The notes under the pieces were generated by a model. It did not search any database, was not told the DNA's origin, and was given only the letters and a program-made list of their open reading frames with translations. This document shows positions 1 to 62,280 of a DNA stretch of 62,280 bases, in pieces. The position numbers were made by a program, and so were the translations under genes. The number at the start of each line of letters is the position of its first letter. Within the stretch, counting starts at the first letter, position 1. The DNA comes from an uncultured Bacteroidales bacterium (lineage in GTDB: Bacteria > Bacteroidota > Bacteroidia > Bacteroidales > WCHB1-69): positions 1 to 62,280 of the forward strand of contig ONAB01000015.1 in the NCBI GenBank assembly GCA_900315705.1. The letters are read 5' to 3'.

Positions 1-1
1 A

Positions 2-2338
2 ATTGGGGGAACATCGGTCACGGCGACCATATATTCTCCCCAAATGTCTGTGTCCATTCCGGCATCTGCGTTACAGGGGACATATACCATAACTATGACG
101 GTTGGCAATACTGGCTGTGAATGCTCAAAAGACATAACGATTGAGCATATTCCACCAACAAGCATTAACATACCTGCCAAAATGTGTGAAAAAACTCCCT
201 TCCAATTCTCAGCTATACCAAACAACAATCATTTTCAGTATTATTGGGATTTTGGAGACATGTCATATAATGTTGGAAACAATATATACCACACCTATGG
301 GGAGAGTGCTTTTTCACCAACTCAAACTGTAACATTGATTGTGACAAATCAGTTGGGATGTGCAGCCACAATAACGCAGAATGTTGATGTGTGCTCAAAC
401 GTTTTTGGTGCGCAGCCGTTGTTGTCCGCACAATCTTCAACACCTGTTTGTCCTGGCATCCCACGAACATTACAATTCACCCCACATCCTTTTAACAGTG
501 TCTATACATGGTCACCTATCAATCCTCCATATAACACATACCTATATGATGCTTTTAGCACAGGTGACTACAATGTTGAGGCGTATTACTCCACCTGTGG
601 TTGCAGGGCAAAAGCCACGTGCAATGTCGGATTCCTCACAGCTCCTTGGGCCCGCATCATCGGTAACACCGAATGCTGCTTGGGTGAGACTGTCAATCTT
701 AACGGCAATACAGGCGCAAACAACACCTATACTTGGACTATCGCCGAACTGCCGGGTTTCACTTCTACGGGTCCTGCGCTTTCTTTCACTCCTTCACAGC
801 CGGGTACATACACAGTAACCCTTACCGTGAGCAATCAGGGCAACTGCACCGCCACGGCTACCTGCACTTTAACAGTTAATCCCAAGCCTGCTGCACCATC
901 TATTGCATTCTACGGCAACCCCTGCATCCACGAGCCGCCAGTGGTTGTCAAGTCCACCACAGGCCAAGACTTGTTGTGGAGCAACGGCTATCGCGGTCCC
1001 GTAGCCTATACTTATACTGCCGGGTATCTCACCGCTCATTATTTGGACCCGAATACAGGGTGCCGCTCACACGACGCCCAGGTCTTCATTGAGCCGGCAC
1101 CCGATTTCAGTGCCCTGCTGACAGGTTGCTACAAAATGTGCCCGGAACAGTTCCGCTATAATTTGCAAATCTATGGCATCTATCCATACGTCTCCAGTCA
1201 TCTGGACTGGAGCTGGATTTATGAACCTATGGGCACAATCTACAACGTGACGGAAACGAATCCACAGTTGCCATTGGTTGGTCCCGGTGATTACTATATG
1301 GAGGCCCCCTACGCGGAGGGATGCGTTGCGACATCCCCGGTGCTGACCATAGAGGAGGAGAAACCCTGCCCGTGTGACAGCGTGTTCATCAGTGTGGAGA
1401 AAGAGTGCGAGTTGGCAGAGGACTGTAACTTGTATTACAATATGACGGTCACGGTATTTAACAACGGGTCTCAGCCACTTTCCTTCCACCAGTTGAGCAC
1501 TGTCTCCGCTGGAAGCATTGTGTCAAGCGTGAATCCCCAGTCCATCACCGTTGCGACCGGCGGATACCAGACAATAACCTTCTCTGTCCTCTTTACAGAC
1601 TATGAGAGCCCTTGCGTCACGTTCACCTTGCTCGACACGATACGTGGTTGCCAGGCAAAGTTTACGGAATGCTTCGACTGGGAGGAGTGTGTTTGGGATG
1701 AATGTGAACTGGAGGGTGAGTATAAAATATCATTCCTGCCGGAGTTGGGTGCGTCCCACAATGCCACCTATTTTGATGTTCACATTTCGCTTCCCACCAG
1801 CGCTTATCTTGTCTCCTTGTGGAGTGATCCGCCACAAATACAGAACTACACCAGCAGTTTGGGGGACGTGTATGCGCTGATGATGCTCAACTACGCGCGG
1901 CTCAGCCAGATGGATATGGATGGGGATAGTGTATGTTTGAATGCCCTTGTCTGCCTGCCGGGGCCTGCATTGTGCTATATAAGTTTCTGTATAGCGGCAT
2001 CGGAAATCTTAGAACAAATTCCGGAAGAATTCCGCCACTTTTTGGATTCCATTACGGCAGACAACGACACCACAAGGAAAGCAATGGCAGCAGCCGTGGC
2101 TCCGCAAGCGGACAAACCGTATCTTGCCCCCAATCCTGTCAATGACGAGGTGACGGTGATGGGTATTGAACCCGGAACTGTGGTTGAAATCACCATACTC
2201 ACAATGCAGGGAGGCCATATAGCTGACTATCGCAACGATTACCGTTTCAACGTCAGCCGCCTGGCCAGGGCATCTTATATTGTCCGTGTGATTACCAGCG
2301 ACAGGCGCGTATATTATCTTAAGTTGGTAAAACAGTAG
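2..2338 (+). CDS. PKD-containing secreted protein with T9SS C-terminal sorting domain (5' partial)
   Basis: The reading frame is open to the left edge, so the true start and signal peptide lie outside the window; an in-frame ATG at 44 is probably internal. Numbered from that ATG, a PKD-like module carries the hallmark WDFGD at residues 68-72, and a second PKD/Ig-like module (TYTVTLTVSNQGNC) lies near 250-280. The middle is rich in cysteine. The last ~75 residues begin with YLAPNPVNDEV and end in YYLKLVKQ, a type A T9SS sorting domain, so the protein is expected to be exported and attached to or released from the cell surface. Its function is unknown; PKD modules usually mediate binding or spacing. 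The first ~600 bases are clearly more AT-rich than the rest. The 3' end overlaps the convergent SulP gene by 20 bp. Confidence 0.85.
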   Translation: MGGTSVTATIYSPQMSVSIPASALQGTYTITMTVGNTGCECSKDITIEHIPPTSINIPAKMCEKTPFQFSAIPNNNHFQYYWDFGDMSYNVGNNIYHTYGESAFSPTQTVTLIVTNQLGCAATITQNVDVCSNVFGAQPLLSAQSSTPVCPGIPRTLQFTPHPFNSVYTWSPINPPYNTYLYDAFSTGDYNVEAYYSTCGCRAKATCNVGFLTAPWARIIGNTECCLGETVNLNGNTGANNTYTWTIAELPGFTSTGPALSFTPSQPGTYTVTLTVSNQGNCTATATCTLTVNPKPAAPSIAFYGNPCIHEPPVVVKSTTGQDLLWSNGYRGPVAYTYTAGYLTAHYLDPNTGCRSHDAQVFIEPAPDFSALLTGCYKMCPEQFRYNLQIYGIYPYVSSHLDWSWIYEPMGTIYNVTETNPQLPLVGPGDYYMEAPYAEGCVATSPVLTIEEEKPCPCDSVFISVEKECELAEDCNLYYNMTVTVFNNGSQPLSFHQLSTVSAGSIVSSVNPQSITVATGGYQTITFSVLFTDYESPCVTFTLLDTIRGCQAKFTECFDWEECVWDECELEGEYKISFLPELGASHNATYFDVHISLPTSAYLVSLWSDPPQIQNYTSSLGDVYALMMLNYARLSQMDMDGDSVCLNALVCLPGPALCYISFCIAASEILEQIPEEFRHFLDSITADNDTTRKAMAAAVAPQADKPYLAPNPVNDEVTVMGIEPGTVVEITILTMQGGHIADYRNDYRFNVSRLARASYIVRVITSDRRVYYLKLVKQ

Positions 2339-4049
2339 ATTTAAGGATGTCGCTGTTTTCCAGAAACTCCGTGCACTCCTCGAAGGTGGCGAAGGTGTGC
2401 TCCTTGGGCACCACGGCGGGGATGACGTTCATCTTGGTGAGCATATACATCGGCTGCGGCTGGATGATGGTCATCAACACGATGATGCCCTTGGCCTGCA
2501 AGTCCTTGATGGCCGTCTCCATTGCATAGAGCCCTGACTGGTCCATAAAGCTGACCAGACGCATTCTGATAATCACAATCTTGACATCGTCGGGCACGTC
2601 GTGCATCACCTCCTGGAAACGGGTGATGGAGCCGAAGAAGATGGGCCCGTTAAGGCGCTGGATGTAAATCTGGTGCTTGGTCTCTTCCGAAAGCCCGTGC
2701 TCGTCCTTCCAGGGCAATTCCTTGTCGAACTGGTTGATTTCACCCGACTGGTAGCCGCTCTCCACCAGGTCGCTGGCGCGTTTCATAAAGAGCACACAGG
2801 CGATGATCATTCCGATGCCCACGGCGATGAGCAAATCCACGAAGACGGTGAGCAGCAGCACGGTGACAAGCACCACGGCGTCGGCGCGCGGGATGTTGGG
2901 CAGGTCTTTCAGCCCCTTGAAGTCGATGATGCCGACCCCCACGGTGATGAGGATGCCGGAAAGCACAGACAGCGGCACGTATTTCACAAAACGGCCGAGT
3001 CCGAGCAGGATGGCGAGCAGGAAAAGGGCGTGCACGATGCCCGACAGACGGGTGCGTCCGCCGCTCTTCACGTTGACCACCGTACGCATCGTGGCACCGG
3101 CACCACCGATGCCCGCGAACAAACCCGCAAACATATTGCCGATACCCTGACCAATCAATTCCTTGTTGCTGTTATGCTTGGTCTTGGTGATATTGTCGGC
3201 CACCACGGAGGTGAGCAGCGTGTCGATGGAACCGAGACCCGCCAAGGTGAGTGCCGGGATGACGGCCGCTTTCAAGACTGCGCCCCACTGGATGCCCGCC
3301 AAGGAGACCTTCGTGAAAACAGGAAGCGGAAAACCCGACGGTATCTCGCCGATGGTCAGGTTGGAGTTGAAATCCTTGACAAAAAGGGAAACAACGGTCA
3401 CCACAATCAGCGCCACCAAGGTGGCAGGCACCTTCTTCGTTATCAGCGGGAAAAGGTAGATGATGGCGATGGTGGCCAGCCCGAACAGCAGTGCATACAG
3501 GTCGAAGCCCCCGATGCGCGACGGGAATTGCGTGATCATATCCACAATGAGCACCGGCGACTTCATCCCGAACAGCGGATAGATCTGCTGCAGGATGATG
3601 ATGATGCCGATACCGCTCATAAAGCCCGACAGGACAGGGTAGGGGATATAGCGGATATATTTGCCGATTTTCAGGATGCCGAAGAGGATCTGGAAAACGC
3701 CGCAGAGCATTCCCGCCACCGACATCGTGACGAGCACCGTCTCGATGGAGTGTGCGCCCCCCGCCGACCAGATGCCGGAGATGAGCGTGGCGGTGATGAC
3801 CGTCATCGGTCCCGTGGGGCCGCTGATTTGCGACGGCGTGCCCCCGAACAGGGAGGCGAAGAATCCGACCATAATGGCACCTACCAGGCCCGCTAAGGCT
3901 CCGATGGCCCCGATGTTGGGGATGTCTTGCACGTCAATCACGCCGAAGGCCTGGATACCGAAGGCCAAGGCTAAGGGAAGGGCCACGATGCCGGCGGTGA
4001 TGCCACCGAAAATGTCCCCTTTCAAATTGCTGGTATTGAGTTTATTCAT
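2319..4049 (-). CDS. SulP-family inorganic anion transporter with STAS domain
   Basis: This 576-residue integral membrane protein has the SulP N-terminal signature (GDIFGGITAGIVALPLALAF) and the QISGPTGPMTV segment, then about ten to twelve hydrophobic helices. A cytoplasmic C-terminal STAS domain (about residues 440-560, including LVSFMDQSGLYAMETAI) follows. The family moves sulfate, bicarbonate or dicarboxylates; the substrate cannot be told from sequence. I chose the ATG at 4049 (MNKLNTSNLKG) over an in-frame TTG at 4070. It lies 45 bp after the flippase gene on the same strand and has no visible promoter of its own, so it may be the last gene of the aspS operon. Confidence 0.93.
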   Translation of the reverse strand: MNKLNTSNLKGDIFGGITAGIVALPLALAFGIQAFGVIDVQDIPNIGAIGALAGLVGAIMVGFFASLFGGTPSQISGPTGPMTVITATLISGIWSAGGAHSIETVLVTMSVAGMLCGVFQILFGILKIGKYIRYIPYPVLSGFMSGIGIIIILQQIYPLFGMKSPVLIVDMITQFPSRIGGFDLYALLFGLATIAIIYLFPLITKKVPATLVALIVVTVVSLFVKDFNSNLTIGEIPSGFPLPVFTKVSLAGIQWGAVLKAAVIPALTLAGLGSIDTLLTSVVADNITKTKHNSNKELIGQGIGNMFAGLFAGIGGAGATMRTVVNVKSGGRTRLSGIVHALFLLAILLGLGRFVKYVPLSVLSGILITVGVGIIDFKGLKDLPNIPRADAVVLVTVLLLTVFVDLLIAVGIGMIIACVLFMKRASDLVESGYQSGEINQFDKELPWKDEHGLSEETKHQIYIQRLNGPIFFGSITRFQEVMHDVPDDVKIVIIRMRLVSFMDQSGLYAMETAIKDLQAKGIIVLMTIIQPQPMYMLTKMNVIPAVVPKEHTFATFEECTEFLENSDILKSTVLPT

Positions 4050-4094
4050 AGTTATTTTTTTTATTATCAAAAAGTGGGCGGTGGAGATTATGGG

Positions 4095-5594
4095 TTAGCG
4101 ATGGAGCATCTTCTGCTGCAATCCCGACAGCGTGCGCTTCACCAGGGCACGTTCGTTGTAGATGATAACGGCCACATAGACGAGCAGCAGCAGCGTGTTC
4201 ACCACGAACACCCAGCCCAACTTGTGCGGATGGAAAAGGATGCTGAATTCATAGAGCAGCAGGGCGAGGGAGAAGTAGCCGAGTATTGCGCCTATGTTGT
4301 AGGGTATCGGGCTCTTGACCTGTCCCACGATGTAGGAAAGCACCATACAGGTGCCGTAGCCGGCAAAGCCGCCCCACGCACAGGCCATATAGCCATAACG
4401 GGGCACGAAGATGAAGTTGATGGCCAGCATCACCGCGCAGCCGATGAAGGAGAAGATGGCCCCCCACCAGGTCTGCTTGTTCAGCTTGTACCAGAAGCTG
4501 AGGTTGAAATAGACACCCATAAAAATCTCGGCCATCATCACGATGGGCACGGTGCGCAGACCCTCCCAGTAGTTGCGTTGTATGATGAACTTGAAGATGT
4601 CGAGGTAAAGGACCACGATAAGGAAGGCCAGCAGTGTGAACATCACATAGTATTTCATCACGTCAGCCTGCATCTCCTTGTTGTTCTTGTCGCGTTGCCC
4701 GCCGAACACAAACGGCTCGTAGGCGTAGCGGAAGGCCTGGGTGAAGATGGCGATGATCATCGCGATTTTGACGCAGGCGCCGTAGATGCCGAGCTGCACC
4801 TCGCCCTCCTGGCCGGGCACGATGAACTTGTAACAGATTTTGTCGGCCACCTGGTTGAGGATGCCGATGAGTCCCAACAGCAACAGCGGCCAGGTGTATT
4901 TGAGCATCTCCTTCAGCAAGCCGCGGTCGATGCCGAAGCGCAGCTCACGGAGTTCAGGGATGAACCCGAAGGTGACACTGGCTGTGCAGATGAGGTTGAC
5001 GATGAACACATAACCCACCTGGTAGCTGGGGTCGTACCACCCCATCAGGGCGGGATGGTTCTGGTGCAGACTGGGCGCCACGAGGAAAATGAAGAGGTTC
5101 AGGGCAATGTTGCAGATGATGAAGGAGAGTTTCAAGGCGACGAACTTGAGGGCGCGGTTCTCGTTGCGCAAACGGGCGAAAAGAATGGCCTGGAAGGCGT
5201 CGAGGGCCACCACGGACGCCATAATGCGGATAAACTCAGGATGGCTCTCGTAGTGGAGGGCGTTGGCGATTGGCCCGCCGAACACCATACAGATGATCCA
5301 GAAGAGGAGTGACACGATCCCCACGGCGCTGGCGGCGGTGGAGAAGGCTTTGCGGGAGTCAATCTCTTCGCGGTTGGAGAAGTAGAAGAAGGTGGTCTCC
5401 ATCCCGAAGGTGAGCAACACGAGCAGCAGGGCGGTGTAGGCGTAGATATTGGTGACAATGCCGTAGCCGCCGGAAGATGCCGCAATCTTGTAGGTGTACA
5501 AGGGCACCAGCATATAGTTCAAAAAGCGGCCTATGATGCTGCTGAGTCCATATATGGCGGTCTGTCCCGCCAGTTTTTTCAATGAGTTGGCCAT
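4095..5594 (-). CDS. Wzx-like polysaccharide flippase (MOP superfamily)
   Basis: This 499-residue polytopic membrane protein of the oligosaccharide flippase family starts MANSLKKLAGQTAIYGLSSI and has about 12-14 hydrophobic segments. Such proteins flip undecaprenyl-linked repeat units across the inner membrane. The ATG at 5594 lies 4 bp after the stop of the upstream polymerase/ligase gene; a longer non-ATG reading to 5627 would overlap it. With the Wzy/WaaL-like and Wzz-like genes directly upstream it completes an export/polymerisation trio. A second flippase of a different subgroup is at 43125-44582. Confidence 0.88.
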   Translation of the reverse strand: MANSLKKLAGQTAIYGLSSIIGRFLNYMLVPLYTYKIAASSGGYGIVTNIYAYTALLLVLLTFGMETTFFYFSNREEIDSRKAFSTAASAVGIVSLLFWIICMVFGGPIANALHYESHPEFIRIMASVVALDAFQAILFARLRNENRALKFVALKLSFIICNIALNLFIFLVAPSLHQNHPALMGWYDPSYQVGYVFIVNLICTASVTFGFIPELRELRFGIDRGLLKEMLKYTWPLLLLGLIGILNQVADKICYKFIVPGQEGEVQLGIYGACVKIAMIIAIFTQAFRYAYEPFVFGGQRDKNNKEMQADVMKYYVMFTLLAFLIVVLYLDIFKFIIQRNYWEGLRTVPIVMMAEIFMGVYFNLSFWYKLNKQTWWGAIFSFIGCAVMLAINFIFVPRYGYMACAWGGFAGYGTCMVLSYIVGQVKSPIPYNIGAILGYFSLALLLYEFSILFHPHKLGWVFVVNTLLLLVYVAVIIYNERALVKRTLSGLQQKMLHR

Positions 5595-5598
5595 AGGT

Positions 5599-7023
5599 TT
5601 ATGCGTTTGGGGAGGTTGCAGGCGCAACCCCGTTTTTTTCTTTGTAGTCGAGGTTCATCACGACGATGGCGGCAAAGGCGCCCCAGAAGGGGAGCGAGAG
5701 CTTGTCGGTGTCGAGGAAGTTGTTGAGCACTCCGTGCACGAAATAGGTGATGAGCGCCAGCGTCATCATCAGGCAGATGAGCCTCTGCGTCGGGTCGTGC
5801 GTGTGGTTGTAGGTGCGTATGCCCGTGAGCAGAATGCAGAACGCCAGGGCGAAGACCGTGAGCATTCCGGGGATGCCGCTCTCGGCGCAGGGGCCGATGT
5901 ACTCGCTGTGGGCGTTGCCGCCGTCACCGAAGTCGGTGGTGATGATGGTCTTGTACTGGCTTCGCTGGAAGGGGGCATAGACAAACTGGTAAGTGCCGGG
6001 GCCCCAGCCCGTCACGGGCCGCTCGCGAATCATCCCGAAGGCCGAGTTCCAGCGGTTGAGACGCTCCACATTGGAGGCGTCTGTCGTGATGTTGGAGATG
6101 GACTGCAGCTGCTCCGCCAGGTTGCCCGACGAGTCCTGCTCGTTGCGGCTCATCTTGTAGAGGATGTCATCGGCGTAAAAGTAGAAGGCCGACCCCATAA
6201 TGAGGCCGCCCACAATCAGCCACGAGAGCTTGATGCGCAACTTCAGCACCACATACACGCCGATGGCCACCATCAGGCTTATCCAGGCGGCACGGCTGAA
6301 GGAGAGGTAGAAACCCATCAGGAAAATGCCCGTGAGGCCGGCGTAGAAGAGTTTCTGGAACACGTTGTTGCCGGGCAGGAAGAAGCAACAGGCCGAGATG
6401 GGCAGGAAAAAGGCCAGCACCGCACCATAGGCGGTGTGGTCGTTGTAAAAGGGGTCCATCACCCAGTGCCCGTATTTCTCGTCAAATCCGCTCAAGGCGT
6501 GCTTGTAGGTGGTGATGAGCACCACAATGGCCAACGCCACCGCATAGCAGTTGAAATAGCGCACCAGGTTCCGGTAGTCGTCCTTGATGAGCTGGATGAC
6601 CATCCAATAGCTCGAGGTGGTGAACCATATCTTCGACAGCCAGAACTTGAACGACACCATCGGTATCTCGCTGGTGATGCAGGTCAAAAGCATCCAGCCC
6701 AGATAGACATACAGGGCGATGGAGACAGGATGGCGCAGCAGCTTGCGGTCCATACTCAGGTCGTACAGCAAGCGGCACAGGAACAGGAAAGTGACGGCAA
6801 TCATCACAATCTCGCCCGGGAAGGAGAGCCCTAACTTGTAGTCCTTGAACTCCAGGACGATGGACAATGGGGTGAGGAAAGCCATCAGGTACATCACCCA
6901 ATCGACGTGGAAAATAAGCAGGTACGCCAAAACCACGACGCCCGTAAGCAAGGGAATTACAGGGAGTTCCTTGACAATGGCGGCGCAGTTGACCAGGATG
7001 AGGAAAATGGCAGTCAGCAGCAT
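5599..7023 (-). CDS. O-antigen ligase/polymerase family protein (Wzy/WaaL-like)
   Basis: A hydrophobic protein with about 10-12 membrane segments and a large loop containing the GWGPGTYQFVYAPF and NAHSEYIGPCAESG segments, which is the Wzy_C/WaaL pattern. The family polymerises or ligates lipid-linked oligosaccharides on the periplasmic face; sequence does not separate the two roles. The start is uncertain. I give the ATG at 7023, directly before the first membrane helix. In-frame GTG (7056) and TTG (7053, 7089) starts would overlap the wzz-like gene. The neighbours (flippase downstream, chain-length regulator upstream) support a role as polymerase. Confidence 0.85.
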   Translation of the reverse strand: MLLTAIFLILVNCAAIVKELPVIPLLTGVVVLAYLLIFHVDWVMYLMAFLTPLSIVLEFKDYKLGLSFPGEIVMIAVTFLFLCRLLYDLSMDRKLLRHPVSIALYVYLGWMLLTCITSEIPMVSFKFWLSKIWFTTSSYWMVIQLIKDDYRNLVRYFNCYAVALAIVVLITTYKHALSGFDEKYGHWVMDPFYNDHTAYGAVLAFFLPISACCFFLPGNNVFQKLFYAGLTGIFLMGFYLSFSRAAWISLMVAIGVYVVLKLRIKLSWLIVGGLIMGSAFYFYADDILYKMSRNEQDSSGNLAEQLQSISNITTDASNVERLNRWNSAFGMIRERPVTGWGPGTYQFVYAPFQRSQYKTIITTDFGDGGNAHSEYIGPCAESGIPGMLTVFALAFCILLTGIRTYNHTHDPTQRLICLMMTLALITYFVHGVLNNFLDTDKLSLPFWGAFAAIVVMNLDYKEKNGVAPATSPNA

Positions 7024-7045
7024 CGCCCACTGCCGCCCCGTCAGT

Positions 7046-8074
7046 TTAGTCAACACTCTCTTCAGGCTTGACGGAAGGCTTCTCTTCAATTTTTTCGATC
7101 ATTAATAACACGATGAGGGAAATCGCCAGCACGCAGAACGTGGAGACAATCATAATGACAGAACGCTTGGGGAAGTATTTCTTGTCGGCGGGGATGGGAC
7201 GGTCCACCACGAACTTCACGGGCATCGAGCCCTGCATATCGAGTTGGGCGCTCATCATCTTCTCCTTGCAGAGCGACTGGTATTCGCGGAAGTTGTACTG
7301 CAGGTCGTGCCAAGCATCGAGGCGCGGTCCCCATTCGGCCAGCTTTTTCTGCTCGTTTTCGAGGCGGCTGATGGCGGCCTGGTTGCCTTGGGCCACGGCG
7401 ATGGCCCACTGCTGCATCACGCGGTTGGTCTGCTCCTTGAGCTCGAAGACACCGTTCTCCATACAAACCTGGATGGAGTCGTCGATGCGCGCAATCTCCT
7501 TGTTGACGGAGTCCACTTGGCGCTTCAGGGCGTAATAAGCCGCCGCAGCGCGCTCGCGCTCGGTGCGGTTCTTCACCGTATCCACCAGACTCAGGATGTA
7601 GTCGGCCATATCACAGGCAATCTGCGGGTCCTCGTCCGACACCGTGATGGAGATGGCCCCGAACTCGGTGCGCTTGAAGGTGAGGTTGTTGGTGAGGGTT
7701 TTGTACAACTTCGTCTCCGCCCCTTTGGAGTCAAGATTGATGTCGTAATGCTCGGCCAACTTGAAGCGCGATATGAGGGAGTCTTTGATTTCCAAGGCGT
7801 TGAGGATTTGCATCATCTGCTCGGTCTCCTCTTGCAGGGCGTAGGCCTTCACCTCCAGGCGCTCGTTGTAGTTCTCCTTGTTGAGGAGAATCTTCGACAT
7901 CGAGTTGGTGCGCGGGGCGTAGATGACAGCCGTGGACTTGTAGCGCGGGGCGACCAGATAGGTGCAAAGCAGGGAGAGGATGGCGGTGGCCAAGCCGATG
8001 ATGAGCAGCCATCTGCGCCACTTCCACACGAACTTCACCAGGCTGAAGGAATTGTATTGATCGTTGTTTTGCAT
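7046..8074 (-). CDS. Wzz-like polysaccharide chain-length determinant
   Basis: This 342-residue protein has the Wzz/FepE/Etk architecture: a short cytoplasmic N-terminus (SLVKFVWKWRRW), a first membrane helix at about 21-42, a long periplasmic region rich in predicted coiled coil (about 130-260), and a second helix near 305-325 preceded by the PKRSVIMIVSTF segment. It has no C-terminal tyrosine kinase domain. Such proteins set the modal length of O-antigen or capsule chains together with Wzy. The gene lies 18 bp after aspS and just upstream of the polymerase/ligase gene, so it is probably co-transcribed with both. Confidence 0.88.
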   Translation of the reverse strand: MQNNDQYNSFSLVKFVWKWRRWLLIIGLATAILSLLCTYLVAPRYKSTAVIYAPRTNSMSKILLNKENYNERLEVKAYALQEETEQMMQILNALEIKDSLISRFKLAEHYDINLDSKGAETKLYKTLTNNLTFKRTEFGAISITVSDEDPQIACDMADYILSLVDTVKNRTERERAAAAYYALKRQVDSVNKEIARIDDSIQVCMENGVFELKEQTNRVMQQWAIAVAQGNQAAISRLENEQKKLAEWGPRLDAWHDLQYNFREYQSLCKEKMMSAQLDMQGSMPVKFVVDRPIPADKKYFPKRSVIMIVSTFCVLAISLIVLLMIEKIEEKPSVKPEESVD

Positions 8075-8092
8075 TTTGTTCCGATTAGGGGA

Positions 8093-9844
8093 TTATTGAG
8101 GTTTTTTGATGTCGATGTTCAATTCGTCCAGCTGGGCTTGGGCGATAGGGGTGGGGGCGGGTAGCATCGTGTCGCGGCCGGCGTTGTTCTTCGGGAAGGC
8201 GATGAAGTCGCGGATGCTGTCGCAGTCGGAAAGCACGGCGCACAGACGGTCGAAGCCGAAGGCGATGCCGCCGTGAGGGGGAGCGCCGAAGCGGAAGGCG
8301 TCGATGAGGAAGCCGAACTGGCTTTGTGCCTGCTCTTCCGTGAAGTTCAGGGCTTTGAACATCCGTTTCTGCAATTCGGGGTTGTGGATACGGATGGAGC
8401 CGCCGCCGATTTCGGAGCCGTTGATGACCAGGTCGTAGGCGTTGGCGTTCACGGCGCCGGGGTTGCTCTCCAGCATTCCCTCGTGCTCGGGCTTGGGAGC
8501 GGTGAAGGGGTGGTGCATTGCATAGAAGCGTTGCGTCTCCTCGTCCCATTCCAGCAGCGGGAAGTCGATGACCCAGAGCACCTTGTACTCGCCGGCCTTG
8601 CGCAGGCCGAGACGGTTGCCCATCTCCAGACGGAGGGTACCCAACTGCGTGCGGGTCTTCATTGCCTTGCCCGACATAATGAGGATGAGGTCGCCGGGCT
8701 TCGCTTCGCAGCGGGCCGCCACAGCCTTGAGATCCTTCTGGTCGTAGAACTTGTCCACAGAAGACTTGAAGGTGCCGTCGGCGTTGCAGAGGATATAGAC
8801 CAGTCCGCCGGCGCCCACGTGCGGGCTCTTGACGAACTCCACGAGGCCGTCGAGCTGCTTGCGGGAGTAGTTGCCGCAGCCGTCCACCTTGATGCCTGCC
8901 ACGAGTTCGGCCTCGTTGAAGACCTTGAACTCTTTGTGCTGCAGCAGATCGTTGAGTTCCACGAAACGCATCCCGAAACGGGCGTCGGGCTTGTCGGAGC
9001 CGTAGTATTTCATCGCGTCAGCCCAGGTGATGCGCTCAATGGGCTGGAGCTCTATGTTCTTGAATGTTTTGAAGATATGCTTCACCAAGCCCTCGAAGAG
9101 GTTGAGAATGTCCTCCTGTTCGATGAACGACATCTCGCAGTCGATCTGGGTGAACTCGGGCTGGCGGTCGGCGCGCAGGTCCTCGTCGCGGAAGCAGCGC
9201 ACAATCTGGAAATAGCGGTCCATACCGGAGATCATCAGCAACTGCTTGAGGGTTTGCGGCGACTGCGGGAGGGCGTAGAACTCGCCGGGGTTCATACGGG
9301 AGGGCACGAGGAAGTCGCGGGCGCCCTCGGGGGTGCTGTTCACGAGGAAGGGGGTCTCGATTTCGAGGAAGCCCTGCTCGCTGAGGTACTTGCGGATTTC
9401 CAGCCCTAACCGGTGGCGGAAGATGAGGTTGTTCTTCACGGGCGTGCGGCGGATGTCAAGGTAACGGTACTTCATCCGCAGCTCGTCGCCGCCGTCGGAG
9501 ACGTCCTCGATGGTGAAGGGCGGGGTGATGGACTCGTTGAGCACCGTCACCTTCTCCACGTCGATTTCGATCTCGCCGGTGGGGATGTTGTTGTTCTTGC
9601 TGTAGCGCTCGATGACCTTGCCGGTGGCCTGGATCACCCACTCGCGGCCCATCTTCTCCACCTGCTCGCACAGGGCGGGGCGCTGTTCGTGGTTGAAGGC
9701 CAATTGCGTGATGCCGTAACGGTCGCGCAGGTCTATGAATATCATTCCGCCAAGATGGCGCACTTTCTGGATCCACCCGCAAAGGGTGACCTCTTTCTGC
9801 ACATCGGCGAGCCGCAACTCGCCACAAGTATGAGTTCTATACAT
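8093..9844 (-). CDS. aspS: Aspartate--tRNA ligase
   Basis: This 583-residue class IIb aminoacyl-tRNA synthetase of bacterial type charges tRNA-Asp in the cytoplasm. Visible parts are the N-terminal OB-fold anticodon domain ([20 protein letters not shown]), class II motif 2 ([18 protein letters not shown]), the inserted GAD domain of bacterial AspRS, and motif 3 near the end (GIAFGFDRL). The ATG at 9844 ([12 protein letters not shown]) fits family starts; an upstream in-frame extension to 9901 has no family support. A TAnnTTTG element lies 28 bp upstream. It seems to head a transcription unit running into polysaccharide export genes. Confidence 0.97.
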
Positions 9845-9871
9845 TGATTTTATATTTAATTTTAGAGGGCG

Positions 9872-9879
9872 CAAAAGTA
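9872..9879 (-). promoter_or_regulatory. Bacteroidota -7 element for aspS
   Basis: Read on the minus strand this is TACTTTTG, matching the Bacteroidota sigma-ABfr consensus TAnnTTTG, 27 bases before the aspS ATG. No convincing -33 TTTG is seen. The same motif recurs before many genes in this window. Confidence 0.6.
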
Positions 9880-9942
9880 CAAAAAATAGTGATTGCCACA
9901 CCCCGCTCTATTCTCCTAATTATTTATTAATGGAATATGAAA

Positions 9943-10035
9943 AAAGGTAACCGGATTTTTTCAAAGTAATTGCCAAATGATAGGTGGGACGGATTGTTTA
10001 AGGTTTTTATTGGGTGGGACTTACCGGTTACCTTT
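9943..10035. repeat. 93-bp element with perfect 12-bp inverted ends
   Basis: AAAGGTAACCGG at 9943-9954 is perfectly inverted at 10024-10035 (CCGGTTACCTTT). The 69-bp interior carries GGTGGGAC twice, at 9983-9990 and 10013-10020, 30 bp apart. It lies between the divergent aspS and pcrA promoters and so outside both predicted leaders. It could be a MITE-like element, a protein-binding site or a structured RNA; no target-site duplication is evident. Confidence 0.55.
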
Positions 10036-10099
10036 CACTAAACAATGCGCTGCAAAAATATAAAAATTATTTAATTTATATTTTTCAATCGAAAATAAA

Positions 10100-10121
10100 A
10101 TATTAACAAGATATTAACAAG
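10100..10121. repeat. Tandem 11-bp direct repeat upstream of pcrA
   Basis: ATATTAACAAG occurs twice head to tail (10100-10110 and 10111-10121), ending 20 bp before the pcrA -7 element. The 11-bp period would put both copies on the same helix face, so an operator is possible, but nothing else supports this. Confidence 0.4.
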
Positions 10122-10141
10122 GAAACAGACCGAAAAATTCG

Positions 10142-10149
10142 TAATTTTG
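10142..10149 (+). promoter_or_regulatory. Bacteroidota -7 element for pcrA
   Basis: TAATTTTG matches TAnnTTTG and lies 20 bases before the pcrA ATG, implying a leader of only about 14 nt. No clear -33 box. Confidence 0.6.
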
Positions 10150-10169
10150 CGCCCTTTTAAAAAGAGACG

Positions 10170-12521
10170 ATGACGAACGACGAAAAGATATTATCAGATT
10201 TGAATGAACAACAGCAACTTGCTGTAAAGCAGATAGATGGACCTATAATGGTATTGGCGGGCGCCGGCTCCGGGAAGACGCGTGTGCTGACCTACCGCAT
10301 CGCCTATATGCTGGCGCACGGCGTCAACCCCTACCGCATCCTGGCTCTCACCTTCACCAACAAGGCCGCCGCCGAGATGCGCGCCCGTATCATCTCCCTC
10401 GTGGGCGGTGATATGGCCAAGGCCGTCACAATGGGCACCTTCCACTCTGTCTTCTACCGCATCCTTCGCGCCGAGGCCGACAAACTCGGCTTTACCCATA
10501 ACCTGACTGTCTATGATACCGACGACTCCAAGTCGTTGATAAAGAGCATTGTGAAGGAGATGAACCTCGATCCGAAGGTCTATGCCCCCAACCATATCCT
10601 CAACCGCATCTCGATGGCCAAGTCAAACCTCCTCTCGGCTCAGGAGTATGCCGACAACCACGACATCACGACGCAGGACGCCGCTTCGGGCAAACCGCAC
10701 ATCGCTCAGATATTTGCCCGCTACAACGTCCGCCTGCGCAACGCCGACGCGATGGACTTCGACGACCTGCTTTACTTTATGAACGTCCTGCTGCGCGACT
10801 TCCCCGATATGCTCTACAAGTATCAGAATCGCTACAACTACATCCTCGTGGATGAGTACCAGGATACCAACTTTGCCCAGTATCTTATCGTGAAAAAACT
10901 GGCGGCCGCCCATCAGAACCTCTGTGTGGTCGGCGACGACGCGCAGAGCATCTACGGCTTCCGCGGCGCTGATATCCAGAACATTCTCAACTTCCGCCGT
11001 GACTTTCCGCTCGCCCGTATCTACAAGCTGGAGCAGAACTACCGCTCCACCCAGAATATCGTCAACGCCGCCAACGCCATCATCAAGAACAACAAGGACC
11101 AGATGCCCAAGGAGGTGTGGACCAGCAACGAGAAGGGTGCCCGCATCCAGCTCATCCACTCCAATAGCGACACCGACGAGGCGGTCACCGTGGCCAACGC
11201 CATCTTCGAGACCAAGATGAACGAGCACGCCGATAACCGGCAGTTCGCCATCCTCTATCGCACCAACATACAGTCGAGAACCCTGGAGGAGGCCTTGGTG
11301 AAACGCAACATCCCCTATAAGATTTACGGTGGTCTTTCTTTCTACAAACGCAAGGAAATCAAAGACTTGCTGGCTTATTTTCGCCTTACCGTCAATCATT
11401 ACGACGAAGAGTCGCTGCGCCGTGTCATCAACTACCCGATGCGTGGTATCGGTGACACCACGGTGGCGCGCATCGCCACCGCAGCGCAGGAGAACAACGT
11501 CCATTTCTGGGATGTGGTCTGCGACCCCGCCCAGTACAACCTTTCCCTCGGCGCCACTGCCAACAAGGTGGTCGAGTTTGCCGATATGATCAAGGGATTT
11601 ACCGCCCAGTTGCGCACCACCGATGCCTACGAGCTCGGCAAGCAAATCGCCCTCAAGAGCGGCATTCTCAAGATGCTCAAGGACAACACGGACGAGAAGG
11701 AGCGCGTGGACCATCTTGAAGAGCTCCTCGACGCTATCAAGGGCTTCACCGAAAAGGAACCCGAGAGCAGCATCGACGAGCGCACGGGCGAACTGATTGA
11801 GGAATATTTCCCCTCTTTGGACCACTTTATGGAGTCTATCGCGCTGTTGAGCGACGAGGAGGAGAACAAAGCCGAGGAGGACGCCGACCGCGTGAAGTTG
11901 ATGACCATCCACTCCGCCAAGGGGTTGGAGTTCGACTACGTCTTCATCACGGGTATGGAGGAGAACCTTTTCCCTTCGTCGATGTGCCTCAATTCGCGGC
12001 AGGAGCTGGAGGAGGAGCGCCGGCTGTTTTATGTGGCGCTGACGCGTGCCCGCAAGCAGGTGACGCTCACCAGTGCAGAGACACGCTACCGCTTCGGTTC
12101 CCTGCAGTTCTGCGAGGAGAGCCGTTTTCTGGAAGAGATTCCCGAGCAGTATCTGAACGTGACCAAGAAGGCGTCACGGGGTGGGGGAGTCTTCTCGCGC
12201 CCCAGTCGGGAGGAGGAGTGGAGGCCCCGCGGATTCAGGGGCGGTTCCACGTCATCGGCCTCCGCGCGGACATCGCGCCCCGCCGCGCCCGCCAAGCCGC
12301 AGGTCAAGACCTCGGGCGAGGTGCGCCTCGACCAGGTGGGCGATGTGGCCGACTTCAGCCAGATACAGCCCGGCGTGCGCGTCTATCACAGCAAGTTCGG
12401 CTACGGCGGCGTGCAAGAGGTGGAAGGCGTTGGCCCTGATGCCAAGGCAAAGGTGCTCTTCGACACTGTCGGCCCCAAGGTCCTGTTGCTTAAATTTGCC
12501 AAGTTGATTATTCCTAAATAG
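10170..12521 (+). CDS. pcrA: ATP-dependent DNA helicase, UvrD/PcrA type
   Basis: This 783-residue superfamily 1A 3'-5' DNA helicase acts in nucleotide excision repair and in removing replication obstacles. Motifs seen: Q-motif region LNEQQQLAVK at 11-20, Walker A AGAGSGKTR at 30-38, Walker B/motif II VDEYQDTN at about 226-233, motif III GDDAQSIYGFRGA, motif V TIHSAKGLEFDYVF and motif VI LFYVALTRARK. A basic, Ser/Arg-rich linker (about 655-710) leads to a C-terminal Tudor-like module (VRVYHSKFGYGGVQEV) typical of PcrA. The GSCFA gene follows after 8 bp, so the two are probably co-transcribed. Confidence 0.96.
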   Translation: MTNDEKILSDLNEQQQLAVKQIDGPIMVLAGAGSGKTRVLTYRIAYMLAHGVNPYRILALTFTNKAAAEMRARIISLVGGDMAKAVTMGTFHSVFYRILRAEADKLGFTHNLTVYDTDDSKSLIKSIVKEMNLDPKVYAPNHILNRISMAKSNLLSAQEYADNHDITTQDAASGKPHIAQIFARYNVRLRNADAMDFDDLLYFMNVLLRDFPDMLYKYQNRYNYILVDEYQDTNFAQYLIVKKLAAAHQNLCVVGDDAQSIYGFRGADIQNILNFRRDFPLARIYKLEQNYRSTQNIVNAANAIIKNNKDQMPKEVWTSNEKGARIQLIHSNSDTDEAVTVANAIFETKMNEHADNRQFAILYRTNIQSRTLEEALVKRNIPYKIYGGLSFYKRKEIKDLLAYFRLTVNHYDEESLRRVINYPMRGIGDTTVARIATAAQENNVHFWDVVCDPAQYNLSLGATANKVVEFADMIKGFTAQLRTTDAYELGKQIALKSGILKMLKDNTDEKERVDHLEELLDAIKGFTEKEPESSIDERTGELIEEYFPSLDHFMESIALLSDEEENKAEEDADRVKLMTIHSAKGLEFDYVFITGMEENLFPSSMCLNSRQELEEERRLFYVALTRARKQVTLTSAETRYRFGSLQFCEESRFLEEIPEQYLNVTKKASRGGGVFSRPSREEEWRPRGFRGGSTSSASARTSRPAAPAKPQVKTSGEVRLDQVGDVADFSQIQPGVRVYHSKFGYGGVQEVEGVGPDAKAKVLFDTVGPKVLLLKFAKLIIPK

Positions 12522-12529
12522 TTGATAAT

Positions 12530-13396
12530 ATGATATTTCGTACTAATATTCCCGCCCCTGAATTCCCCTTTGAGATTAACTACGACAGCAAAATTATGCT
12601 GCTCGGCTCCTGCTTTTCCGACAACATCGGGGGATTCTTTTACCGGCATCGTTTCCAGGTTTGCTCCAACCCCTTTGGCGTGTTGTTCAACCCGGTGTCG
12701 ATAGACCACGCCCTGCGGATGCTCATCCGCCCCGAGTCGTTCGACAAGGACCGCTATTTTCTGAAAACCCGCGACCTCTGGGTTAGTTTCGCCCACCACG
12801 GAAGGTTCTCCCGCGAGAATTTCGAGGAGTTTGAGCGCAACATTGACGAGCAGCTGGAAAAGGCATCCCGTTTCTTCCAGGAAACGGACGTGCTCTTCGT
12901 GACCTTCGGCACGGCCTTCTGCTACAAGTACATTCCCCGCGACCTCATTGTCTCCAACTGCCACAAGATTCCCAACTACCAGTTCGAGCGCATCCGTCTG
13001 GATGTGAAGAAAATTGTCTCCCTTTGGAACGAAACGCTCCGGCTGGTGCGCGAGGTGCGCCCCGACATCAAGGTGGTCTTCACGGTGAGCCCGGTGCGCC
13101 ACGCCGGCGACGGAATGCACGAGAACACCCTCAGCAAGGCCGTCCTCCTGCTGGCCGAGGAGCGGCTGGTGGACAATGAAAGCACCTTCTATTTCCCCGC
13201 TTACGAGTATTTGGTGGACGACCTCCGCGACTACCGTTTCTATGCCAAGGACCTCTGCCACCCCAACGATTTGGCAGTGGACTATCTGGAAGAAAAAGTC
13301 TCCGAATCCTTCTTCTCGCAGCCCACGATGGAGCGTCTGCGCGCCATCAGCCAGGAAAACCGCTTCCTCAACCATCGCCGCCTGAGAAAAGAGTAA
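12530..13396 (+). CDS. GSCFA-domain protein
   Basis: This 288-residue protein has the defining GSCFSDNIG motif near residue 25 and FGTAFCYKY and NCHKIPN blocks typical of the GSCFA family (PF08885), which is distantly related to SGNH/GDSL hydrolases. The conserved Ser in the GSC block and the late DLCHPNDLAVDYL block (Asp/His) fit a hydrolase, but no substrate is established. No signal peptide is visible, so it is probably cytoplasmic. It starts 8 bp after pcrA, a common Bacteroidota arrangement. Confidence 0.9.
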   Translation: MIFRTNIPAPEFPFEINYDSKIMLLGSCFSDNIGGFFYRHRFQVCSNPFGVLFNPVSIDHALRMLIRPESFDKDRYFLKTRDLWVSFAHHGRFSRENFEEFERNIDEQLEKASRFFQETDVLFVTFGTAFCYKYIPRDLIVSNCHKIPNYQFERIRLDVKKIVSLWNETLRLVREVRPDIKVVFTVSPVRHAGDGMHENTLSKAVLLLAEERLVDNESTFYFPAYEYLVDDLRDYRFYAKDLCHPNDLAVDYLEEKVSESFFSQPTMERLRAISQENRFLNHRRLRKE

Positions 13397-13428
13397 CCGG
13401 CCCTGTCCGCTTTGTGGAAAAAAAAGAC

Positions 13429-13459
13429 TTGACAAAGGCGGATTTTTGTTGTATCTTTG
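13429..13459 (+). promoter_or_regulatory. Promoter of queA (-33 and -7 elements)
   Basis: TTG (13429-13431, in CTTGACA) and TATCTTTG (13452-13459) are separated by 20 bp, close to the Bacteroidota consensus TTTG-N19-TAnnTTTG. The ATG is 18 bases after the -7 element, giving a leader of about 12 nt. This is the best-matched full promoter in the window. Confidence 0.72.
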
Positions 13460-13477
13460 CACGCCAATTTTTTAACA

Positions 13478-14551
13478 ATGAAATTATCAGAATTCAAGTA
13501 TTATCTTCCGCAGGAACTGATAGCCCTGCACCCCGCTGCCGAGCGGGACGAAGCCCGTCTGATGGTGCTTGACCGCAAGACCCAGACCATTGAGCACAAG
13601 CTTTTCAAGGATGTCATCGACTATTTTGACGAAGGCGATTTGTTCGTGATGAACAACACGCGCGTGTTCCCCGCCCTGCTGTATGGCGAGAAGGAGCAGA
13701 CCCGCGCCAAGATCCGCGTCTTCCTGTTGCGCGAGTTGGATCCCGAAACCCGTCTTTGGGACGTGCTGGTCGATCCGGCCCGCAAAATCCGTATCGGCAA
13801 CAAGCTCTGCTTCTGCGAGGACGACAGCCTCGTGGCCGAGGTGATCGACAACACCACCTCCCGTGGCCGTACGCTGAGGTTCCTCTTCGACGGCGATCAC
13901 GACGCTTTCAAGCGCAAGTTGATGGACATTGGCACCACGCCCGTGCCCGAAGACATCCAGCGTCTCCGCGACATCGAGCCCGAGGACGCCAACGACTACC
14001 AGACCATCTACGCCACTGAAGAGGGCGCTGTGGTGGCCCCCGCCGCCGGCTTCCACTTCAGCCGCGAACTGCTCAAGCGGATGGACATCAAGGGCATCGA
14101 GACCACCTGCGTCACCCTCCACGCCGGCCTCAGCAACTTCACCGACATCGACGTCGAGGACCTCTCCAAGCACAAAGCCGACTCCGAGCGGATGATCATC
14201 CGCGCCGACGTGGCCGATACCATCAACAAGGCCAAGGATGCGGGTCACCGCATCGTGGTGGTCGGCACCACGACGATGAAGGCCCTCGAGTCTTCCGTCT
14301 ATGTGAACGGGCACGTCAAGACCACCGAGATGAACGGCAAGGAGGATATGTGGACCAACAAGTTCATCTATCCGCCCTATCACTTTATGGTGGGCAACGC
14401 AATGATCACCAATTTCCACGCCTCCCAGAGCTCGATGCTGATGATGGTGGCTGCTTTCGGCGGTTACGAGTTCGTGATGCGCGCCTACAAGGAGGCCGTG
14501 GCCGAGAAATACAGATTCCTGACCTACGGGGACGCGATGCTCATCCTCTAA
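13478..14551 (+). CDS. queA: S-adenosylmethionine:tRNA ribosyltransferase-isomerase
   Basis: This 357-residue QueA makes epoxyqueuosine in tRNAs with GUN anticodons by transferring and isomerising ribose from SAM onto 7-aminomethyl-7-deazaguanine. Family blocks seen: [13 protein letters not shown] near residue 60, [21 protein letters not shown], and the late [19 protein letters not shown] chose the ATG at 13478 ([19 protein letters not shown]) because it matches QueA N-termini and sits at the usual distance from the promoter; the in-frame codon at 13457 would lie inside the -7 element. Confidence 0.96.
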
Positions 14552-14600
14552 GGCCCTATTTTTTTCCGAATAATGCATTCATAAACAAACCCGATAAAAA

Positions 14601-15632
14601 ATGGCAAAATCATACGAAGAGGCCGGTGTGAGACTGGAAGCCGGCTATGAATCTGTCAAGAGAATCAAGAAACACATCGCCGCCACCAACCGTCCCGGAA
14701 TGATGGGCAACATTGGCAGTTTCGGCGGTATGTTCGACCTTGCCTCGCTGAACTACAAGGAGCCGGTCCTCGTGAGCGGCACCGACGGCGTGGGCACCAA
14801 GCTCAAAATCGCCTTTATGATGGACAAGCACGACACCATCGGCCAGGATGCCGTGGCGATGTGCGTCAACGACGTGCTCGCCCAGGGCGCCGCGCCGCTC
14901 TTTTTCCTCGACTACATCGCCGTGGGCAAGAACGAGCCCGCCAAAATCGAGGCTATCGTGAAGGGCGTCGCCGACGGCTGCGTGATGTCCAATTGCGCCC
15001 TCATCGGTGGCGAGACTGCCGAGATGCCCGATATGTACAGTGAGGACGAATACGACATCGCCGGGTTTACCGTCGGCGCCGTGGAGAAGTCCAAGCTCAT
15101 CGACGGCTCCAAGGTGCGCACGGGCGACCTGCTCATCGGGCTTGCCTCCTCCGGCGTGCACTCCAACGGCTTCTCCCTGGTGCGCAAGATTGTCTTCAAG
15201 GACAACCAGCTCGACCTGAACAAGCAGTACGAGGGACTGCCCGACACGCTCGGCAACGTGCTGCTGACGCCCACCCGCATCTACGTCAAGCCTGTGTTGC
15301 AGGTGTTGGAGCAGGTGGATATCCACGCCATCTGCCACATCACCGGCGGCGGTTTTGACGAGAACATTCCCCGCGTGCTCCAGCCCGGCCAGGGCATCTT
15401 CGTGCAGGAGGGCTCCTGGGAAATGCCCCCCATCTTCCCCTTCCTCGAAAAATATGGCAAGGTGGACCACCGCGAGATGTTCAACATCTTCAATATGGGT
15501 GTCGGTATGGTGCTCGTGGTGCATCCTGACGATGCCGACAAGACCATCTCCCTCTTCCAATCGTTGGGCGAAAAGGCCAGTGTTATTGGCCGCGTGACGG
15601 ACAAAGAGGGCGTGGAGATTGCCCTGTTGTAA
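14601..15632 (+). CDS. purM: Phosphoribosylformylglycinamidine cyclo-ligase (AIR synthetase)
   Basis: This 343-residue cytoplasmic enzyme performs the fifth step of de novo purine synthesis: ATP-dependent closure of FGAM to aminoimidazole ribotide. Family signatures: [13 protein letters not shown] near residue 58, [31 protein letters not shown], and [14 protein letters not shown]. The N-terminus is slightly different from proteobacterial PurM, as usual in Bacteroidota. It lies 49 bp after queA; no TAnnTTTG element is visible in that gap, so it may depend on the queA promoter. Confidence 0.96.
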
Positions 15633-15711
15633 GAATTGCGAAACGATAAGTTAAACAATCACAATATTTTACAAAATATACAAAAGAAAGTGCCCAATTT
15701 GATTTTTTTTG

Positions 15712-15719
15712 TATTTTTG
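15712..15719 (+). promoter_or_regulatory. Likely -7 element of the C10 protease gene
   Basis: TATTTTTG fits TAnnTTTG, 47 bases before the ATG at 15767. The 134-bp purM-protease gap is AT-rich and shows nothing else I can name. Confidence 0.45.
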
Positions 15720-15766
15720 GCAACTTTTTGAAAACCGCAGATAATTAATAATCAAAAACGTATAAT

Positions 15767-18049
15767 ATGAAAAAATTTATCCTCTCTTTTGCACTGCTCG
15801 CACTGGTTGTGTTGGGTTATGCGCAACATCAGGTGTCTGTTGAGAATGCGATGAACGCATCTCGCAACTTCCTCGCTGAAAGAATCGGCGCACTGGATAC
15901 CAAAGGGCTTTCTATGACGCTCGCTTATACGGAGTATGCTGAAGACGGCACCCCCCTCTTCTACCGTTTCCAAGTGGGTAACAAGGGCTTTATGATTGTA
16001 TCCGCCACGGATCTGGCCACTCCCGTTTTGGCCTACTCTCTCGAAAGCAACTTCGAGAAAGGCACGGGCGCAGACCTGTATTGCGACAAATACAAAAAAC
16101 AACTCTCCTATGTGGTGGAGCATCCTGAAACGGCTACCGCTGATGCCCAGCTCTGGAACAAGTACGGTGCTGCCGACTTCCAGGTGTCTGCCCAAAAGGG
16201 CGGCAAGGGCACTCCTTGTGTGGAGCCCCTCGTGACCACCCGCTGGACCCAGGAGACCTATTACAACACCTACTGCCCCGTCAGCTCTGTGCCGCAGTCT
16301 TCGATGGACTACCGCACGCCCGTGGGTTGTGTGGCCCTCACGATGGCCAACATCCTCTACTACTACCGTTATCCCAGCTCTGGTTTCGGTGGTGTGGCTT
16401 ACATCCCCAGAGAATATGAAAATGGTGAGCTTTTCTACACCTATCCCGCTCAGGTGGTCAACTTCTCCGCCCAGACCTACAACTATGACGCTATGACCGA
16501 CATCCTGACCGACTACAACGGCGAGCTCTCCAAGCTGATTTACAACGCCGGTGTTTCCGTCCATATGAGCTACGGCCACGATGGTTCCGGTTCCCAGTCT
16601 GAATATGCCATCAACGCTTTGCATACCAACTTCCGTTTCCCTGAAGGGGCTCAGTTCCACAATTACACCGACGTCACCGATCAGGGTGGTAACCAGACCA
16701 CTTGGGAAAATATGGCTAAGGCTGAGCTCGACGCTCGTCGTCCTATCTTCTTCTCCGGTTCCAACGCCTCTGCTGGCGGCCACGCTTGGATTATGGATGG
16801 CTACACGACCATCGCTGACACGGCTGGCGTTGACCATTCCTATTTCCACGTCAACTGGGGTTGGGCAGGCAGCAGCAACGGTTTCTACTCCATCAAGAAC
16901 CTGAACACCTCCTCATACGGCAATTTCAACCACGAGAATTCTGAATCTATGATTACGTTGTTGGCTCCCAATGACGAGGATATCCAGAAACCCACCTCCG
17001 GCGATGTGCGCATCACCGCTTCCAAGGGTACCATCAGCGACGGTGCTGGTAACCAGAAATACCAGCCCAACACCAGCCGCTCTTGGGTCATCGCCACCCC
17101 GGGCGCCACGAAATACTCCCTGCAGTTCTCCAAACTCAAAACCAAAGCCGGTGACAAGGTGACGATCTATAACGGCGGCACCCCCAACAGCCCCGTGCTC
17201 CAAAATTATGAAGGCGACTACCTGATGGCCGCTTGCAGTGACTATACCAATATCGCTGGTTGTGTGAATGGCGACTTCCAAGGCCAGGCCCTTCCCGGTG
17301 CCGTGACCGTCAATGCCGACAGCGTGCTCGTGGTCTTCACCTCCAACGGCGATGATCAGACCGACTACGGTTTCGTCCTGAAATTTGAAGCTACCACTAT
17401 TACGACCGATGCTTGCGCCCAAGTGACGGCTCCTATCACCACCGACGAGTGGCACGGTGTTTTCACCGACAAGCCCAACAACCAACAGGGCAACGACAAC
17501 CCCTATCGTCCGGCTCGTACCTGCTCTTGGCAGCTTCGCGTGCCCCAGGCCGCTGGTTATGCCTTCAACTTTATGAAGTTCGACCTCAAGGCTGGTGATT
17601 TCGTGGAACTCCAGAACTCCGCCTCCAACGCCGAGCAACCTGTCTTGGCACGCTTCGACATTACCAATCCTCCTACGGGTCCGGTTTATGTGGACGCTCC
17701 TCGCGTGACCATCAAGTTTGTCTCCGACAACTGGCTTGAAGGCGCTGGCTTCGAACTCGAATTCTGGAAACTCGCCGGTATTGACAACCACGACAATATC
17801 GCCAATGTCACCCTCTATCCGAACCCTGCCACCAACTATGTCAACGTCAACATCGAAGGCGACCAGGCCCAGGTGTTCAACGCAGCAGTGGTTGATATGA
17901 CTGGCAAGACCGTCTATAGCGAGCAGATCAGCTTCGGCGGCGGCAACGAGACTCACCAGATCGGTGTCCGCAACCTCGCCAAGGGCTTCTACTTCCTCCA
18001 CTTGCAGAACGAGAACGGCAAGGTTATCCGCAAGTTCATTGTTGAATAG
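15767..18049 (+). CDS. Secreted C10-family (streptopain-like) cysteine protease with CUB-like domains and T9SS signal
   Basis: This 760-residue protein has a signal peptide (MKKFILSFALLALVVLGYAQ), then a Spi-type inhibitory propeptide (about 21-140). The papain-fold C10 domain has catalytic Cys188 in TPVGCVALTMANI and His339 in GGHAWIMDGY; the NWG that follows (363-365) fits the active-site tryptophan region. Two CUB-like beta modules follow (about 412-550 and 555-680, e.g. DKVTIYNGGTPNSPVL). The last ~80 residues (VTLYPNPATNYVNV to KVIRKFIVE) form a T9SS sorting domain. The family includes SpeB, PrtT and periodontain. It is expected to degrade proteins outside the cell after propeptide removal. 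It stands alone between its own promoter and a strong terminator. Confidence 0.94.
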   Translation: MKKFILSFALLALVVLGYAQHQVSVENAMNASRNFLAERIGALDTKGLSMTLAYTEYAEDGTPLFYRFQVGNKGFMIVSATDLATPVLAYSLESNFEKGTGADLYCDKYKKQLSYVVEHPETATADAQLWNKYGAADFQVSAQKGGKGTPCVEPLVTTRWTQETYYNTYCPVSSVPQSSMDYRTPVGCVALTMANILYYYRYPSSGFGGVAYIPREYENGELFYTYPAQVVNFSAQTYNYDAMTDILTDYNGELSKLIYNAGVSVHMSYGHDGSGSQSEYAINALHTNFRFPEGAQFHNYTDVTDQGGNQTTWENMAKAELDARRPIFFSGSNASAGGHAWIMDGYTTIADTAGVDHSYFHVNWGWAGSSNGFYSIKNLNTSSYGNFNHENSESMITLLAPNDEDIQKPTSGDVRITASKGTISDGAGNQKYQPNTSRSWVIATPGATKYSLQFSKLKTKAGDKVTIYNGGTPNSPVLQNYEGDYLMAACSDYTNIAGCVNGDFQGQALPGAVTVNADSVLVVFTSNGDDQTDYGFVLKFEATTITTDACAQVTAPITTDEWHGVFTDKPNNQQGNDNPYRPARTCSWQLRVPQAAGYAFNFMKFDLKAGDFVELQNSASNAEQPVLARFDITNPPTGPVYVDAPRVTIKFVSDNWLEGAGFELEFWKLAGIDNHDNIANVTLYPNPATNYVNVNIEGDQAQVFNAAVVDMTGKTVYSEQISFGGGNETHQIGVRNLAKGFYFLHLQNENGKVIRKFIVE

Positions 18050-18073
18050 TTTTATACAATATTATAATATAGG

Positions 18074-18105
18074 AAAGGAGAGCTGAACGGCTCTCCTTTT
18101 TTTTT
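18074..18105 (+). terminator. Rho-independent terminator after the C10 protease gene
   Basis: A 10-bp perfect stem (18074-18083 with 18090-18099), a 6-nt loop and a run of nine T. It starts 25 bp after the protease stop codon. Confidence 0.88.
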
Positions 18106-18118
18106 CAAAATCATTGTG

Positions 18119-18126
18119 TATCTTTG
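18119..18126 (+). promoter_or_regulatory. -7 element of the kinase/RapZ-C fusion gene
   Basis: TATCTTTG fits TAnnTTTG, 19 bases before the ATG at 18146; the predicted leader is about 13 nt. It lies directly behind the terminator of the preceding gene. Confidence 0.62.
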
Positions 18127-18145
18127 CACCGCCTAATCATTGCCT

Positions 18146-19588
18146 ATGGAAAACGCCGCCCCTAACTGTACACAAGAGATTCTCAGCAGGTTGGCCCAGA
18201 CCTTCTCGGGCCAATCCGTGACCGCTGTCGTGGCCCTGCCCAAGTCGGGCTCGCACCGCGCCTATTACCGCATCACCCTCCAGGATGGCACCACCCTCAT
18301 CGGGGCTTACAACGACGACCTGGACGAGAACCGCGCCTTCTTTGCCTATACCCGCTTCTTCTCCTCGAAGGGCTTTCCCGTGCCCACGCTGCTGGCCGTC
18401 GCGGAGGATGAACTGCACTATTTGCAAAACGACCTCGGCAATCTCACGCTCTACGACCACCTCTTCGCCAACAGGACCGAAAAGGGGCCGGCGCCGGAGA
18501 CAATTGCCTATTACGAGAAGGCCGTGCGCGCCTTGCCCGCCCTCCAACTCTCTGGCAAAGAGGGCCTCGACTTCTCCGTGGCCTACCCCCGCGCCGCCTT
18601 TGACCGCCAGTCGATGCAATGGGACCTCAACTACTTCAAATACTTTTTCCTGAAACTCACCAACGTCCCCTTCAACGAGCAGAAACTGGAGGACGACTAT
18701 AACACCCTGATGGACTACCTGCTGACCGCCGACAGCGACTACTTCCTCTACCGCGATTTCCAGTCGCGCAACATTATGCTCAAGGAGGGGGAAGTCTATT
18801 TCATCGACTACCAGGGAGGCCGCAAGGGGGCTTTGCAGTACGACCTTGCCTCGTTGCTCTACCAAGTGCGGGCCGACCTGTCGCCCGACCTGCGCGAACA
18901 CCTGCTCAACGTCTATCTCGATGCCCTTTCAGAGCGGATGCCCGTTGACCGGAAGGCGTTTGTTTCCTATTTCCAAGGATTTGTGCTCATTCGCATCCTG
19001 CAGGCGATGGGCGCATACGGCTATCGCGGCTATTTCGAGCGGAAGTCGCACTTCCTGCAGAGCATTCCCTTCGCGGTCAAGAACCTGGAGGGGTTGCTGG
19101 ACCATTACGAGTTGCCAGTGGCGTTGCCCGAGCTCACGCGCGTGCTCCGGGCGCTTATCGCCTCCGACTTTGTGAAGCCCTACCAGCCCGGCACGCAACT
19201 GACCGTGCGGGTGCAAAGCTTCTCCTACCGCGCCGCCATCCCGCAGGATCCCTCGCCCAACGGCGGCGGATTTGTCTTCGACTGCCGTGCCTTGCCCAAC
19301 CCGGGGCGCGAGCCCCAGTACCGGGCCTTCACCGGTCGCGACGCCTGCGTGCAGGAGTACCTGCTGGCCTATCCCAAGGTGCACGACTTTGAAAACCACG
19401 TGTTCGCGCTGGTGGACGCGGCCATCGACAATTACCTGTCACGCCACTTCGACCACCTGATGGTCAGCTTCGGCTGCACTGGCGGTCAGCACCGCTCCGT
19501 ATTCTTCGCCGAGCGTACCGCACAACACATCGCCCGGAAATACCCTGACGTGAACATCATTCTTAAACATACAGCACAAGAAAAATAA
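18146..19588 (+). CDS. Fusion of AmgK-like sugar kinase domain and RapZ C-terminal domain
   Basis: A 480-residue two-domain protein. Residues ~1-330 form an aminoglycoside phosphotransferase-type kinase fold; the catalytic loop is YRDFQSRNIM (about 200-210) and the metal-binding motif is FIDYQGG, the pattern of AmgK, which phosphorylates MurNAc/GlcNAc at the anomeric position in cell-wall recycling. Residues ~345-480 match the RapZ C-terminal domain: FVFDCRALPNPGR, FTGRDACVQEYL and FGCTGGQHRSV. In enterobacteria this domain binds glucosamine-6-phosphate and the GlmZ/GlmY RNAs. The N-terminal P-loop ATPase domain of RapZ is absent. I infer a link between amino-sugar sensing and anomeric amino-sugar phosphorylation. 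rlmN follows after 6 bp. Confidence 0.88.
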   Translation: MENAAPNCTQEILSRLAQTFSGQSVTAVVALPKSGSHRAYYRITLQDGTTLIGAYNDDLDENRAFFAYTRFFSSKGFPVPTLLAVAEDELHYLQNDLGNLTLYDHLFANRTEKGPAPETIAYYEKAVRALPALQLSGKEGLDFSVAYPRAAFDRQSMQWDLNYFKYFFLKLTNVPFNEQKLEDDYNTLMDYLLTADSDYFLYRDFQSRNIMLKEGEVYFIDYQGGRKGALQYDLASLLYQVRADLSPDLREHLLNVYLDALSERMPVDRKAFVSYFQGFVLIRILQAMGAYGYRGYFERKSHFLQSIPFAVKNLEGLLDHYELPVALPELTRVLRALIASDFVKPYQPGTQLTVRVQSFSYRAAIPQDPSPNGGGFVFDCRALPNPGREPQYRAFTGRDACVQEYLLAYPKVHDFENHVFALVDAAIDNYLSRHFDHLMVSFGCTGGQHRSVFFAERTAQHIARKYPDVNIILKHTAQEK

Positions 19589-19594
19589 TTGATT

Positions 19595-20626
19595 ATGACC
19601 GATATACGCACTCTTACCTACGAGGAACTCGAGCAGTTTATCTTCTCCATCAATGAAAAAAAATTCAGGGCCAAGCAGGTGTGGACCTGGCTCTGGAAAA
19701 AAGGGGCCGGCAGCTACGATGAGATGACCGATCTTTCGCTGGCCCTGCGCGCGCAGCTGGCCGAGCACTTCACCTTCCAAAGGGCCGTGATAGACCAGGA
19801 GGTGCACAGTCGCGACAAGTCCGCGAAATTCACCTTCCGTCTGCACGACGACCGTATGGTGGAGGGCGTGCTCATCCCCTCCGGCGACCGCGTCACCGCC
19901 TGCGTCTCCTCCCAGGTGGGCTGCCCGCTGCGCTGCACGTTCTGCGCCACCGGCACGATGGGCTTTGTGCGCAACCTACACTTTGCCGAGATTGTGGATG
20001 AGTACGTGCTGATGAACCGGCGTGCCCAGGAGTTGTACGGCAACACCATCACCAACATCGTGTTTATGGGGATGGGCGAGCCGCTGCTCAACTTCGACAA
20101 CGTGATGACGGCCATCGACAAGCTTACCGCCCCCGACGGCTTTGGCCTGTCGCCCACGCGCATCACCCTCTCCACGGCTGGCGTGGTGAAGGGTATCAAG
20201 GCCCTCGCCGAACGCAAGTTTGCCTGCGGACTGGCGGTCTCCCTCCACAGCGCGGAACCTGCTGTGCGCGAGGTTATAATGCCCGTTACGGAGCACAACA
20301 GCCTCCACGACCTGCAAGCCGCCCTGCTCAATTTCCACCAGAAAACGGGGCAGCGCATCACCTTCGAGTACATCCTGTTGAGCAAGATCAACGACTCGCT
20401 GCAGGCAGCCGAGAAGTTGGCCCGCTATTGCCGTCCATTCCCTGTGAAAATCAATATTATAGAGTATAATGAAACCGAGGGCGGCCTCTACCACCGCTCC
20501 TATCCCAACCAGCGCGAGGAGTTTATCCAGTACCTCAAGGACCGCAATATGGTGGTCAATGTGCGCCAAAGCAAGGGCCAGGACATTGCCGCCGCCTGTG
20601 GACAGTTGGTGAAAGGAAAGAAGTGA
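19595..20626 (+). CDS. rlmN: 23S rRNA (adenine(2503)-C(2))-methyltransferase RlmN
   Basis: This 343-residue radical-SAM enzyme methylates C2 of A2503 in 23S rRNA and A37 in some tRNAs. The [4Fe-4S]-binding CxxxCxxC is C110, C114, C117 in VGCPLRCTFCATG. The GMGEPLLNFDNV block, ISLSTAGVVKGI-type block and the C-terminal SKGQDIAAACGQL, with the methyl-carrying Cys, are all present. The start is the ATG at 19595; an in-frame TTG two codons earlier abuts the stop of the preceding gene. It is probably co-transcribed with the kinase/RapZ-C fusion. Confidence 0.96.
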   Translation: MTDIRTLTYEELEQFIFSINEKKFRAKQVWTWLWKKGAGSYDEMTDLSLALRAQLAEHFTFQRAVIDQEVHSRDKSAKFTFRLHDDRMVEGVLIPSGDRVTACVSSQVGCPLRCTFCATGTMGFVRNLHFAEIVDEYVLMNRRAQELYGNTITNIVFMGMGEPLLNFDNVMTAIDKLTAPDGFGLSPTRITLSTAGVVKGIKALAERKFACGLAVSLHSAEPAVREVIMPVTEHNSLHDLQAALLNFHQKTGQRITFEYILLSKINDSLQAAEKLARYCRPFPVKINIIEYNETEGGLYHRSYPNQREEFIQYLKDRNMVVNVRQSKGQDIAAACGQLVKGKK

Positions 20627-20644
20627 CGACATCACTATTTTTCG

Positions 20645-20652
20645 TATTTTTG
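20645..20652 (+). promoter_or_regulatory. -7 element for the outer-membrane protein/waaA operon
   Basis: TATTTTTG fits TAnnTTTG, 23 bases before the ATG at 20676. Confidence 0.58.
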
Positions 20653-20675
20653 CCCCGTTTTATACGCTACGGAAA

Positions 20676-21473
20676 ATGAAAAGAACACTTACCCTGATAT
20701 TACTTTGTTGCCTGTCGGCGCTGACCTTGTCGGCACAGTCGTACCGCACCGACTTCTCGAGCAAAGATTATGTGGACACGCCTGCCACAATGCTTTGGCT
20801 TGGCCCCAGTCTCTCGGGCCAACTCCCGATGGGGGCTCTCAAGCAGACCTTCAAGGCCAACCTGGCCCTCGGCGCCAATTTCACCGCCAAGACCAAAAAG
20901 AATTGGACGTTTGACCTCAGTTTCAGCTATATGTTCGGCAGCAACCTGCGCGACAAGAGCGCCTCTTTCCTGGGCGATATGGTCAACGAGGTGGGCGGCG
21001 AATACCTCATCCTCGACGGCAACGGCCTCGAATCGCAACTCTACTTCGAGGGTCGCTACTGGTACGTGGGCCCGAGCGTCGGCAAGGTCATTCCCGTGAA
21101 CCGCTGGAAAAACTCCGGCATCTGGATCCGCTTCGGTGCTGGCTACTTCGGCCACAAAATCCGCATCAATGACTACGACAACCAGGTGCCCCAGCTGATG
21201 GATGACTACAAGAAGCTCTACGACCACCGCTCAGCCGGTTTCGCGATGAACCAGTTCATCGGTTATCTGTTCATCCAGAAAAACAGAATCCTCAACTTTT
21301 ACGGCGGCATAGAGTTTTATGAGATATGGACGAAGCCTAACCGCAACTATGTTTTCCCGGAGGGCCCGACCGCCAATATGAAAAGCAAGTTCAGCGGCCT
21401 TGTCGGCCTCAAGATAGGCTGGAACATCCCGCTGTACGAAAAGAAGTCAGTGACTACATTTTACTACAACTAA
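20676..21473 (+). CDS. Putative outer-membrane beta-barrel protein
   Basis: This 265-residue protein has a signal peptide (MKRTLTLILLCCLSALTLSAQ, cut after SAQ). The rest is alternating aromatic/hydrophobic strands (FDLSFSYMFGS, SGIWIRFGAGYFGHKI, GLVGLKIGWNIPL), typical of a small outer-membrane barrel. It ends with aromatic residues (TTFYYN), though not the classical terminal Phe. I do not recognise a named family. It lies 3 bp before waaA, so it may serve outer-membrane or LPS biology; no specific function can be assigned. Confidence 0.75.
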   Translation: MKRTLTLILLCCLSALTLSAQSYRTDFSSKDYVDTPATMLWLGPSLSGQLPMGALKQTFKANLALGANFTAKTKKNWTFDLSFSYMFGSNLRDKSASFLGDMVNEVGGEYLILDGNGLESQLYFEGRYWYVGPSVGKVIPVNRWKNSGIWIRFGAGYFGHKIRINDYDNQVPQLMDDYKKLYDHRSAGFAMNQFIGYLFIQKNRILNFYGGIEFYEIWTKPNRNYVFPEGPTANMKSKFSGLVGLKIGWNIPLYEKKSVTTFYYN

Positions 21474-21476
21474 GGT

Positions 21477-22709
21477 ATGCGCCTACTCTACACCATCGGC
21501 ATTTTCTTCTACCGCATCGCCATTGCCATTGCGGCCCTTTTCCAAAAGAAGGCCCGGTTATGGCAGCAGGGGCGAAAGGGGGAGTTTGCGCGTCTGTCGG
21601 CCGCTTTTGCGGGGCAGCCGCGGCCGGTGTGGGTGCACAGCGCCTCCCTTGGCGAGTACGAGCAGGCGCGCCCGCTCATCGAGCGCATCAAAAAGGAACG
21701 CCCCGACGTGAAGGTGCTGGCCACTTTCTTCTCGCCCTCGGGCTATGAGGTGCGCAAAAACGACACCCTGCCCGACTATGTCTTCTACCTGCCGATGGAC
21801 TTTCCCCGCAATGTGCGCCGCTTTTTGGACATCGTTAACCCGCAGGCCGCGGTTTTTGTCAAATATGAGTATTGGTACAACTATCTTATAGAATTAAAAA
21901 ACAGGAAGATACCATTTTATCACATCTGTGCCATCTTCCGTCCCACGCAATATCTCTTCAAACCTGTGGGGCGCTGGTTCGCGAGCCAGTTGCACCACTC
22001 CAGCGGATTCTTTGTACAGAACGAGGCGTCGGCCCGCCTGCTGGAGGGCATCGGCATCCGGCAGTGCGTGGTGTGTGGCGACACCCGTTTCGACCGCGTG
22101 CACGCCATCGCCAGCCAACCCTATACCCTCGACTTTGTGGAGGCTTTCCGTGGCAACAGCAGGCTCGTTGTGGCCGGCAGCACCTGGGCCCCCGACGAGC
22201 AGGTGCTGGCCACGGTGCTCTCTCATCTGCAAGGGTACAAGATGATTGTGGCCCCGCACGAGCTGCACCGTACCGAAGAGACGGTGCAATTTTTCAGCAA
22301 CTTCAAAGTGGTGAAATACAGCGAGATGGAAGGCAAGAATCTGGCAGAGTACGATGTGCTGTTGCTCAACACCATCGGCCTGCTTAGCAAGGTTTATAAA
22401 TACAGCACCCTCTCGTATGTGGGCGGGGCTTTCAAGACGGGCCTGCACAATATTCTCGAAGCTGCTGTCTTCGGCGTGCCTCTCTTCTTCGGCCCGGAGT
22501 ACTGGAAGTTCAACGAAGCCGTGGAATTGGTGCAGCAGAAGGGGGCTTTCTCCATCCGCACCCCCGAGGAGATGGAAGGAATTGTCCGTCGTTTTGACGA
22601 AGAACCCGATTTTTATGACAAAACCTGCGCCATTTGCCGCCAATATGTGGAGGCCAACATCGGCGCTTGCGATAGAATCTATAACATCATCAAAAATTCA
22701 ATACAATGA
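21477..22709 (+). CDS. waaA: 3-deoxy-D-manno-octulosonic acid (Kdo) transferase
   Basis: This 410-residue GT30 enzyme has an N-terminal membrane anchor (LLYTIGIFFYRIAIAIAALF). It transfers Kdo from CMP-Kdo to lipid A precursor on the inner face of the cytoplasmic membrane. Family features: VWVHSASLGEYEQARPLIE with the catalytic Glu, then VFVKYEYWYNYL, VVAGSTWAPDEQVLA, VAPHELHR and YVGGAFKTGLHNILEAAVFGVPLFFGP. Its 3' end overlaps the lemA start by 4 bp (ATGA), a sign of translational coupling. Confidence 0.95.
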   Translation: MRLLYTIGIFFYRIAIAIAALFQKKARLWQQGRKGEFARLSAAFAGQPRPVWVHSASLGEYEQARPLIERIKKERPDVKVLATFFSPSGYEVRKNDTLPDYVFYLPMDFPRNVRRFLDIVNPQAAVFVKYEYWYNYLIELKNRKIPFYHICAIFRPTQYLFKPVGRWFASQLHHSSGFFVQNEASARLLEGIGIRQCVVCGDTRFDRVHAIASQPYTLDFVEAFRGNSRLVVAGSTWAPDEQVLATVLSHLQGYKMIVAPHELHRTEETVQFFSNFKVVKYSEMEGKNLAEYDVLLLNTIGLLSKVYKYSTLSYVGGAFKTGLHNILEAAVFGVPLFFGPEYWKFNEAVELVQQKGAFSIRTPEEMEGIVRRFDEEPDFYDKTCAICRQYVEANIGACDRIYNIIKNSIQ

Positions 22710-23305
22710 AAGGATTATCTAAAACACTCATCCTGGTGGTCATTATCGTGATTGCCTTGATTGCTTTATTCATCGGCCCTTACAACAAGATGGTCAGCAA
22801 AGAGGAGACCTGTTCCCAGGCTTGGGCTAATGTGGAAAACGCCTATCAGCGTCGTGCCGACCTTATTCCGAATTTGGTGAAGGCTGTGCAGGGTGCTGCC
22901 GATTTTGAGAAGAAAACACTGGAGGCTGTAATCAACGCCCGCGCTAAGGCCACTTCTGTGCAAGTGGATCCCTCCAATCTTACGGAAGAGTCGATCGCGA
23001 AGTTCCAGGCCGCCCAGGACGAACTCAGCTCTGCCTTGAGCCGCCTGCTTGTGGTCATTGAGCGCTATCCGGAACTCAAGGCCAACCAGAACTTCTTGGA
23101 ACTGCAGTCTCAGTTGGAAGGCACCGAGAACCGTATTTCGGTGGAACGCAACAAATATAATGAAACCGTGCAGGACTACAACTCCTACATTCGCAAGTTC
23201 CCGAACAACATTGTGGCTGGTGTTTGCAACTTCGAGAAGAAGGGTTATTTCAAGGCCGCTGAGGGCGCCGACAAGGCTCCTGAAGTGGAATTCAATTTCG
23301 ACTAA
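22706..23305 (+). CDS. lemA: LemA family membrane protein
   Basis: This 199-residue protein has one N-terminal membrane helix (TLILVVIIVIALIALFI) and the LemA core of long helices (CSQAWANVENAYQRRADLIPNLV, then ENRISVERNKYNETVQDYN and KFPNNIVAGVCNF). The N-terminus is short and outside in the usual model. The function of the family is unclear; LemA and TPM-domain genes are often paired, as here. It overlaps waaA by 4 bp and is followed after 10 bp by the TPM gene. Confidence 0.95.
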   Translation: MKGLSKTLILVVIIVIALIALFIGPYNKMVSKEETCSQAWANVENAYQRRADLIPNLVKAVQGAADFEKKTLEAVINARAKATSVQVDPSNLTEESIAKFQAAQDELSSALSRLLVVIERYPELKANQNFLELQSQLEGTENRISVERNKYNETVQDYNSYIRKFPNNIVAGVCNFEKKGYFKAAEGADKAPEVEFNFD

Positions 23306-23315
23306 TCGGAATTAG

Positions 23316-24116
23316 ATGAAAAGACTGCTGTTCTGTCTCTTCTTTGCCGTGTTCTGCCTTGCAGGCGCGGCCAAAGGCTTGTTGGACCCGATTCCCGACA
23401 AGCCCGATCCCCCGCGGCTGGTCAACGACTTTGCGGGTGTGATGACGCGTATGGAGGTGGCGGAACTGGAGCAGCGTTTGGTGGCCTTCAACGACACCAC
23501 CACCAATGTCATCTGCGTGGTTACCGTGGAAAAACTGGGCCGCTACACGGCAGCGCAGTTCGCATACGAGATTGGCGATCGGTGGGGCGTGCGTTCCGAG
23601 GACAAGCGCAACGGTGTGGTCATCCTCATCAAGCCCTCCACGGGCAACGGCGACGGGGATGTCTATATCTCGGTGGGCTACGATCTGGAGCCGGTGATTA
23701 CCGACGCCATAGCCAAACGCATCATTGAGAAAAAGATGGTGCCCGAGTTAAGTCAGGGCCATTACAAGGCGGCCATCGACTCGGCGTTGGCATACATTCT
23801 GCCCCTTGCGGCGGGCGAGATTTCCGAAGTCAGGCTTTACGACCACGATAACGGCTCGCTCTTCGGGTTGATTGTCGCCATCATCATCATTGTCGCAGTG
23901 CTGTATGTGATCGGAAAAAAGACCAACAGCAATGGCGATCACGGCGGCCATTACACCGGCGGCAGTGGCAGCACCATCTTCATCGATCCCTTCCCGTACG
24001 GCAACTACGGCGGCTCCGGCGGCAGCTTTGGCGGCGGCAGCTTTGGAGGAGGAGGCTTCGGTGGCTTCGGCGGTGGCGGCGGCTTCGGTGGCGGCGGCGC
24101 GGGAGGCAAATTCTAA
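23316..24116 (+). CDS. TPM-domain protein with glycine-rich tail
   Basis: This 266-residue protein has a signal peptide (to about residue 19) and a TPM domain (about 33-160; VNDFAGVMTRMEVAELEQRL, VVTVEKLGRYTAAQFAYEIGDRWGV, GVVILIKPS). A single transmembrane helix (LFGLIVAIIIIVAVLYVI) is followed by a tail of about 45 residues that is mostly Gly, Ser and Phe. TPM domains have been linked to phosphatase activity and photosystem II repair in plants; the bacterial role is not settled. The pairing with lemA is conserved in many genomes and suggests a joint envelope function. Confidence 0.92.
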   Translation: MKRLLFCLFFAVFCLAGAAKGLLDPIPDKPDPPRLVNDFAGVMTRMEVAELEQRLVAFNDTTTNVICVVTVEKLGRYTAAQFAYEIGDRWGVRSEDKRNGVVILIKPSTGNGDGDVYISVGYDLEPVITDAIAKRIIEKKMVPELSQGHYKAAIDSALAYILPLAAGEISEVRLYDHDNGSLFGLIVAIIIIVAVLYVIGKKTNSNGDHGGHYTGGSGSTIFIDPFPYGNYGGSGGSFGGGSFGGGGFGGFGGGGGFGGGGAGGKF

Positions 24117-24155
24117 GCGTTTTGCGATTCTGTATAAACTAATATCGACTAAAAG

Positions 24156-25508
24156 ATGGAAACAAACAACAACAGAGGTTTTACCTCCAATGTCGGAGCT
24201 ATTTTGGCCGCGGCCGGCGGGGCTGTCGGCTTGGGCAATGTATGGCGTTTTCCCTATATGTTGGGCAGTAACGGCGGCGGCGCCTTTCTCTTGGTATATG
24301 TCTTTTTCGTGCTGCTGATAGGCATTCCGTTGATGATGAGTGAGTTCATCATCGGACGCCGCGCCCAGCGCAACGTTGTCGGCGCTTTCCGGGTGCTCAG
24401 TCCAAAACACAAGGGCTGGATGCTCGTCGGCATCTTCGGCATTGTCTGCGCTTTCCTCATTTATGCTTTCTACAGCGTGGTGGCCGGCTGGACCCTCAAC
24501 TACATCGTGCTGGCGGCCGGAGGCCGGTTGGCGGGACAGACCCCCGACCGGGTGACGCAAATCTTCTCCGACTTCACGCAGGGCTCGTTTTGGCCGCTCT
24601 GCAATCAGTTCCTCTTCCTTGCCCTCACCGGCTTGGTGGTGATGATGGGTGTGCAGAAGGGCATCGAGAAGGTCTCCAAAATCCTGATGCCCGTGCTTTT
24701 CATCCTGTTATTGCTGATGTGCGTGCGTTCTGTCACGCTCGGAGTCGGAGCCAAGGAGGGTCTTTCGTTCCTCTTCAAGCCCGACTTCAGCAAAATCACG
24801 GGCAGCTGTATCCTCTCGGCTCTCGGCCAGTCGTTCTTCTCTATGAGCATCGGTATGGGTGCGATGATCACCTACGGCTCTTATATTCGCAAGGAGGACA
24901 AGTTGTTCAACACCAGTGTCTGGATTGCCGTGTGCGATTCGCTGGTGGCCATCTTGGCGGGTATCGTCATTTTCCCCGCTGTGTTCGCTTTCAGTATGGA
25001 TCCGGCCAGCGGTCCTGAACTGGTCTATATTGTGTTGCCCAACGTGTTCAACAGTATGCCGGGTGGCGTGGTGTTTGCGGTGGTCTTCTTCTTGCTGCTT
25101 GGCATTGCGGCCCTCACCTCCACCATCTCGCTGTTGGAGATATTGGTGGCCGCCGCGGTGGAGGAATTGCACTGGACGCGCCGGCGTGCCTCCCTGGTTT
25201 GCAGCCTTGTCGTCTTCGTTATCGGCGCTTTCTGCACACTCTCCTTCGGCCCGCTCAAGAATATGACCATTTTCGACAGCACCATTTTCGAGCTTTTTGA
25301 CAAGATAACAGCCTCTTACCTGATGCCCATCGGTGCGTTGATGCTCACCATATTCCTGGGATGGTTTATGCCCAAGGCTGAGGTTAAAGACGAACTCTCC
25401 AACGGCGGCACCATCAAGGCCCGCGCCTTTGAGCTCTACTATTTCGTGTTAAGGTATGTGGCCCCGATCGCCTTGGTTATCATATTGGTGACGGGGATCG
25501 TGGGGTAG
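24156..25508 (+). CDS. Sodium-dependent transporter (neurotransmitter:sodium symporter family)
   Basis: This 450-residue NSS-family protein resembles LeuT/MhsT with about 11-12 helices. The first helix carries the family signature GAVGLGNVWRFPYMLGSNGGGAF with Na+-site residues; helix 6 and helix 8 regions include SFFSMSIGMGAMITYGSY and ALTSTISLLEILVA. It probably imports amino acids using the sodium gradient; the substrate cannot be named. It lies 39 bp after the TPM gene without a visible promoter or terminator between them. Confidence 0.94.
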   Translation: METNNNRGFTSNVGAILAAAGGAVGLGNVWRFPYMLGSNGGGAFLLVYVFFVLLIGIPLMMSEFIIGRRAQRNVVGAFRVLSPKHKGWMLVGIFGIVCAFLIYAFYSVVAGWTLNYIVLAAGGRLAGQTPDRVTQIFSDFTQGSFWPLCNQFLFLALTGLVVMMGVQKGIEKVSKILMPVLFILLLLMCVRSVTLGVGAKEGLSFLFKPDFSKITGSCILSALGQSFFSMSIGMGAMITYGSYIRKEDKLFNTSVWIAVCDSLVAILAGIVIFPAVFAFSMDPASGPELVYIVLPNVFNSMPGGVVFAVVFFLLLGIAALTSTISLLEILVAAAVEELHWTRRRASLVCSLVVFVIGAFCTLSFGPLKNMTIFDSTIFELFDKITASYLMPIGALMLTIFLGWFMPKAEVKDELSNGGTIKARAFELYYFVLRYVAPIALVIILVTGIVG

Positions 25509-25521
25509 GGGTGGAATCTTT

Positions 25522-25868
25522 TCATTCCCTAACGGGATTGGGTGGAAGTTCAGGCGAATAGTTTACCTTTGCTACGCCGGTGGTATCCACGTATTCGCCC
25601 GTCTCAAGGAATTTTGCCAATGACAGAGAAATCTGTGAGAATGGACTCTCCACGGTCTCCAGCTGGCGTCCCATATAGACGTATTCTTCCAATTTTTATT
25701 TTGTATATTTGCCGCGTCATTCTCTTGAGAAGCCGTAGTGACTAAAGGTCTGCTTATCAGTTCAGGAGAATGACTTTTTTGTTTCATCTTTTTTTGTGTT
25801 TTTGGTTTGTCATCCGGGCTACCCTCTATAGGTGCGTTATTTACAAGTTTAGCTTCGTTTTTTTTCAT
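25522..25868 (-). pseudogene. Small hypothetical gene with apparent frameshift
   Basis: From the ATG at 25868 the frame reads MKKNEAKLVNNAPIEGSPDD and stays hydrophilic for ~57 residues. At a run of five A (minus strand, 25693-25697) the coding character moves to the -1 frame. There it continues LEEYVYMGRQLETVESPF and ends ELPPNPVRE with TGA at 25522-25524. One extra A in the run would give a single ORF of about 115 residues. The original frame after the run is Trp-rich and unlike protein. Explanations: sequencing or assembly error in the homopolymer, a true pseudogene, programmed frameshifting, or two separate small genes. The upstream promoter-like element supports expression. I recognise no family. 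Confidence 0.55.
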
Positions 25869-25894
25869 CTCTGAATTTTATAATTTTTTATCTG

Positions 25895-25902
25895 CAAAAT
25901 TA
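25895..25902 (-). promoter_or_regulatory. -7 element for the frameshifted small gene
   Basis: TAATTTTG on the minus strand fits TAnnTTTG, 26 bases before the ATG at 25868; CTTG about 20 bp further upstream may be the -33 box. Confidence 0.5.
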
Positions 25903-26170
25903 CAAAATCAAAGCAAAGGAATCAAGCGTGTAAAAACACTTAATTCGTTAAAAATCAAAACAATAAAAACGACAATTTTCGATATAAAAGTTGCCGTTTT
26001 AGTAAAGAAAATTGCAAATTGCAGAAAAAGCACAAAACCACACTTCTCCACGACACGGGTGTGCCATCTGGAATTTTGGAAGATTTTAGACGTAAGGGCG
26101 CATTTTCCGTTCACTCCATACCCTGCCGGCACCTACATCGACCCGGAGTGAGCGTAACGAGGAAGGTGAT
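25903..26170. other. AT-rich intergenic stretch, no gene seen
   Basis: Short frames exist on both strands here but lack family resemblance and a start context. Apart from an A-rich composition I see no structured feature. Confidence 0.5.
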
Positions 26171-26210
26171 TAAGAATTCTTCATTCTCAATTCTTAATTC
26201 TTAATTCTAT
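26171..26210. repeat. Heptad array (TTAATTC type) at the nagB stop codon
   Basis: The 7-bp unit TTAATTC repeats with slight decay and runs directly into the 3' end of nagB. Because the unit holds TAA on the minus strand and 7 is not a multiple of 3, it places stops in all frames just after the gene. Confidence 0.6.
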
Positions 26211-27002
26211 TTACAGGTTCTCCTTTTCGATATCCTTGAAATACTTGACGGTGCCGTAGGTGAGTTCGTCGCAGGCGGCATCGTCGCAGACAATGATGCC
26301 CTTGGGGTGCATCTGCAGCACGCTGACAGTCCACATCTGGCTGACGGCACCCTCGATGGCGTGCGCCAGGGCGCGGGCTTTGTTGTGTCCGTTGGCCAGG
26401 ATCATCACCTCGCGCGCGTCCATCACCGTGCCCACACCGACGGTGAGGGCGGTCTTGGGCACCTTGTTCACGTCGTTGTCGAAGAAGCGGGAGTTGGCGA
26501 TGATGGTGTCCGTGGTCAAGGTCTTCACGCGCGTGCGGGAGGTCAGCGACGAGCCCGGCTCGTTGAAAGCAATGTGCCCGTCGGGACCGATGCCGCCCAT
26601 AAAGAGGTCGATGCCCCCGTACGACTGGATCTTCGCCTCATAGCGGGCGCACTCCGCCTCCAAGTCCTCGGCATTGCCGTTCAGGATGTTGACGTTCTCC
26701 TTCGGGATGTCGATGTGACTGAAGAAGTTGTTCCACATAAAGCTGTGGTAGCTCTCGGGGTGGTCTTCCGCAATCTTGACATATTCGTCCATATTGAAGG
26801 TCACCACGTTCTTGAAGGAGATCTTCCCCTCTTTATGCAAGCGCACCAGTTCGCGGTAGGTGCCGATGGGCGTGGACCCAGTGGGCAATCCCAATACAAA
26901 AGGTTTCTTTTCTGTTGGGTTAAAGGCGTTGATGCGCTCCACAATGTGGTTGGCCGCCCATTTTGACATTTCGTCGTAGTTCTTTTCGATGATAACTCGC
27001 AT
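26211..27002 (-). CDS. nagB: Glucosamine-6-phosphate deaminase
   Basis: This 263-residue enzyme converts glucosamine-6-phosphate to fructose-6-phosphate and ammonia in amino-sugar catabolism. Blocks seen: [16 protein letters not shown] (phosphate binding), FNMDEYV with the catalytic Asp near residue 71, and [18 protein letters not shown] with the Asp/His/Glu active-site triad. Length and composition match the hexameric NagB type. It lies 17 bp after the DUF4954 gene, so both are probably one unit. Confidence 0.96.
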
Positions 27003-27019
27003 AATAGTGGTTGAGTTTA

Positions 27020-29218
27020 TTACATATTATTCTTAAACAATTGAATCATTTTTTCCGTCTCCTCCCGGATTTGCTTGACAAAACTCACCTCATCCAATTC
27101 ACCGATGACGGCAATCTTCTCCTCCTCGTTGCGGAAGGTGGCGTTGCGGAAGGGGTTGTCATAGTCCTTCTTGCGGGAGATATAGACTTGGTCGCAGATG
27201 AACTGCTGCACTTGGCAGGCCTTTTCCAAAATCTCTTTCCACAGGGCCGGGGTCAAAGTGTCGGCACGGTCCAGATAGAGGAACCGCAGCGACGAGAAAG
27301 CGTGGCGCAGCTTCTCCACAGGGTATTGCTCCCACATCTCGTTGTATCGCTGGTGGATATCTTCCCACGAGTTAAGGACTCCTTTGTTAATATCGCGGCG
27401 GAGTTTCTCCACATCGTCGCCGGTCACCAATTGCCCTCCGAGGTTGATCCACTCGCGTTGCTCCTTGCGGCGGAGCTTTTCGCATAAAGTCTCGAATTGT
27501 TCTTTGGGATGGGCATCCAGATACAAGGCGATGTTTTTCGCACCATAGTAAAGCAGCATATCGCCGTAGGCGTGGTAGGATTCGTAAGGTTTGAGAATGC
27601 GCACTCTGCGCTTGCCGTGCTCCATACCCTCGCCGAAAACCTCCAGCTTCTTCGCTGTTTCGGGATCGTGGTTCAGCAGCTGCCGCCCTGTGTTGATGAG
27701 CTCGTCGCGGGAGATGGACTCGTCATAGCGGTTTTCGGAGCGCAGAAGGGCCTTGGCCGTCCAGATTTCAAGGAGCTTGCGGGCTTCAATGGCCTCCTCC
27801 ATCGTGTCGGGGGCGAAGGTCTCGAACTCGATGTGCTGGATGCGGCGCTTCCGCTTGTCGCGCTTCTGATATTTGGAGGTGTTGCGCGCAATGGCGTACA
27901 TATTGTACATCCACCAGTAGGCGGGCATCACCTGCAACTCGTCGTCCGCAGTGTTGTTGCTCACTAAACTGAAGGGCAGCATTATGTTGAGTTCGTTGGG
28001 GTAGTCGGCCTTCGACAGCAGGGTGAAAGAGGCGAACTTGGAGGAGTGCTTGACCGACGAGCAGAGGCCGGGCCAGAAGCCGCGGCTGGCCACAATCTCA
28101 CCGTCGGTGGCGCGACTGTTGTGGTTGGAGCCGATGGTGGCGCCGGCGGCCATATTGCTCTGGCCCATCACGCACGCCGAGATGAGGAACGAGTTGTTAT
28201 GGTGCTGCTCGTGCGACGGGAAGATGAGGTTGTTCAGCACCTCGCAACACGAGATGGTCGAGTTGTCGCCCAACACCGAATAGATGAGGCGTGCCCCGTA
28301 CTTGAGGTTGCAGTTGTCGCCCAGCACGAAACGGGTGCCCACCACGGAGTAGAAGATACGGCAGCCGTAGCCGGTGATGCCGTTCACCAAGATCACACCC
28401 TCCCCGATCTGTGTGGGTTCCTCCTCCGAGGAGTTGATGGTCACGTTCTTCAGTTTGGAAGCGCCCTTGATGTAGGCACACGGCCCGATCTTGGCATCCT
28501 TCAGAATCCAGCAGTTCTTGATGACGCAGCCTTCGCCGATGGTGCCGTAGTAGCCGCGCCGGTTGTCAAAAGAGTTCTGCGTAATCTCAAACAGCCGATC
28601 CTGCAGCTTCTTGTCGTCCCGGTATTTGGCCCACAAATAGGCATCCGAGGTTATCATCCCGTCGAAGGGCAGGATGCCGCGTCCGCCGCCTTCGTTCATC
28701 ACCTCCAACCACACACGCACATCCTCGGGCTCGCCCTCCTTGAGGATGCCGTTGCCGAACTTGGAGTGGTCGGTGGTCGATAACTCCTGGATGTTGAAGA
28801 GGATGCAACGGTCGCCGATAATGTAGTTGGCCATATAGTGCACATCGTGGATGGCCGCGTCGTCGCCAATATCGCACGATACGATGCTGCTGCCCGTGAT
28901 GCCTACAGGCACGCGTAGGTCGTGGTACTGCAGTATCTCGTTGCGGATACGGCCGATGCGCACCATCCCGAAGAAACGGTTGTTCATCACCATTGTGGTG
29001 TCAAACTCGTCCGTCACCCAGATGTCGTCCCAATTGGTGGCCGTGTTAGCGTTCTTCACCAGTCGCTCCACTTCGTCGGAACGAAGATGGCGCCAACCGC
29101 CTTCGGGATGTTTCACCTGCTGATTGCGGAAATAGTATTCATCGTAGTTATGAAGATATTTATCCTCAATGAAATTCTTGTAAATGCGGTCGTATGAAAG
29201 TATTGTGACGCGATCCAT
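27020..29218 (-). CDS. DUF4954 family protein (left-handed beta-helix, acyltransferase-like)
   Basis: This 732-residue protein has a central region (about 130-420) of hexapeptide-like turns ([53 protein letters not shown]), suggesting a left-handed beta-helix as in sugar nucleotidyl- and acyltransferases. It matches the Bacteroidota/Spirochaete DUF4954 family. The C-terminal ~300 residues are helical and unassigned. I chose the ATG at 29218 ([19 protein letters not shown]); the frame upstream overlaps the -7 element. Its place before nagB suggests a role in amino-sugar or hexose-phosphate metabolism, but this is inference. Confidence 0.88.
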
Positions 29219-29239
29219 AAGCTTTGGATTTAAAAAGGG

Positions 29240-29247
29240 CAAAACTA
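29240..29247 (-). promoter_or_regulatory. -7 element for the DUF4954-nagB unit
   Basis: TAGTTTTG on the minus strand fits TAnnTTTG, 21 bases before the ATG at 29218. Confidence 0.58.
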
Positions 29248-29308
29248 AAAAAAAAGAGAGATTGATGCCCGATGCCAATCCTCTTTTAAGTTTTTTTAAC
29301 GAGATGAA

Positions 29309-30763
29309 TTACAGCCCTAAAACCTGATTGTAGAGCGGGAATTCTATTTTGTTGTGCGGGAAATCCTTGTTTCCTACCTTGATGGTGACCTGTCCGCCGT
29401 TCACTTTCAGGTCCTTGACGCGGATGCGCTTCAGATGCCCCACCTTGTCCTTGTAGGTCACACTGTTGAGATGAAACATATACAAGCGGTTGGTCTGCTC
29501 CAGGATGTTGACGGTCGATTTGGTGATGGTGATGTTGGGCAGGCACTTCTTGGCCAGCTCGGGACGGCTGTTGCGGGTGTCCGACAGCGTGCGCGCGTCC
29601 ACGATGTAGTTGCGGCGGTTGTTGATGTTGAAGACACAGCTCTTGAACTCCACATCAAAGGGGGTGAAGGCGTTGTAGTTGGACTCGATAAGCACCGGCA
29701 CGTGGTTGTTGAAGATGCACTTTTCAAACGTCAGCTGCCCATAGAAGGAGGAGAACTGGTTGTAGAGGTTGTTGAAGATGCAGTTGCGGATGGTGACGTC
29801 GCGCCCGTAGCAGTGGATGTCGTAACGGTTGATGTCGCAATTGTCCAGCTTCGCCACGTTGATGTTGTTGGTGCCGAAGATGCCCCATTTCGACTGGCTG
29901 GTGAGGTGGATGATTTCCGAGTTCCAGACGTTGTCCATCAGGATGCCGTAGCCGTAGCGGTCGGTGCGCGAGTAGGTGCCGTTGATGCGGATGTGGTCGA
30001 GCGTCACCTTTGCGCAGTCGTTGACCTGGATGACCCCGTCGGCGGTGAGATTGCTCTCCGGCGTGTTGACGATGATGTCGCACAACTCCACATTGTACTG
30101 GTTCTGTATGTCAAAACAATAAGTTTTGTATTTGGAACTCTTGTCGCGGTTGATGGTGATGCCCGAGACCACTTTCACATAATCGGTGACAGGGCAGAAG
30201 TGTGCGGAGGGCCGCGATTCCGGCGTGTTGTAGGGCATTATGGGCCGGTTCTGGGCCTTGCCATTCTCCACGTAGAGGATGTCCTTCCGGAAATGCCCGT
30301 ACTTGTAGCCCTGCCGCTGGTCCACCCAAAGACTGTCGTCTCTCAGGATGAGGAGGTAATTGCCCGTGCGCAACTCCTTCACCGACTCGAAATGCCCCTT
30401 GTCGATAAGCTCCTTGTCCACCACAATGCTGTCGGCAGGCTGCACCATCTCGAAAAGGAAGAAATGCTTGCTGTTGTTCTTGACATTCAGCACCAGGTTC
30501 TTGAAGAGGTTGTAAGAGGTGAGCGGGATGGGCTTGGCGTCGGCGGGAATCTCGATGTCGAGTTTGTCCACTCCGTCGTAATTCACATCCACGCCTAACT
30601 CAAGGGCCGCCACGTGGGTGTTGTAAAGGGCATAGAAGCGCTCCACATCCGTTTTGGCCTCATCCAACCCGTACCAGCAAGGTGAAACGGGCTCTTTTTG
30701 CTCCTGTCCCTGACAAATGCTTACGGACATAAGTAATATGATGATAGTTAATAATTTACGCAT
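29309..30763 (-). CDS. Secreted right-handed beta-helix (pectate-lyase-fold) protein
   Basis: This 484-residue protein has a signal peptide (MRKLLTIIILLMSVSICQGQ). From about residue 190 it shows repeating NxxI/VxNCxF-type rungs (NVELCDIIV, CAKVTLDHIRI, KLDNCDINRYD, VTIRNCIFNN, LTFEKCIFNN, VEFKSCVFNI), the pattern of a right-handed parallel beta-helix. Such folds occur in polysaccharide lyases and epimerases, but no catalytic set is evident. No T9SS domain or lipobox, so it is probably periplasmic. It starts 35 bp after the nucleotide-sugar dehydrogenase on the same strand, so it may act on the polysaccharide made by that cluster. Confidence 0.78.
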   Translation of the reverse strand: MRKLLTIIILLMSVSICQGQEQKEPVSPCWYGLDEAKTDVERFYALYNTHVAALELGVDVNYDGVDKLDIEIPADAKPIPLTSYNLFKNLVLNVKNNSKHFFLFEMVQPADSIVVDKELIDKGHFESVKELRTGNYLLILRDDSLWVDQRQGYKYGHFRKDILYVENGKAQNRPIMPYNTPESRPSAHFCPVTDYVKVVSGITINRDKSSKYKTYCFDIQNQYNVELCDIIVNTPESNLTADGVIQVNDCAKVTLDHIRINGTYSRTDRYGYGILMDNVWNSEIIHLTSQSKWGIFGTNNINVAKLDNCDINRYDIHCYGRDVTIRNCIFNNLYNQFSSFYGQLTFEKCIFNNHVPVLIESNYNAFTPFDVEFKSCVFNINNRRNYIVDARTLSDTRNSRPELAKKCLPNITITKSTVNILEQTNRLYMFHLNSVTYKDKVGHLKRIRVKDLKVNGGQVTIKVGNKDFPHNKIEFPLYNQVLGL

Positions 30764-30798
30764 ATATTCTTTTCCTTGGATAAAAAAGAAGGAAGAAA

Positions 30799-32076
30799 TT
30801 ACAGTCTGCCGTCCACAATGTCGCGGGGCAAAATACCCTTCACGTCATACACGACGCCGCCCTCCCTGACGAGATTGCGGACATCCAGTTCAAGGAACTC
30901 TTTGTGTGCCACGGCGAGGATGACTGCGTCGTAGAGTGGAGAGTTGAGAGTGGAGAGTTGAGAGTGGACGGGGATGCCGTACTCGTGGAGCACGTGGTCG
31001 CTGTTGGCCCACGGGTCGTAGATGGTGATGTTGGGGGTGTATTCGAGCAGCGTGTGGTAGATGTCCACCACTTTGGTGTTGCGGATGTCGGGGCAGTTCT
31101 CCTTGAAGGTGACGCCGAGGATGAGGATTTTGGCATCCTTGACCATCACGCCCTTCTTGTTCATACACTTGACGGTCTGGTTGGCCACGTAGGCACCCAT
31201 ACCGTCGTTGAGGCGGCGGGCGTTGCTCATCACGCGGGGCAGCACGCCATACACCTGGGCCTTCTGGATGAGGTAGTAGGGATCCACGCTGATGCAGTGG
31301 CCGCCCACGAGTCCCGGACTGAGCTTGATGAAGTTCCATTTGGAGGCGGCGGCCTCGATGACATCGTGCGTGTCGATGCCCATCGCGTTGAAGATCTTGG
31401 CTAGCTCGTTCATAAAGGCGATGTTCACGTCGCGCTGCGAGTTCTCGATGATTTTGGAGGCCTCAGCCACCTTGATGGAGGGGGCCTTGTGCGTGCCGTT
31501 CACCAAGACGGAGTTATAGACGGCATCCACATAGTCGGCAATCTCCGGTGTGGAGCCGGAGGTGACCTTCCGGATCTTCTCGACGGTGTGCTGTTTGTCG
31601 CCGGGGTTGATGCGTTCGGGACTGTAGCCGGCGAAGAAGTCGGTGTTGAAAGTCAGCCCGCTGGTCTTTTCCACGACGGGGAGGCACTCCTCTTCGGTGA
31701 CGCCGGGATAGACGGTGCTCTCATAGACCACGACATCGCCCTTGGAGATGACCTTGCCCACGGTTTCCGACGCGCCCCACAGGGGCCGCAGGTCGGGGCG
31801 GTTGTTCTCATCCACGGGAGTGGGCACAGCCACCACGTAGAAGTTGCAGTCGTGGATGTCGTCCAAACAGGTGGTGCAGCGAAAGCCGTGTTGGGAGATG
31901 GCCTCCTGCAGCAGGGTGTCGTCCACCTCCAAGGTGGCGTCGTGCCCCGCCATTAAGGCATCCACGCGGGCTTGGTTCAGGTCGAAGCCCACAGTTGGGT
32001 ATTGGGTGGAAAAGAGGCGGGCTAAGGGCAGCCCGACATATCCGAGGCCGATGACGGCGATTTTGGTAGATTTCAT
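30799..32076 (-). CDS. Nucleotide-sugar dehydrogenase (TviB/WbpA type)
   Basis: This 425-residue UDP-sugar 6-dehydrogenase oxidises C6 of a UDP-hexose or UDP-HexNAc to the uronic acid with two NAD+. Features: Rossmann GxGYVG at 10-15, VAVPTPVDENNRPDL at 82-96, ESTVYPGVTEE, FAGYSPERINPGD and active-site Cys261 in VGGHCISVDPYYL. The pattern is nearer to UDP-GlcNAc/GalNAc dehydrogenases (TviB, WbpA) than to UDP-glucose dehydrogenase. Residues 371-381 (HSQLSTLNSPL) are encoded by a heptad DNA repeat and look like an insertion. It lies 32 bp after galE. Confidence 0.92.
   Translation of the reverse strand: MKSTKIAVIGLGYVGLPLARLFSTQYPTVGFDLNQARVDALMAGHDATLEVDDTLLQEAISQHGFRCTTCLDDIHDCNFYVVAVPTPVDENNRPDLRPLWGASETVGKVISKGDVVVYESTVYPGVTEEECLPVVEKTSGLTFNTDFFAGYSPERINPGDKQHTVEKIRKVTSGSTPEIADYVDAVYNSVLVNGTHKAPSIKVAEASKIIENSQRDVNIAFMNELAKIFNAMGIDTHDVIEAAASKWNFIKLSPGLVGGHCISVDPYYLIQKAQVYGVLPRVMSNARRLNDGMGAYVANQTVKCMNKKGVMVKDAKILILGVTFKENCPDIRNTKVVDIYHTLLEYTPNITIYDPWANSDHVLHEYGIPVHSQLSTLNSPLYDAVILAVAHKEFLELDVRNLVREGGVVYDVKGILPRDIVDGRL
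30934..30968. repeat. In-frame heptad repeat inside the nucleotide-sugar dehydrogenase gene
   Basis: Five phased 7-bp units alternate GAGTGGA and GAGTTGA. They encode the non-conserved residues between the NAD-binding C-terminal strands (PVHS...LYDAVIL). The same unit occurs in the non-coding heptad block near 42512-42522. Confidence 0.75.
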
Positions 32077-32108
32077 TGTTATGGGTTATTCGGTTATAAG
32101 ATATTCGA

Positions 32109-33122
32109 TTAAAAACCTTCGGGGTTTTGTTTTTGCCAGTTCCAGGAGTCGCGGCACATATCCTCCAGTCCGTATTGGGCGGTCCAGTGCAGTTCGCGGG
32201 CAGCCTTGGCGGGGTCGGAGTAGCAAGTGGCGATGTCGCCGGCGCGGCGGGGCATAATGCGGTAGGGAATCTTGACGCCGGTGCTCTTTTCGAAGGCCTT
32301 CACCACGTCCAAGACCGAGTAGCCCTGGCCGGTGCCGAGGTTATATATGGCCAAGCCGCAGTTGCGCTCAATGGCGGCGAGGGCAGCCACGTGCCCGCGG
32401 GCGAGGTCCACCACGTGGATGTAGTCGCGCACCCCCGTGCCGTCGGGCGTGTCATAGTCGTTGCCGAACACCCCCAGCTCGGGCCGCTTGCCCACGGCCA
32501 CTTGCGTGATGTAGGGCATCAGGTTGTTGGGAATGCCGTTGGGGTTCTCCCCGATGCGGCCGGAAGGATGCGCCCCGATGGGGTTGAAATAGCGCAGCAA
32601 CACGATGTTCCACACAGGGTCGGCCTTCTGAATGTCCATCATTATCTCCTCCAACATACTCTTGGTCTGCCCATAAGGGTTGGTGCAGTGCCCTTTCGGA
32701 CACTCCTCCGTGATGGGTATCACCGCCGGGTCGCCATAGACCGTGGCGGAGGAGGAGAAGATGAGGTTCTTGCATCCGTGCTGCCGCAACACATCCAGCA
32801 ACACCAAGGTGCCGCTGATGTTGTTCTCGTAGTACTCCCACGGCTTGGCCACCGACTCGCCCACGGCCTTGAGCCCCGCAAAGTGGATGCAGGCATCGCA
32901 CGGGTGCTCCGTCAGCACGCGGTCGAGGGCGGCACGGTCGCGGATGTCGGCCTTGAAAAAGGGAATCTCCGGCACTTTCACCAGCTCAGCTACCCGCTGC
33001 AGGGCTACAGGACTGGAGTTGCACAGGTTGTCCACCACCACCACTTCGTGTCCGGCATTGTAGAGTTCTATGATTGTGTGGGAGCCAATGAACCCGGCTC
33101 CTCCGGTGACTAATATCTTCAT
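32109..33122 (-). CDS. galE: UDP-glucose 4-epimerase
   Basis: This 337-residue extended short-chain dehydrogenase interconverts UDP-glucose and UDP-galactose (or the GlcNAc pair). It has TGGAGFIGSH at the N-terminus, the FAGLKAVGESV block, catalytic Ser/Tyr (FSSSATVYG and NPYGQTKSMLEE with YxxxK) and the late NLGTGQGYSVLDVV and GRRAGDI-type (PRRAGDIATCY) blocks. The ATG at 33122 begins exactly at the Rossmann strand (MKILVTGGAG). It has its own -7 element in the 38-bp gap after the ATP-grasp gene and supplies precursors to the surrounding polysaccharide cluster. Confidence 0.95.
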   Translation of the reverse strand: MKILVTGGAGFIGSHTIIELYNAGHEVVVVDNLCNSSPVALQRVAELVKVPEIPFFKADIRDRAALDRVLTEHPCDACIHFAGLKAVGESVAKPWEYYENNISGTLVLLDVLRQHGCKNLIFSSSATVYGDPAVIPITEECPKGHCTNPYGQTKSMLEEIMMDIQKADPVWNIVLLRYFNPIGAHPSGRIGENPNGIPNNLMPYITQVAVGKRPELGVFGNDYDTPDGTGVRDYIHVVDLARGHVAALAAIERNCGLAIYNLGTGQGYSVLDVVKAFEKSTGVKIPYRIMPRRAGDIATCYSDPAKAARELHWTAQYGLEDMCRDSWNWQKQNPEGF

Positions 33123-33146
33123 TGTATGTTGTGTTAAAAAATCTTG

Positions 33147-33154
33147 CAAAAATA
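33147..33154 (-). promoter_or_regulatory. -7 element for galE
   Basis: TATTTTTG on the minus strand, 24 bases before the galE ATG. It suggests an internal start separating galE and the dehydrogenase from the ATP-grasp genes. Confidence 0.5.
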
Positions 33155-33160
33155 GTGTTT

Positions 33161-34300
33161 TTATAGCATTCCTTCGTAATGATTGTACGTTTGGCTGGTG
33201 GGCTTGATGAGCTCCAGCACATTGATGCCGAAAATCTCCTCGGCACTCTCTTTCAGCTTCTGCTTGACGCCCACCTTGAGCGGGGCTTGGAGGCCGCCGT
33301 CGAAGTCGGGGGCGTGGTTGCCCTCAATGAGCTCAATGCGGCCGTCGGCGAGCGGACAGAGGTCCCAGCCGGCGAAGCGGAGGTCGGGCATCACCTGCGC
33401 AGCTTTTCTGCAGGTCTCCACAATCTGCTCCCAATAGGGGATGGTGAACCCCACAATGGGCACGTCCGTGTCGGGATGGCGCTCGTAACGGTGGTTGTGT
33501 GCGTCGATGGCGGGCGTGTCAATGCACCCCGTCTCGGGATTGATGGGGGCGAAGACGCCGCCCGCGTGGGTGTTGTCGATGACACTGCCGCCCGCGCCCA
33601 TCCGCAAGAGGGCCCCGAATACGGCGAACTTGTCGCCTTGGGAAAGCGTGACCACCCGGATGGTGTTGAGCGAGGCGGGATGCAGCTGCTCTATGGGCTC
33701 GCAGGCCCGCACGCACTCCTCCAACAGCAGGTGCTGGTCGCGACAACGGGCATACAGGGCTTCCCAATCCTGCACTTCACTGGCGCAGATCTTGAAGATG
33801 CCCTCGCCGCAGGTGCCGTCCGGTGGCTTGGCGATGACGTCGTGCGACTCCACGAAGGCGCGGAACTCCTCCATTGAACATCTGTCGGCCATTCGCCACT
33901 CGCGGTGCACAAAAGGCGCGAAGCGTTCCAGGAAGGCGGTCTTGTTGCGGAAGGTCTGGCGCACCTCGCGGGTGACGATTTTGCGGTAGATGCACTGCAT
34001 CTCCGAGCGGGAGATGAAGGCGTCGCGCGCCGCCTCGTCGAGTTTCCAGTATTCGTAGCCGTACATATACTCCTGGTAGGTGACGCGATGGCGGCGCAGG
34101 GCCTCCTTGTAGTCGGCAAACGTGCCGTGCGGGGCGCCCTTGCCGAACTGCTGCCGCGCCTCGCGGGTGAAAATACGCTTCTCTTCTTCGCGGATGCGCG
34201 TCTCCTGTAACCACGCCCAACGCAGCATCTTCTCGTAGAGCGCTGTCTGCTTGAAGATGTGATAGAGGGCGTTGCGGTTTTGGACGGGTTGCGTGGCCAT
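33161..34300 (-). CDS. Sugar-transfer-associated ATP-grasp protein (copy 1)
   Basis: This 379-residue protein belongs to the ATP-grasp family found in polysaccharide clusters (ATPgrasp_ST). Key parts: nucleotide-binding Lys and Gly-rich loop in IAKPPDGTCGEGIFKI, the family block ASLNTIRVVTL, RMGAGGSVIDNTHAGGV, GWDLCPLADGRIELIEGN with the metal-binding Glu and Asn. ATP-grasp enzymes activate a carboxylate as acylphosphate and join it to an amine or thiol; the substrates here are unknown. The ATG at 34300 (MATQPVQNRN) lies 2 bp after the stop of copy 2; the frame is open further upstream but that part is shadow. It is the most divergent of the three copies. Confidence 0.9.
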   Translation of the reverse strand: MATQPVQNRNALYHIFKQTALYEKMLRWAWLQETRIREEEKRIFTREARQQFGKGAPHGTFADYKEALRRHRVTYQEYMYGYEYWKLDEAARDAFISRSEMQCIYRKIVTREVRQTFRNKTAFLERFAPFVHREWRMADRCSMEEFRAFVESHDVIAKPPDGTCGEGIFKICASEVQDWEALYARCRDQHLLLEECVRACEPIEQLHPASLNTIRVVTLSQGDKFAVFGALLRMGAGGSVIDNTHAGGVFAPINPETGCIDTPAIDAHNHRYERHPDTDVPIVGFTIPYWEQIVETCRKAAQVMPDLRFAGWDLCPLADGRIELIEGNHAPDFDGGLQAPLKVGVKQKLKESAEEIFGINVLELIKPTSQTYNHYEGML

Positions 34301-34302
34301 AG

Positions 34303-35394
34303 CTACCAGTTGGGGTTTTGATGGTTGGGTCTTTGCATCAGCTCGCGGATGATGCTTTCCGTATGTTCGCCGAAGGCGGGACCGTTGGCCGACTGGCTCA
34401 ACTCGGTGCAGATGTTCCATTCGATGAGCACGGGCTCGCCGCTCTCCTCGATGGCCACGTCCCAGCCGATGAGGTTGAAGAAGGGCAACTGCAGGTGCAG
34501 GCGCTTCACGGTCTCCACGGCCTCGTGGTAAGAGGGCACGGCGTACCCCTCGAGGGTGATGCCGCTGTCGGTCTTCTCCACGTTGTCGGCGCCTACGTTG
34601 CCGAAAGCGTAACGGGCCAGCGTGCCGTCGGGGTTGATCTTGGCGCTGATGCCGCCGGCACTCTCGTTGTCGATGTCGCTGCCCGCGCGCCCGATGCGGA
34701 TAACGGTGTAGAGCACGATAATCTCCATACCTCTGCGGTAGGTGAAGATGCGGATGGTGTTCACCGACGAGTCGTTGAGGGCGTTCATCCGCTCGTGTTG
34801 GTGTACGCGGCGCTGTATCAGGAAGTCCTCCTTGTAGCGGTCGAAGAGTTTCCCGATGGTGAGCCCGTCCACATTGGTGACGCCATCTCGCACGGTCAGG
34901 CGGTGCACGCCGTCGCCGTGACTCTCCAACGAGGGCTTGATGATGACATCGTCCAAGTTCTGGGCGAAGGCGACGGCCTCCTCTTTGGTCACGGGCTTGC
35001 CGCCCACATAGAAGTAGCCGTTCATATTCTTCAACAGGGTTTCCGGATGCTTCACGTCGGGCAGATAGACCTCCGCCATATTCTTGTCGGCGTAGGCGTC
35101 GCGGTAGCCGTAGCGGTTGGCGCGGTAGAGCAGGGTGGCCTTGTAGAGGCTTGTCGGCAGGTATTTCTTCGAGTAGATGCCGGTACGCGAGTAGAGGAAC
35201 TTGTGCCATACCAGCGGGATGCGCTCGCCGGTGAGCTCCTTGTAGAAGGCACGGATCTCCTTTTTCTGGGCACGCGTCAGCGTCTTCTTGCCCTCCAGAC
35301 GGTCGTATTTGGCCTTCAAGGGCTTATAGAAATATCGGATAACCCTTTGTTTCTGTATCTTATCAATGATTTTTTTGATGGTTTGTTTCAACAT
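34303..35394 (-). CDS. Sugar-transfer-associated ATP-grasp protein (copy 2)
   Basis: This 363-residue paralogue has the same blocks as its neighbours: VIIKPSLESHGDGVHRL (nucleotide loop), DSSVNTIRIFTY, IRIGRAGSDIDNESAGG and LIGWDVAIEESGEPVLIEWN (Glu and Asn metal ligands). The N-terminal ~80 residues are basic and helical and differ from copies 1 and 3. No signal peptide or membrane helix, so it should act in the cytoplasm. It sits 18 bp after copy 3 and 2 bp before copy 1. Divergence in the N-terminal part suggests different acceptors or partners. Confidence 0.9.
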   Translation of the reverse strand: MLKQTIKKIIDKIQKQRVIRYFYKPLKAKYDRLEGKKTLTRAQKKEIRAFYKELTGERIPLVWHKFLYSRTGIYSKKYLPTSLYKATLLYRANRYGYRDAYADKNMAEVYLPDVKHPETLLKNMNGYFYVGGKPVTKEEAVAFAQNLDDVIIKPSLESHGDGVHRLTVRDGVTNVDGLTIGKLFDRYKEDFLIQRRVHQHERMNALNDSSVNTIRIFTYRRGMEIIVLYTVIRIGRAGSDIDNESAGGISAKINPDGTLARYAFGNVGADNVEKTDSGITLEGYAVPSYHEAVETVKRLHLQLPFFNLIGWDVAIEESGEPVLIEWNICTELSQSANGPAFGEHTESIIRELMQRPNHQNPNW

Positions 35395-35412
35395 AGAGAA
35401 GGATATGACAAA

Positions 35413-36573
35413 TTATTGTGAGATAATATGTTGGAGATGCCGATTGCTCAGTTGTTGCGGTATTCTTCCGAAATAGGGGAAAGGGATGATGCCGTCGCGC
35501 ACCTGCTGCTCCCAGGCTTGGTAGCATTGGCGGATGTCGGGGCGCCAGCCGCGGCGTATGAAGTACTGCCCCGTGCGGTCCCACAGGTCGTTGACCTCGA
35601 TCACGAGCGGCCCCTCGTCGGTGATGGCGATGTCCCAGCCGGCCACACGGCAGTAGGGGAGCGCCTGCTGGAAGCGGCACACCTCGGCCTTGATTGCGTC
35701 CCAGTGTTCTATGGCCACACCGTTCAGCGGGGCGTTGCTGTCGGGATGGCGGTCGATATCGGTGACCTTCCGCCAGCCGTCGTACTGGATGGCGTACTGG
35801 AGTTTGCCGTTCTCGGTGTCAATGGCCACATCCACGTTGCCGCCGTCGCCGGCGTTATCTACAATGCTGCCCGCCCGCCCGATCTTGATGAAGGTGGCGA
35901 TTATCTTGACTTCATTGTCCGGGTAGAGGGCGGTCATAAAGCGCACGGTGTTTACCGAGGAGGGGTTGAAGGCGGCGAACTGCTGGGTTTGATGAATAAC
36001 ACTTTCAAAGATAAGAGGTTGCCGCTTGAGCATCGCCGACAGGGATGCTCTTTGGCCGTTATGGTCCAAGAAGGTGGCATCGTTGCCTGCGTATTGGATA
36101 TCCTGGATGAGGCGCACTCCCTCGCCGTGCGAGTTTTCGGTGGCCTTCACCACACAATCGGTCACCCCTTTGTTGCGCAGGATGCGCACCAGGCCGGCCA
36201 CGTCGTTGGCGATTTCATCGTTGGGGGCCACCACTCCTTCCGGCTGGTAGTAGGCATAAAGCAGGGCCTTGCGCACGCCAGTATTCTCCAACATCTTGTG
36301 GGTAAGATACTTGTTGCGCATCAGAATGTAGTATTTTTCCGGATTCAGCAGTTGCAGATAATGACGCTGTTCGTGTTTCCCAAGAAAATCGTTTCGGAAA
36401 GATTCCGACCGTTTTTCAAATTCAAACTCGTCGTACTCCTCCATCGTCAGTCCCTTCAGCCGGTACAGTTGGCAGTAGTCGCGGATGATGTGCAGCCGTT
36501 GGGCGGGGCTCTTGGCGCAGCGTCGGGCGAGCAGCAGCAGTTGGTGGCAGAAGGTGATGGCTTTGCGTATCAT
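35413..36573 (-). CDS. Sugar-transfer-associated ATP-grasp protein (copy 3)
   Basis: This 386-residue paralogue is the first ATP-grasp gene of the run. Blocks: CVVKATENSHGEGVRLI, NPSSVNTVRFMTAL, IKIGRAGSIVDNAGDGG and VAGWDIAITDEGPLVIEVND (Glu and Asn metal ligands). Copies 2 and 3 share the RAGS-DN block exactly, while copy 1 has GAGGSVIDN. It begins 6 bp after the acyltransferase gene, so the four genes are very likely one transcript from the promoter at 37346. Confidence 0.9.
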   Translation of the reverse strand: MIRKAITFCHQLLLLARRCAKSPAQRLHIIRDYCQLYRLKGLTMEEYDEFEFEKRSESFRNDFLGKHEQRHYLQLLNPEKYYILMRNKYLTHKMLENTGVRKALLYAYYQPEGVVAPNDEIANDVAGLVRILRNKGVTDCVVKATENSHGEGVRLIQDIQYAGNDATFLDHNGQRASLSAMLKRQPLIFESVIHQTQQFAAFNPSSVNTVRFMTALYPDNEVKIIATFIKIGRAGSIVDNAGDGGNVDVAIDTENGKLQYAIQYDGWRKVTDIDRHPDSNAPLNGVAIEHWDAIKAEVCRFQQALPYCRVAGWDIAITDEGPLVIEVNDLWDRTGQYFIRRGWRPDIRQCYQAWEQQVRDGIIPFPYFGRIPQQLSNRHLQHIISQ

Positions 36574-36579
36574 AATGCT

Positions 36580-37323
36580 TTAAAGATGGGTACGGTGATA
36601 ATGGTATTGTTGGTCCAGCTCTCTTTGCTGTTCCTCGTCCCAGATGCGGCGTATGCCAGTGGCTTTGAGGGTGGCGGGTGCGCCGGCGAGGAGCGAGTAG
36701 GGTTCTATGGAGGAGAAGTCTTTGTTTACCAAGCTGTTGGAGGCGATGATTACCTCTTGGGGCACCTGCGCGCCCTTGGCGATGGTGGTGCGGTTGCCGA
36801 TCCAGATGTTGCCGGCCAACAGCACGGGCTTGGTCAGCGGGGGTATGGCGTTGTCCTTCTCTATCAGTTGGATGTAGTGGAAGCTGCTGTCCATAATCTG
36901 CACGTCCCAGGCCATCCGCACGTTGTGGCCGATGGTGATTTTCTCGAAGCACATCACCTTGAAGTTGGTGCCGCAGTAGGTGCCGCCCGTGCCGAAGGAG
37001 AGCTCGGCGCCGTCGGCCACGAGCAGGTAGGAGCCGTGGGCGAACTTCATCCGTCCCGCGAAGGTGAGGGTGCCGTTGATGGTCCAGATGCTCTGTGGGA
37101 TGGCGGTGGCCACGTAGTAGTCGCGTTTGCCGATGATGATCATCTCGGCGCTAACCTGGTCGGGGAGCACGATGCGGCCGCGGGTGCCGCGGAGTTTGAA
37201 CCGTCCATAGACGAAAATCGGCAGTCGCACGGCCTGCCGCCAGGGCAGCATCTTGAAGTTGATGCGGAGCGTTTGCAGGATGTTGCACCGGAGGAAGCGT
37301 AGTATCAGTTTGATATAGGACAT
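36580..37323 (-). CDS. Hexapeptide-repeat acyltransferase (WbbJ-like)
   Basis: This 247-residue protein has a left-handed beta-helix of the LbH/maltose-acetyltransferase type in its second half (ITIGHNVRMAWDVQIMDSSFH, then GNIWIGNRTTIAKGAQVPQEVIIASNS). Such enzymes use acetyl-CoA to O-acetylate sugars. The catalytic His is likely the one in MDSSFHYIQL. The basic hydrophobic N-terminus (YIKLILRFLRCNILQTLRIN) may bind the membrane. I chose the ATG at 37323. It is the first gene of the ATP-grasp operon and probably acetylates the same glycan. Confidence 0.87.
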   Translation of the reverse strand: MSYIKLILRFLRCNILQTLRINFKMLPWRQAVRLPIFVYGRFKLRGTRGRIVLPDQVSAEMIIIGKRDYYVATAIPQSIWTINGTLTFAGRMKFAHGSYLLVADGAELSFGTGGTYCGTNFKVMCFEKITIGHNVRMAWDVQIMDSSFHYIQLIEKDNAIPPLTKPVLLAGNIWIGNRTTIAKGAQVPQEVIIASNSLVNKDFSSIEPYSLLAGAPATLKATGIRRIWDEEQQRELDQQYHYHRTHL

Positions 37324-37345
37324 ATATTCTGAAAAGAAAACGCGG

Positions 37346-37353
37346 CAAAGGTA
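37346..37353 (-). promoter_or_regulatory. -7 element of the acyltransferase/ATP-grasp operon
   Basis: TACCTTTG on the minus strand fits TAnnTTTG, 22 bases before the ATG at 37323. Confidence 0.58.
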
Positions 37354-37382
37354 CACAATTTTGGGCTATTTTTTCACATCGC

Positions 37383-37634
37383 CCGGAGATTCCGCTCAAC
37401 GCTGTCGCGTTTCGCGGAATGGTGTGCCGCAAGCGGGGAGAAGAAAGGGAGATGGGCGGCGGGCTGGGGCGTGCCGTTGCCGGAGCCTTTTCCCTCGCCG
37501 CCCATCTCCCCCTGTTCCCTCCGGCGGCCCCCGCCATTCCGCTGCGAACGCAGTGAGCGGCGGAATCCCCTGCATCCTTGGCAGGACCTAGCCGTGGCGA
37601 ACGCAGTAGAGCCGCCACATTGTGACGGCTCTAC
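37383..37634. repeat. Repeat module A plus hairpin module B (copy 1)
   Basis: A GC-rich module of ~223 bp starting CCGGAGATTCCGCTCAAC is followed directly by a 29-bp hairpin (37606-37634, stem GTAGAGCCG/CGGCTCTAC around CCACATTGTGA). Near-identical copies lie at 60087-60339 and 60684-60938; a truncated module A lies at 42997-43100. Frames inside it are not protein-like. It fills most of the 363-bp gap between the acyltransferase and the lipoprotein gene. Confidence 0.88.
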
Positions 37635-37686
37635 TTTTCTACACCCTGTCGAAAAATCCAATTATAATGATAAAGGAATGTCAATT

Positions 37687-38301
37687 CTATTCAACTAAGT
37701 GCCATAGCCAGTTGGCAGAATTGTTCCCCCTGTTGGAGAAAGAAGTCAGCCCCTTGTCTTTTACGATTTGAGCGGACAAAGAATTGTCGCCAACCACACC
37801 AAAATCAATAGCATCTCCAAGGTCGGAAATATCCCCATCATAGGGTTGGGACGTCAGGTTGACGTGCGCATTGTTGTAATGAGCTTCAAAACCGAACCGA
37901 ATGCTGACCCTTTGTCCATTTTCTCCGCCGGCTGTGCCATAAAACGAAAGACGGAACTCATCCGGCACTTCATCGCTGCTTTGTCCGGAAATGCGGGATA
38001 GCCGCACATAATACACCGGTAGATCATAACCAGGGTGACAATGATCCCAATAGTAAGTGTAATAGGCGGTGTCATAGTTCAGTAAATCCATATCGCGGAC
38101 CTCATAGACCAAAGTGTCAGACAATGATTCAGGTCTGTCATTATAAAAAGAGATTTGTTGTCCTACTTCGTATGGGAGATATTGGTTGAGAACTTTAGGC
38201 AAGCACCAGCCGTGAGCGGTGGTGATTTCACAATCATCGGTGGTGCATCCCGTAAAGACCAATGCACTGCATACAAGCAGTAGTAATGATATTTTTTTCA
38301 T
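37687..38301 (-). CDS. Putative lipoprotein
   Basis: This 204-residue protein has a lipoprotein signal (MKKISLLLLVCSALVFTGC, lipidated Cys19), then a Cys/Tyr-rich start (CEIT..HGWCLP) and beta-type sequence (FRLSFYGTAGG, RVSIRFGFEAHYNN). I recognise no family. Asp/Thr after the Cys fits surface or outer-membrane retention only weakly. It lies 10 bp after the 314-residue secreted protein and should be co-transcribed with it from the regulated promoter at 39344. Base composition is more AT-rich than the polysaccharide genes next door. Confidence 0.72.
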   Translation of the reverse strand: MKKISLLLLVCSALVFTGCTTDDCEITTAHGWCLPKVLNQYLPYEVGQQISFYNDRPESLSDTLVYEVRDMDLLNYDTAYYTYYWDHCHPGYDLPVYYVRLSRISGQSSDEVPDEFRLSFYGTAGGENGQRVSIRFGFEAHYNNAHVNLTSQPYDGDISDLGDAIDFGVVGDNSLSAQIVKDKGLTSFSNRGNNSANWLWHLVE

Positions 38302-38311
38302 TGTTGTGTTT

Positions 38312-39256
38312 TTAATAATTTACAATTTTTTTCACGAAATCCCCAATCTTCACCACATAGCACCCTCTCTGTAACGGTATGAATTCTTTTGAATCTGACA
38401 GTGTTTTTCTGGCAATGAGTTGTCCTGACAAATTATATACCTCACAAACAACTTTTTCATTAACCCCAGAGATATTAACACCCTGTCCCGTACAAAATAA
38501 TTTGTATTCAGGATCAGCGTGTTCCGGAACTGATGATTCACGGTGAATCTCAAGATGCCCACAAGCCTGGCCGTTATTGTCAACGACAGTAGCGCTGTCT
38601 GCGTTGAAAGATGCCTGCTCCGGCACTGTTATGTGACAATTGTCCAATGACAACTGCCCTATGTTTCTGAGGGCCCTTGGCGCATTAATGACCAAAGAAC
38701 TTCCGTTCACACTAATTTCCGCATAACAACCGTGATCATTTTGAAAATGTGAATTCATATATGTCCATATCCCGCAGGAATAGGGTGTGTTTATTTCCAC
38801 GTGGCTGTTTTCAGATATAACCACTCCGTTATTTCGATTCATCAAATCTCCGAGTCCCCAAAAAAAGATTCCTCCCCAGGAATTCTCATACGGAGATTCC
38901 AATAACAGACTTCCCCCACCTTTGATGTGGAAGACTGAATGAGATATCTCTATGGGTACCAAACCTGTTATTTTGTTTTCCCCTATTAATACTATGGAAA
39001 TGCTGTCCTCTTGGTGTATAGCAATTCCTCCTCTGATCGGCGTGGACAAAGGCATTGTAATAGTGGCATTATGCATAGTGAGGGTCCGGGAATCTGACTG
39101 GTAATAGATTGTGCCAGTTATACAGTCGCTGGTCACAACAGTATCCCTGTTAAGGTCTATTCGCACGTTACCGACATAGACATCAGCATTTGCCCGGTTT
39201 GTAGAAACAAGGAAAAACAGACTAAACAATGTTGAAAGCAAAATGATTTTTTTCAT
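38312..39256 (-). CDS. Secreted beta-helix-like protein with short T9SS-type C-terminal domain
   Basis: This 314-residue protein has a signal peptide (MKKIILLSTLFSLFFLVSTNRANA). The middle shows beta-rich, repeated turns (TLTMHNATITM, SISIVLIGENKI, GVVISENSHVEI, SSLVINAPRALRNI), resembling a carbohydrate-binding or beta-helix stalk. The last ~60 residues (VVCEVYNLSGQLIARKTL to GCYVVKIGDFVKKIVNY) fit a T9SS type A sorting domain, although the PNP motif is missing. The gene is AT-rich. Its promoter region matches that of the small lipoprotein at 41001 over about 54 bp, suggesting shared control by the nearby LytTR regulator. Confidence 0.75.
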   Translation of the reverse strand: MKKIILLSTLFSLFFLVSTNRANADVYVGNVRIDLNRDTVVTSDCITGTIYYQSDSRTLTMHNATITMPLSTPIRGGIAIHQEDSISIVLIGENKITGLVPIEISHSVFHIKGGGSLLLESPYENSWGGIFFWGLGDLMNRNNGVVISENSHVEINTPYSCGIWTYMNSHFQNDHGCYAEISVNGSSLVINAPRALRNIGQLSLDNCHITVPEQASFNADSATVVDNNGQACGHLEIHRESSVPEHADPEYKLFCTGQGVNISGVNEKVVCEVYNLSGQLIARKTLSDSKEFIPLQRGCYVVKIGDFVKKIVNY

Positions 39257-39343
39257 AATTATAGATTTATTTTTTGATTTGAATTCTGTGTTTATAACAA
39301 CGTGTTTTTTTTTGATTTATTATATTTGTCGTTTTTTTGCTGG

Positions 39344-39403
39344 CAAAATTACAAATCTTTCCTCGATTTTTATCCCTTCACAGCACGAATGTGAACCTTC
39401 TCA
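39344..39403 (-). promoter_or_regulatory. Promoter with putative LytTR-type operator for the 39256/38301 operon
   Basis: The -7 element is TAATTTTG (39344-39351, minus strand). Two similar 12-mers start at 39371 (plus strand TATCCCTTCACA) and 39392 (TGAACCTTCTCA), exactly 21 bp apart; the first begins 19 bp from the -7 element, where a -33 box would be. AATGTGAACC at 39388-39397 occurs at the same offset in the lipoprotein promoter at 41184-41237. Confidence 0.55.
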
Positions 39404-39488
39404 CCTAAAATATGACGACACAGGATATATAAACAATCTCTTGGTAAAACAAATATCAAATATACAGCACTTTACACAAATACGGTTT

Positions 39489-39521
39489 TATCCCTTCTCA
39501 ATTCCGTTTTATTCCTTCACA
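39489..39521. promoter_or_regulatory. Second direct-repeat pair, 21-bp spacing
   Basis: TATCCCTTCTCA (39489-39500) and TATTCCTTCACA (39510-39521) are direct repeats 21 bp apart and resemble the site at 39371. LytTR proteins bind direct repeats about two helical turns apart, which this fits. Confidence 0.45.
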
Positions 39522-39566
39522 CGCTTTTTTTGATGATTTTTGTCTTGTAAATGTGTTTTCGGCGGG

Positions 39567-39920
39567 GCAAGTAGCATCTCTCCGAGATGCCGGGTAGCAT
39601 ACCGGCGTCCCGTCACCACACTGCGTATGGTGTTAATTGCACTCCGTGCGTGCCGCCTCTCCGAGGCTGTAATAAGTCCTCCGGTCCGTACATCGTACTT
39701 TCCCACGTCCCGTCAGGGACGGAAGCCCGGTAGAAAGATGCGGCATACCACGAACCGTAACGTCCCGCAGGGACGACACATTGTCTGTTGCCCCTGTAGG
39801 ACATTGTTTTGCCCCTACGGGGCATCGGGGCCGCGCCGCACGCACCGTTTCTACCGGGCTGTTGTCCCTGCCGGGACACGGGGGTGAACGAGTAGAGCCG
39901 CCACATTGTGACGGCTCTAC
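39567..39920. repeat. Composite repeat block: module C variant plus hairpin module B
   Basis: Many short hairpins follow each other: GCATCTCTCCGAGATGC, GCCTCTCCGAGGC, CGTCCCGCAGGGACG, and CCCCTGTAGG/CCCCTACGG variants. The block ends with module B at 39892-39920. Parts recur at 42600-42865 and 60380-60640 in a different order, so it is a mosaic. It fills the gap between the 39256 promoter region and the T9SS gene ending at 39933. Confidence 0.82.
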
Positions 39921-39932
39921 GGACGCATTACC

Positions 39933-40910
39933 TTACATTTTTACAAACTTTCTCACCACCACGCCCTTCTCATTGCGGAAGGCGACCACATAGAGGCCGG
40001 GGGTGAGGTGGGAGACGTCGAGTTGGGTGACAGGCTCGTGGCATTCGCGGGTGAGCACCACCACACCCGTGAGGTTGGTGACAGTAATCGTACCTTGCGG
40101 ATTGTCCGTGCCCTCGAACTCCACGTGCAGGGTGTTGCCGGCAGGGTTGGGGTAGAGTTTCATCGACACGTCGGGGTATCCTGGAATAGAAACTGCATAT
40201 TGTACACAACCCAGCACCGTATCGGTCATATAGACGAGCGAGTCGTTGTGGTGCACGCAAAGCAGCAGACCCAAATCATAGGCGATGCCACTGTTGACGA
40301 TTTCAAACGGACCGAATGCAGGACCGACACCTTCTATAAAGCAGTTGCGGTACGGATACTGTGCAGACAAGAGATTTCCTCCACACAGGGCAACAGGAGG
40401 GAACCACACTACTTTTCTGCCCTCTTCGTAGGTGACGGAGTCCACCGTCCAACAAGAATAGTTGCCGGAGGAAAGACAGAATGTGTCGCCAGGTTGCAGC
40501 GACAAGTCGCAGGTTATCACTTCGGTATCGTCATCGGGGTAGTACCGGAACAATTGTCCCGTTGTCGTGTCCTCCCTCAGATACATCATAAGGCCAGGCT
40601 CAGTGAATTCTACATTCGATACCGCTTTGAAAACCCTGTATTTTTTGTTGTTGAAAATGGCCGTGTCGGAGGCGCTTCCGGCAAAAAGGATGGATTGTGC
40701 CCCAAGATACAGCGAGTCGGATTTAACGATTGGTAACGGGCCAAAGGCTATGCTGAAGGAGAGGGAATCGTCGGTCAGCACCGGCATATACCCCCCGCCG
40801 TCCTTGGCGGCAGCCCGGCGGAGGTCGGTTTCATTCTGTCCCAACGCCATTCCGCAGCTGCAACACAGCAGCAGCATTAAAACTGTTAAGGATAAAAACT
40901 TTCTTTTCAT
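39933..40910 (-). CDS. Secreted protein with T9SS type A sorting domain
   Basis: This 325-residue protein has a signal peptide with a possible lipobox (MKRKFLSLTVLMLLLCCSCGMALG), then a beta-rich region of ~215 residues without family match (YFRVF..VSNVEFTEPGLMMYL, QPGDTFCLSSGNYSCW). The last ~80 residues (VSMKLYPNPAGNTLHVEF to VVVRKFVKM) form a T9SS sorting domain that is nearly the same as that of the protein ending at 60965, both in protein and DNA. The repeat block directly follows its stop codon, as it does for that other gene. Confidence 0.82.
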   Translation of the reverse strand: MKRKFLSLTVLMLLLCCSCGMALGQNETDLRRAAAKDGGGYMPVLTDDSLSFSIAFGPLPIVKSDSLYLGAQSILFAGSASDTAIFNNKKYRVFKAVSNVEFTEPGLMMYLREDTTTGQLFRYYPDDDTEVITCDLSLQPGDTFCLSSGNYSCWTVDSVTYEEGRKVVWFPPVALCGGNLLSAQYPYRNCFIEGVGPAFGPFEIVNSGIAYDLGLLLCVHHNDSLVYMTDTVLGCVQYAVSIPGYPDVSMKLYPNPAGNTLHVEFEGTDNPQGTITVTNLTGVVVLTRECHEPVTQLDVSHLTPGLYVVAFRNEKGVVVRKFVKM

Positions 40911-41000
40911 AATCTTATGGTATTTAAATGGTTAATAAATATGTCTATGAATATAACTATATTGGCAAGCATATGCTGCTTATTGACAAGTCATTAAATA

Positions 41001-41144
41001 TCAATTGTTTCCTATCTTTCCGCCATCTGGCACCACAATTACACGGTTCGGCGACTGTTGATGTGTGGTCTTTGGGGAATCCTCTTTCTCGCACGCACCC
41101 AGAATCAGGATTGCGAGCAGTGCTATTGTCAATACTTTTTTCAT
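41001..41144 (-). CDS. 47-residue putative lipoprotein
   Basis: Below usual ORF size limits. From the ATG at 41144 the protein reads MKKVLTIALLAILILGACEK, a textbook lipoprotein signal with Cys18, then a 29-residue hydrophilic tail ending VVPDGGKIGNN. A -7 element lies 39 bp upstream with a putative LytTR operator behind it. The gene is divergent from the LytTR regulator at 41433, which suggests it is the regulator's target or signalling partner. No family is recognised. Confidence 0.72.
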   Translation of the reverse strand: MKKVLTIALLAILILGACEKEDSPKTTHQQSPNRVIVVPDGGKIGNN

Positions 41145-41183
41145 AGTGTTATTTTTTGATTGTTGATATCAGTTTTTCGGTCA

Positions 41184-41265
41184 CAAAAATACAATCTGTT
41201 TGACATTTTTTAAAACCTCTCACCAGAAATGTGAACCCCCTGTCATTAAGATGTGAACCCCTGTT
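41184..41265 (-). promoter_or_regulatory. Promoter with putative LytTR-type operator for the 47-residue lipoprotein
   Basis: The -7 element TATTTTTG (41184-41191, minus strand) is followed, 19 bp on, by three related 12-mers at 41211, 41232 and 41254 (spacing 21 and 22 bp). ATGTGAACCCC occurs twice (41229-41239, 41251-41261). The segment 41184-41237 aligns without gaps in its operator half to 39344-39397. Confidence 0.55.
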
Positions 41266-41327
41266 TAAAATAGACCAGTTAATATATTGATTACAAACAA
41301 ATTGAAAAATCTCTCAATTTTTGAATG

Positions 41328-41363
41328 TGAGAGGTGATAAACACCTTTTTGTGAGAGAGGATA
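41328..41363 (+). promoter_or_regulatory. Direct repeats upstream of the LytTR regulator gene
   Basis: TGAGAGGTGATA (41328-41339) and TGAGAGAGGATA (41352-41363) are 24 bp apart and resemble, in inverse orientation, the sites at 39489 and 39510. They lie about 35-70 bp before the regulator's -7 element and may be autoregulatory. Confidence 0.4.
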
Positions 41364-41397
41364 AGTTTTTTTCTGTTTCTCGTATCGGAAAAATAAC

Positions 41398-41405
41398 TAT
41401 CTTTG
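41398..41405 (+). promoter_or_regulatory. -7 element of the LytTR regulator gene
   Basis: TATCTTTG fits TAnnTTTG, 27 bases before the ATG at 41433. Confidence 0.58.
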
Positions 41406-41432
41406 CATTCATTTCATTTAAAACAAACGGTA

Positions 41433-42500
41433 ATGAAACACTCGAAAACAATCGTCTCCATTTTGCTGAACATCGTTTTCTGCGCAGTGACGCTTTGGTT
41501 CTTCACTCGCAATGCATTCTTGAGACCATTCTCTGGCAGTTTTATCAAAGAATTCATCTCTGGCCTTGTGTTGTTGGGGTCACTGTATCTCAATTACTTC
41601 TTGCTATATCCAAAGATTTATCAAAAGCATCAGTATGCTTATTGGATAGCATTGGTGCTCATAGCCTTCACAACGGGTCTTGTGGATTTTGGACTCGCAA
41701 AAAAGAATATTTTGTTTTGTGCCGCCAGTGCTATACAAATTACCGGTTCTTTTAATTTCTTTTTAAAGGTTTATTTTCTTATTATATTTCGCAATCTTGC
41801 TTTCAATTTCTTCCCCTTTCTTTTCAGGGAACGACAACATTTCCAAAAGTCATTGGAGAAGGAGGTGAAGGTTGTTTACCAAACTGTTCGGATGCTTGAT
41901 GTCACCGACAAAAACAACAATGTGAAACTGCTTCCCATCGATGACATTTTCTATTGTCATCAACAACGGAACTTTACCGATGTTTATACAGTGCAAGACA
42001 AGAGATACACGCGGCTCGGTTCGATGAAGCACCTGGAGCAACTGTTCGGGGATGATTTTGTCCGCCTTACATCCACCGTGCTGGCGCCCTTCCGTTATAT
42101 ACAGTCGTGCAAAGGAGACACTGTGATAATGAAGAAGATGACGTGGGAAGAAACCCCCACCACATTCAAGTTGGATCCCAACAACTGGAAAGAGATCGCC
42201 GAAAGCGTTGAAGAGGGCATTCTAAGACACGGAGCGGCGCCGGGCGGCAAACAGCACCAAAGGAAACCGGCCCGCCCAAAAAACAAACGGAAGAGACCCA
42301 TAACACCTTCCGATGACAAAATCAAGGCGGTACTTTCCTGCATAGAGAAAAATCCCAACTGCAATTCGGGGGAAATCATCGCCGAGACACAATTCTCGTT
42401 GAGCACCGTCGGCCGCTGCATCGCGGAGCTCAAGCAGCAGGGCCGCATCAAGCATAGCGGGAGCAGGAAACTGGGAGGGTATAAGGCAATTAAGAATTAA
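41433..42500 (+). CDS. Membrane-bound LytTR transcription regulator with C-terminal winged helix
   Basis: This 355-residue protein has four predicted membrane helices (about 6-26, 40-60, 68-88, 105-130), a LytTR DNA-binding domain (about 155-240; VKLLPIDDIFYCHQQRNFTD, RLTSTVLAPFRYIQSC), a basic linker (270-290) and a winged helix-turn-helix (about 295-350; NSGEIIAETQFSLSTVGRCI). It has no receiver domain, so it is not a classical response regulator; the membrane part may sense directly. Two DNA-binding domains in one protein is unusual. The ATG at 41433 avoids the promoter. The stop codon is formed by an ATTAAGA heptad array that begins in the last codons. Confidence 0.85.
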   Translation: MKHSKTIVSILLNIVFCAVTLWFFTRNAFLRPFSGSFIKEFISGLVLLGSLYLNYFLLYPKIYQKHQYAYWIALVLIAFTTGLVDFGLAKKNILFCAASAIQITGSFNFFLKVYFLIIFRNLAFNFFPFLFRERQHFQKSLEKEVKVVYQTVRMLDVTDKNNNVKLLPIDDIFYCHQQRNFTDVYTVQDKRYTRLGSMKHLEQLFGDDFVRLTSTVLAPFRYIQSCKGDTVIMKKMTWEETPTTFKLDPNNWKEIAESVEEGILRHGAAPGGKQHQRKPARPKNKRKRPITPSDDKIKAVLSCIEKNPNCNSGEIIAETQFSLSTVGRCIAELKQQGRIKHSGSRKLGGYKAIKN

Positions 42501-43100
42501 GAATTAAGAATGGAGAGTGGAGACGTTAGTAGAGCCGTCACATTGTGGCGGCTCCACGACGATGACCCCACAATGTGACGGCTCTACCGTGGCGGATATC
42601 CTCACACACCTCGCACCTTGCAAATACCTCACGTCCCGCCAGGGACGGAAGCCTGGTAGAACGATGCGGCACACCACGCATCGAAACGTCCCGCAGGAAC
42701 GACACATTTTATGTTGTCCTTAACGGGACACGGATGTGACGGGATGCAGTCAGTAGCATCTCTCCGAGATGCCGGGTGGCATACCGGCGCCCCATCACCA
42801 CACTGCGTATGGTGTTAATTGCACTCCGTGCGTGCCGCCTCTCCGAGGCTGTATAAGACTCCGGTCGTACTTCATACATCGTATCATAGACTTAAGACTT
42901 GAGACTGAAGACTTGAAACTTTAGACCATAGACCTTTTTCGTAAGTCGTAAGTCGCAAATCGCACGTCGTACATCGTACCTCGCAAATCGCAAATCGGGA
43001 GATTCCGCTCAACGCTACAGCGTTTCGCGGAATGGTGCGCCGCAAGCGGGGAGAAGAAAGGGAGATGGGCGGCGGGACGGGGCGTGCCGTTGCCGGAGCC
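42489..43100. repeat. Composite repeat region: heptads, module B, module C, heptads, truncated module A
   Basis: In order: ATTAAGA heptads (42489-42511) overlapping the regulator's 3' end; a module B hairpin (42529-42557) and a half copy (to ~42588); module C (~42600-42865) with hairpins such as GCATCTCTCCGAGATGC; phased heptads of CTTNARA and CGTAAGT/CGCAAAT types (~42883-42996); and module A cut after ~104 bp (42997-43100). The heptad segment CCATAGACC...CGTAAGTCG also occurs at 60027-60050. I see no gene in these 600 bases. Confidence 0.85.
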
Positions 43101-43136
43101 TTAACTTCTTAACTTCTTAATTTCTTAATTTCTTAG
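43101..43136. repeat. 8-bp phased array overlapping the flippase 3' end
   Basis: TTAACTTC/TTAATTTC units repeat four times and include the flippase stop codon (43125-43127), so the last codons are encoded by the repeat. Confidence 0.7.
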
Positions 43137-44582
43137 TTTCCCTTTCACCTTCTGCAAAAAAATCTCCTTGTACGTCTCGTACGCCTCCATCTTGAAAAGG
43201 ACTGAGATGAGCCAATAGAGGGCGACGTAGGCCACGATTTGCACCGCCATCACAATGTAGGGATGGAAGGGCAGCAGCTGGCCGCCGAAATAGACCGCCA
43301 CCGCCAAGAGCGCCGATAACAGGTAGCAGAACCCCACATCCCCCATTTGTCGCCAAATACCGTAGCGTATCAGTTTCTTGTTGACGAACGCGTTGATGAT
43401 GAAACTGATATATCCCACCGAGGTGACCGCCCACAACAATCCGTAAATGCCATATTGCGCTCCCAAAATTATGAGACCAATGCCAATAACTCGCTTGCTG
43501 AGCTGCACGATGAAGAAGATGTTGCTCTTTCCCAGCGACTTGATAACGTTGGTGTTCAGCGTGTTGAGCGTATAGATCATACTGGAAATGCAGAGAATCT
43601 GGAAGAAGGGCACCGCGGGCTCCCACTGCGGACCGTATAGCAGCAGGATCAAGGGTTTCGCCACCGCAATCATCAGCGCCATCAACGGGAAATTGAGGTA
43701 GGTGATGGCCTTGATGTTGCGGCGCACCGCGTAGAGCAGACGCTTCTTGTCGTCCTGTATGGAGGCGAAGACGGGGAAGGAAACCTGGTTCACAATCTGC
43801 GAGAGCGATTCGGTGGGCACCGACTCCAGCTTGCGCCCCTGCGTGTAATAGCCGAGGTCGGTGGCCGAGTAGAGCTTGCCGATGATGAGACTCTGCAGGT
43901 TGGTATAAACCGTTTCCACCAGCGAGGAGAGCGCCATCAGCCCGCCGAAGGCGAACAACTCCTTCAAAGAGGCCAGACTGAACTCCAGGGAGGGCCGCCA
44001 GTCGCTCATCTTCCACAACAGCAGCACGCTGGTGAGCGCGGTGATCAGCTGCGACACTACCAGACTCCAGATGCCAAAGCCCATCAAGGCCATCGCGATG
44101 GCTACCACCATCCCCACAAAGGTGGCAATGATGTTACGGACCGACAGCTCCTTGAACCGCAGATGCCGCTGCAATTGGCACGACTGCACGAGGGCGAACC
44201 CCTGGATTAGCAGCACAAGACTCTGCACACGGAGCACGTTGGTCAACTCGGGCATCTCGTAGTAGCGGGCGATGGCCGGAGCACAGAGGTATAATAGTCC
44301 GATGAAGAAGAGCGACGCTGCCAAGTTCCAATAGAATACGGAGTTGTAATCCACTTTTGTGGGCTCCTCCTTTTTCTGTATCAACGCCATCCCGAAACCG
44401 GCATACACGAAGATGGTGGAGATGGCGATGAAGACGTGCAACATCCCCACACACCCGAAGTCGGCAGGCACCAGCAACCGGGCCAGCACCATATTCGCGA
44501 CAAAAGAGAGCCCCACGGAACCGAACTTCCCGATTCCGGTCCAGATCATCCCGGCGATGGTTTTTTCTCTCAAAGTGGTCAT
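43125..44582 (-). CDS. Wzx/WzxC-like polysaccharide flippase
   Basis: This 485-residue MOP-superfamily protein has about 14 hydrophobic segments and the WzxC-type N-terminus (TIAGMIWTGIGKFGSVGLSFVANMVLARLLVPADFG, shown here only as a family match). It is expected to flip lipid-linked oligosaccharide across the inner membrane. It belongs to another subgroup than the flippase at 4095. It is the last gene of the minus-strand run rmlA-ugd-saccharopine-dehydrogenase-like-flippase, but a 173-bp repeat-bearing gap precedes it, so co-transcription is uncertain. Confidence 0.9.
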   Translation of the reverse strand: MTTLREKTIAGMIWTGIGKFGSVGLSFVANMVLARLLVPADFGCVGMLHVFIAISTIFVYAGFGMALIQKKEEPTKVDYNSVFYWNLAASLFFIGLLYLCAPAIARYYEMPELTNVLRVQSLVLLIQGFALVQSCQLQRHLRFKELSVRNIIATFVGMVVAIAMALMGFGIWSLVVSQLITALTSVLLLWKMSDWRPSLEFSLASLKELFAFGGLMALSSLVETVYTNLQSLIIGKLYSATDLGYYTQGRKLESVPTESLSQIVNQVSFPVFASIQDDKKRLLYAVRRNIKAITYLNFPLMALMIAVAKPLILLLYGPQWEPAVPFFQILCISSMIYTLNTLNTNVIKSLGKSNIFFIVQLSKRVIGIGLIILGAQYGIYGLLWAVTSVGYISFIINAFVNKKLIRYGIWRQMGDVGFCYLLSALLAVAVYFGGQLLPFHPYIVMAVQIVAYVALYWLISVLFKMEAYETYKEIFLQKVKGKLRN

Positions 44583-44599
44583 TGTGGTTTACGATTTAT

Positions 44600-44664
44600 G
44601 GTCTCCTCCTCACGGCATCATAGGCTCCTCCTCACAGTATCACGGTCTCCTCCTCACGGCACCA
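44600..44664. repeat. Three tandem copies of a ~22-bp unit
   Basis: GGTCTCCTCCTCACGGCATCA and two close variants stand head to tail in the gap upstream of the flippase gene. A short GTCCC/GGGAC hairpin follows at 44707-44719. Confidence 0.7.
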
Positions 44665-44728
44665 CACTGCGCGACTTCGTCGCTTGTGCGGGGTTACTAG
44701 GATTTTGTCCCTTCGGGACTGCTTGAGG

Positions 44729-44758
44729 AAAGTCTAAAGTCTAAAGTCTAAAGTCTTA
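44729..44758. repeat. AAAGTCT heptad array at a stop codon
   Basis: Four perfect AAAGTCT units end in TTA, the stop codon (minus strand) of the saccharopine-dehydrogenase-like gene. On the minus strand each unit reads AGACTTT and carries TTTAG across unit joints, giving stops in all frames. Confidence 0.75.
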
Positions 44759-45976
44759 CATCTCGTCAAAACACGGTTCAATCCAATTTTTCAGATAATC
44801 AAATTTCGGGGTCAATTTTCCTTTGCGTAGTATAGTGGCGCCGTCGATGACGGGGGAGGCCGTGCGGTTGAGCATCGGGCGCAGCACGTGGGTCACGAGG
44901 GCGTTGCCGAAGTAGGCGCTGGAGTCGAGGGCCAGGGCGTTGGGACAGGTGTCCACCGCCATCACGGTGATGTTGGAGGGACTGGCAAAGGCGGGTTCCT
45001 CCTTTTGGGTGGCGGGGTTGTAGTCGTAGTAGGGTGCGTTGTGGGTGGAGGCGCGGAGCGTGGACTTGACGCTGCCTTGAATGTCGCAGGTCACGTCGCC
45101 AATCATCCGGATGCGGAGGGTGGGGTCGGCGAGGTCGGCTTCGCTGAGATAGACCGGCGCTTCAGGAGCCCAGAAGTGGGCGCAGAGCAGCGCATCGGCC
45201 ACGCGGCCCCAGCGCATAAAGTCGCTGCAGTATGCCTCGGGATGGTGCGTGAAATGCTCCCAACTGAAGTCGCCGCCGTCGGTGCGCTTTACCAGCCGGT
45301 CCACGTCGGCCACGCAGTAGGCGAGCGTCTCCACGGGGGTGTCTTGCAGGAAGGTCTGCTCGTCCATTTTCAGGGCGCCGATTTCGCGCAGGAGGTGCTG
45401 TGCCCCCTGCGAGACGCGTCCTGCACCGGTGACCACCAGCTTGATGGAGGGTAGTTGAATGCCCTTCAGCAATCGGATAATGCCCTCTAAGGTGAAGGTA
45501 CGGTCGGCGGGCGGCAGCTCGTAAAGCCGGTGGCGCAGGCCGTAGCCGCGAAGGGTGTAATAGACGCCCACAATGCCGGCCCACCAGCCGAACGCGCAGA
45601 CACGCTGGCCCTTCCCGTCCACCAGATACTCGTAGTCGGTAAAGGTGATTTCCCGCTCCATCAGGGTCTTCACCAGAGGGAGGTTATAGGCCTGCATCTT
45701 GGCGAAATGGCCGAAGAAGAAGTAATGCTTGCGCGGCAGCAGGCGCTCCAGGTTCACCTCCTTGACGCCCATCAGCACGTCGCAGTCCGACACGTCGTCC
45801 ACTACGGGGATGCCGGCCGCGCGGTACTGGTCGTCGCTGTAGGCACGCAGGTCGCACGACTGCACCACGAACCGGTCGTCGGGGTAGTCGCGTTGCAACA
45901 GGGCCATCTGTTCCGGTGTGAGGGCCACGCGGTTGTCCACGGGAATCTTGGTTTCCTGGATGAGTACTATTTTCAT
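44756..45976 (-). CDS. Saccharopine dehydrogenase (NAD+, L-lysine-forming)-like oxidoreductase
   Basis: This 406-residue protein has the AlaDH/PNT-type N-terminal domain (ETKIPVDNRVALTPEQM) and the Lys1-like blocks HYFFFGHFAKMQAYN, DYEYLVDGKGQRVCAFGWWAGIVGVY and VVTGAGRVSQGAQHLL (nucleotide-binding). Enzymes of this group reversibly condense 2-oxoglutarate with lysine or reduce related imines. Its position between ugd and a flippase is odd and hints at making an unusual amino-acid derivative for the glycan (inference). The true start is the ATG at 45976; the longer frame upstream overlaps ugd and is spurious. Confidence 0.83.
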   Translation of the reverse strand: MKIVLIQETKIPVDNRVALTPEQMALLQRDYPDDRFVVQSCDLRAYSDDQYRAAGIPVVDDVSDCDVLMGVKEVNLERLLPRKHYFFFGHFAKMQAYNLPLVKTLMEREITFTDYEYLVDGKGQRVCAFGWWAGIVGVYYTLRGYGLRHRLYELPPADRTFTLEGIIRLLKGIQLPSIKLVVTGAGRVSQGAQHLLREIGALKMDEQTFLQDTPVETLAYCVADVDRLVKRTDGGDFSWEHFTHHPEAYCSDFMRWGRVADALLCAHFWAPEAPVYLSEADLADPTLRIRMIGDVTCDIQGSVKSTLRASTHNAPYYDYNPATQKEEPAFASPSNITVMAVDTCPNALALDSSAYFGNALVTHVLRPMLNRTASPVIDGATILRKGKLTPKFDYLKNWIEPCFDEM

Positions 45977-46008
45977 CGGGATCGTTTTTTTTAAGGTCTC
46001 TGATGAGA

Positions 46009-47274
46009 TTAGTCGCGTTTGAAGATGTCGCGGGTATAAACTTTGTCGGCCACGTCGTCGAGGTCGCTGTCGTAGCGGTTGGCGATGATGGCCTGGCTCT
46101 GTTTCTTGAACTCGTCGAGGTTGTTGACCACGCGGCTGCCGAAGAAGGTGACGCCATCCTCCAAAGTGGGCTCGTAGATGATGACGGTGGCGCCCTTGGC
46201 CTTGATGCGCTTCATCACGCCCTGGATGGAACTCTGGCGGAAGTTGTCGCTGTTGCTCTTCATCGTGAGGCGGTACACGCCCACCACGCACTGCTTCTCG
46301 TTGTTGGCGTCGTAGTCGCCGCGATTGTAGTAGTCGTAGTAACCGGCCATCTTGAGCACCTGGTCGGCAATGAAGTCCTTGCGGGTGCGGTTGCTCTCCA
46401 CGATGGCGCGGATGAGGTCCTCAGGCACATCGGCGTAGTTGGCCAGCAACTGCTTGGTGTCCTTGGGCAGACAGTAGCCGCCGTAGCCGAAGGAGGGGTT
46501 GTTGTAGTGGTTGCCGATGCGCGGGTCGAGGCATACACCCTCGATGATGTGCTGGGTGTTGAGCCCCTTGATCTCGGCGTAGGTGTCAAGTTCATTGAAG
46601 TAGGAGACGCGCAGGGCAAGGAAGGTGTTGGCGAAGAGCTTCACGGCCTCAGCCTCGGTGCTGCCCATAAAGAGCACGGGCACATCCTGCTTGATGGCCC
46701 CCTCCTTGATGAGGGCGGCAAACTGGTGCGCCTTCTCTTCCAGGAAGGCGTTGCTTTGGTCATAGCCCACGATGATGCGCGAGGGGTAGAGGTTGTCGTA
46801 AAGGGCCTTGCTCTCCCGCAGGAACTCGGGCGCGAAGATGATGTGCGGCAGCCCGTCCTGGTAGCCGTGCTCCGTGGTACGGAATTTCTTCCTGACTCCC
46901 TCCACATATCCCACAGGGATGGTCGATTTGATGACCATCACGGCGTTGGGGTTGTGCTTGAGCACCAGCTCAATGACACTCTCCACAGCGGAGGTGTCGA
47001 AGAAATTCTTGACACTGTCGTAGTTGGTGGGAGCGGCAATCACCACGAAGTCGGCCTGCTTGTAAGCGGTGGCCGCATCCAAAGTGGCGTGCAAATCCAA
47101 GGGCTTGTGCGCCAAGTAGTCTTCAATGTAGTCGTCCTGTATGGGCGATTTCTTGTTGTTAATCATCTCCACCTTCTCGGCGACGATGTCCACAGCCTCC
47201 ACGTGATGGTGCTGTGCCAATAATGTTGCGATGGAAAGGCCGACATATCCAGTGCCGGCAACGGCGATATTCAT
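46009..47274 (-). CDS. ugd: UDP-glucose 6-dehydrogenase
   Basis: This 421-residue enzyme oxidises UDP-glucose to UDP-glucuronate. Rossmann motif GTGYVG at 7-12, [48 protein letters not shown] and catalytic Cys268 in [14 protein letters not shown]. This is the short Ugd type typical of capsule loci, distinct from the TviB-like enzyme at 30799. The 42-bp gap to rmlA is almost filled by a heptad array that touches the ATG, leaving no room for a usual ribosome-binding site. Confidence 0.95.
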
Positions 47275-47307
47275 ACGATTTACGATTTGCGATTTACGAT
47301 TTACGAC
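47275..47307. repeat. ACGATTT heptad array directly before the ugd start codon
   Basis: Phased ACGATTT/GCGATTT units run from the base next to the ugd ATG towards rmlA. Read on the minus strand the unit is CGTAAAT/CGCAAAT, the same as in the blocks at ~42950 and ~60045. Confidence 0.8.
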
Positions 47308-47316
47308 TAGGGTGGG

Positions 47317-48204
47317 TTAGTCATCGATTCCTCGGTCGGCGAGTTGGATGAGGTATTGGCCGTACTGGTTTTTGGCCATTGGCTTGGCGATTTCGCGAAG
47401 GCGGTCGGCGGTGATCCAGCCCTTATGGAAAGCGATGCCTTCGAGGCAGGCGATCTTGAGGCCTTGGCGCTTCTCGATGGTTTCCACAAAGTTGGTGGCC
47501 TCGGCGAGAGAGTCGTGGGTGCCGGTGTCGAGCCAGGCAAAGCCGCGCCCGAGCAGTTGCACTTTCAGCTCGCCATCCTTGAGAAACTCCTGGTTGACGG
47601 TGGTGATTTCCAGCTCGCCACGGGCTGAGGGCTTGATGTGCTTGGCCACCTCCACCACCTTGTTGGGGTAGAAATAGAGCCCCACCACGGCGTAATTGCT
47701 CTTGGGGTTGGCGGGTTTCTCCTCAATGGAGAGACAGTTGCCCTCTTTGTCGAACTCGGCCACGCCGTATCTTTCGGGGTCGTTGACCCAATAGCCGAAG
47801 ACCGTGGCTTTTTGGTCCTCCTCAGCAGCCCTGACGGCATCGAGCAATTTGCCCGTGAAGTGGCTGCCGTAGAAGATGTTGTCGCCCAACACCAGACAGG
47901 CGCAGTCGTCGCCGATAAACTCCTCGCCGATGATGAAGGCCTGGGCCAGACCGTCGGGGGAAGGCTGCTCCGCATACTGGAGGTTGATGCCGTAGTCGCT
48001 GCCGTCGCCCAGCAGGCGCTTGAAACCGGGAAGGTCCTGCGGAGTGGAGATGAGCAAAATGTCGCGGATGCCCGCCAACATCAGCACGGAGATGGGATAG
48101 TAAACCATCGGCTTGTCATAGATGGGCAGCAGCTGTTTGCTCACGCCCTTGGTGATAGGATACAACCGGGTGCCGGAGCCCCCGGCGAGAACGATTCCTT
48201 TCAT
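47317..48204 (-). CDS. rmlA: Glucose-1-phosphate thymidylyltransferase
   Basis: This 295-residue nucleotidyltransferase makes dTDP-glucose, first step to dTDP-rhamnose and other deoxysugars. Signature [22 protein letters not shown] at the N-terminus, [44 protein letters not shown] and [14 protein letters not shown] are all conserved. The rmlB, rmlC and rmlD genes are not in this window. It lies 19 bp after the lipoprotein gene and 42 bp before ugd. Confidence 0.95.
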
Positions 48205-48223
48205 AGTATGTTTATTTTATTGA

Positions 48224-49264
48224 TTATTTCACGAACACGGCGTAGCAACCGCCATTGCCCGGCGAGGGGGTGTTCAGTTTTATTTTGGTGAGGTTTTTCA
48301 GCAATATGGGTGTGTGGGCATACTCGCCGGCAATGCCGGCAATATAGATGTCGTCGCCGTGTTTGAACACGTCTTTCGGGCGGGTGCACTCGGGCAATAC
48401 ATTAGCCACACCGTCGTACCACTCAAAGCCTTTGTAACTGCCGGTCCATGCATCTCCCACCCAGCCTTCCGCTATCACGTAGGGCTTCCCGTTCTTTTCG
48501 ACCAAAGCCATAGCCTTGGATTGAAAGATGGTAGGACTGGTAACCTGCACGTCCTGGATGACGCCGTTGACCCACATCACCGCCTTCTGATAGCCATTGC
48601 TGAACTCCTCGCTGCCCACCACATAGACAGTGCCGCCGATTATACATATATCGCGGGCGTCGGAGGGTTTGTCAGACAGGAGTTGAAGCACGCCGTTTTT
48701 CCACAGGCAGGCACCGTCGCCGTCATTCATATGGTTGTAGAATGTGCCGACCACATAAATGTCGTTTCCGGAGATGAATATGGCGTGCGGTTCGTATTGT
48801 GCCCACTCGTTGTCGGGATCGATGGGCAGCACCACCATCTGGCCGTCCACCCAATAGACGGGCTTGTCGTCGGCCGATCCACAGGCATATATCTTGTTGT
48901 TTGCCGTCTTGATGTCCGTGACGGTTCCTTTCCTGTCTGAGAGCACTTCCGGGGTGCCGTTTTTCCATATTACAGGATTGCGGTGGACATCGCAGCCGCC
49001 GTAATAGACATCAGTGCCTTTCACGCAGACGGCGCGGGCTGCATCGTATGCGCCGGCATCAAGGGTCTGCATCACCCCGTCCACCCAACAAACGGCGGGT
49101 CCCATATAGAAGGACGAATTGGACGATCCTGCCACGTAAATATGGGTGGAGGAGGATGGCGGATTATCCGGGTTTTCAGGATCGTCACCATTATTGCGGT
49201 TGCAGGAGAATATCAAAGCACTGCAGGCAAGTGCCAAACACATCAAGAGCAATTTATTTTTCAT
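48224..49264 (-). CDS. Lipoprotein with beta-propeller-like repeats
   Basis: This 346-residue protein has a lipoprotein signal (MKNKLLLMCLALACSALIFSC, Cys21) and an Asn/Asp/Pro-rich linker. Seven or so repeats of ~40 residues follow, each with a motif like DVYYGGCD, KIYACGSADDKPVYWVDG, DIYVVGTFYN, TVYVVGSEE and DIYIAGIAGE. The pattern (strand, G, strand, xWxNG) suggests a beta-propeller. Function unknown. I chose the ATG at 49264; the frame upstream to 49384 covers the promoter. It is the first gene of a unit that includes rmlA and ugd. Confidence 0.78.
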   Translation of the reverse strand: MKNKLLLMCLALACSALIFSCNRNNGDDPENPDNPPSSSTHIYVAGSSNSSFYMGPAVCWVDGVMQTLDAGAYDAARAVCVKGTDVYYGGCDVHRNPVIWKNGTPEVLSDRKGTVTDIKTANNKIYACGSADDKPVYWVDGQMVVLPIDPDNEWAQYEPHAIFISGNDIYVVGTFYNHMNDGDGACLWKNGVLQLLSDKPSDARDICIIGGTVYVVGSEEFSNGYQKAVMWVNGVIQDVQVTSPTIFQSKAMALVEKNGKPYVIAEGWVGDAWTGSYKGFEWYDGVANVLPECTRPKDVFKHGDDIYIAGIAGEYAHTPILLKNLTKIKLNTPSPGNGGCYAVFVK

Positions 49265-49321
49265 TTTTTCAGGATTTAAGGATGAAAAATTAGGTTGATT
49301 TCTAATAAGAAATATCAGTGG

Positions 49322-49329
49322 CAAAAATA
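49322..49329 (-). promoter_or_regulatory. -7 element for the lipoprotein-rmlA-ugd unit
   Basis: TATTTTTG on the minus strand, 57 bases before the ATG at 49264. Confidence 0.48.
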
Positions 49330-49382
49330 CAAAAATCCTAATGTCATTGCATTCTTCGCGATAGGATTTTTGTTTTCCAAAC

Positions 49383-49420
49383 AAAATGTAGGGACGCGAT
49401 CCTTCGCGTCCCTACATTTT
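49383..49420. terminator. Strong hairpin, likely gapA terminator
   Basis: A perfect 17-bp stem (49383-49399 with 49404-49420) with a TCCT loop, starting 38 bp past the gapA stop on the minus strand and followed by short T runs. The core GTAGGGACGCGA/TCGCGTCCCTAC is also the type of palindrome found as a dispersed repeat. Confidence 0.72.
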
Positions 49421-49457
49421 TATAATCGTGTTCCTGCATTATGCAGGGGATATTCGA

Positions 49458-50489
<1,032 letters not shown>

Positions 50490-50513
50490 TTATGTGTCGC
50501 TTCAAAAAGCGTG

Positions 50514-50521
50514 CAAAGATA
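50514..50521 (-). promoter_or_regulatory. -7 element of gapA
   Basis: TATCTTTG on the minus strand fits TAnnTTTG, 45 bases before the ATG. Confidence 0.6.
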
Positions 50522-50554
50522 CTATTTTTATTGATTGCTAGGCTAACAAAAAAA

Positions 50555-51757
50555 TCAATTCTTGCGCCATTCGTTTTCCAGTTCAAACAGGAGGTCGCGC
50601 ATCTTGTCCAATTCCCCGACACTGTAATCATTAAAAGGCCGTTCCGGCCCATATTTTTCGGGCAGGCGCTCCGGAATCCACAATGTCAGATTGTCAAACA
50701 GCGCAACTTCGTCGCGACAGGGCTCCTCGCGATGTTTCTGCCGTAAATACTGCAGAATGCGTAACCCGTCGGCCTTCTGGTGGAAGGCCCGCTCGAAATG
50801 CACAAAATCGGCCACATTTTGCCGGATACTGTCCCAAAGGTGCATCTCTTTGAACTGTTTTTGCAAGAAAACGATAAAGTCGGTTTGTACATCTTCCCGA
50901 TAGAGTTGCGGCAGCAGCCGGTAGGTCTCCGCGATGCTTTCGAAGTGAGTGAGATGATAGAGGGGATAGCTCTCCCAGTCGCCGTGGCGCCCTTTGGCGA
51001 CGGCGGGTCCGGTGCCGAAGGGGACGCGGTCAGAGAGGCGCGCCGACGGGAAAACGGGCACCTCGTTGTACAGTCCGACGGGCGCCATCTTGCGGAACTT
51101 CTGCAGCAGGTAGAAGTCCTCCCCGCTCTGTACAGGCGTGATGCCCCCGATTTTGCGCAGCGCGCCCGCCCGCATCACAATGGCCGACCCTAAGGCGGTG
51201 AAACTGTAGGGACTGCCGATGTGCAGGAGGTTCAAGGCGTAATTGCGCATATAGAGCTCGTACCGCAGGATGGCGCGGTCCTGGTGCTCCTCGCCCGTGA
51301 GCGGGTGGTAGTAGGGCACCGACAGGGCAGGCCACTCGGGATGGCGGGCCATCATCGTCGCCACGGATTGCAGATAGTGGGGGAGAATGTGCGTGTCGGC
51401 ATCCAGACTGACGATGAGGTCGTCGTTTGCCGCTGTTTGCAAAATATTGTCAAAGAGGGTTTTGCGCGCCCAGCCCACGCCCTGCCGCCGCGCGGGCCAG
51501 CCCTGCCCCTGCGAGGCACGGTCCAATACGTGCAGGAATAACCCCTGGTATTGACGTAAATATTGCAGTGTCTGCTGGTTGCGGTCGCAGATGCCTCTTT
51601 TTTCGGGCAGCGACCAATAGCTCTCCGGCTGGTTGACGCAGATGTGGACCTCGAATGCGGGCGCGTCCTCCTGCATCGCCAAATCGTGGAGGGTGAGGGG
51701 CAGCGACTCTAGTTCGTCCATCGCCGGAATGGCGACGAAAATGCGTCCCGCCTTCAT
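50555..51757 (-). CDS. Glycosyltransferase family 2 protein
   Basis: This 400-residue protein has a GT-A fold: N-terminal FVAIPAMDELESLPLTL, the DxD-type metal site SLDADTH at 117-123, LGSAIVMRAGALRKIGG and the acceptor-side GEDFYLL. No membrane helix is visible, so it is probably cytoplasmic or peripheral. Donor and acceptor are unknown. The ATG at 51757 overlaps the stop of the inhibitor gene by one base (TGATG), suggesting translational coupling. It is the only clear glycosyltransferase besides waaA in the window. Confidence 0.88.
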   Translation of the reverse strand: MKAGRIFVAIPAMDELESLPLTLHDLAMQEDAPAFEVHICVNQPESYWSLPEKRGICDRNQQTLQYLRQYQGLFLHVLDRASQGQGWPARRQGVGWARKTLFDNILQTAANDDLIVSLDADTHILPHYLQSVATMMARHPEWPALSVPYYHPLTGEEHQDRAILRYELYMRNYALNLLHIGSPYSFTALGSAIVMRAGALRKIGGITPVQSGEDFYLLQKFRKMAPVGLYNEVPVFPSARLSDRVPFGTGPAVAKGRHGDWESYPLYHLTHFESIAETYRLLPQLYREDVQTDFIVFLQKQFKEMHLWDSIRQNVADFVHFERAFHQKADGLRILQYLRQKHREEPCRDEVALFDNLTLWIPERLPEKYGPERPFNDYSVGELDKMRDLLFELENEWRKN

Positions 51758-52137
51758 CACTTGACGGTGATGGTCACCTCACGGGTTTTGATGCTTTCGT
51801 TCTGATTGTCACGGGCATAGACAAACTTCAAGGTCTGCGTACCCCGTTCCTTGGCGTGGAATTTCCAGTAGCGGTTGGAAGAGGCGCCCACCATACCCTT
51901 GGGAGCGTCGCTTTCGTAACGGTCGCCCACCGACTCCACGATGGTGACCTCCTCTTCGTTGACCCACTGCCACCAAAATCCGGTGGAGGCGTTGGTACGG
52001 AACATTATTTCACAATCCTGTCCCTTGCGCATCGTGAATTCGTTGGTGTCTTTGTTGACGGAGACAATTTTCTTCTGCGATTGGCAACTGGTCATCAAAC
52101 AGAGTATTAATAAGCTGAGACAAAATATCCTTTTCAT
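51757..52137 (-). CDS. Chagasin-like protease inhibitor lipoprotein (MEROPS I42)
   Basis: This 126-residue protein has a lipoprotein signal (MKRIFCLSLLILCLMTSC, Cys18) and an I42 domain. The three inhibitory loops can be located: NASTGFWW at 49-56 (family NxTTGY), GMVGASSNRYW at 81-91 (Gly-rich loop) and FVYARDN near 106-111 (family RPW position, here not Trp). The family blocks papain-like cysteine proteases. The loss of the RPW consensus may change its target. It could protect the envelope from self-made cysteine proteases such as the C10 enzyme at 15767, though C10 enzymes are usually held by Spi-type inhibitors. Confidence 0.82.
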   Translation of the reverse strand: MKRIFCLSLLILCLMTSCQSQKKIVSVNKDTNEFTMRKGQDCEIMFRTNASTGFWWQWVNEEEVTIVESVGDRYESDAPKGMVGASSNRYWKFHAKERGTQTLKFVYARDNQNESIKTREVTITVK

Positions 52138-52158
52138 TTTCGTTCGGGTTTTAGGTTG

Positions 52159-52166
52159 CAAAGATA
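52159..52166 (-). promoter_or_regulatory. -7 element of the inhibitor/GT2 operon
   Basis: TATCTTTG on the minus strand, 21 bases before the ATG at 52137. Confidence 0.6.
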
Positions 52167-52243
52167 AATAATTATTTGGAACAGGAGAAGATTGGATTCT
52201 TTGGGAAAAGATTAAAAAACAGGAAGACGAGTGGATTATTTTT

Positions 52244-53008
52244 CTATGGCAACAAAGAACATAAGTGTTCGTAATCCTGCACCGACAGTTGTTCGGCGCG
52301 TTTGGTGAAGAGCGGGTCCTGGGCCAGCACCTCCTTCGGGAACGGCATCGACTGCAGTGCGTTGCGCAGCGTCTTGCGGCGGAAGTTGAAAGCCGTTTTC
52401 ACCACTTTCCGGAACAGATCTTCATCGCAGTGCAGTTTCTTGTCGAAGTTGCGGGTGACGCGAATCACGGCCGACTTAACCTTCGGGGGCGGGTTGAACT
52501 CGTGCTCGGAGAGGGTGAAGAGGTACTCGGTGTCGTAATAGGCCTGCAGCAGCACACTGATGACCCCGTACTGCTTGTGCCCCGGCCCGGCGGTGACGCG
52601 CTCCCCGACCTCTTTCTGGAACATCCCCACCAACTCGACGGCCTGGTCGCGGTAGTCCAGCATCCGGAAGAGAATCTGCGAGGAGATGTTGTAGGGAAAA
52701 TTGCCCACGATGACGAACTTGTCGGGATAGCGCTCGCCAAGGTCCAGCCGCAGAAAATCGCCGGCGATGAGGTTGTCGCCCAGCTGCGGGAAATGCTCTT
52801 GCAGGTAGGTGATGGACTCCTCGTCGAGTTCAATGGCCGAGAAGGAGGCGAAGGGTTGCTGGAGCAGATACTGGGTAAGCACCCCCATACCGGGCCCCAC
52901 CTCCAGCACGTGGGCGTCGGGCGTGCGTACGGCCTCCGCAATCCTGCGGGCCATCTCCTCGTTGCGGAGGAAATGCTGTCCCAACCGTTTTTTCGCCTTG
53001 ACTTCCAT
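52244..53008 (-). CDS. rsmA: 16S rRNA (adenine(1518)-N(6)/adenine(1519)-N(6))-dimethyltransferase
   Basis: This 254-residue SAM-dependent enzyme (KsgA) dimethylates two adjacent adenines at the 3' end of 16S rRNA. It has KKRLGQHFLRNEEMA, SAM motif I EVGPGMG at 36-42, the catalytic NFPYNIS at 103-109 and FNPPPKVKSAVIR. It lies 5 bp after the TPR protein gene in the serS-TPR-rsmA run. Confidence 0.97.
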   Translation of the reverse strand: MEVKAKKRLGQHFLRNEEMARRIAEAVRTPDAHVLEVGPGMGVLTQYLLQQPFASFSAIELDEESITYLQEHFPQLGDNLIAGDFLRLDLGERYPDKFVIVGNFPYNISSQILFRMLDYRDQAVELVGMFQKEVGERVTAGPGHKQYGVISVLLQAYYDTEYLFTLSEHEFNPPPKVKSAVIRVTRNFDKKLHCDEDLFRKVVKTAFNFRRKTLRNALQSMPFPKEVLAQDPLFTKRAEQLSVQDYEHLCSLLP

Positions 53009-53013
53009 AGGGC

Positions 53014-54885
53014 TTATTCCACGCTGTCGCCCCGGAGCGCACGGTAGTGCTTGCGGGCCTCCACCACGAAGAGACTACCGCTGTAGTCGCGTAATATCTT
53101 CTGGTAGTATTCCATCGCCTTGGGGATGTCTTTGAGGTAATATTCGTAAAGTTCCGCCAACTTGAAGATGGCATCGTCGGCCAGCAACTCGGTGCCGTGG
53201 TTCTCCACCACCTTCTTGAGCAGCGCTTCCGCCCCTAAGTAGTCCTTGCGCTTGATGAGGATGAGCGCCTTCTGGTAAAGGGCGTCGTCCACGAGCGTGC
53301 CGAACGGGGCGAGGGCTATCACCGAGTCGAGTTTCTCCATTGCCTTGTCGTCCTTGTTCTGGAAGATGAGGAAGTCGGCTTCGGCGTATTTCTGCAAGGG
53401 CAGGTTGGTGTTGGGTTTCTCGAAAAGCAGGTAGGTGGTGTCGGCATCCTCCTCGTCCTCCTCCTCTTCGGCCAGGTTGTCGGAGATGAGCAGGGAGAAG
53501 TAGATGGCGTCGTTGGAGATGAGCTTGGTGGTGGCGGCGGAGAGCACGTCCAGCTGGCTCTTGGCCCAGTCGAACTCCCCGATGTAGAAGGAGAGCTTGG
53601 CGTTCTTGAACTTGGCCTCGTTGCCCAAATCGTCGTTGGGCAGGTCCTTGTTCACTTGCGAGTAGTTGAGAGTGGCGTCCCACACGTTGCCCATATAGAG
53701 CTGCACGTCGGCCAGGTCGATTTTGTACTGGTTTTTCTCCTTGGGGTCGCGGGTGGCGTTGTTCATCGCCTGCGTCAGCACATCGACGGCCTCCTGCGGT
53801 TTGTTCACGAAGAAGGCGAGCAGGTGGGCGTACTTGCGGATCCAGTCGGAGGTGCCTGAGTGGAGCCCGTTCTCGTCCAGCACCTTCTTGAAGTCGCGTT
53901 CGAGATTGATAGCGTCCACCATCCGGATAGGGTAGGTCTCGGTGAGTTGCAGGTAGCGCACGTCGAGAATCTTCATCTTGGCGCGGAGGTAGTTGCTCAC
54001 CTCCTCGCCCCGCGAGATGATGTAGTTGAGAGCATCGATGGCGGTGGCATAGTCGTGGTTGTCGGCGGCCAGCAGCGCCAGGTCGTAGGTCTGGACACAC
54101 TCGGTTTTCTGCCGCTTGTCGATGGCCTTGGCAAGTATCAGCGCCTCCCCGTACTCTTTGTGCAGTTGGTTGACCCAATAGAGCAACTGCATATAGCTGA
54201 TGTTATTGGGGTTCTTCTGCGAGTAGCGCTGCAGGGTGCTCTTCACCAACAGGTACTTCTGGTTGTCATCGTCCTCCAGCAACAGGTTCTGCAGGGCGTT
54301 CTTGGCGGGATCGAGGAACTTGGAGTCGTCGTCCTTTACCAAAGCGAGCACCTCGTCGATGATCTTGTCGGTCTGGTTGAGGTGCTGGTAGAGGGTGACC
54401 AGTTCCTTGGAGAGCAGTTGCGGGTTATTGAGCAGGCGCCGTCCTTTCAGGATGCTTTCGATAGCGTAGTCATATTTCGCCCTAGAGTAGAAGGCACTGT
54501 AAAGCTCCTGCACGGAGAACTCCTTGGCGGGCAGATTCTTGATGAGGTCCTGATAGACCTTGTCCGCCTTGGGGTTGTCGCCCTGTCGCTCGTACACATA
54601 TCCCTGGTCCACCTTGTAGCGCTGCACGTTGGGGAAGGCCTTGATCTGTTTCTTGCAGAGCTTCTCCAGATCGGAGTAGCGCTCCAGTTCCATCAGGGAG
54701 GCGTAATAATAATAATATATGTAAGAGTTGGGCTTTTGGTTTTGCAGTTTCTCGAAAAGTGTGATGGCTTTGTCGAATTCCTTGTCCTTGTAATATTGCA
54801 TAGCCAGTCTCTCCTCGTCGCTTTGTTGGGCGATGAGCGGTGCGCAGGCAAACAGGAACAGGAGTGCGAAAAAGAGGCGTTTCAT
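53014..54885 (-). CDS. Secreted/periplasmic tetratricopeptide-repeat protein
   Basis: This 623-residue protein has a signal peptide (MKRLFFALLFLFACAPLIAQ) and many TPR-like helical pairs (AMQYYKDKEFDKAITLFEKL, ALIYRDYLGAEALL-type units, LAELYEYYLKDIPKAMEYYQKI). An acidic stretch (EEEEDEEDADTT) lies near residue 505. It is probably an envelope scaffold; the exact partner is unknown. The true start is the ATG at 54885; the longer open frame upstream overlaps serS and is spurious. It lies 8 bp after serS and 5 bp before rsmA. Confidence 0.88.
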   Translation of the reverse strand: MKRLFFALLFLFACAPLIAQQSDEERLAMQYYKDKEFDKAITLFEKLQNQKPNSYIYYYYYASLMELERYSDLEKLCKKQIKAFPNVQRYKVDQGYVYERQGDNPKADKVYQDLIKNLPAKEFSVQELYSAFYSRAKYDYAIESILKGRRLLNNPQLLSKELVTLYQHLNQTDKIIDEVLALVKDDDSKFLDPAKNALQNLLLEDDDNQKYLLVKSTLQRYSQKNPNNISYMQLLYWVNQLHKEYGEALILAKAIDKRQKTECVQTYDLALLAADNHDYATAIDALNYIISRGEEVSNYLRAKMKILDVRYLQLTETYPIRMVDAINLERDFKKVLDENGLHSGTSDWIRKYAHLLAFFVNKPQEAVDVLTQAMNNATRDPKEKNQYKIDLADVQLYMGNVWDATLNYSQVNKDLPNDDLGNEAKFKNAKLSFYIGEFDWAKSQLDVLSAATTKLISNDAIYFSLLISDNLAEEEEDEEDADTTYLLFEKPNTNLPLQKYAEADFLIFQNKDDKAMEKLDSVIALAPFGTLVDDALYQKALILIKRKDYLGAEALLKKVVENHGTELLADDAIFKLAELYEYYLKDIPKAMEYYQKILRDYSGSLFVVEARKHYRALRGDSVE

Positions 54886-54893
54886 CACAGCGG

Positions 54894-56165
54894 TTAGTCG
54901 ATGATGTCGAAATGGGTGTAGGGGCGCAGCACTTCGGGCACGACAATGCCCTTGTCGGTCTGGTAGTTCTCGAGGATAGCGGCCAGCACGCGCGGCAAAG
55001 CCAGGGCGCTGCCGTTGAGGGTGTGGGCCAGTTTGGTCTTGCCCGTGGCATCCTTGTATCTCAGTTTCAGACGGTTGGCCTGATACGACTCGAAGTTGGA
55101 CACGGAGCTGACCTCCAGCCACTTCTGCTGGGCCTTGGAATAGACCTCCAGGTCATAGGTGAGGGCGGAGGTGAAACTGATGTCGCCGCCGCAGAGACGC
55201 AGCACGCGGAAGGGCAAACCCAGCTTGGTGAGCAGGCTCTTGGCGTAGTTGGTCATCTTCTCCAAAGTCTCGTAAGAACGGTCGGGGTGTTCAATCACCA
55301 CAATCTCGATCTTGTCGAACTGGTGCAGGCGGTTGAGACCGCGCACATCCTTGCCGTAAGAGCCGGCCTCGCGACGGAAACAGGCGGAGTAGGCGCAGTT
55401 CTTCAAGGGGAAGTCGCTCTCCTTGAGGATGACATCACGGTAGATGTTGGTGACGGGCACCTCGGCGGTGGGGATGAGGTAGAAGTTATCGACTTGGCAA
55501 TGGTACATCTGGCCCTCCTTGTCGGGCAGCTGGCCGGTGCCGTAGGCGGAGTCCTCGTTGACCATATAGGGCGGCTGGATTTCGGTGAAGCCGTGCTCGA
55601 TCGCGCTGTCGAGGAAGAAGTCGATGAGGGCGCGCTGCATACGGGCGCCTTTGCCCTTATAGACGGGGAAGCCGGCGCCGGTGATCTTGTTGCCCAGCTC
55701 GAAGTCGATGATGTCGTACTTCTTCACCAGGTCCCAGTGGGGCAGGGCGTCAGGGCCCATATTGGTGGCGTCGCCTTCGGTATAGACGATTTCGTTGTCT
55801 TCGGCACCCTTGCCCGGGGCGACGGCTGCGTTGGGCAGGTTGGGCAGCAGCACCATCTTGGCTTGCAGCAGCTCTTCCAGCTCCTGCAGCTTGGCACGGC
55901 CTGTCTTCTCGGCCTCTTTCAGCTCGGCCATACGCGCCTTGAGACCTTCGGCCTCCTCACGCTTGCCCTCCTTGAAGAGCATCCCGATCTCTTTCGCCCC
56001 GCGGTTCTGCTCCATCAGATTGTCGTCAAGGCTCTTTTTAAGGTTTCTGTTATCGGTGTCCAATTGACGGATTTCGGCCACCAAATCTGTGGCGTCGAAA
56101 TTCTTAATTTTCAATCGGTCAATTACTTCTTGTGGATTTTCTCTTAAAAGTTGAATTTGTAGCAT
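54894..56165 (-). CDS. serS: Serine--tRNA ligase
   Basis: This 423-residue class IIa synthetase charges tRNA-Ser (and tRNA-Sec where present). The N-terminal ~110 residues form the long antiparallel coiled-coil arm that holds tRNA. The catalytic core shows motif 2 (YSACFRREAGSYGKDVRGLNRLHQF, a strong SerRS match), the EVSSVSNFESYQANR block and motif 3 (LNGSALALPRVLAAILENYQ). The start (MLQIQLLRENPQEVIDRL) fits the family. Confidence 0.97.
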   Translation of the reverse strand: MLQIQLLRENPQEVIDRLKIKNFDATDLVAEIRQLDTDNRNLKKSLDDNLMEQNRGAKEIGMLFKEGKREEAEGLKARMAELKEAEKTGRAKLQELEELLQAKMVLLPNLPNAAVAPGKGAEDNEIVYTEGDATNMGPDALPHWDLVKKYDIIDFELGNKITGAGFPVYKGKGARMQRALIDFFLDSAIEHGFTEIQPPYMVNEDSAYGTGQLPDKEGQMYHCQVDNFYLIPTAEVPVTNIYRDVILKESDFPLKNCAYSACFRREAGSYGKDVRGLNRLHQFDKIEIVVIEHPDRSYETLEKMTNYAKSLLTKLGLPFRVLRLCGGDISFTSALTYDLEVYSKAQQKWLEVSSVSNFESYQANRLKLRYKDATGKTKLAHTLNGSALALPRVLAAILENYQTDKGIVVPEVLRPYTHFDIID

Positions 56166-56186
56166 CGTCTTGAATTTTTAAGGCGG

Positions 56187-56194
56187 CAAAAATA
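56187..56194 (-). promoter_or_regulatory. -7 element of the serS-TPR-rsmA operon
   Basis: TATTTTTG on the minus strand, 21 bases before the serS ATG. Confidence 0.6.
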
Positions 56195-56226
56195 CTATTT
56201 TTCACGTAAAATGGAAAACGTCGCGC

Positions 56227-57117
56227 CTATTCTCTTTCGTATCTTGTTTCGCGAATTTGACGAAAATGGTCGGGTTGCATCTCGTCCTGGATGAATTCGC
56301 GGGAGCAGTTCTCCTTGCCGTCGGCATTGTAGGAGTACTCTGCCCAGGCCTGCAACTGCCCCTCTTTGTTGAAGATGGAGTTCTTCACCACCAGGTCGCC
56401 GTCGTACTCCAACGTGATCTTGCGGTAATGGTCCAGATCCTCCTCTATGGTCTCCGTCAGCTTGTTGTCTTCGTTGTACTGGCGATAGATCTTGGCGATG
56501 AGGGCGTTGTCGTAGTCATACACTAACTCCTTGACACAGTTGTCGTTGTCATCGTAGGTGTACTCGTAGGTGCGGCGGTCCTTGTTCTGCACCTCGTCGC
56601 GCACGTGCTGGGTCAACAACCCCTTCTCATTGTAAGAGTAATGGTGCACGTTGAGTTCCTTGCCGTATTCGTCGTTTTCCACCTCCTTGACCAACAGGCC
56701 GTTGCTGTATTCATAGAGGTTTTCCACATAGTCAAGTTTCTCATCCACATACATCTCGCGGCGTAGCAGGTTGCCCTCATCGTCATAAATGTAGCGGGTG
56801 ACGTACACCTGCTCGTCGCTGCCGAACGTGTTGTTCTCCTTCTGCAACTGATGGTTCTCGTTGTATTCGCAGACCGTTTTTTGCAAAAGAATATGGTCCA
56901 TATCAAACTGCTCCATCTGCTGGAGGAGGTTGTTTTCGTTGTAAACGTTGATGGTCAGCGTGTTGAGGTTGCCGTCGGGGTCGAAACGCTCCTCCTGGAC
57001 AATCTGGCCGTGGTCGTTGTACTGCGCGGAGACTTCCAGATACTCCACCGGCTGGATGTCGTTCTCGTTGTAGCCGATGCGCTGGTACTCTTTCTTGATG
57101 ATTTTCAAAGTCTTCAT
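56227..57117 (-). CDS. YD/RHS-like repeat protein without secretion signal
   Basis: This 296-residue protein is built of about eight ~23-residue repeats with a Y-[ND]-x-x-[NG]-x-L core (YNENNLLQQ, YNENHQLQK, YDDEGNLLRR, YSYNEKGLLTQ, YTYDDNDNCVKE, YNEDNKLTE). They resemble YD repeats of RHS proteins or MORN-variant repeats. It is very acidic, has no signal peptide and no toxin or core RHS domain, so it is not a typical RHS effector. The ATG at 57117 (MKTLKIIKKEYQ) was chosen for its promoter spacing. The role is unknown. Confidence 0.78.
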   Translation of the reverse strand: MKTLKIIKKEYQRIGYNENDIQPVEYLEVSAQYNDHGQIVQEERFDPDGNLNTLTINVYNENNLLQQMEQFDMDHILLQKTVCEYNENHQLQKENNTFGSDEQVYVTRYIYDDEGNLLRREMYVDEKLDYVENLYEYSNGLLVKEVENDEYGKELNVHHYSYNEKGLLTQHVRDEVQNKDRRTYEYTYDDNDNCVKELVYDYDNALIAKIYRQYNEDNKLTETIEEDLDHYRKITLEYDGDLVVKNSIFNKEGQLQAWAEYSYNADGKENCSREFIQDEMQPDHFRQIRETRYERE

Positions 57118-57142
57118 AGGGCGAGGAATTTTAATGAGAGTG

Positions 57143-57150
57143 CAAAGATA
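57143..57150 (-). promoter_or_regulatory. -7 element of the YD-repeat protein gene
   Basis: TATCTTTG on the minus strand, 25 bases before the ATG at 57117. Confidence 0.6.
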
Positions 57151-57194
57151 CAAAACAAAACCAAATAATGTACGTTATATAGTCACTTTTTTAT

Positions 57195-57202
57195 TACTTT
57201 TG
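57195..57202 (+). promoter_or_regulatory. -7 element of the gene at 57213
   Basis: TACTTTTG fits TAnnTTTG and lies only 10 bases before the ATG, so the transcript should be leaderless or nearly so. Confidence 0.58.
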
Positions 57203-57212
57203 CGCTCTTTTT

Positions 57213-58166
57213 ATGAAGAAGCTCCTTTTCCATATTATGCTGATTATCCTCTGCTTGCCTGCCTTCGGACAGAAAAAGCAGTCGGAGTTCCGCTTTTGGG
57301 AGGATTCTCTGGTCATTTTGCGCGACAAAGTGATGAACGAGCAGGACGAAACGACGCGTCTGGAACTGAACGAGGAGTTTATGACTTTGCTGGAAACGGT
57401 GCTCCAGATGCCCCGCTCGTTCGAGCACCCCTGGGACTCGGTGCGCAACTTCGCCGTGCTTGCTTCGCCCGACAATGTCTTCAAGATTTTCACCTGGTAT
57501 GTGGTGAAACGCGACTACACGGTCGAGAATTTCGGCTTTGTGCAGGTTTATAACGAGAATCGCAAAAAGTATGTCCTCTTCCCGCTGTACGACAAACGCG
57601 GCACCATCGACTATCCCAAGACGCAGGTGGGCAACCACAACCGCTGGTACGGCGCCGTCTATTACCGCCTCATCACTACCAAGGAGAAGAATATCACCTA
57701 TTATACCCTGCTTGGATTGAATGGTAACAATCTGTTTACCAATCAGAAGATTATCGAAATCCTCCATTTCAACAAGGAGATGGTGCCCGTGTTCGGCGCC
57801 CGCATCTTCAAGAACTACCCCGAGAAGGTGAGCCGCGTCATCCTCGAGTACTCCAAAAACGCCTCCCTGCACCTCAATTATGAGGAGCAGGAGTACCTCG
57901 TGAGCACCGGCAAATACAATCCCAAAACCAAGCAAATGGACTACCGCCGCGTGACCAGCCCGATGATTATCTTCGACGAGCTGATTCCCGTGGACGAGAA
58001 TGTGCCGGCCATCACCGCCTATATGGTTCCCGAATCGAGTCTCAACCAGGGCTTTATCGAGGAAAACGGCCATTGGGTGTTCCTCAAGCGCGTGTATGGC
58101 AGCAACCCCGACAAGGTGAAACCCGACCATCAGATTAAACAGAGAGAAATTTACAAACCCCAATAA
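57213..58166 (+). CDS. Conserved secreted protein of unknown function
   Basis: This 317-residue protein has a signal peptide (MKKLLFHIMLIILCLPAFGQ). The mature part is mixed alpha/beta with aromatic-rich stretches (FKIFTWYVVKRDYTVENFGF, KYVLFPLYDKRG, NRWYGAVYYRLI, YTLLGLNGNNLFTNQKIIEIL). It resembles Bacteroidota hypothetical proteins I cannot name. It ends in a basic tail without T9SS domain, so it is probably periplasmic. It lies 46 bp before manA; no clear promoter separates them. Confidence 0.72.
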   Translation: MKKLLFHIMLIILCLPAFGQKKQSEFRFWEDSLVILRDKVMNEQDETTRLELNEEFMTLLETVLQMPRSFEHPWDSVRNFAVLASPDNVFKIFTWYVVKRDYTVENFGFVQVYNENRKKYVLFPLYDKRGTIDYPKTQVGNHNRWYGAVYYRLITTKEKNITYYTLLGLNGNNLFTNQKIIEILHFNKEMVPVFGARIFKNYPEKVSRVILEYSKNASLHLNYEEQEYLVSTGKYNPKTKQMDYRRVTSPMIIFDELIPVDENVPAITAYMVPESSLNQGFIEENGHWVFLKRVYGSNPDKVKPDHQIKQREIYKPQ

Positions 58167-58212
58167 AAATCCCCGTGATTCTCGCGATTCGCGGCCAATT
58201 AAAACCAAAAAG

Positions 58213-59187
58213 ATGTTATACCCCCTGAAATTCACCCCCATCCTTAAAGAGAAAATATGGGGCGGCGAACGACTCAAAACCCTCTTGAACCACGATATCG
58301 GCACGATGAAACAGTGCGGCGAGAGCTGGGAAGTTTCCGGCATCGTCGGCGACGAGTCTGAGGTCGCCAACGGCTTCCTCGCCGAAAACAACCTCAACGA
58401 GCTCCTCGAGGTCTATCTTACCGACCTGGTGGGCGAGAAGAACTACGAGCAGTACGGGCTTGGCTTCCCGCTGCTGATCAAGTATATCGACGCCCACGAC
58501 AATCTCTCCGTGCAGGTGCATCCCGACGACGAGTTGGCCAAGAAGAAATACGGTCAGAATGGCAAGACGGAGATGTGGCACGTCATCGCCGCCGAGCCGG
58601 GCGCGGGACTTTATGTGGGTTTCAAGAGCAAAATCACCAAGGAACAATACATTGACGCGGTGGCGAGCGGCGTGCTCCACGACCTCCTCCAATTCTATCC
58701 CGTGGCGCCGGGCGACACCTTTATGATTCCTGCCGGCACGGTGCACGCCATCGGCAAGGGCGTGCTGCTGGCCGAGATCCAGCAGCCCTCCGACGTCACC
58801 TTCCGCATCTTCGACTGGAACCGTGTGGACGACGAGGGCAACAGCCGCGAACTGCACACCGAAGAGGCGCTTGAAGCCATCCACTTCGACGAGAACTGCG
58901 CCGACTTCAAAGTCCATTACGAGCCCCAACTCAACCATACCGTTTCGCTCGTGCGATCGCCCTATTTCAACACCAGTCTGCTGGAACTCGACCAGCCTAT
59001 TGGCAAGAGTTTCACGGAGATAGACTCCTTTGTGGTCTATATGTGCTTAGAGGGGCGCCTGCATCTTTTCTACGGTGACGGTCACGAGGTGGTGGAGAAG
59101 GGCGACGTGGTGCTGGTGCCCGCCTGCATCGAGGAGGTGAAGCTCATTCCCGACGGCCGCGTCAAATTGCTGGAGTCCTACTGCTAA
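58213..59187 (+). CDS. manA: Mannose-6-phosphate isomerase, class I
   Basis: This 324-residue cupin-fold zinc enzyme interconverts mannose-6-phosphate and fructose-6-phosphate and feeds GDP-mannose synthesis or mannose use. Zn ligands: His103 in QVHPDDE, Glu120 in KTEMWH and His179 in IPAGTVHAIG. It is the short Bacillus/Bacteroidota type. Its stop codon overlaps the trmN6 start by one base (TAATG). Confidence 0.94.
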   Translation: MLYPLKFTPILKEKIWGGERLKTLLNHDIGTMKQCGESWEVSGIVGDESEVANGFLAENNLNELLEVYLTDLVGEKNYEQYGLGFPLLIKYIDAHDNLSVQVHPDDELAKKKYGQNGKTEMWHVIAAEPGAGLYVGFKSKITKEQYIDAVASGVLHDLLQFYPVAPGDTFMIPAGTVHAIGKGVLLAEIQQPSDVTFRIFDWNRVDDEGNSRELHTEEALEAIHFDENCADFKVHYEPQLNHTVSLVRSPYFNTSLLELDQPIGKSFTEIDSFVVYMCLEGRLHLFYGDGHEVVEKGDVVLVPACIEEVKLIPDGRVKLLESYC

Positions 59188-59963
59188 TGCCTCAGTTTCG
59201 TTTCAAACACTTTGCGTTGTCACACGACCGCAGCACGATGAAGATTGGCACGGACGCGATGTTGCTGGCGGCCCTGTGCGACGCCTCCAATGCGCGCCGC
59301 ATCTTAGACGTGGGTTGCGGGTGCGGGGTGGTCGCCTTCTGCGCCGCACAGCAGGCGGTGTTAAATTCTGTTAATCCCGTGGTGTATGGCATCGACCCTG
59401 ACGCGGATTCCGTGGCGGAGGCCCGCTCCAACGCCTGCGCCTACCCGTTGCTGCCCGCTGAAAACCTGCACTTCGAACAGGCTACTATACAAGAGTTTGC
59501 ACAACATTGGCAGGGCGGGACCTTCGATCTCATCCTCTCCAATCCGCCCTTTTTTCACGGCGACCTCAAGCCCGACCACCCGCGTCATCTTCAGAGCCGT
59601 CACGGCGACGGGAACCTGACTTTTGAAGAGTTGCTTGCGAGTGTGTTAAAAATCCTTGCGGAAGAGGGCCGTTTTTCCCTCATCCTGCCCGTGCGCGAGG
59701 GTGTGGCTTTTGATGCGCTGGCCCGTCAGTCGCTCACTTGCGTGCGCCGCGTGGTAGTGCGCCCCACCGAGCGCAAGCCCGCGCACCGTGTGGTACTGAC
59801 CTACGCCCGCATTGCCGATTGCCCGTGCCGGGAGGAACATCTCACCATCCGCAAGGCAGATAACCGCTACACGGAGGCGTATTTGCGGTTGATGGAGGGG
59901 TATTCTGGAATTGAGAATGAAGAATTAAAAATGAAAAATTGGGTTTTAGACTTGAGACTTTAG
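59187..59963 (+). CDS. trmN6: tRNA1(Val) (adenine(37)-N6)-methyltransferase
   Basis: This 258-residue Rossmann-fold methyltransferase (YfiC) makes m6A37 in tRNA1-Val. The N-terminus FRFKHFALSHDRSTMKIGTD, SAM motif DVGCGCG at 41-47 and catalytic NPPF at 119-122 (SNPPFFHGDLK) are typical. The last ~15 residues (EELKMKNWVLDLRL) are encoded by the beginning of the downstream heptad array, which also supplies the TAG stop, so the native end was probably altered by repeat spread. Confidence 0.9.
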   Translation: MPQFRFKHFALSHDRSTMKIGTDAMLLAALCDASNARRILDVGCGCGVVAFCAAQQAVLNSVNPVVYGIDPDADSVAEARSNACAYPLLPAENLHFEQATIQEFAQHWQGGTFDLILSNPPFFHGDLKPDHPRHLQSRHGDGNLTFEELLASVLKILAEEGRFSLILPVREGVAFDALARQSLTCVRRVVVRPTERKPAHRVVLTYARIADCPCREEHLTIRKADNRYTEAYLRLMEGYSGIENEELKMKNWVLDLRL

Positions 59964-60086
59964 ACTTGAAACTTTAGACTTAAGACCTGAAACTTGAAAC
60001 TTAAAACTTAAGACCGGAGACCAAAGACCATAGACCTTTTTCGTAAGTCGTAAATCGCAAATCGCACGTCGTACCTCGCGCAGCGT
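59944..60086. repeat. Long phased heptad array downstream of trmN6
   Basis: Thirteen consecutive 7-bp units fit CYTNARA (TTTTAGA, CTTGAGA, CTTTAGA, CTTGAAA and so on to CCATAGA), then the phase shifts to CGTAAGT/CGTAAAT/CGCAAAT/CGCACGT units up to the edge of module A. The trmN6 stop lies in the third unit. The order of heptad types and the junction to module A are the same as at 42883-42997. Confidence 0.85.
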
Positions 60087-60339
60087 CCGGAGATTCCGCT
60101 CAACGCTGCCGCGTTTCGCGGAATGGTGCGCCGCAAGCGGGGAGAAGAAGGTGGAGATGGGCGGCGGGTTGGGGCGTGCCGTTGCCGGAGTCTTTTCCCT
60201 CGCCGCCCATCTCCCCCTGTTCCCTCCGGCGGCCCCCGCCATTCCGCGGCGAACGCAGTGAGCAGCGGAATCCCCTGCATCCTTGGCAGGACCTCGCCGT
60301 GGCGAACGCAGTAGAGCCGTCACATTGTGGCGGCTCTAC
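60087..60339. repeat. Repeat module A plus hairpin module B (copy 3)
   Basis: Full-length module A (60087-60310) and module B hairpin (60311-60339), nearly identical to 37383-37634 with scattered substitutions. No protein-like frame. Confidence 0.88.
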
Positions 60340-60640
60340 GACGATGACCCCACATTGTGGCGGCTCTACCTCGGCGGATATCCTCACACACCTCGCACCC
60401 CGCAAATCCCCCACGTCCCGCCAGGGACGGAAGCCCGGTAGAACGATGCGGCATACCACGCACCGAAACGTCCCGCAGGGACGACACATTTTTTGTTATC
60501 CCTGATGGGACACGGAGTGAGGGAATGCCGTCAGTAGCATCTCTCCGAGATGCCGATAGCGGGCGCAGGCATCCCCATCACCACACTGCGTATGGTGTTA
60601 ATTGCACTCCGTGCGTGCCGCCTCTCCGAGGCTGTATTTG
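60340..60640. repeat. Repeat module C (copy 3) with extra half hairpin
   Basis: A half copy of module B (to ~60370) leads into module C: hairpins CGTCCCGCCAGGGACG, CGTCCCGCAGGGACG, GCATCTCTCCGAGATGC and GCCTCTCCGAGGC, separated by conserved spacers (e.g. CACACTGCGTATGGTGTTAA). It aligns with 42600-42865. Confidence 0.85.
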
Positions 60641-60683
60641 TCTACGATAATACCCCGTAAATCGCAAATCGCACCCCGCAAAT

Positions 60684-60938
60684 CCGGAGATTCCGCTCAA
60701 CGCTGTCGCGTTTCGCGGAATGGTGCGCCGCAAGCGGGGAGAAGAAGGGGGAGATGGGCGGCGGGCTGGGGCATGCCGTTGCCGGAGTCTTTTTCCCTCG
60801 CCGCCCATCTCCCCCTGTTCCCTCCGGCGGCCCCCGCCATTCCGCTGCGAACGCAGTGAGCAGCGGAACCCCCTGCATTCACGGCAGGACCTCGGCCGTG
60901 GTGAACGCAGTAGAGCCGCCACATTGTGACGGCTCTAC
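60684..60938. repeat. Repeat module A plus hairpin module B (copy 4)
   Basis: Module A (60684-60909) and B (60910-60938), preceded by four CGTAAAT/CGCAAAT heptads. It ends 26 bp before the stop of the T9SS gene at 60965, mirroring the arrangement at 39892-39933. Confidence 0.88.
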
Positions 60939-60964
60939 ATTGCGACGGTTCTATGGGTTTCCCC

Positions 60965-62280
60965 TTACATTTTCACAAACTTCCTCACCACCACGCCCTG
61001 GGCGTTGCGGAAGCTGACCACATAGAGGCCGGGGGTGAGGTTGGAGACATCGAGTTGGGTGACAGGCTCGTGGCATTCGCGGGTGAGCACCACCACCCCG
61101 GTGAGGTCGGTCACTGTCAGCGTACCCTGCAGGTCGTCCGTGCCCTCGAACTCCACGTGGAGGGTGTTGGTTGCGGGGTTTGGGTAGAGTTTCATTGACA
61201 CGTCGGAATTATGGGAAGGATTGCCCGCCTCCCCTGAGCTTGCGAGACGGCGGATGTCTCCTGTCGGGGAGAAGTCATCGTCGTCATAGCAAATGCCGAA
61301 GAAGAAGCAGAGCACACCGCGGGCCATCACCGAGGAGCGGCCCGTGCCGGCGTCGGCGATGCGTTGCAGCTCCGCAATCTGCCCCTCTGTGGCCACCGGC
61401 CAGTTGGCGTGGCCGTAGAGATGGCCCGACAAGGACTCCTTCAGAGCATTGAACGCCATATAGTTGTCGTACTCGTCGCGCTCCTCGGAGGTCGTCAGCA
61501 GCGCGGCTACGCCTTGCAGAGTCAGGGCATTGCTTTCGCCTGCCAGGTATTCCGTTTCTGCGAGGGAGTATTGGCCCGACAGGCCCGGCGTGGCCGCAAA
61601 CCAGCTCTCCACGGCCTGCAGGTCCAGCAACGTGTCGCGAAGCAGAGCCCGCACGGCAGTGTTGGACCGCGCGTGCAGCTCGCGCTCCAGCTCGCCAAGC
61701 TGCGCAAGGCAGAGTTTGGCCGACTGGATGTCCGCTTGGGAAAGGAGGTCCTCCGACGGGTTAGCCACTATATCGGCGTAGCCCCGCGACACGTAGGCCG
61801 TTGTCAACGAGTCGTATCGGGCTTTCAGCGACAGGTAGCCGGCATCGGGCGACTTGATAGGGTCGGGGGGAAGCGGAGAGTGCGATCCGTCGTCGCACAG
61901 CGTGGACAGGCAGGGGTTGGCGGCAAGGCTTTTCCGGACATTGACGTTGGAGGTCGGGGTGTAGGGTTGGCGGTTGCCGCCGGGAATATGGTAATAGTCC
62001 ATTGCCCGGTAGCCGGCGTTGTGGAAACTGCTGGCGGTCGTGCCCGTGAAGCTGTTGTCCGCGCCCACGGATGCGCTTCCCTGCTGCTGCGCCATATCGG
62101 AATAGGCGGAGACGTAAATGTCGTACTGGTCGCCGCTGAACGTGTTGCAGGCGCATTCAAGCCCGACGGTGTTGTGGTATCCCCCGTTGGTGCCCGTCAC
62201 CTGCACGGCCTTGTTGAGACGCAGGAAGCTGTTGCGGTACAGGGAGTTGGCCGCAGTGCCGGAGTTCTCCACGCTGATGC
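60965..62280 (-). CDS. Secreted protein with T9SS type A sorting domain (5' partial)
   Basis: The frame is open to the right edge, so the start lies outside. The first ~130 visible residues contain GYHNTVGLECACNTF and NSFTGTTASSFHNAGY, the style of a beta-helix or large adhesin stalk in Bacteroidota. A helical region with many Leu and Glu (about 150-330, e.g. LLSQADIQSAKLCLAQLGEL) follows. The end (VSMKLYPNPATNTLHVEF to VVVRKFVKM) is a T9SS sorting domain almost the same as in the protein at 39933-40910 although the rest is unrelated. It is expected at the cell surface or outside the cell; role unknown. Confidence 0.83.
   Translation of the reverse strand, partial: ISVENSGTAANSLYRNSFLRLNKAVQVTGTNGGYHNTVGLECACNTFSGDQYDIYVSAYSDMAQQQGSASVGADNSFTGTTASSFHNAGYRAMDYYHIPGGNRQPYTPTSNVNVRKSLAANPCLSTLCDDGSHSPLPPDPIKSPDAGYLSLKARYDSLTTAYVSRGYADIVANPSEDLLSQADIQSAKLCLAQLGELERELHARSNTAVRALLRDTLLDLQAVESWFAATPGLSGQYSLAETEYLAGESNALTLQGVAALLTTSEERDEYDNYMAFNALKESLSGHLYGHANWPVATEGQIAELQRIADAGTGRSSVMARGVLCFFFGICYDDDDFSPTGDIRRLASSGEAGNPSHNSDVSMKLYPNPATNTLHVEFEGTDDLQGTLTVTDLTGVVVLTRECHEPVTQLDVSNLTPGLYVVSFRNAQGVVVRKFVKM

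Follow-up and report, generated by a model that had tools for sequence, protein, structure and literature searches.

Three divergent PF14397 ATP-grasp genes in a surface-glycan locus of a gut Bacteroidales bacterium and their candidate role in amide decoration

Introduction

One of the closest described systems is found in the capsule locus of Campylobacter jejuni HS:2, in which the TupA-like C-terminal domain of the ATP-grasp protein Cj1438 is a proven amidoligase acting on glucuronic acid, joining its C6 carboxylate to an amine (accessible part of PMC11800379). Amides of uronic acids with amino acids are known chemically from many O-antigens, and in Providencia rustigianii O14, N-epsilon-(1-carboxyethyl)-L-lysine is amide-linked to galacturonic acid. 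This amide, known as a chemical structure and containing an opine-like lysine, is the kind of product that we propose below (accessible sections of PMC10609480). In the case of Clostridium acetobutylicum, CA_C2189, in a surface-carbohydrate locus, was predicted from context to be an ATP-grasp amino acyl ligase that works together with sugar-modifying enzymes (available portion of PMC4000134).

The locus described here resembles that of Cj1438 in its setting, with two differences. Cj1438 belongs to Pfam family PF14305 and carries one ligase domain, whereas the present locus contains three genes of PF14397 (ATPgrasp_ST, sugar-transfer associated ATP-grasp), none of which matched PF14305 (TupA-like) at E values up to 1. 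It likewise differs from the CA_C2189 locus, a prediction for which the locus table, as available in PMC4000134, gives a single ligase. A PF14397 member with a proven reaction was not found in the literature searched, which left most subscription journals outside its scope. Searches of the same literature brought up no paper bearing the name or accession of the family, and none that deals with PF14397 in glycan loci of Bacteroidales or with saccharopine-type enzymes in O-antigen loci.

Gene organization of the locus

The window, meaning the whole stretch of 62,280 bases that was analysed, is contig 14 of a 97.6% complete genome (G000). It contains three consecutive ATP-grasp genes with ATG starts, all on the minus strand: A (35413..36573, 386 aa), B (34303..35394, 363 aa) and C (33161..34300, 379 aa). 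According to the coordinates, A and B are separated by 18 bp and B and C by 2 bp, as an earlier note on this DNA had described. In the order C, B, A, the three genes scored 173.3, 128.7 and 144.6 bits against PF14397, all above the curated cut-off of 31.4 bits, with E values of 8e-51, 3.1e-37 and 4.6e-42. The first gene of the run encodes a hexapeptide-repeat acyltransferase (c1; minus strand, 36580..37323, 247 aa), assigned from NCBIfam and its genus-wide position. It lies 6 bp upstream of A, has its likely start at 37323, and matched the NCBIfam sugar O-acetyltransferases with a best E of 7e-10, far under their cut-offs.

Downstream of C, on the same strand, are genes for the UDP-glucose 4-epimerase GalE (32109..33122; TIGR01179, 464.6 bits, cut-off 262.3), a nucleotide-sugar dehydrogenase (30799..32076; TIGR03026, 375.9 bits, cut-off 189.8), a protein without a significant Pfam family (29309..30763) that is kept in three related genomes (G015, G028 and G022), and a DUF4954/DUF6819 protein (27020..29278; PF16314, 1.7e-64; PF20683, 2.9e-7). 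The nearest named model for the dehydrogenase is that of the UDP-GlcNAc C6 dehydrogenase TviB (NF011729), and its 508.7 bits fall below the cut-off of 592, so that the enzyme is not assigned to TviB. Farther upstream of the run, also on the minus strand, a Wzx-type polysaccharide flippase (43125..44582; PF13440, 1.4e-100) is separated from the acyltransferase by four genes (37.6-42.5 kb). It is accompanied by a saccharopine-reductase-like (LKR) dehydrogenase, c6 (44756..45976; PF05222, 4.5e-17), a UDP-glucose-dehydrogenase-like enzyme (46009..47202; TIGR03026, 280.3 bits, above the cut-off; NF011631, 524.6 bits, cut-off 757) and the glucose-1-phosphate thymidylyltransferase RmlA (47317..48204; TIGR01207, 496.2 bits, cut-off 360.65). 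The flippase, galE, the NDP-sugar dehydrogenases and RmlA represent the sugar-transfer company expected of PF14397 genes. The profile scores and coordinates thus bear out the polysaccharide-locus setting of the earlier note, including its acyltransferase before the run and its galE and sugar dehydrogenase after it.

Elsewhere in the genome, a fourth PF14397 gene is located on contig 6, and a single TupA-like ATP-grasp gene on contig 12 is followed by the same two glycosyltransferases as in relatives.

Conserved residues, selection and divergence

Both ATP-grasp-type lysines (K88 and K143 of A) were present in 49 of 49 aligned relatives, and R211, D314, E326 and N328 (E326-x-N328) were invariant in the same alignment; we take these to be ATP- and metal-site residues, as in the ATP-grasp superfamily at large. 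The earlier note had read the lysine and E-x-N sites as kept and had named the loss of ATP-binding residues as grounds for giving up its proposal; no such loss was seen among the 49 rows. Across the A, B and C groups, 19 columns carried the same residue at a conservation of at least 90%, including both lysines, R, D and E-x-N, and another 11 columns were conserved inside each of the three groups yet not identical across all three. Among G000, G015 and G028, dN/dS was 0.112-0.197 for A, 0.013-0.053 for B and 0.140-0.176 for C. The three genes are under purifying selection and apparently intact; given the retained invariant residues and the low dN/dS (0.013-0.197), degenerate copies were rejected.

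Pairwise identity was 25% between C and B, 22% between C and A and 24% between A and B, counted over the whole proteins, and the divergence is therefore not confined to the N-terminal ~90 residues as had been suggested. In a tree of 69 rows, the A clade (27 rows) and the C clade (9 rows) each had support of 100/100, while the B clade of 25 rows had only 88/72, rising to 100/93 for 26 rows when one long-branch row was included. Phylogenetically, A, B and C are separate, long-diverged lineages and not recent duplicates. A recent tandem duplication was rejected because of the 22-25% identity together with the separate lineages, each represented by orthologues elsewhere. Another genome (G010, locus L040) does contain a recent trio, in which rows 8345, 9463 and 10585 group at 100/99.

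Distribution and gene order across the genus

In a set of 61 genomes (37 of the genus and 24 of the order), PF14397 was matched in 41 at E values up to 0.001 and above the cut-off in 35; strong matches were found in 34 of the 37 genus genomes, which form part of the 41 used for PF14305, PF09587 and c6. A wider set of 148 genomes of the phylum included 58 with matches at E values up to 0.001, 24 above the cut-off and 8 with hits over 100 bits. Within that set, a genome of another class (G168) carries five adjacent PF14397 genes, and a second genome of the same genus as G168 (G179) carries three, one of them under the cut-off.

The earlier note had proposed a search for the three-gene run in other Bacteroidales. 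The full A-B-C run, with identical gaps of 18 and 2 bp, was identified in 3 of the 37 genus genomes (G000, G015 and G028), and its recurrence with identical spacing in the latter two shows that the run is not a matter of chance. A fourth genome, G022, has C with galE and the dehydrogenase at a contig end. Considering clades assigned to genes in retrieved loci, with the hits of G026 and one of G033 left out, 11 of the 37 genomes contained A only, 11 A and B, 5 all three, 5 B only, 1 C only (G022) and 4 none. These genomes are mostly metagenome assemblies of varying completeness, so that an absence in one genome may reflect a gap, and counts from related genomes are not independent of one another. 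Completeness is 100% for G024 and 98% for G025, both of which have B only. Additionally, in two of the genomes with all three clades (G006 and G014), A and the B/C sets are on different contigs. In G014, five genes of the B and C clades stand in an uninterrupted row, and G006 has six PF14397 genes in ~9 kb, broken by a CapA-like gene and others.

A c1-cluster acyltransferase lies directly upstream of 22 of 27 A genes. B follows A directly in 12 of the 27, and all 12 adjacent A-B pairs have A as the upstream gene. Of the 9 C genes, 6 have B directly upstream. Directly after B, a TupA-like ATP-grasp gene was found in 15 of 25 cases and C in 6 of 25; in most A-B loci, a TupA-like gene therefore takes the third ligase position, which in the lineage of the window belongs to C. 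Counting PF14397 and TupA hits over their cut-offs and PF09587 (CapA-like) hits over 100 bits, 15 of the 47 TupA-like hits in the 41 genus genomes had a PF14397 hit at most 5 kb away (with 226-315 bp separating the two hits), as did 12 of the 39 strong CapA-like hits in the genus.

A was found in loci of two kinds. In one, the order is flippase, A, B, TupA-like gene and glycosyltransferases; in the other, comprising 13 loci, A occurs alone. A SIS-domain (GmhA-like) gene is present in 12 of these 13 single-A loci, and 7 also contain GHMP-kinase and nucleotidyltransferase genes, a combination that we take to represent GDP-heptose synthesis. Neither of the two dehydrogenase clusters of the window has a member in any of the 13.

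Proposed function of the ligases

With moderate confidence, we propose that a surface glycan exported by the Wzx-type flippase is tailored by A, B and C, which would be three non-redundant carboxylate-amine ligases. Each of them would bind ATP, activate a carboxylate as an acyl phosphate and join it to an amine. In this way the glycan precursor would receive amide-linked amino-acid-like groups while still in the cytoplasm, ahead of its export by the flippase, and the adjacent acyltransferase would acylate it as well. As separate modules, the ligases would each have a substrate of their own, the set present in a locus deciding which decorations are added, and one of the amines or carboxylates may be an opine-like lysine derivative supplied by the c6 dehydrogenase. 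The sequences themselves establish the family, the retained invariant residues, the purifying selection, the constant gene order and the shared location; the reaction, its substrates and timing and the part played by c6 are inferred.

The amide-forming chemistry is suggested by superfamily membership, by weak profile matches and by the company of TupA-like and CapA-like genes. When compared with the PDB, the 49-row profile matched mostly amide-forming ATP-grasp ligases, weakly (best E 0.001), including TTLL6, TTL, D-Ala-D-Ala ligase, cyanophycin synthase and RimK, and also biotin-dependent carboxylases. As judged from their profiles, A and B are not members of the TupA family, and a profile comparison of the PF14397 ligases with TupA gave a weak match with a probability of 28%. 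The neighbouring TupA-like ATP-grasp, CapA-like and saccharopine-reductase-like genes favour amide or peptide chemistry. For the amide-decorated or peptidyl glycan of the earlier note, this context and the Cj1438 precedent support the amide; the stepwise assembly was not supported, and the uronic acid is doubtful for A.

In a stepwise assembly, A would add a first amino acid to a uronic acid, B a second and C a third, one enzyme for each addition. We consider this scheme unlikely. It would agree with the fixed gene order given above and with the UDP-sugar dehydrogenases that flank the run in the window, G015 and G028. Against it, A was found with no B in 11 of the 37 genus genomes and B with no A in 5, G024 and G025 being among the latter; neither ligase therefore needs the other. 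The separation of A from the B/C sets in G006 and G014 also speaks against the scheme. Strict stepwise addition is consequently not favoured, and the occurrence of A alone and of B alone argues for separate modules. The lack of both window dehydrogenase clusters in the single-A loci is a further point against it, and a uronic acid is not favoured as the acceptor of A in those loci. In the window, with its two nearby sugar dehydrogenases, A may still use such an acceptor.

In a second alternative, a poly-amino-acid (polyglutamate-like) chain would be built or attached by the ligases, in partnership with a CapA-like protein. Several B- and C-containing sets do enclose or adjoin CapA-like genes, and the PF14397 gene on contig 6 (G000:C6) is one gene away from a strong CapA-like gene. 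That gene is the only one in the genome and lies on another contig than the window locus, which has no CapA-like gene itself, and 27 of the 39 strong CapA-like hits in the genus have no PF14397 hit within 5 kb, which makes the chain quite improbable. Some other ATP-grasp chemistry, such as sugar kinases or phosphotransferases acting on the glycan, would suit the heptose-type genes around many A genes, where no carboxylate is obviously on offer, and a family whose activity was not found in the literature searched, but it is very improbable given PDB profile matches mostly to amide-forming ligases and neighbours that fit amide chemistry.

Association of the c6 dehydrogenase with the ligases

Positions 12-400 of the c6 profile matched the LKR domain of human-type alpha-aminoadipic semialdehyde synthase (8e8u_A, 5.5e-42), with similarity along the whole length of that domain. 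K72 and H90 were invariant in 10 of 10 rows and are presumably the catalytic lysine and histidine, by analogy with the yeast enzyme. The gene is single-copy in 26 of the 41 genus genomes, and in 19 of these 26 a PF14397 or TupA hit lies no more than 10 kb away. A flippase gene directly follows c6 in 20 of the 25 loci examined (G210 left out); of the other five, two are beside PF14397, two near RmlA and a UDP-glucose-dehydrogenase-like gene, and one at a contig end.

At E values up to 1e-40, the c6 family was detected in 78 of 148 genomes of the order, two of which belong to this genus. Outside the genus, none of 20 loci, several of them short, had a PF14397-type or TupA-type gene beside the c6 family, and the same 20 gave one weak flippase match (L113) and one sugar-transferase match (L115). 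The association of c6 with glycan ligases is therefore particular to this genus, and the result outside the genus weakens the link between them. The c6 enzyme may serve plain lysine catabolism. A second saccharopine-dehydrogenase-type family (PF16653), present in 38 of the 41 genus genomes, is mostly on other contigs than c6 and also occurs in genomes without c6, and is therefore not tied to it.

A possible PF14397 tool kit in the genus

Returning to the proposed ligase modules, sets of one to six PF14397 genes from lineages A, B and C were observed across the genus. It is conceivable, though speculative, that these genes form an exchangeable tool kit of the genus that writes combinations of amide-linked amino acids on surface glycans, including an opine-like lysine derivative from a recruited saccharopine-reductase-like enzyme, so that a change of set would change the coat. 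If the proposed function is true, PF14397, for which the literature searched held no proven reaction, would become testable through natural ligase sets: the genus offers A alone, B alone, A with B and all three, and a comparison of their glycans would show which product belongs to which ligase. The proposed function would further supply a genetic route to amino-acid-decorated glycans, a class described chemically for many O-antigens in the accessible part of PMC10609480, and could account for the means by which gut Bacteroidales vary their coats.

Contigs of named Bacteroidales MAGs matched gene A at 92% (UBA1176), 84% (RGIG9679, yak omasum) and 47% (RUG13086) identity. The source of the window is a gut bacterium with kinship to rumen strains.

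Conservation and gene order of the ligase locus

Among the window genome (G000) and the relatives G015 and G028, ligase B (34303-35394) is much better conserved than the other two PF14397 ATP-grasp ligases, with a protein identity of 97-99% for B and 83-92% for A (35413-36573) and C (33161-34300). The ligase gene run also includes a gene for a long DUF4954/DUF6819 protein of the left-handed-helix type (27020-29278), which is kept in the remaining three-ligase genomes.

In the window, the flippase (43125-44582) and acyltransferase (36580-37323) genes are separated by four genes (37600-42500), including those for a Por_Secre_tail (secretion-tail) protein and, on the other strand, a LytTR/winged-helix regulator. 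The acyltransferase directly adjoins the flippase, without an insert, in the relatives' A-B loci, and the insert between these genes in G015 is unlike that of the window. Matches to c6, the saccharopine-reductase-like dehydrogenase gene (44756-45976), were reported by the search with one internal stop codon each in G022 (C49) and G028 (C55).

Other PF14397 arrays and their neighbours

In G010 (L040, 6037-11700), c6, a second alanine-dehydrogenase/saccharopine-dehydrogenase-like gene and three PF14397 genes, which are recent duplicates, lie consecutively. A run of five PF14397 genes was observed in G168, from a different class of the phylum (L079, 7247-13363), adjoining a pair of genes for QueC-like ATPases and a glycosyltransferase gene on the other strand.

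FemAB-like or other ATP-grasp ligase genes lie close to PF14397 genes at three loci (L054, 13946-14929; L037, 6000-7259; L081, 11540-12460), a further hint of peptide chemistry. Additionally, upstream of the B/C sets in L034 (G006) and L036 (G014) stand genes that, judged by inspection of their sequences, resemble those for an acyl carrier protein, for a KAS III-type synthase and for short-chain dehydrogenases.
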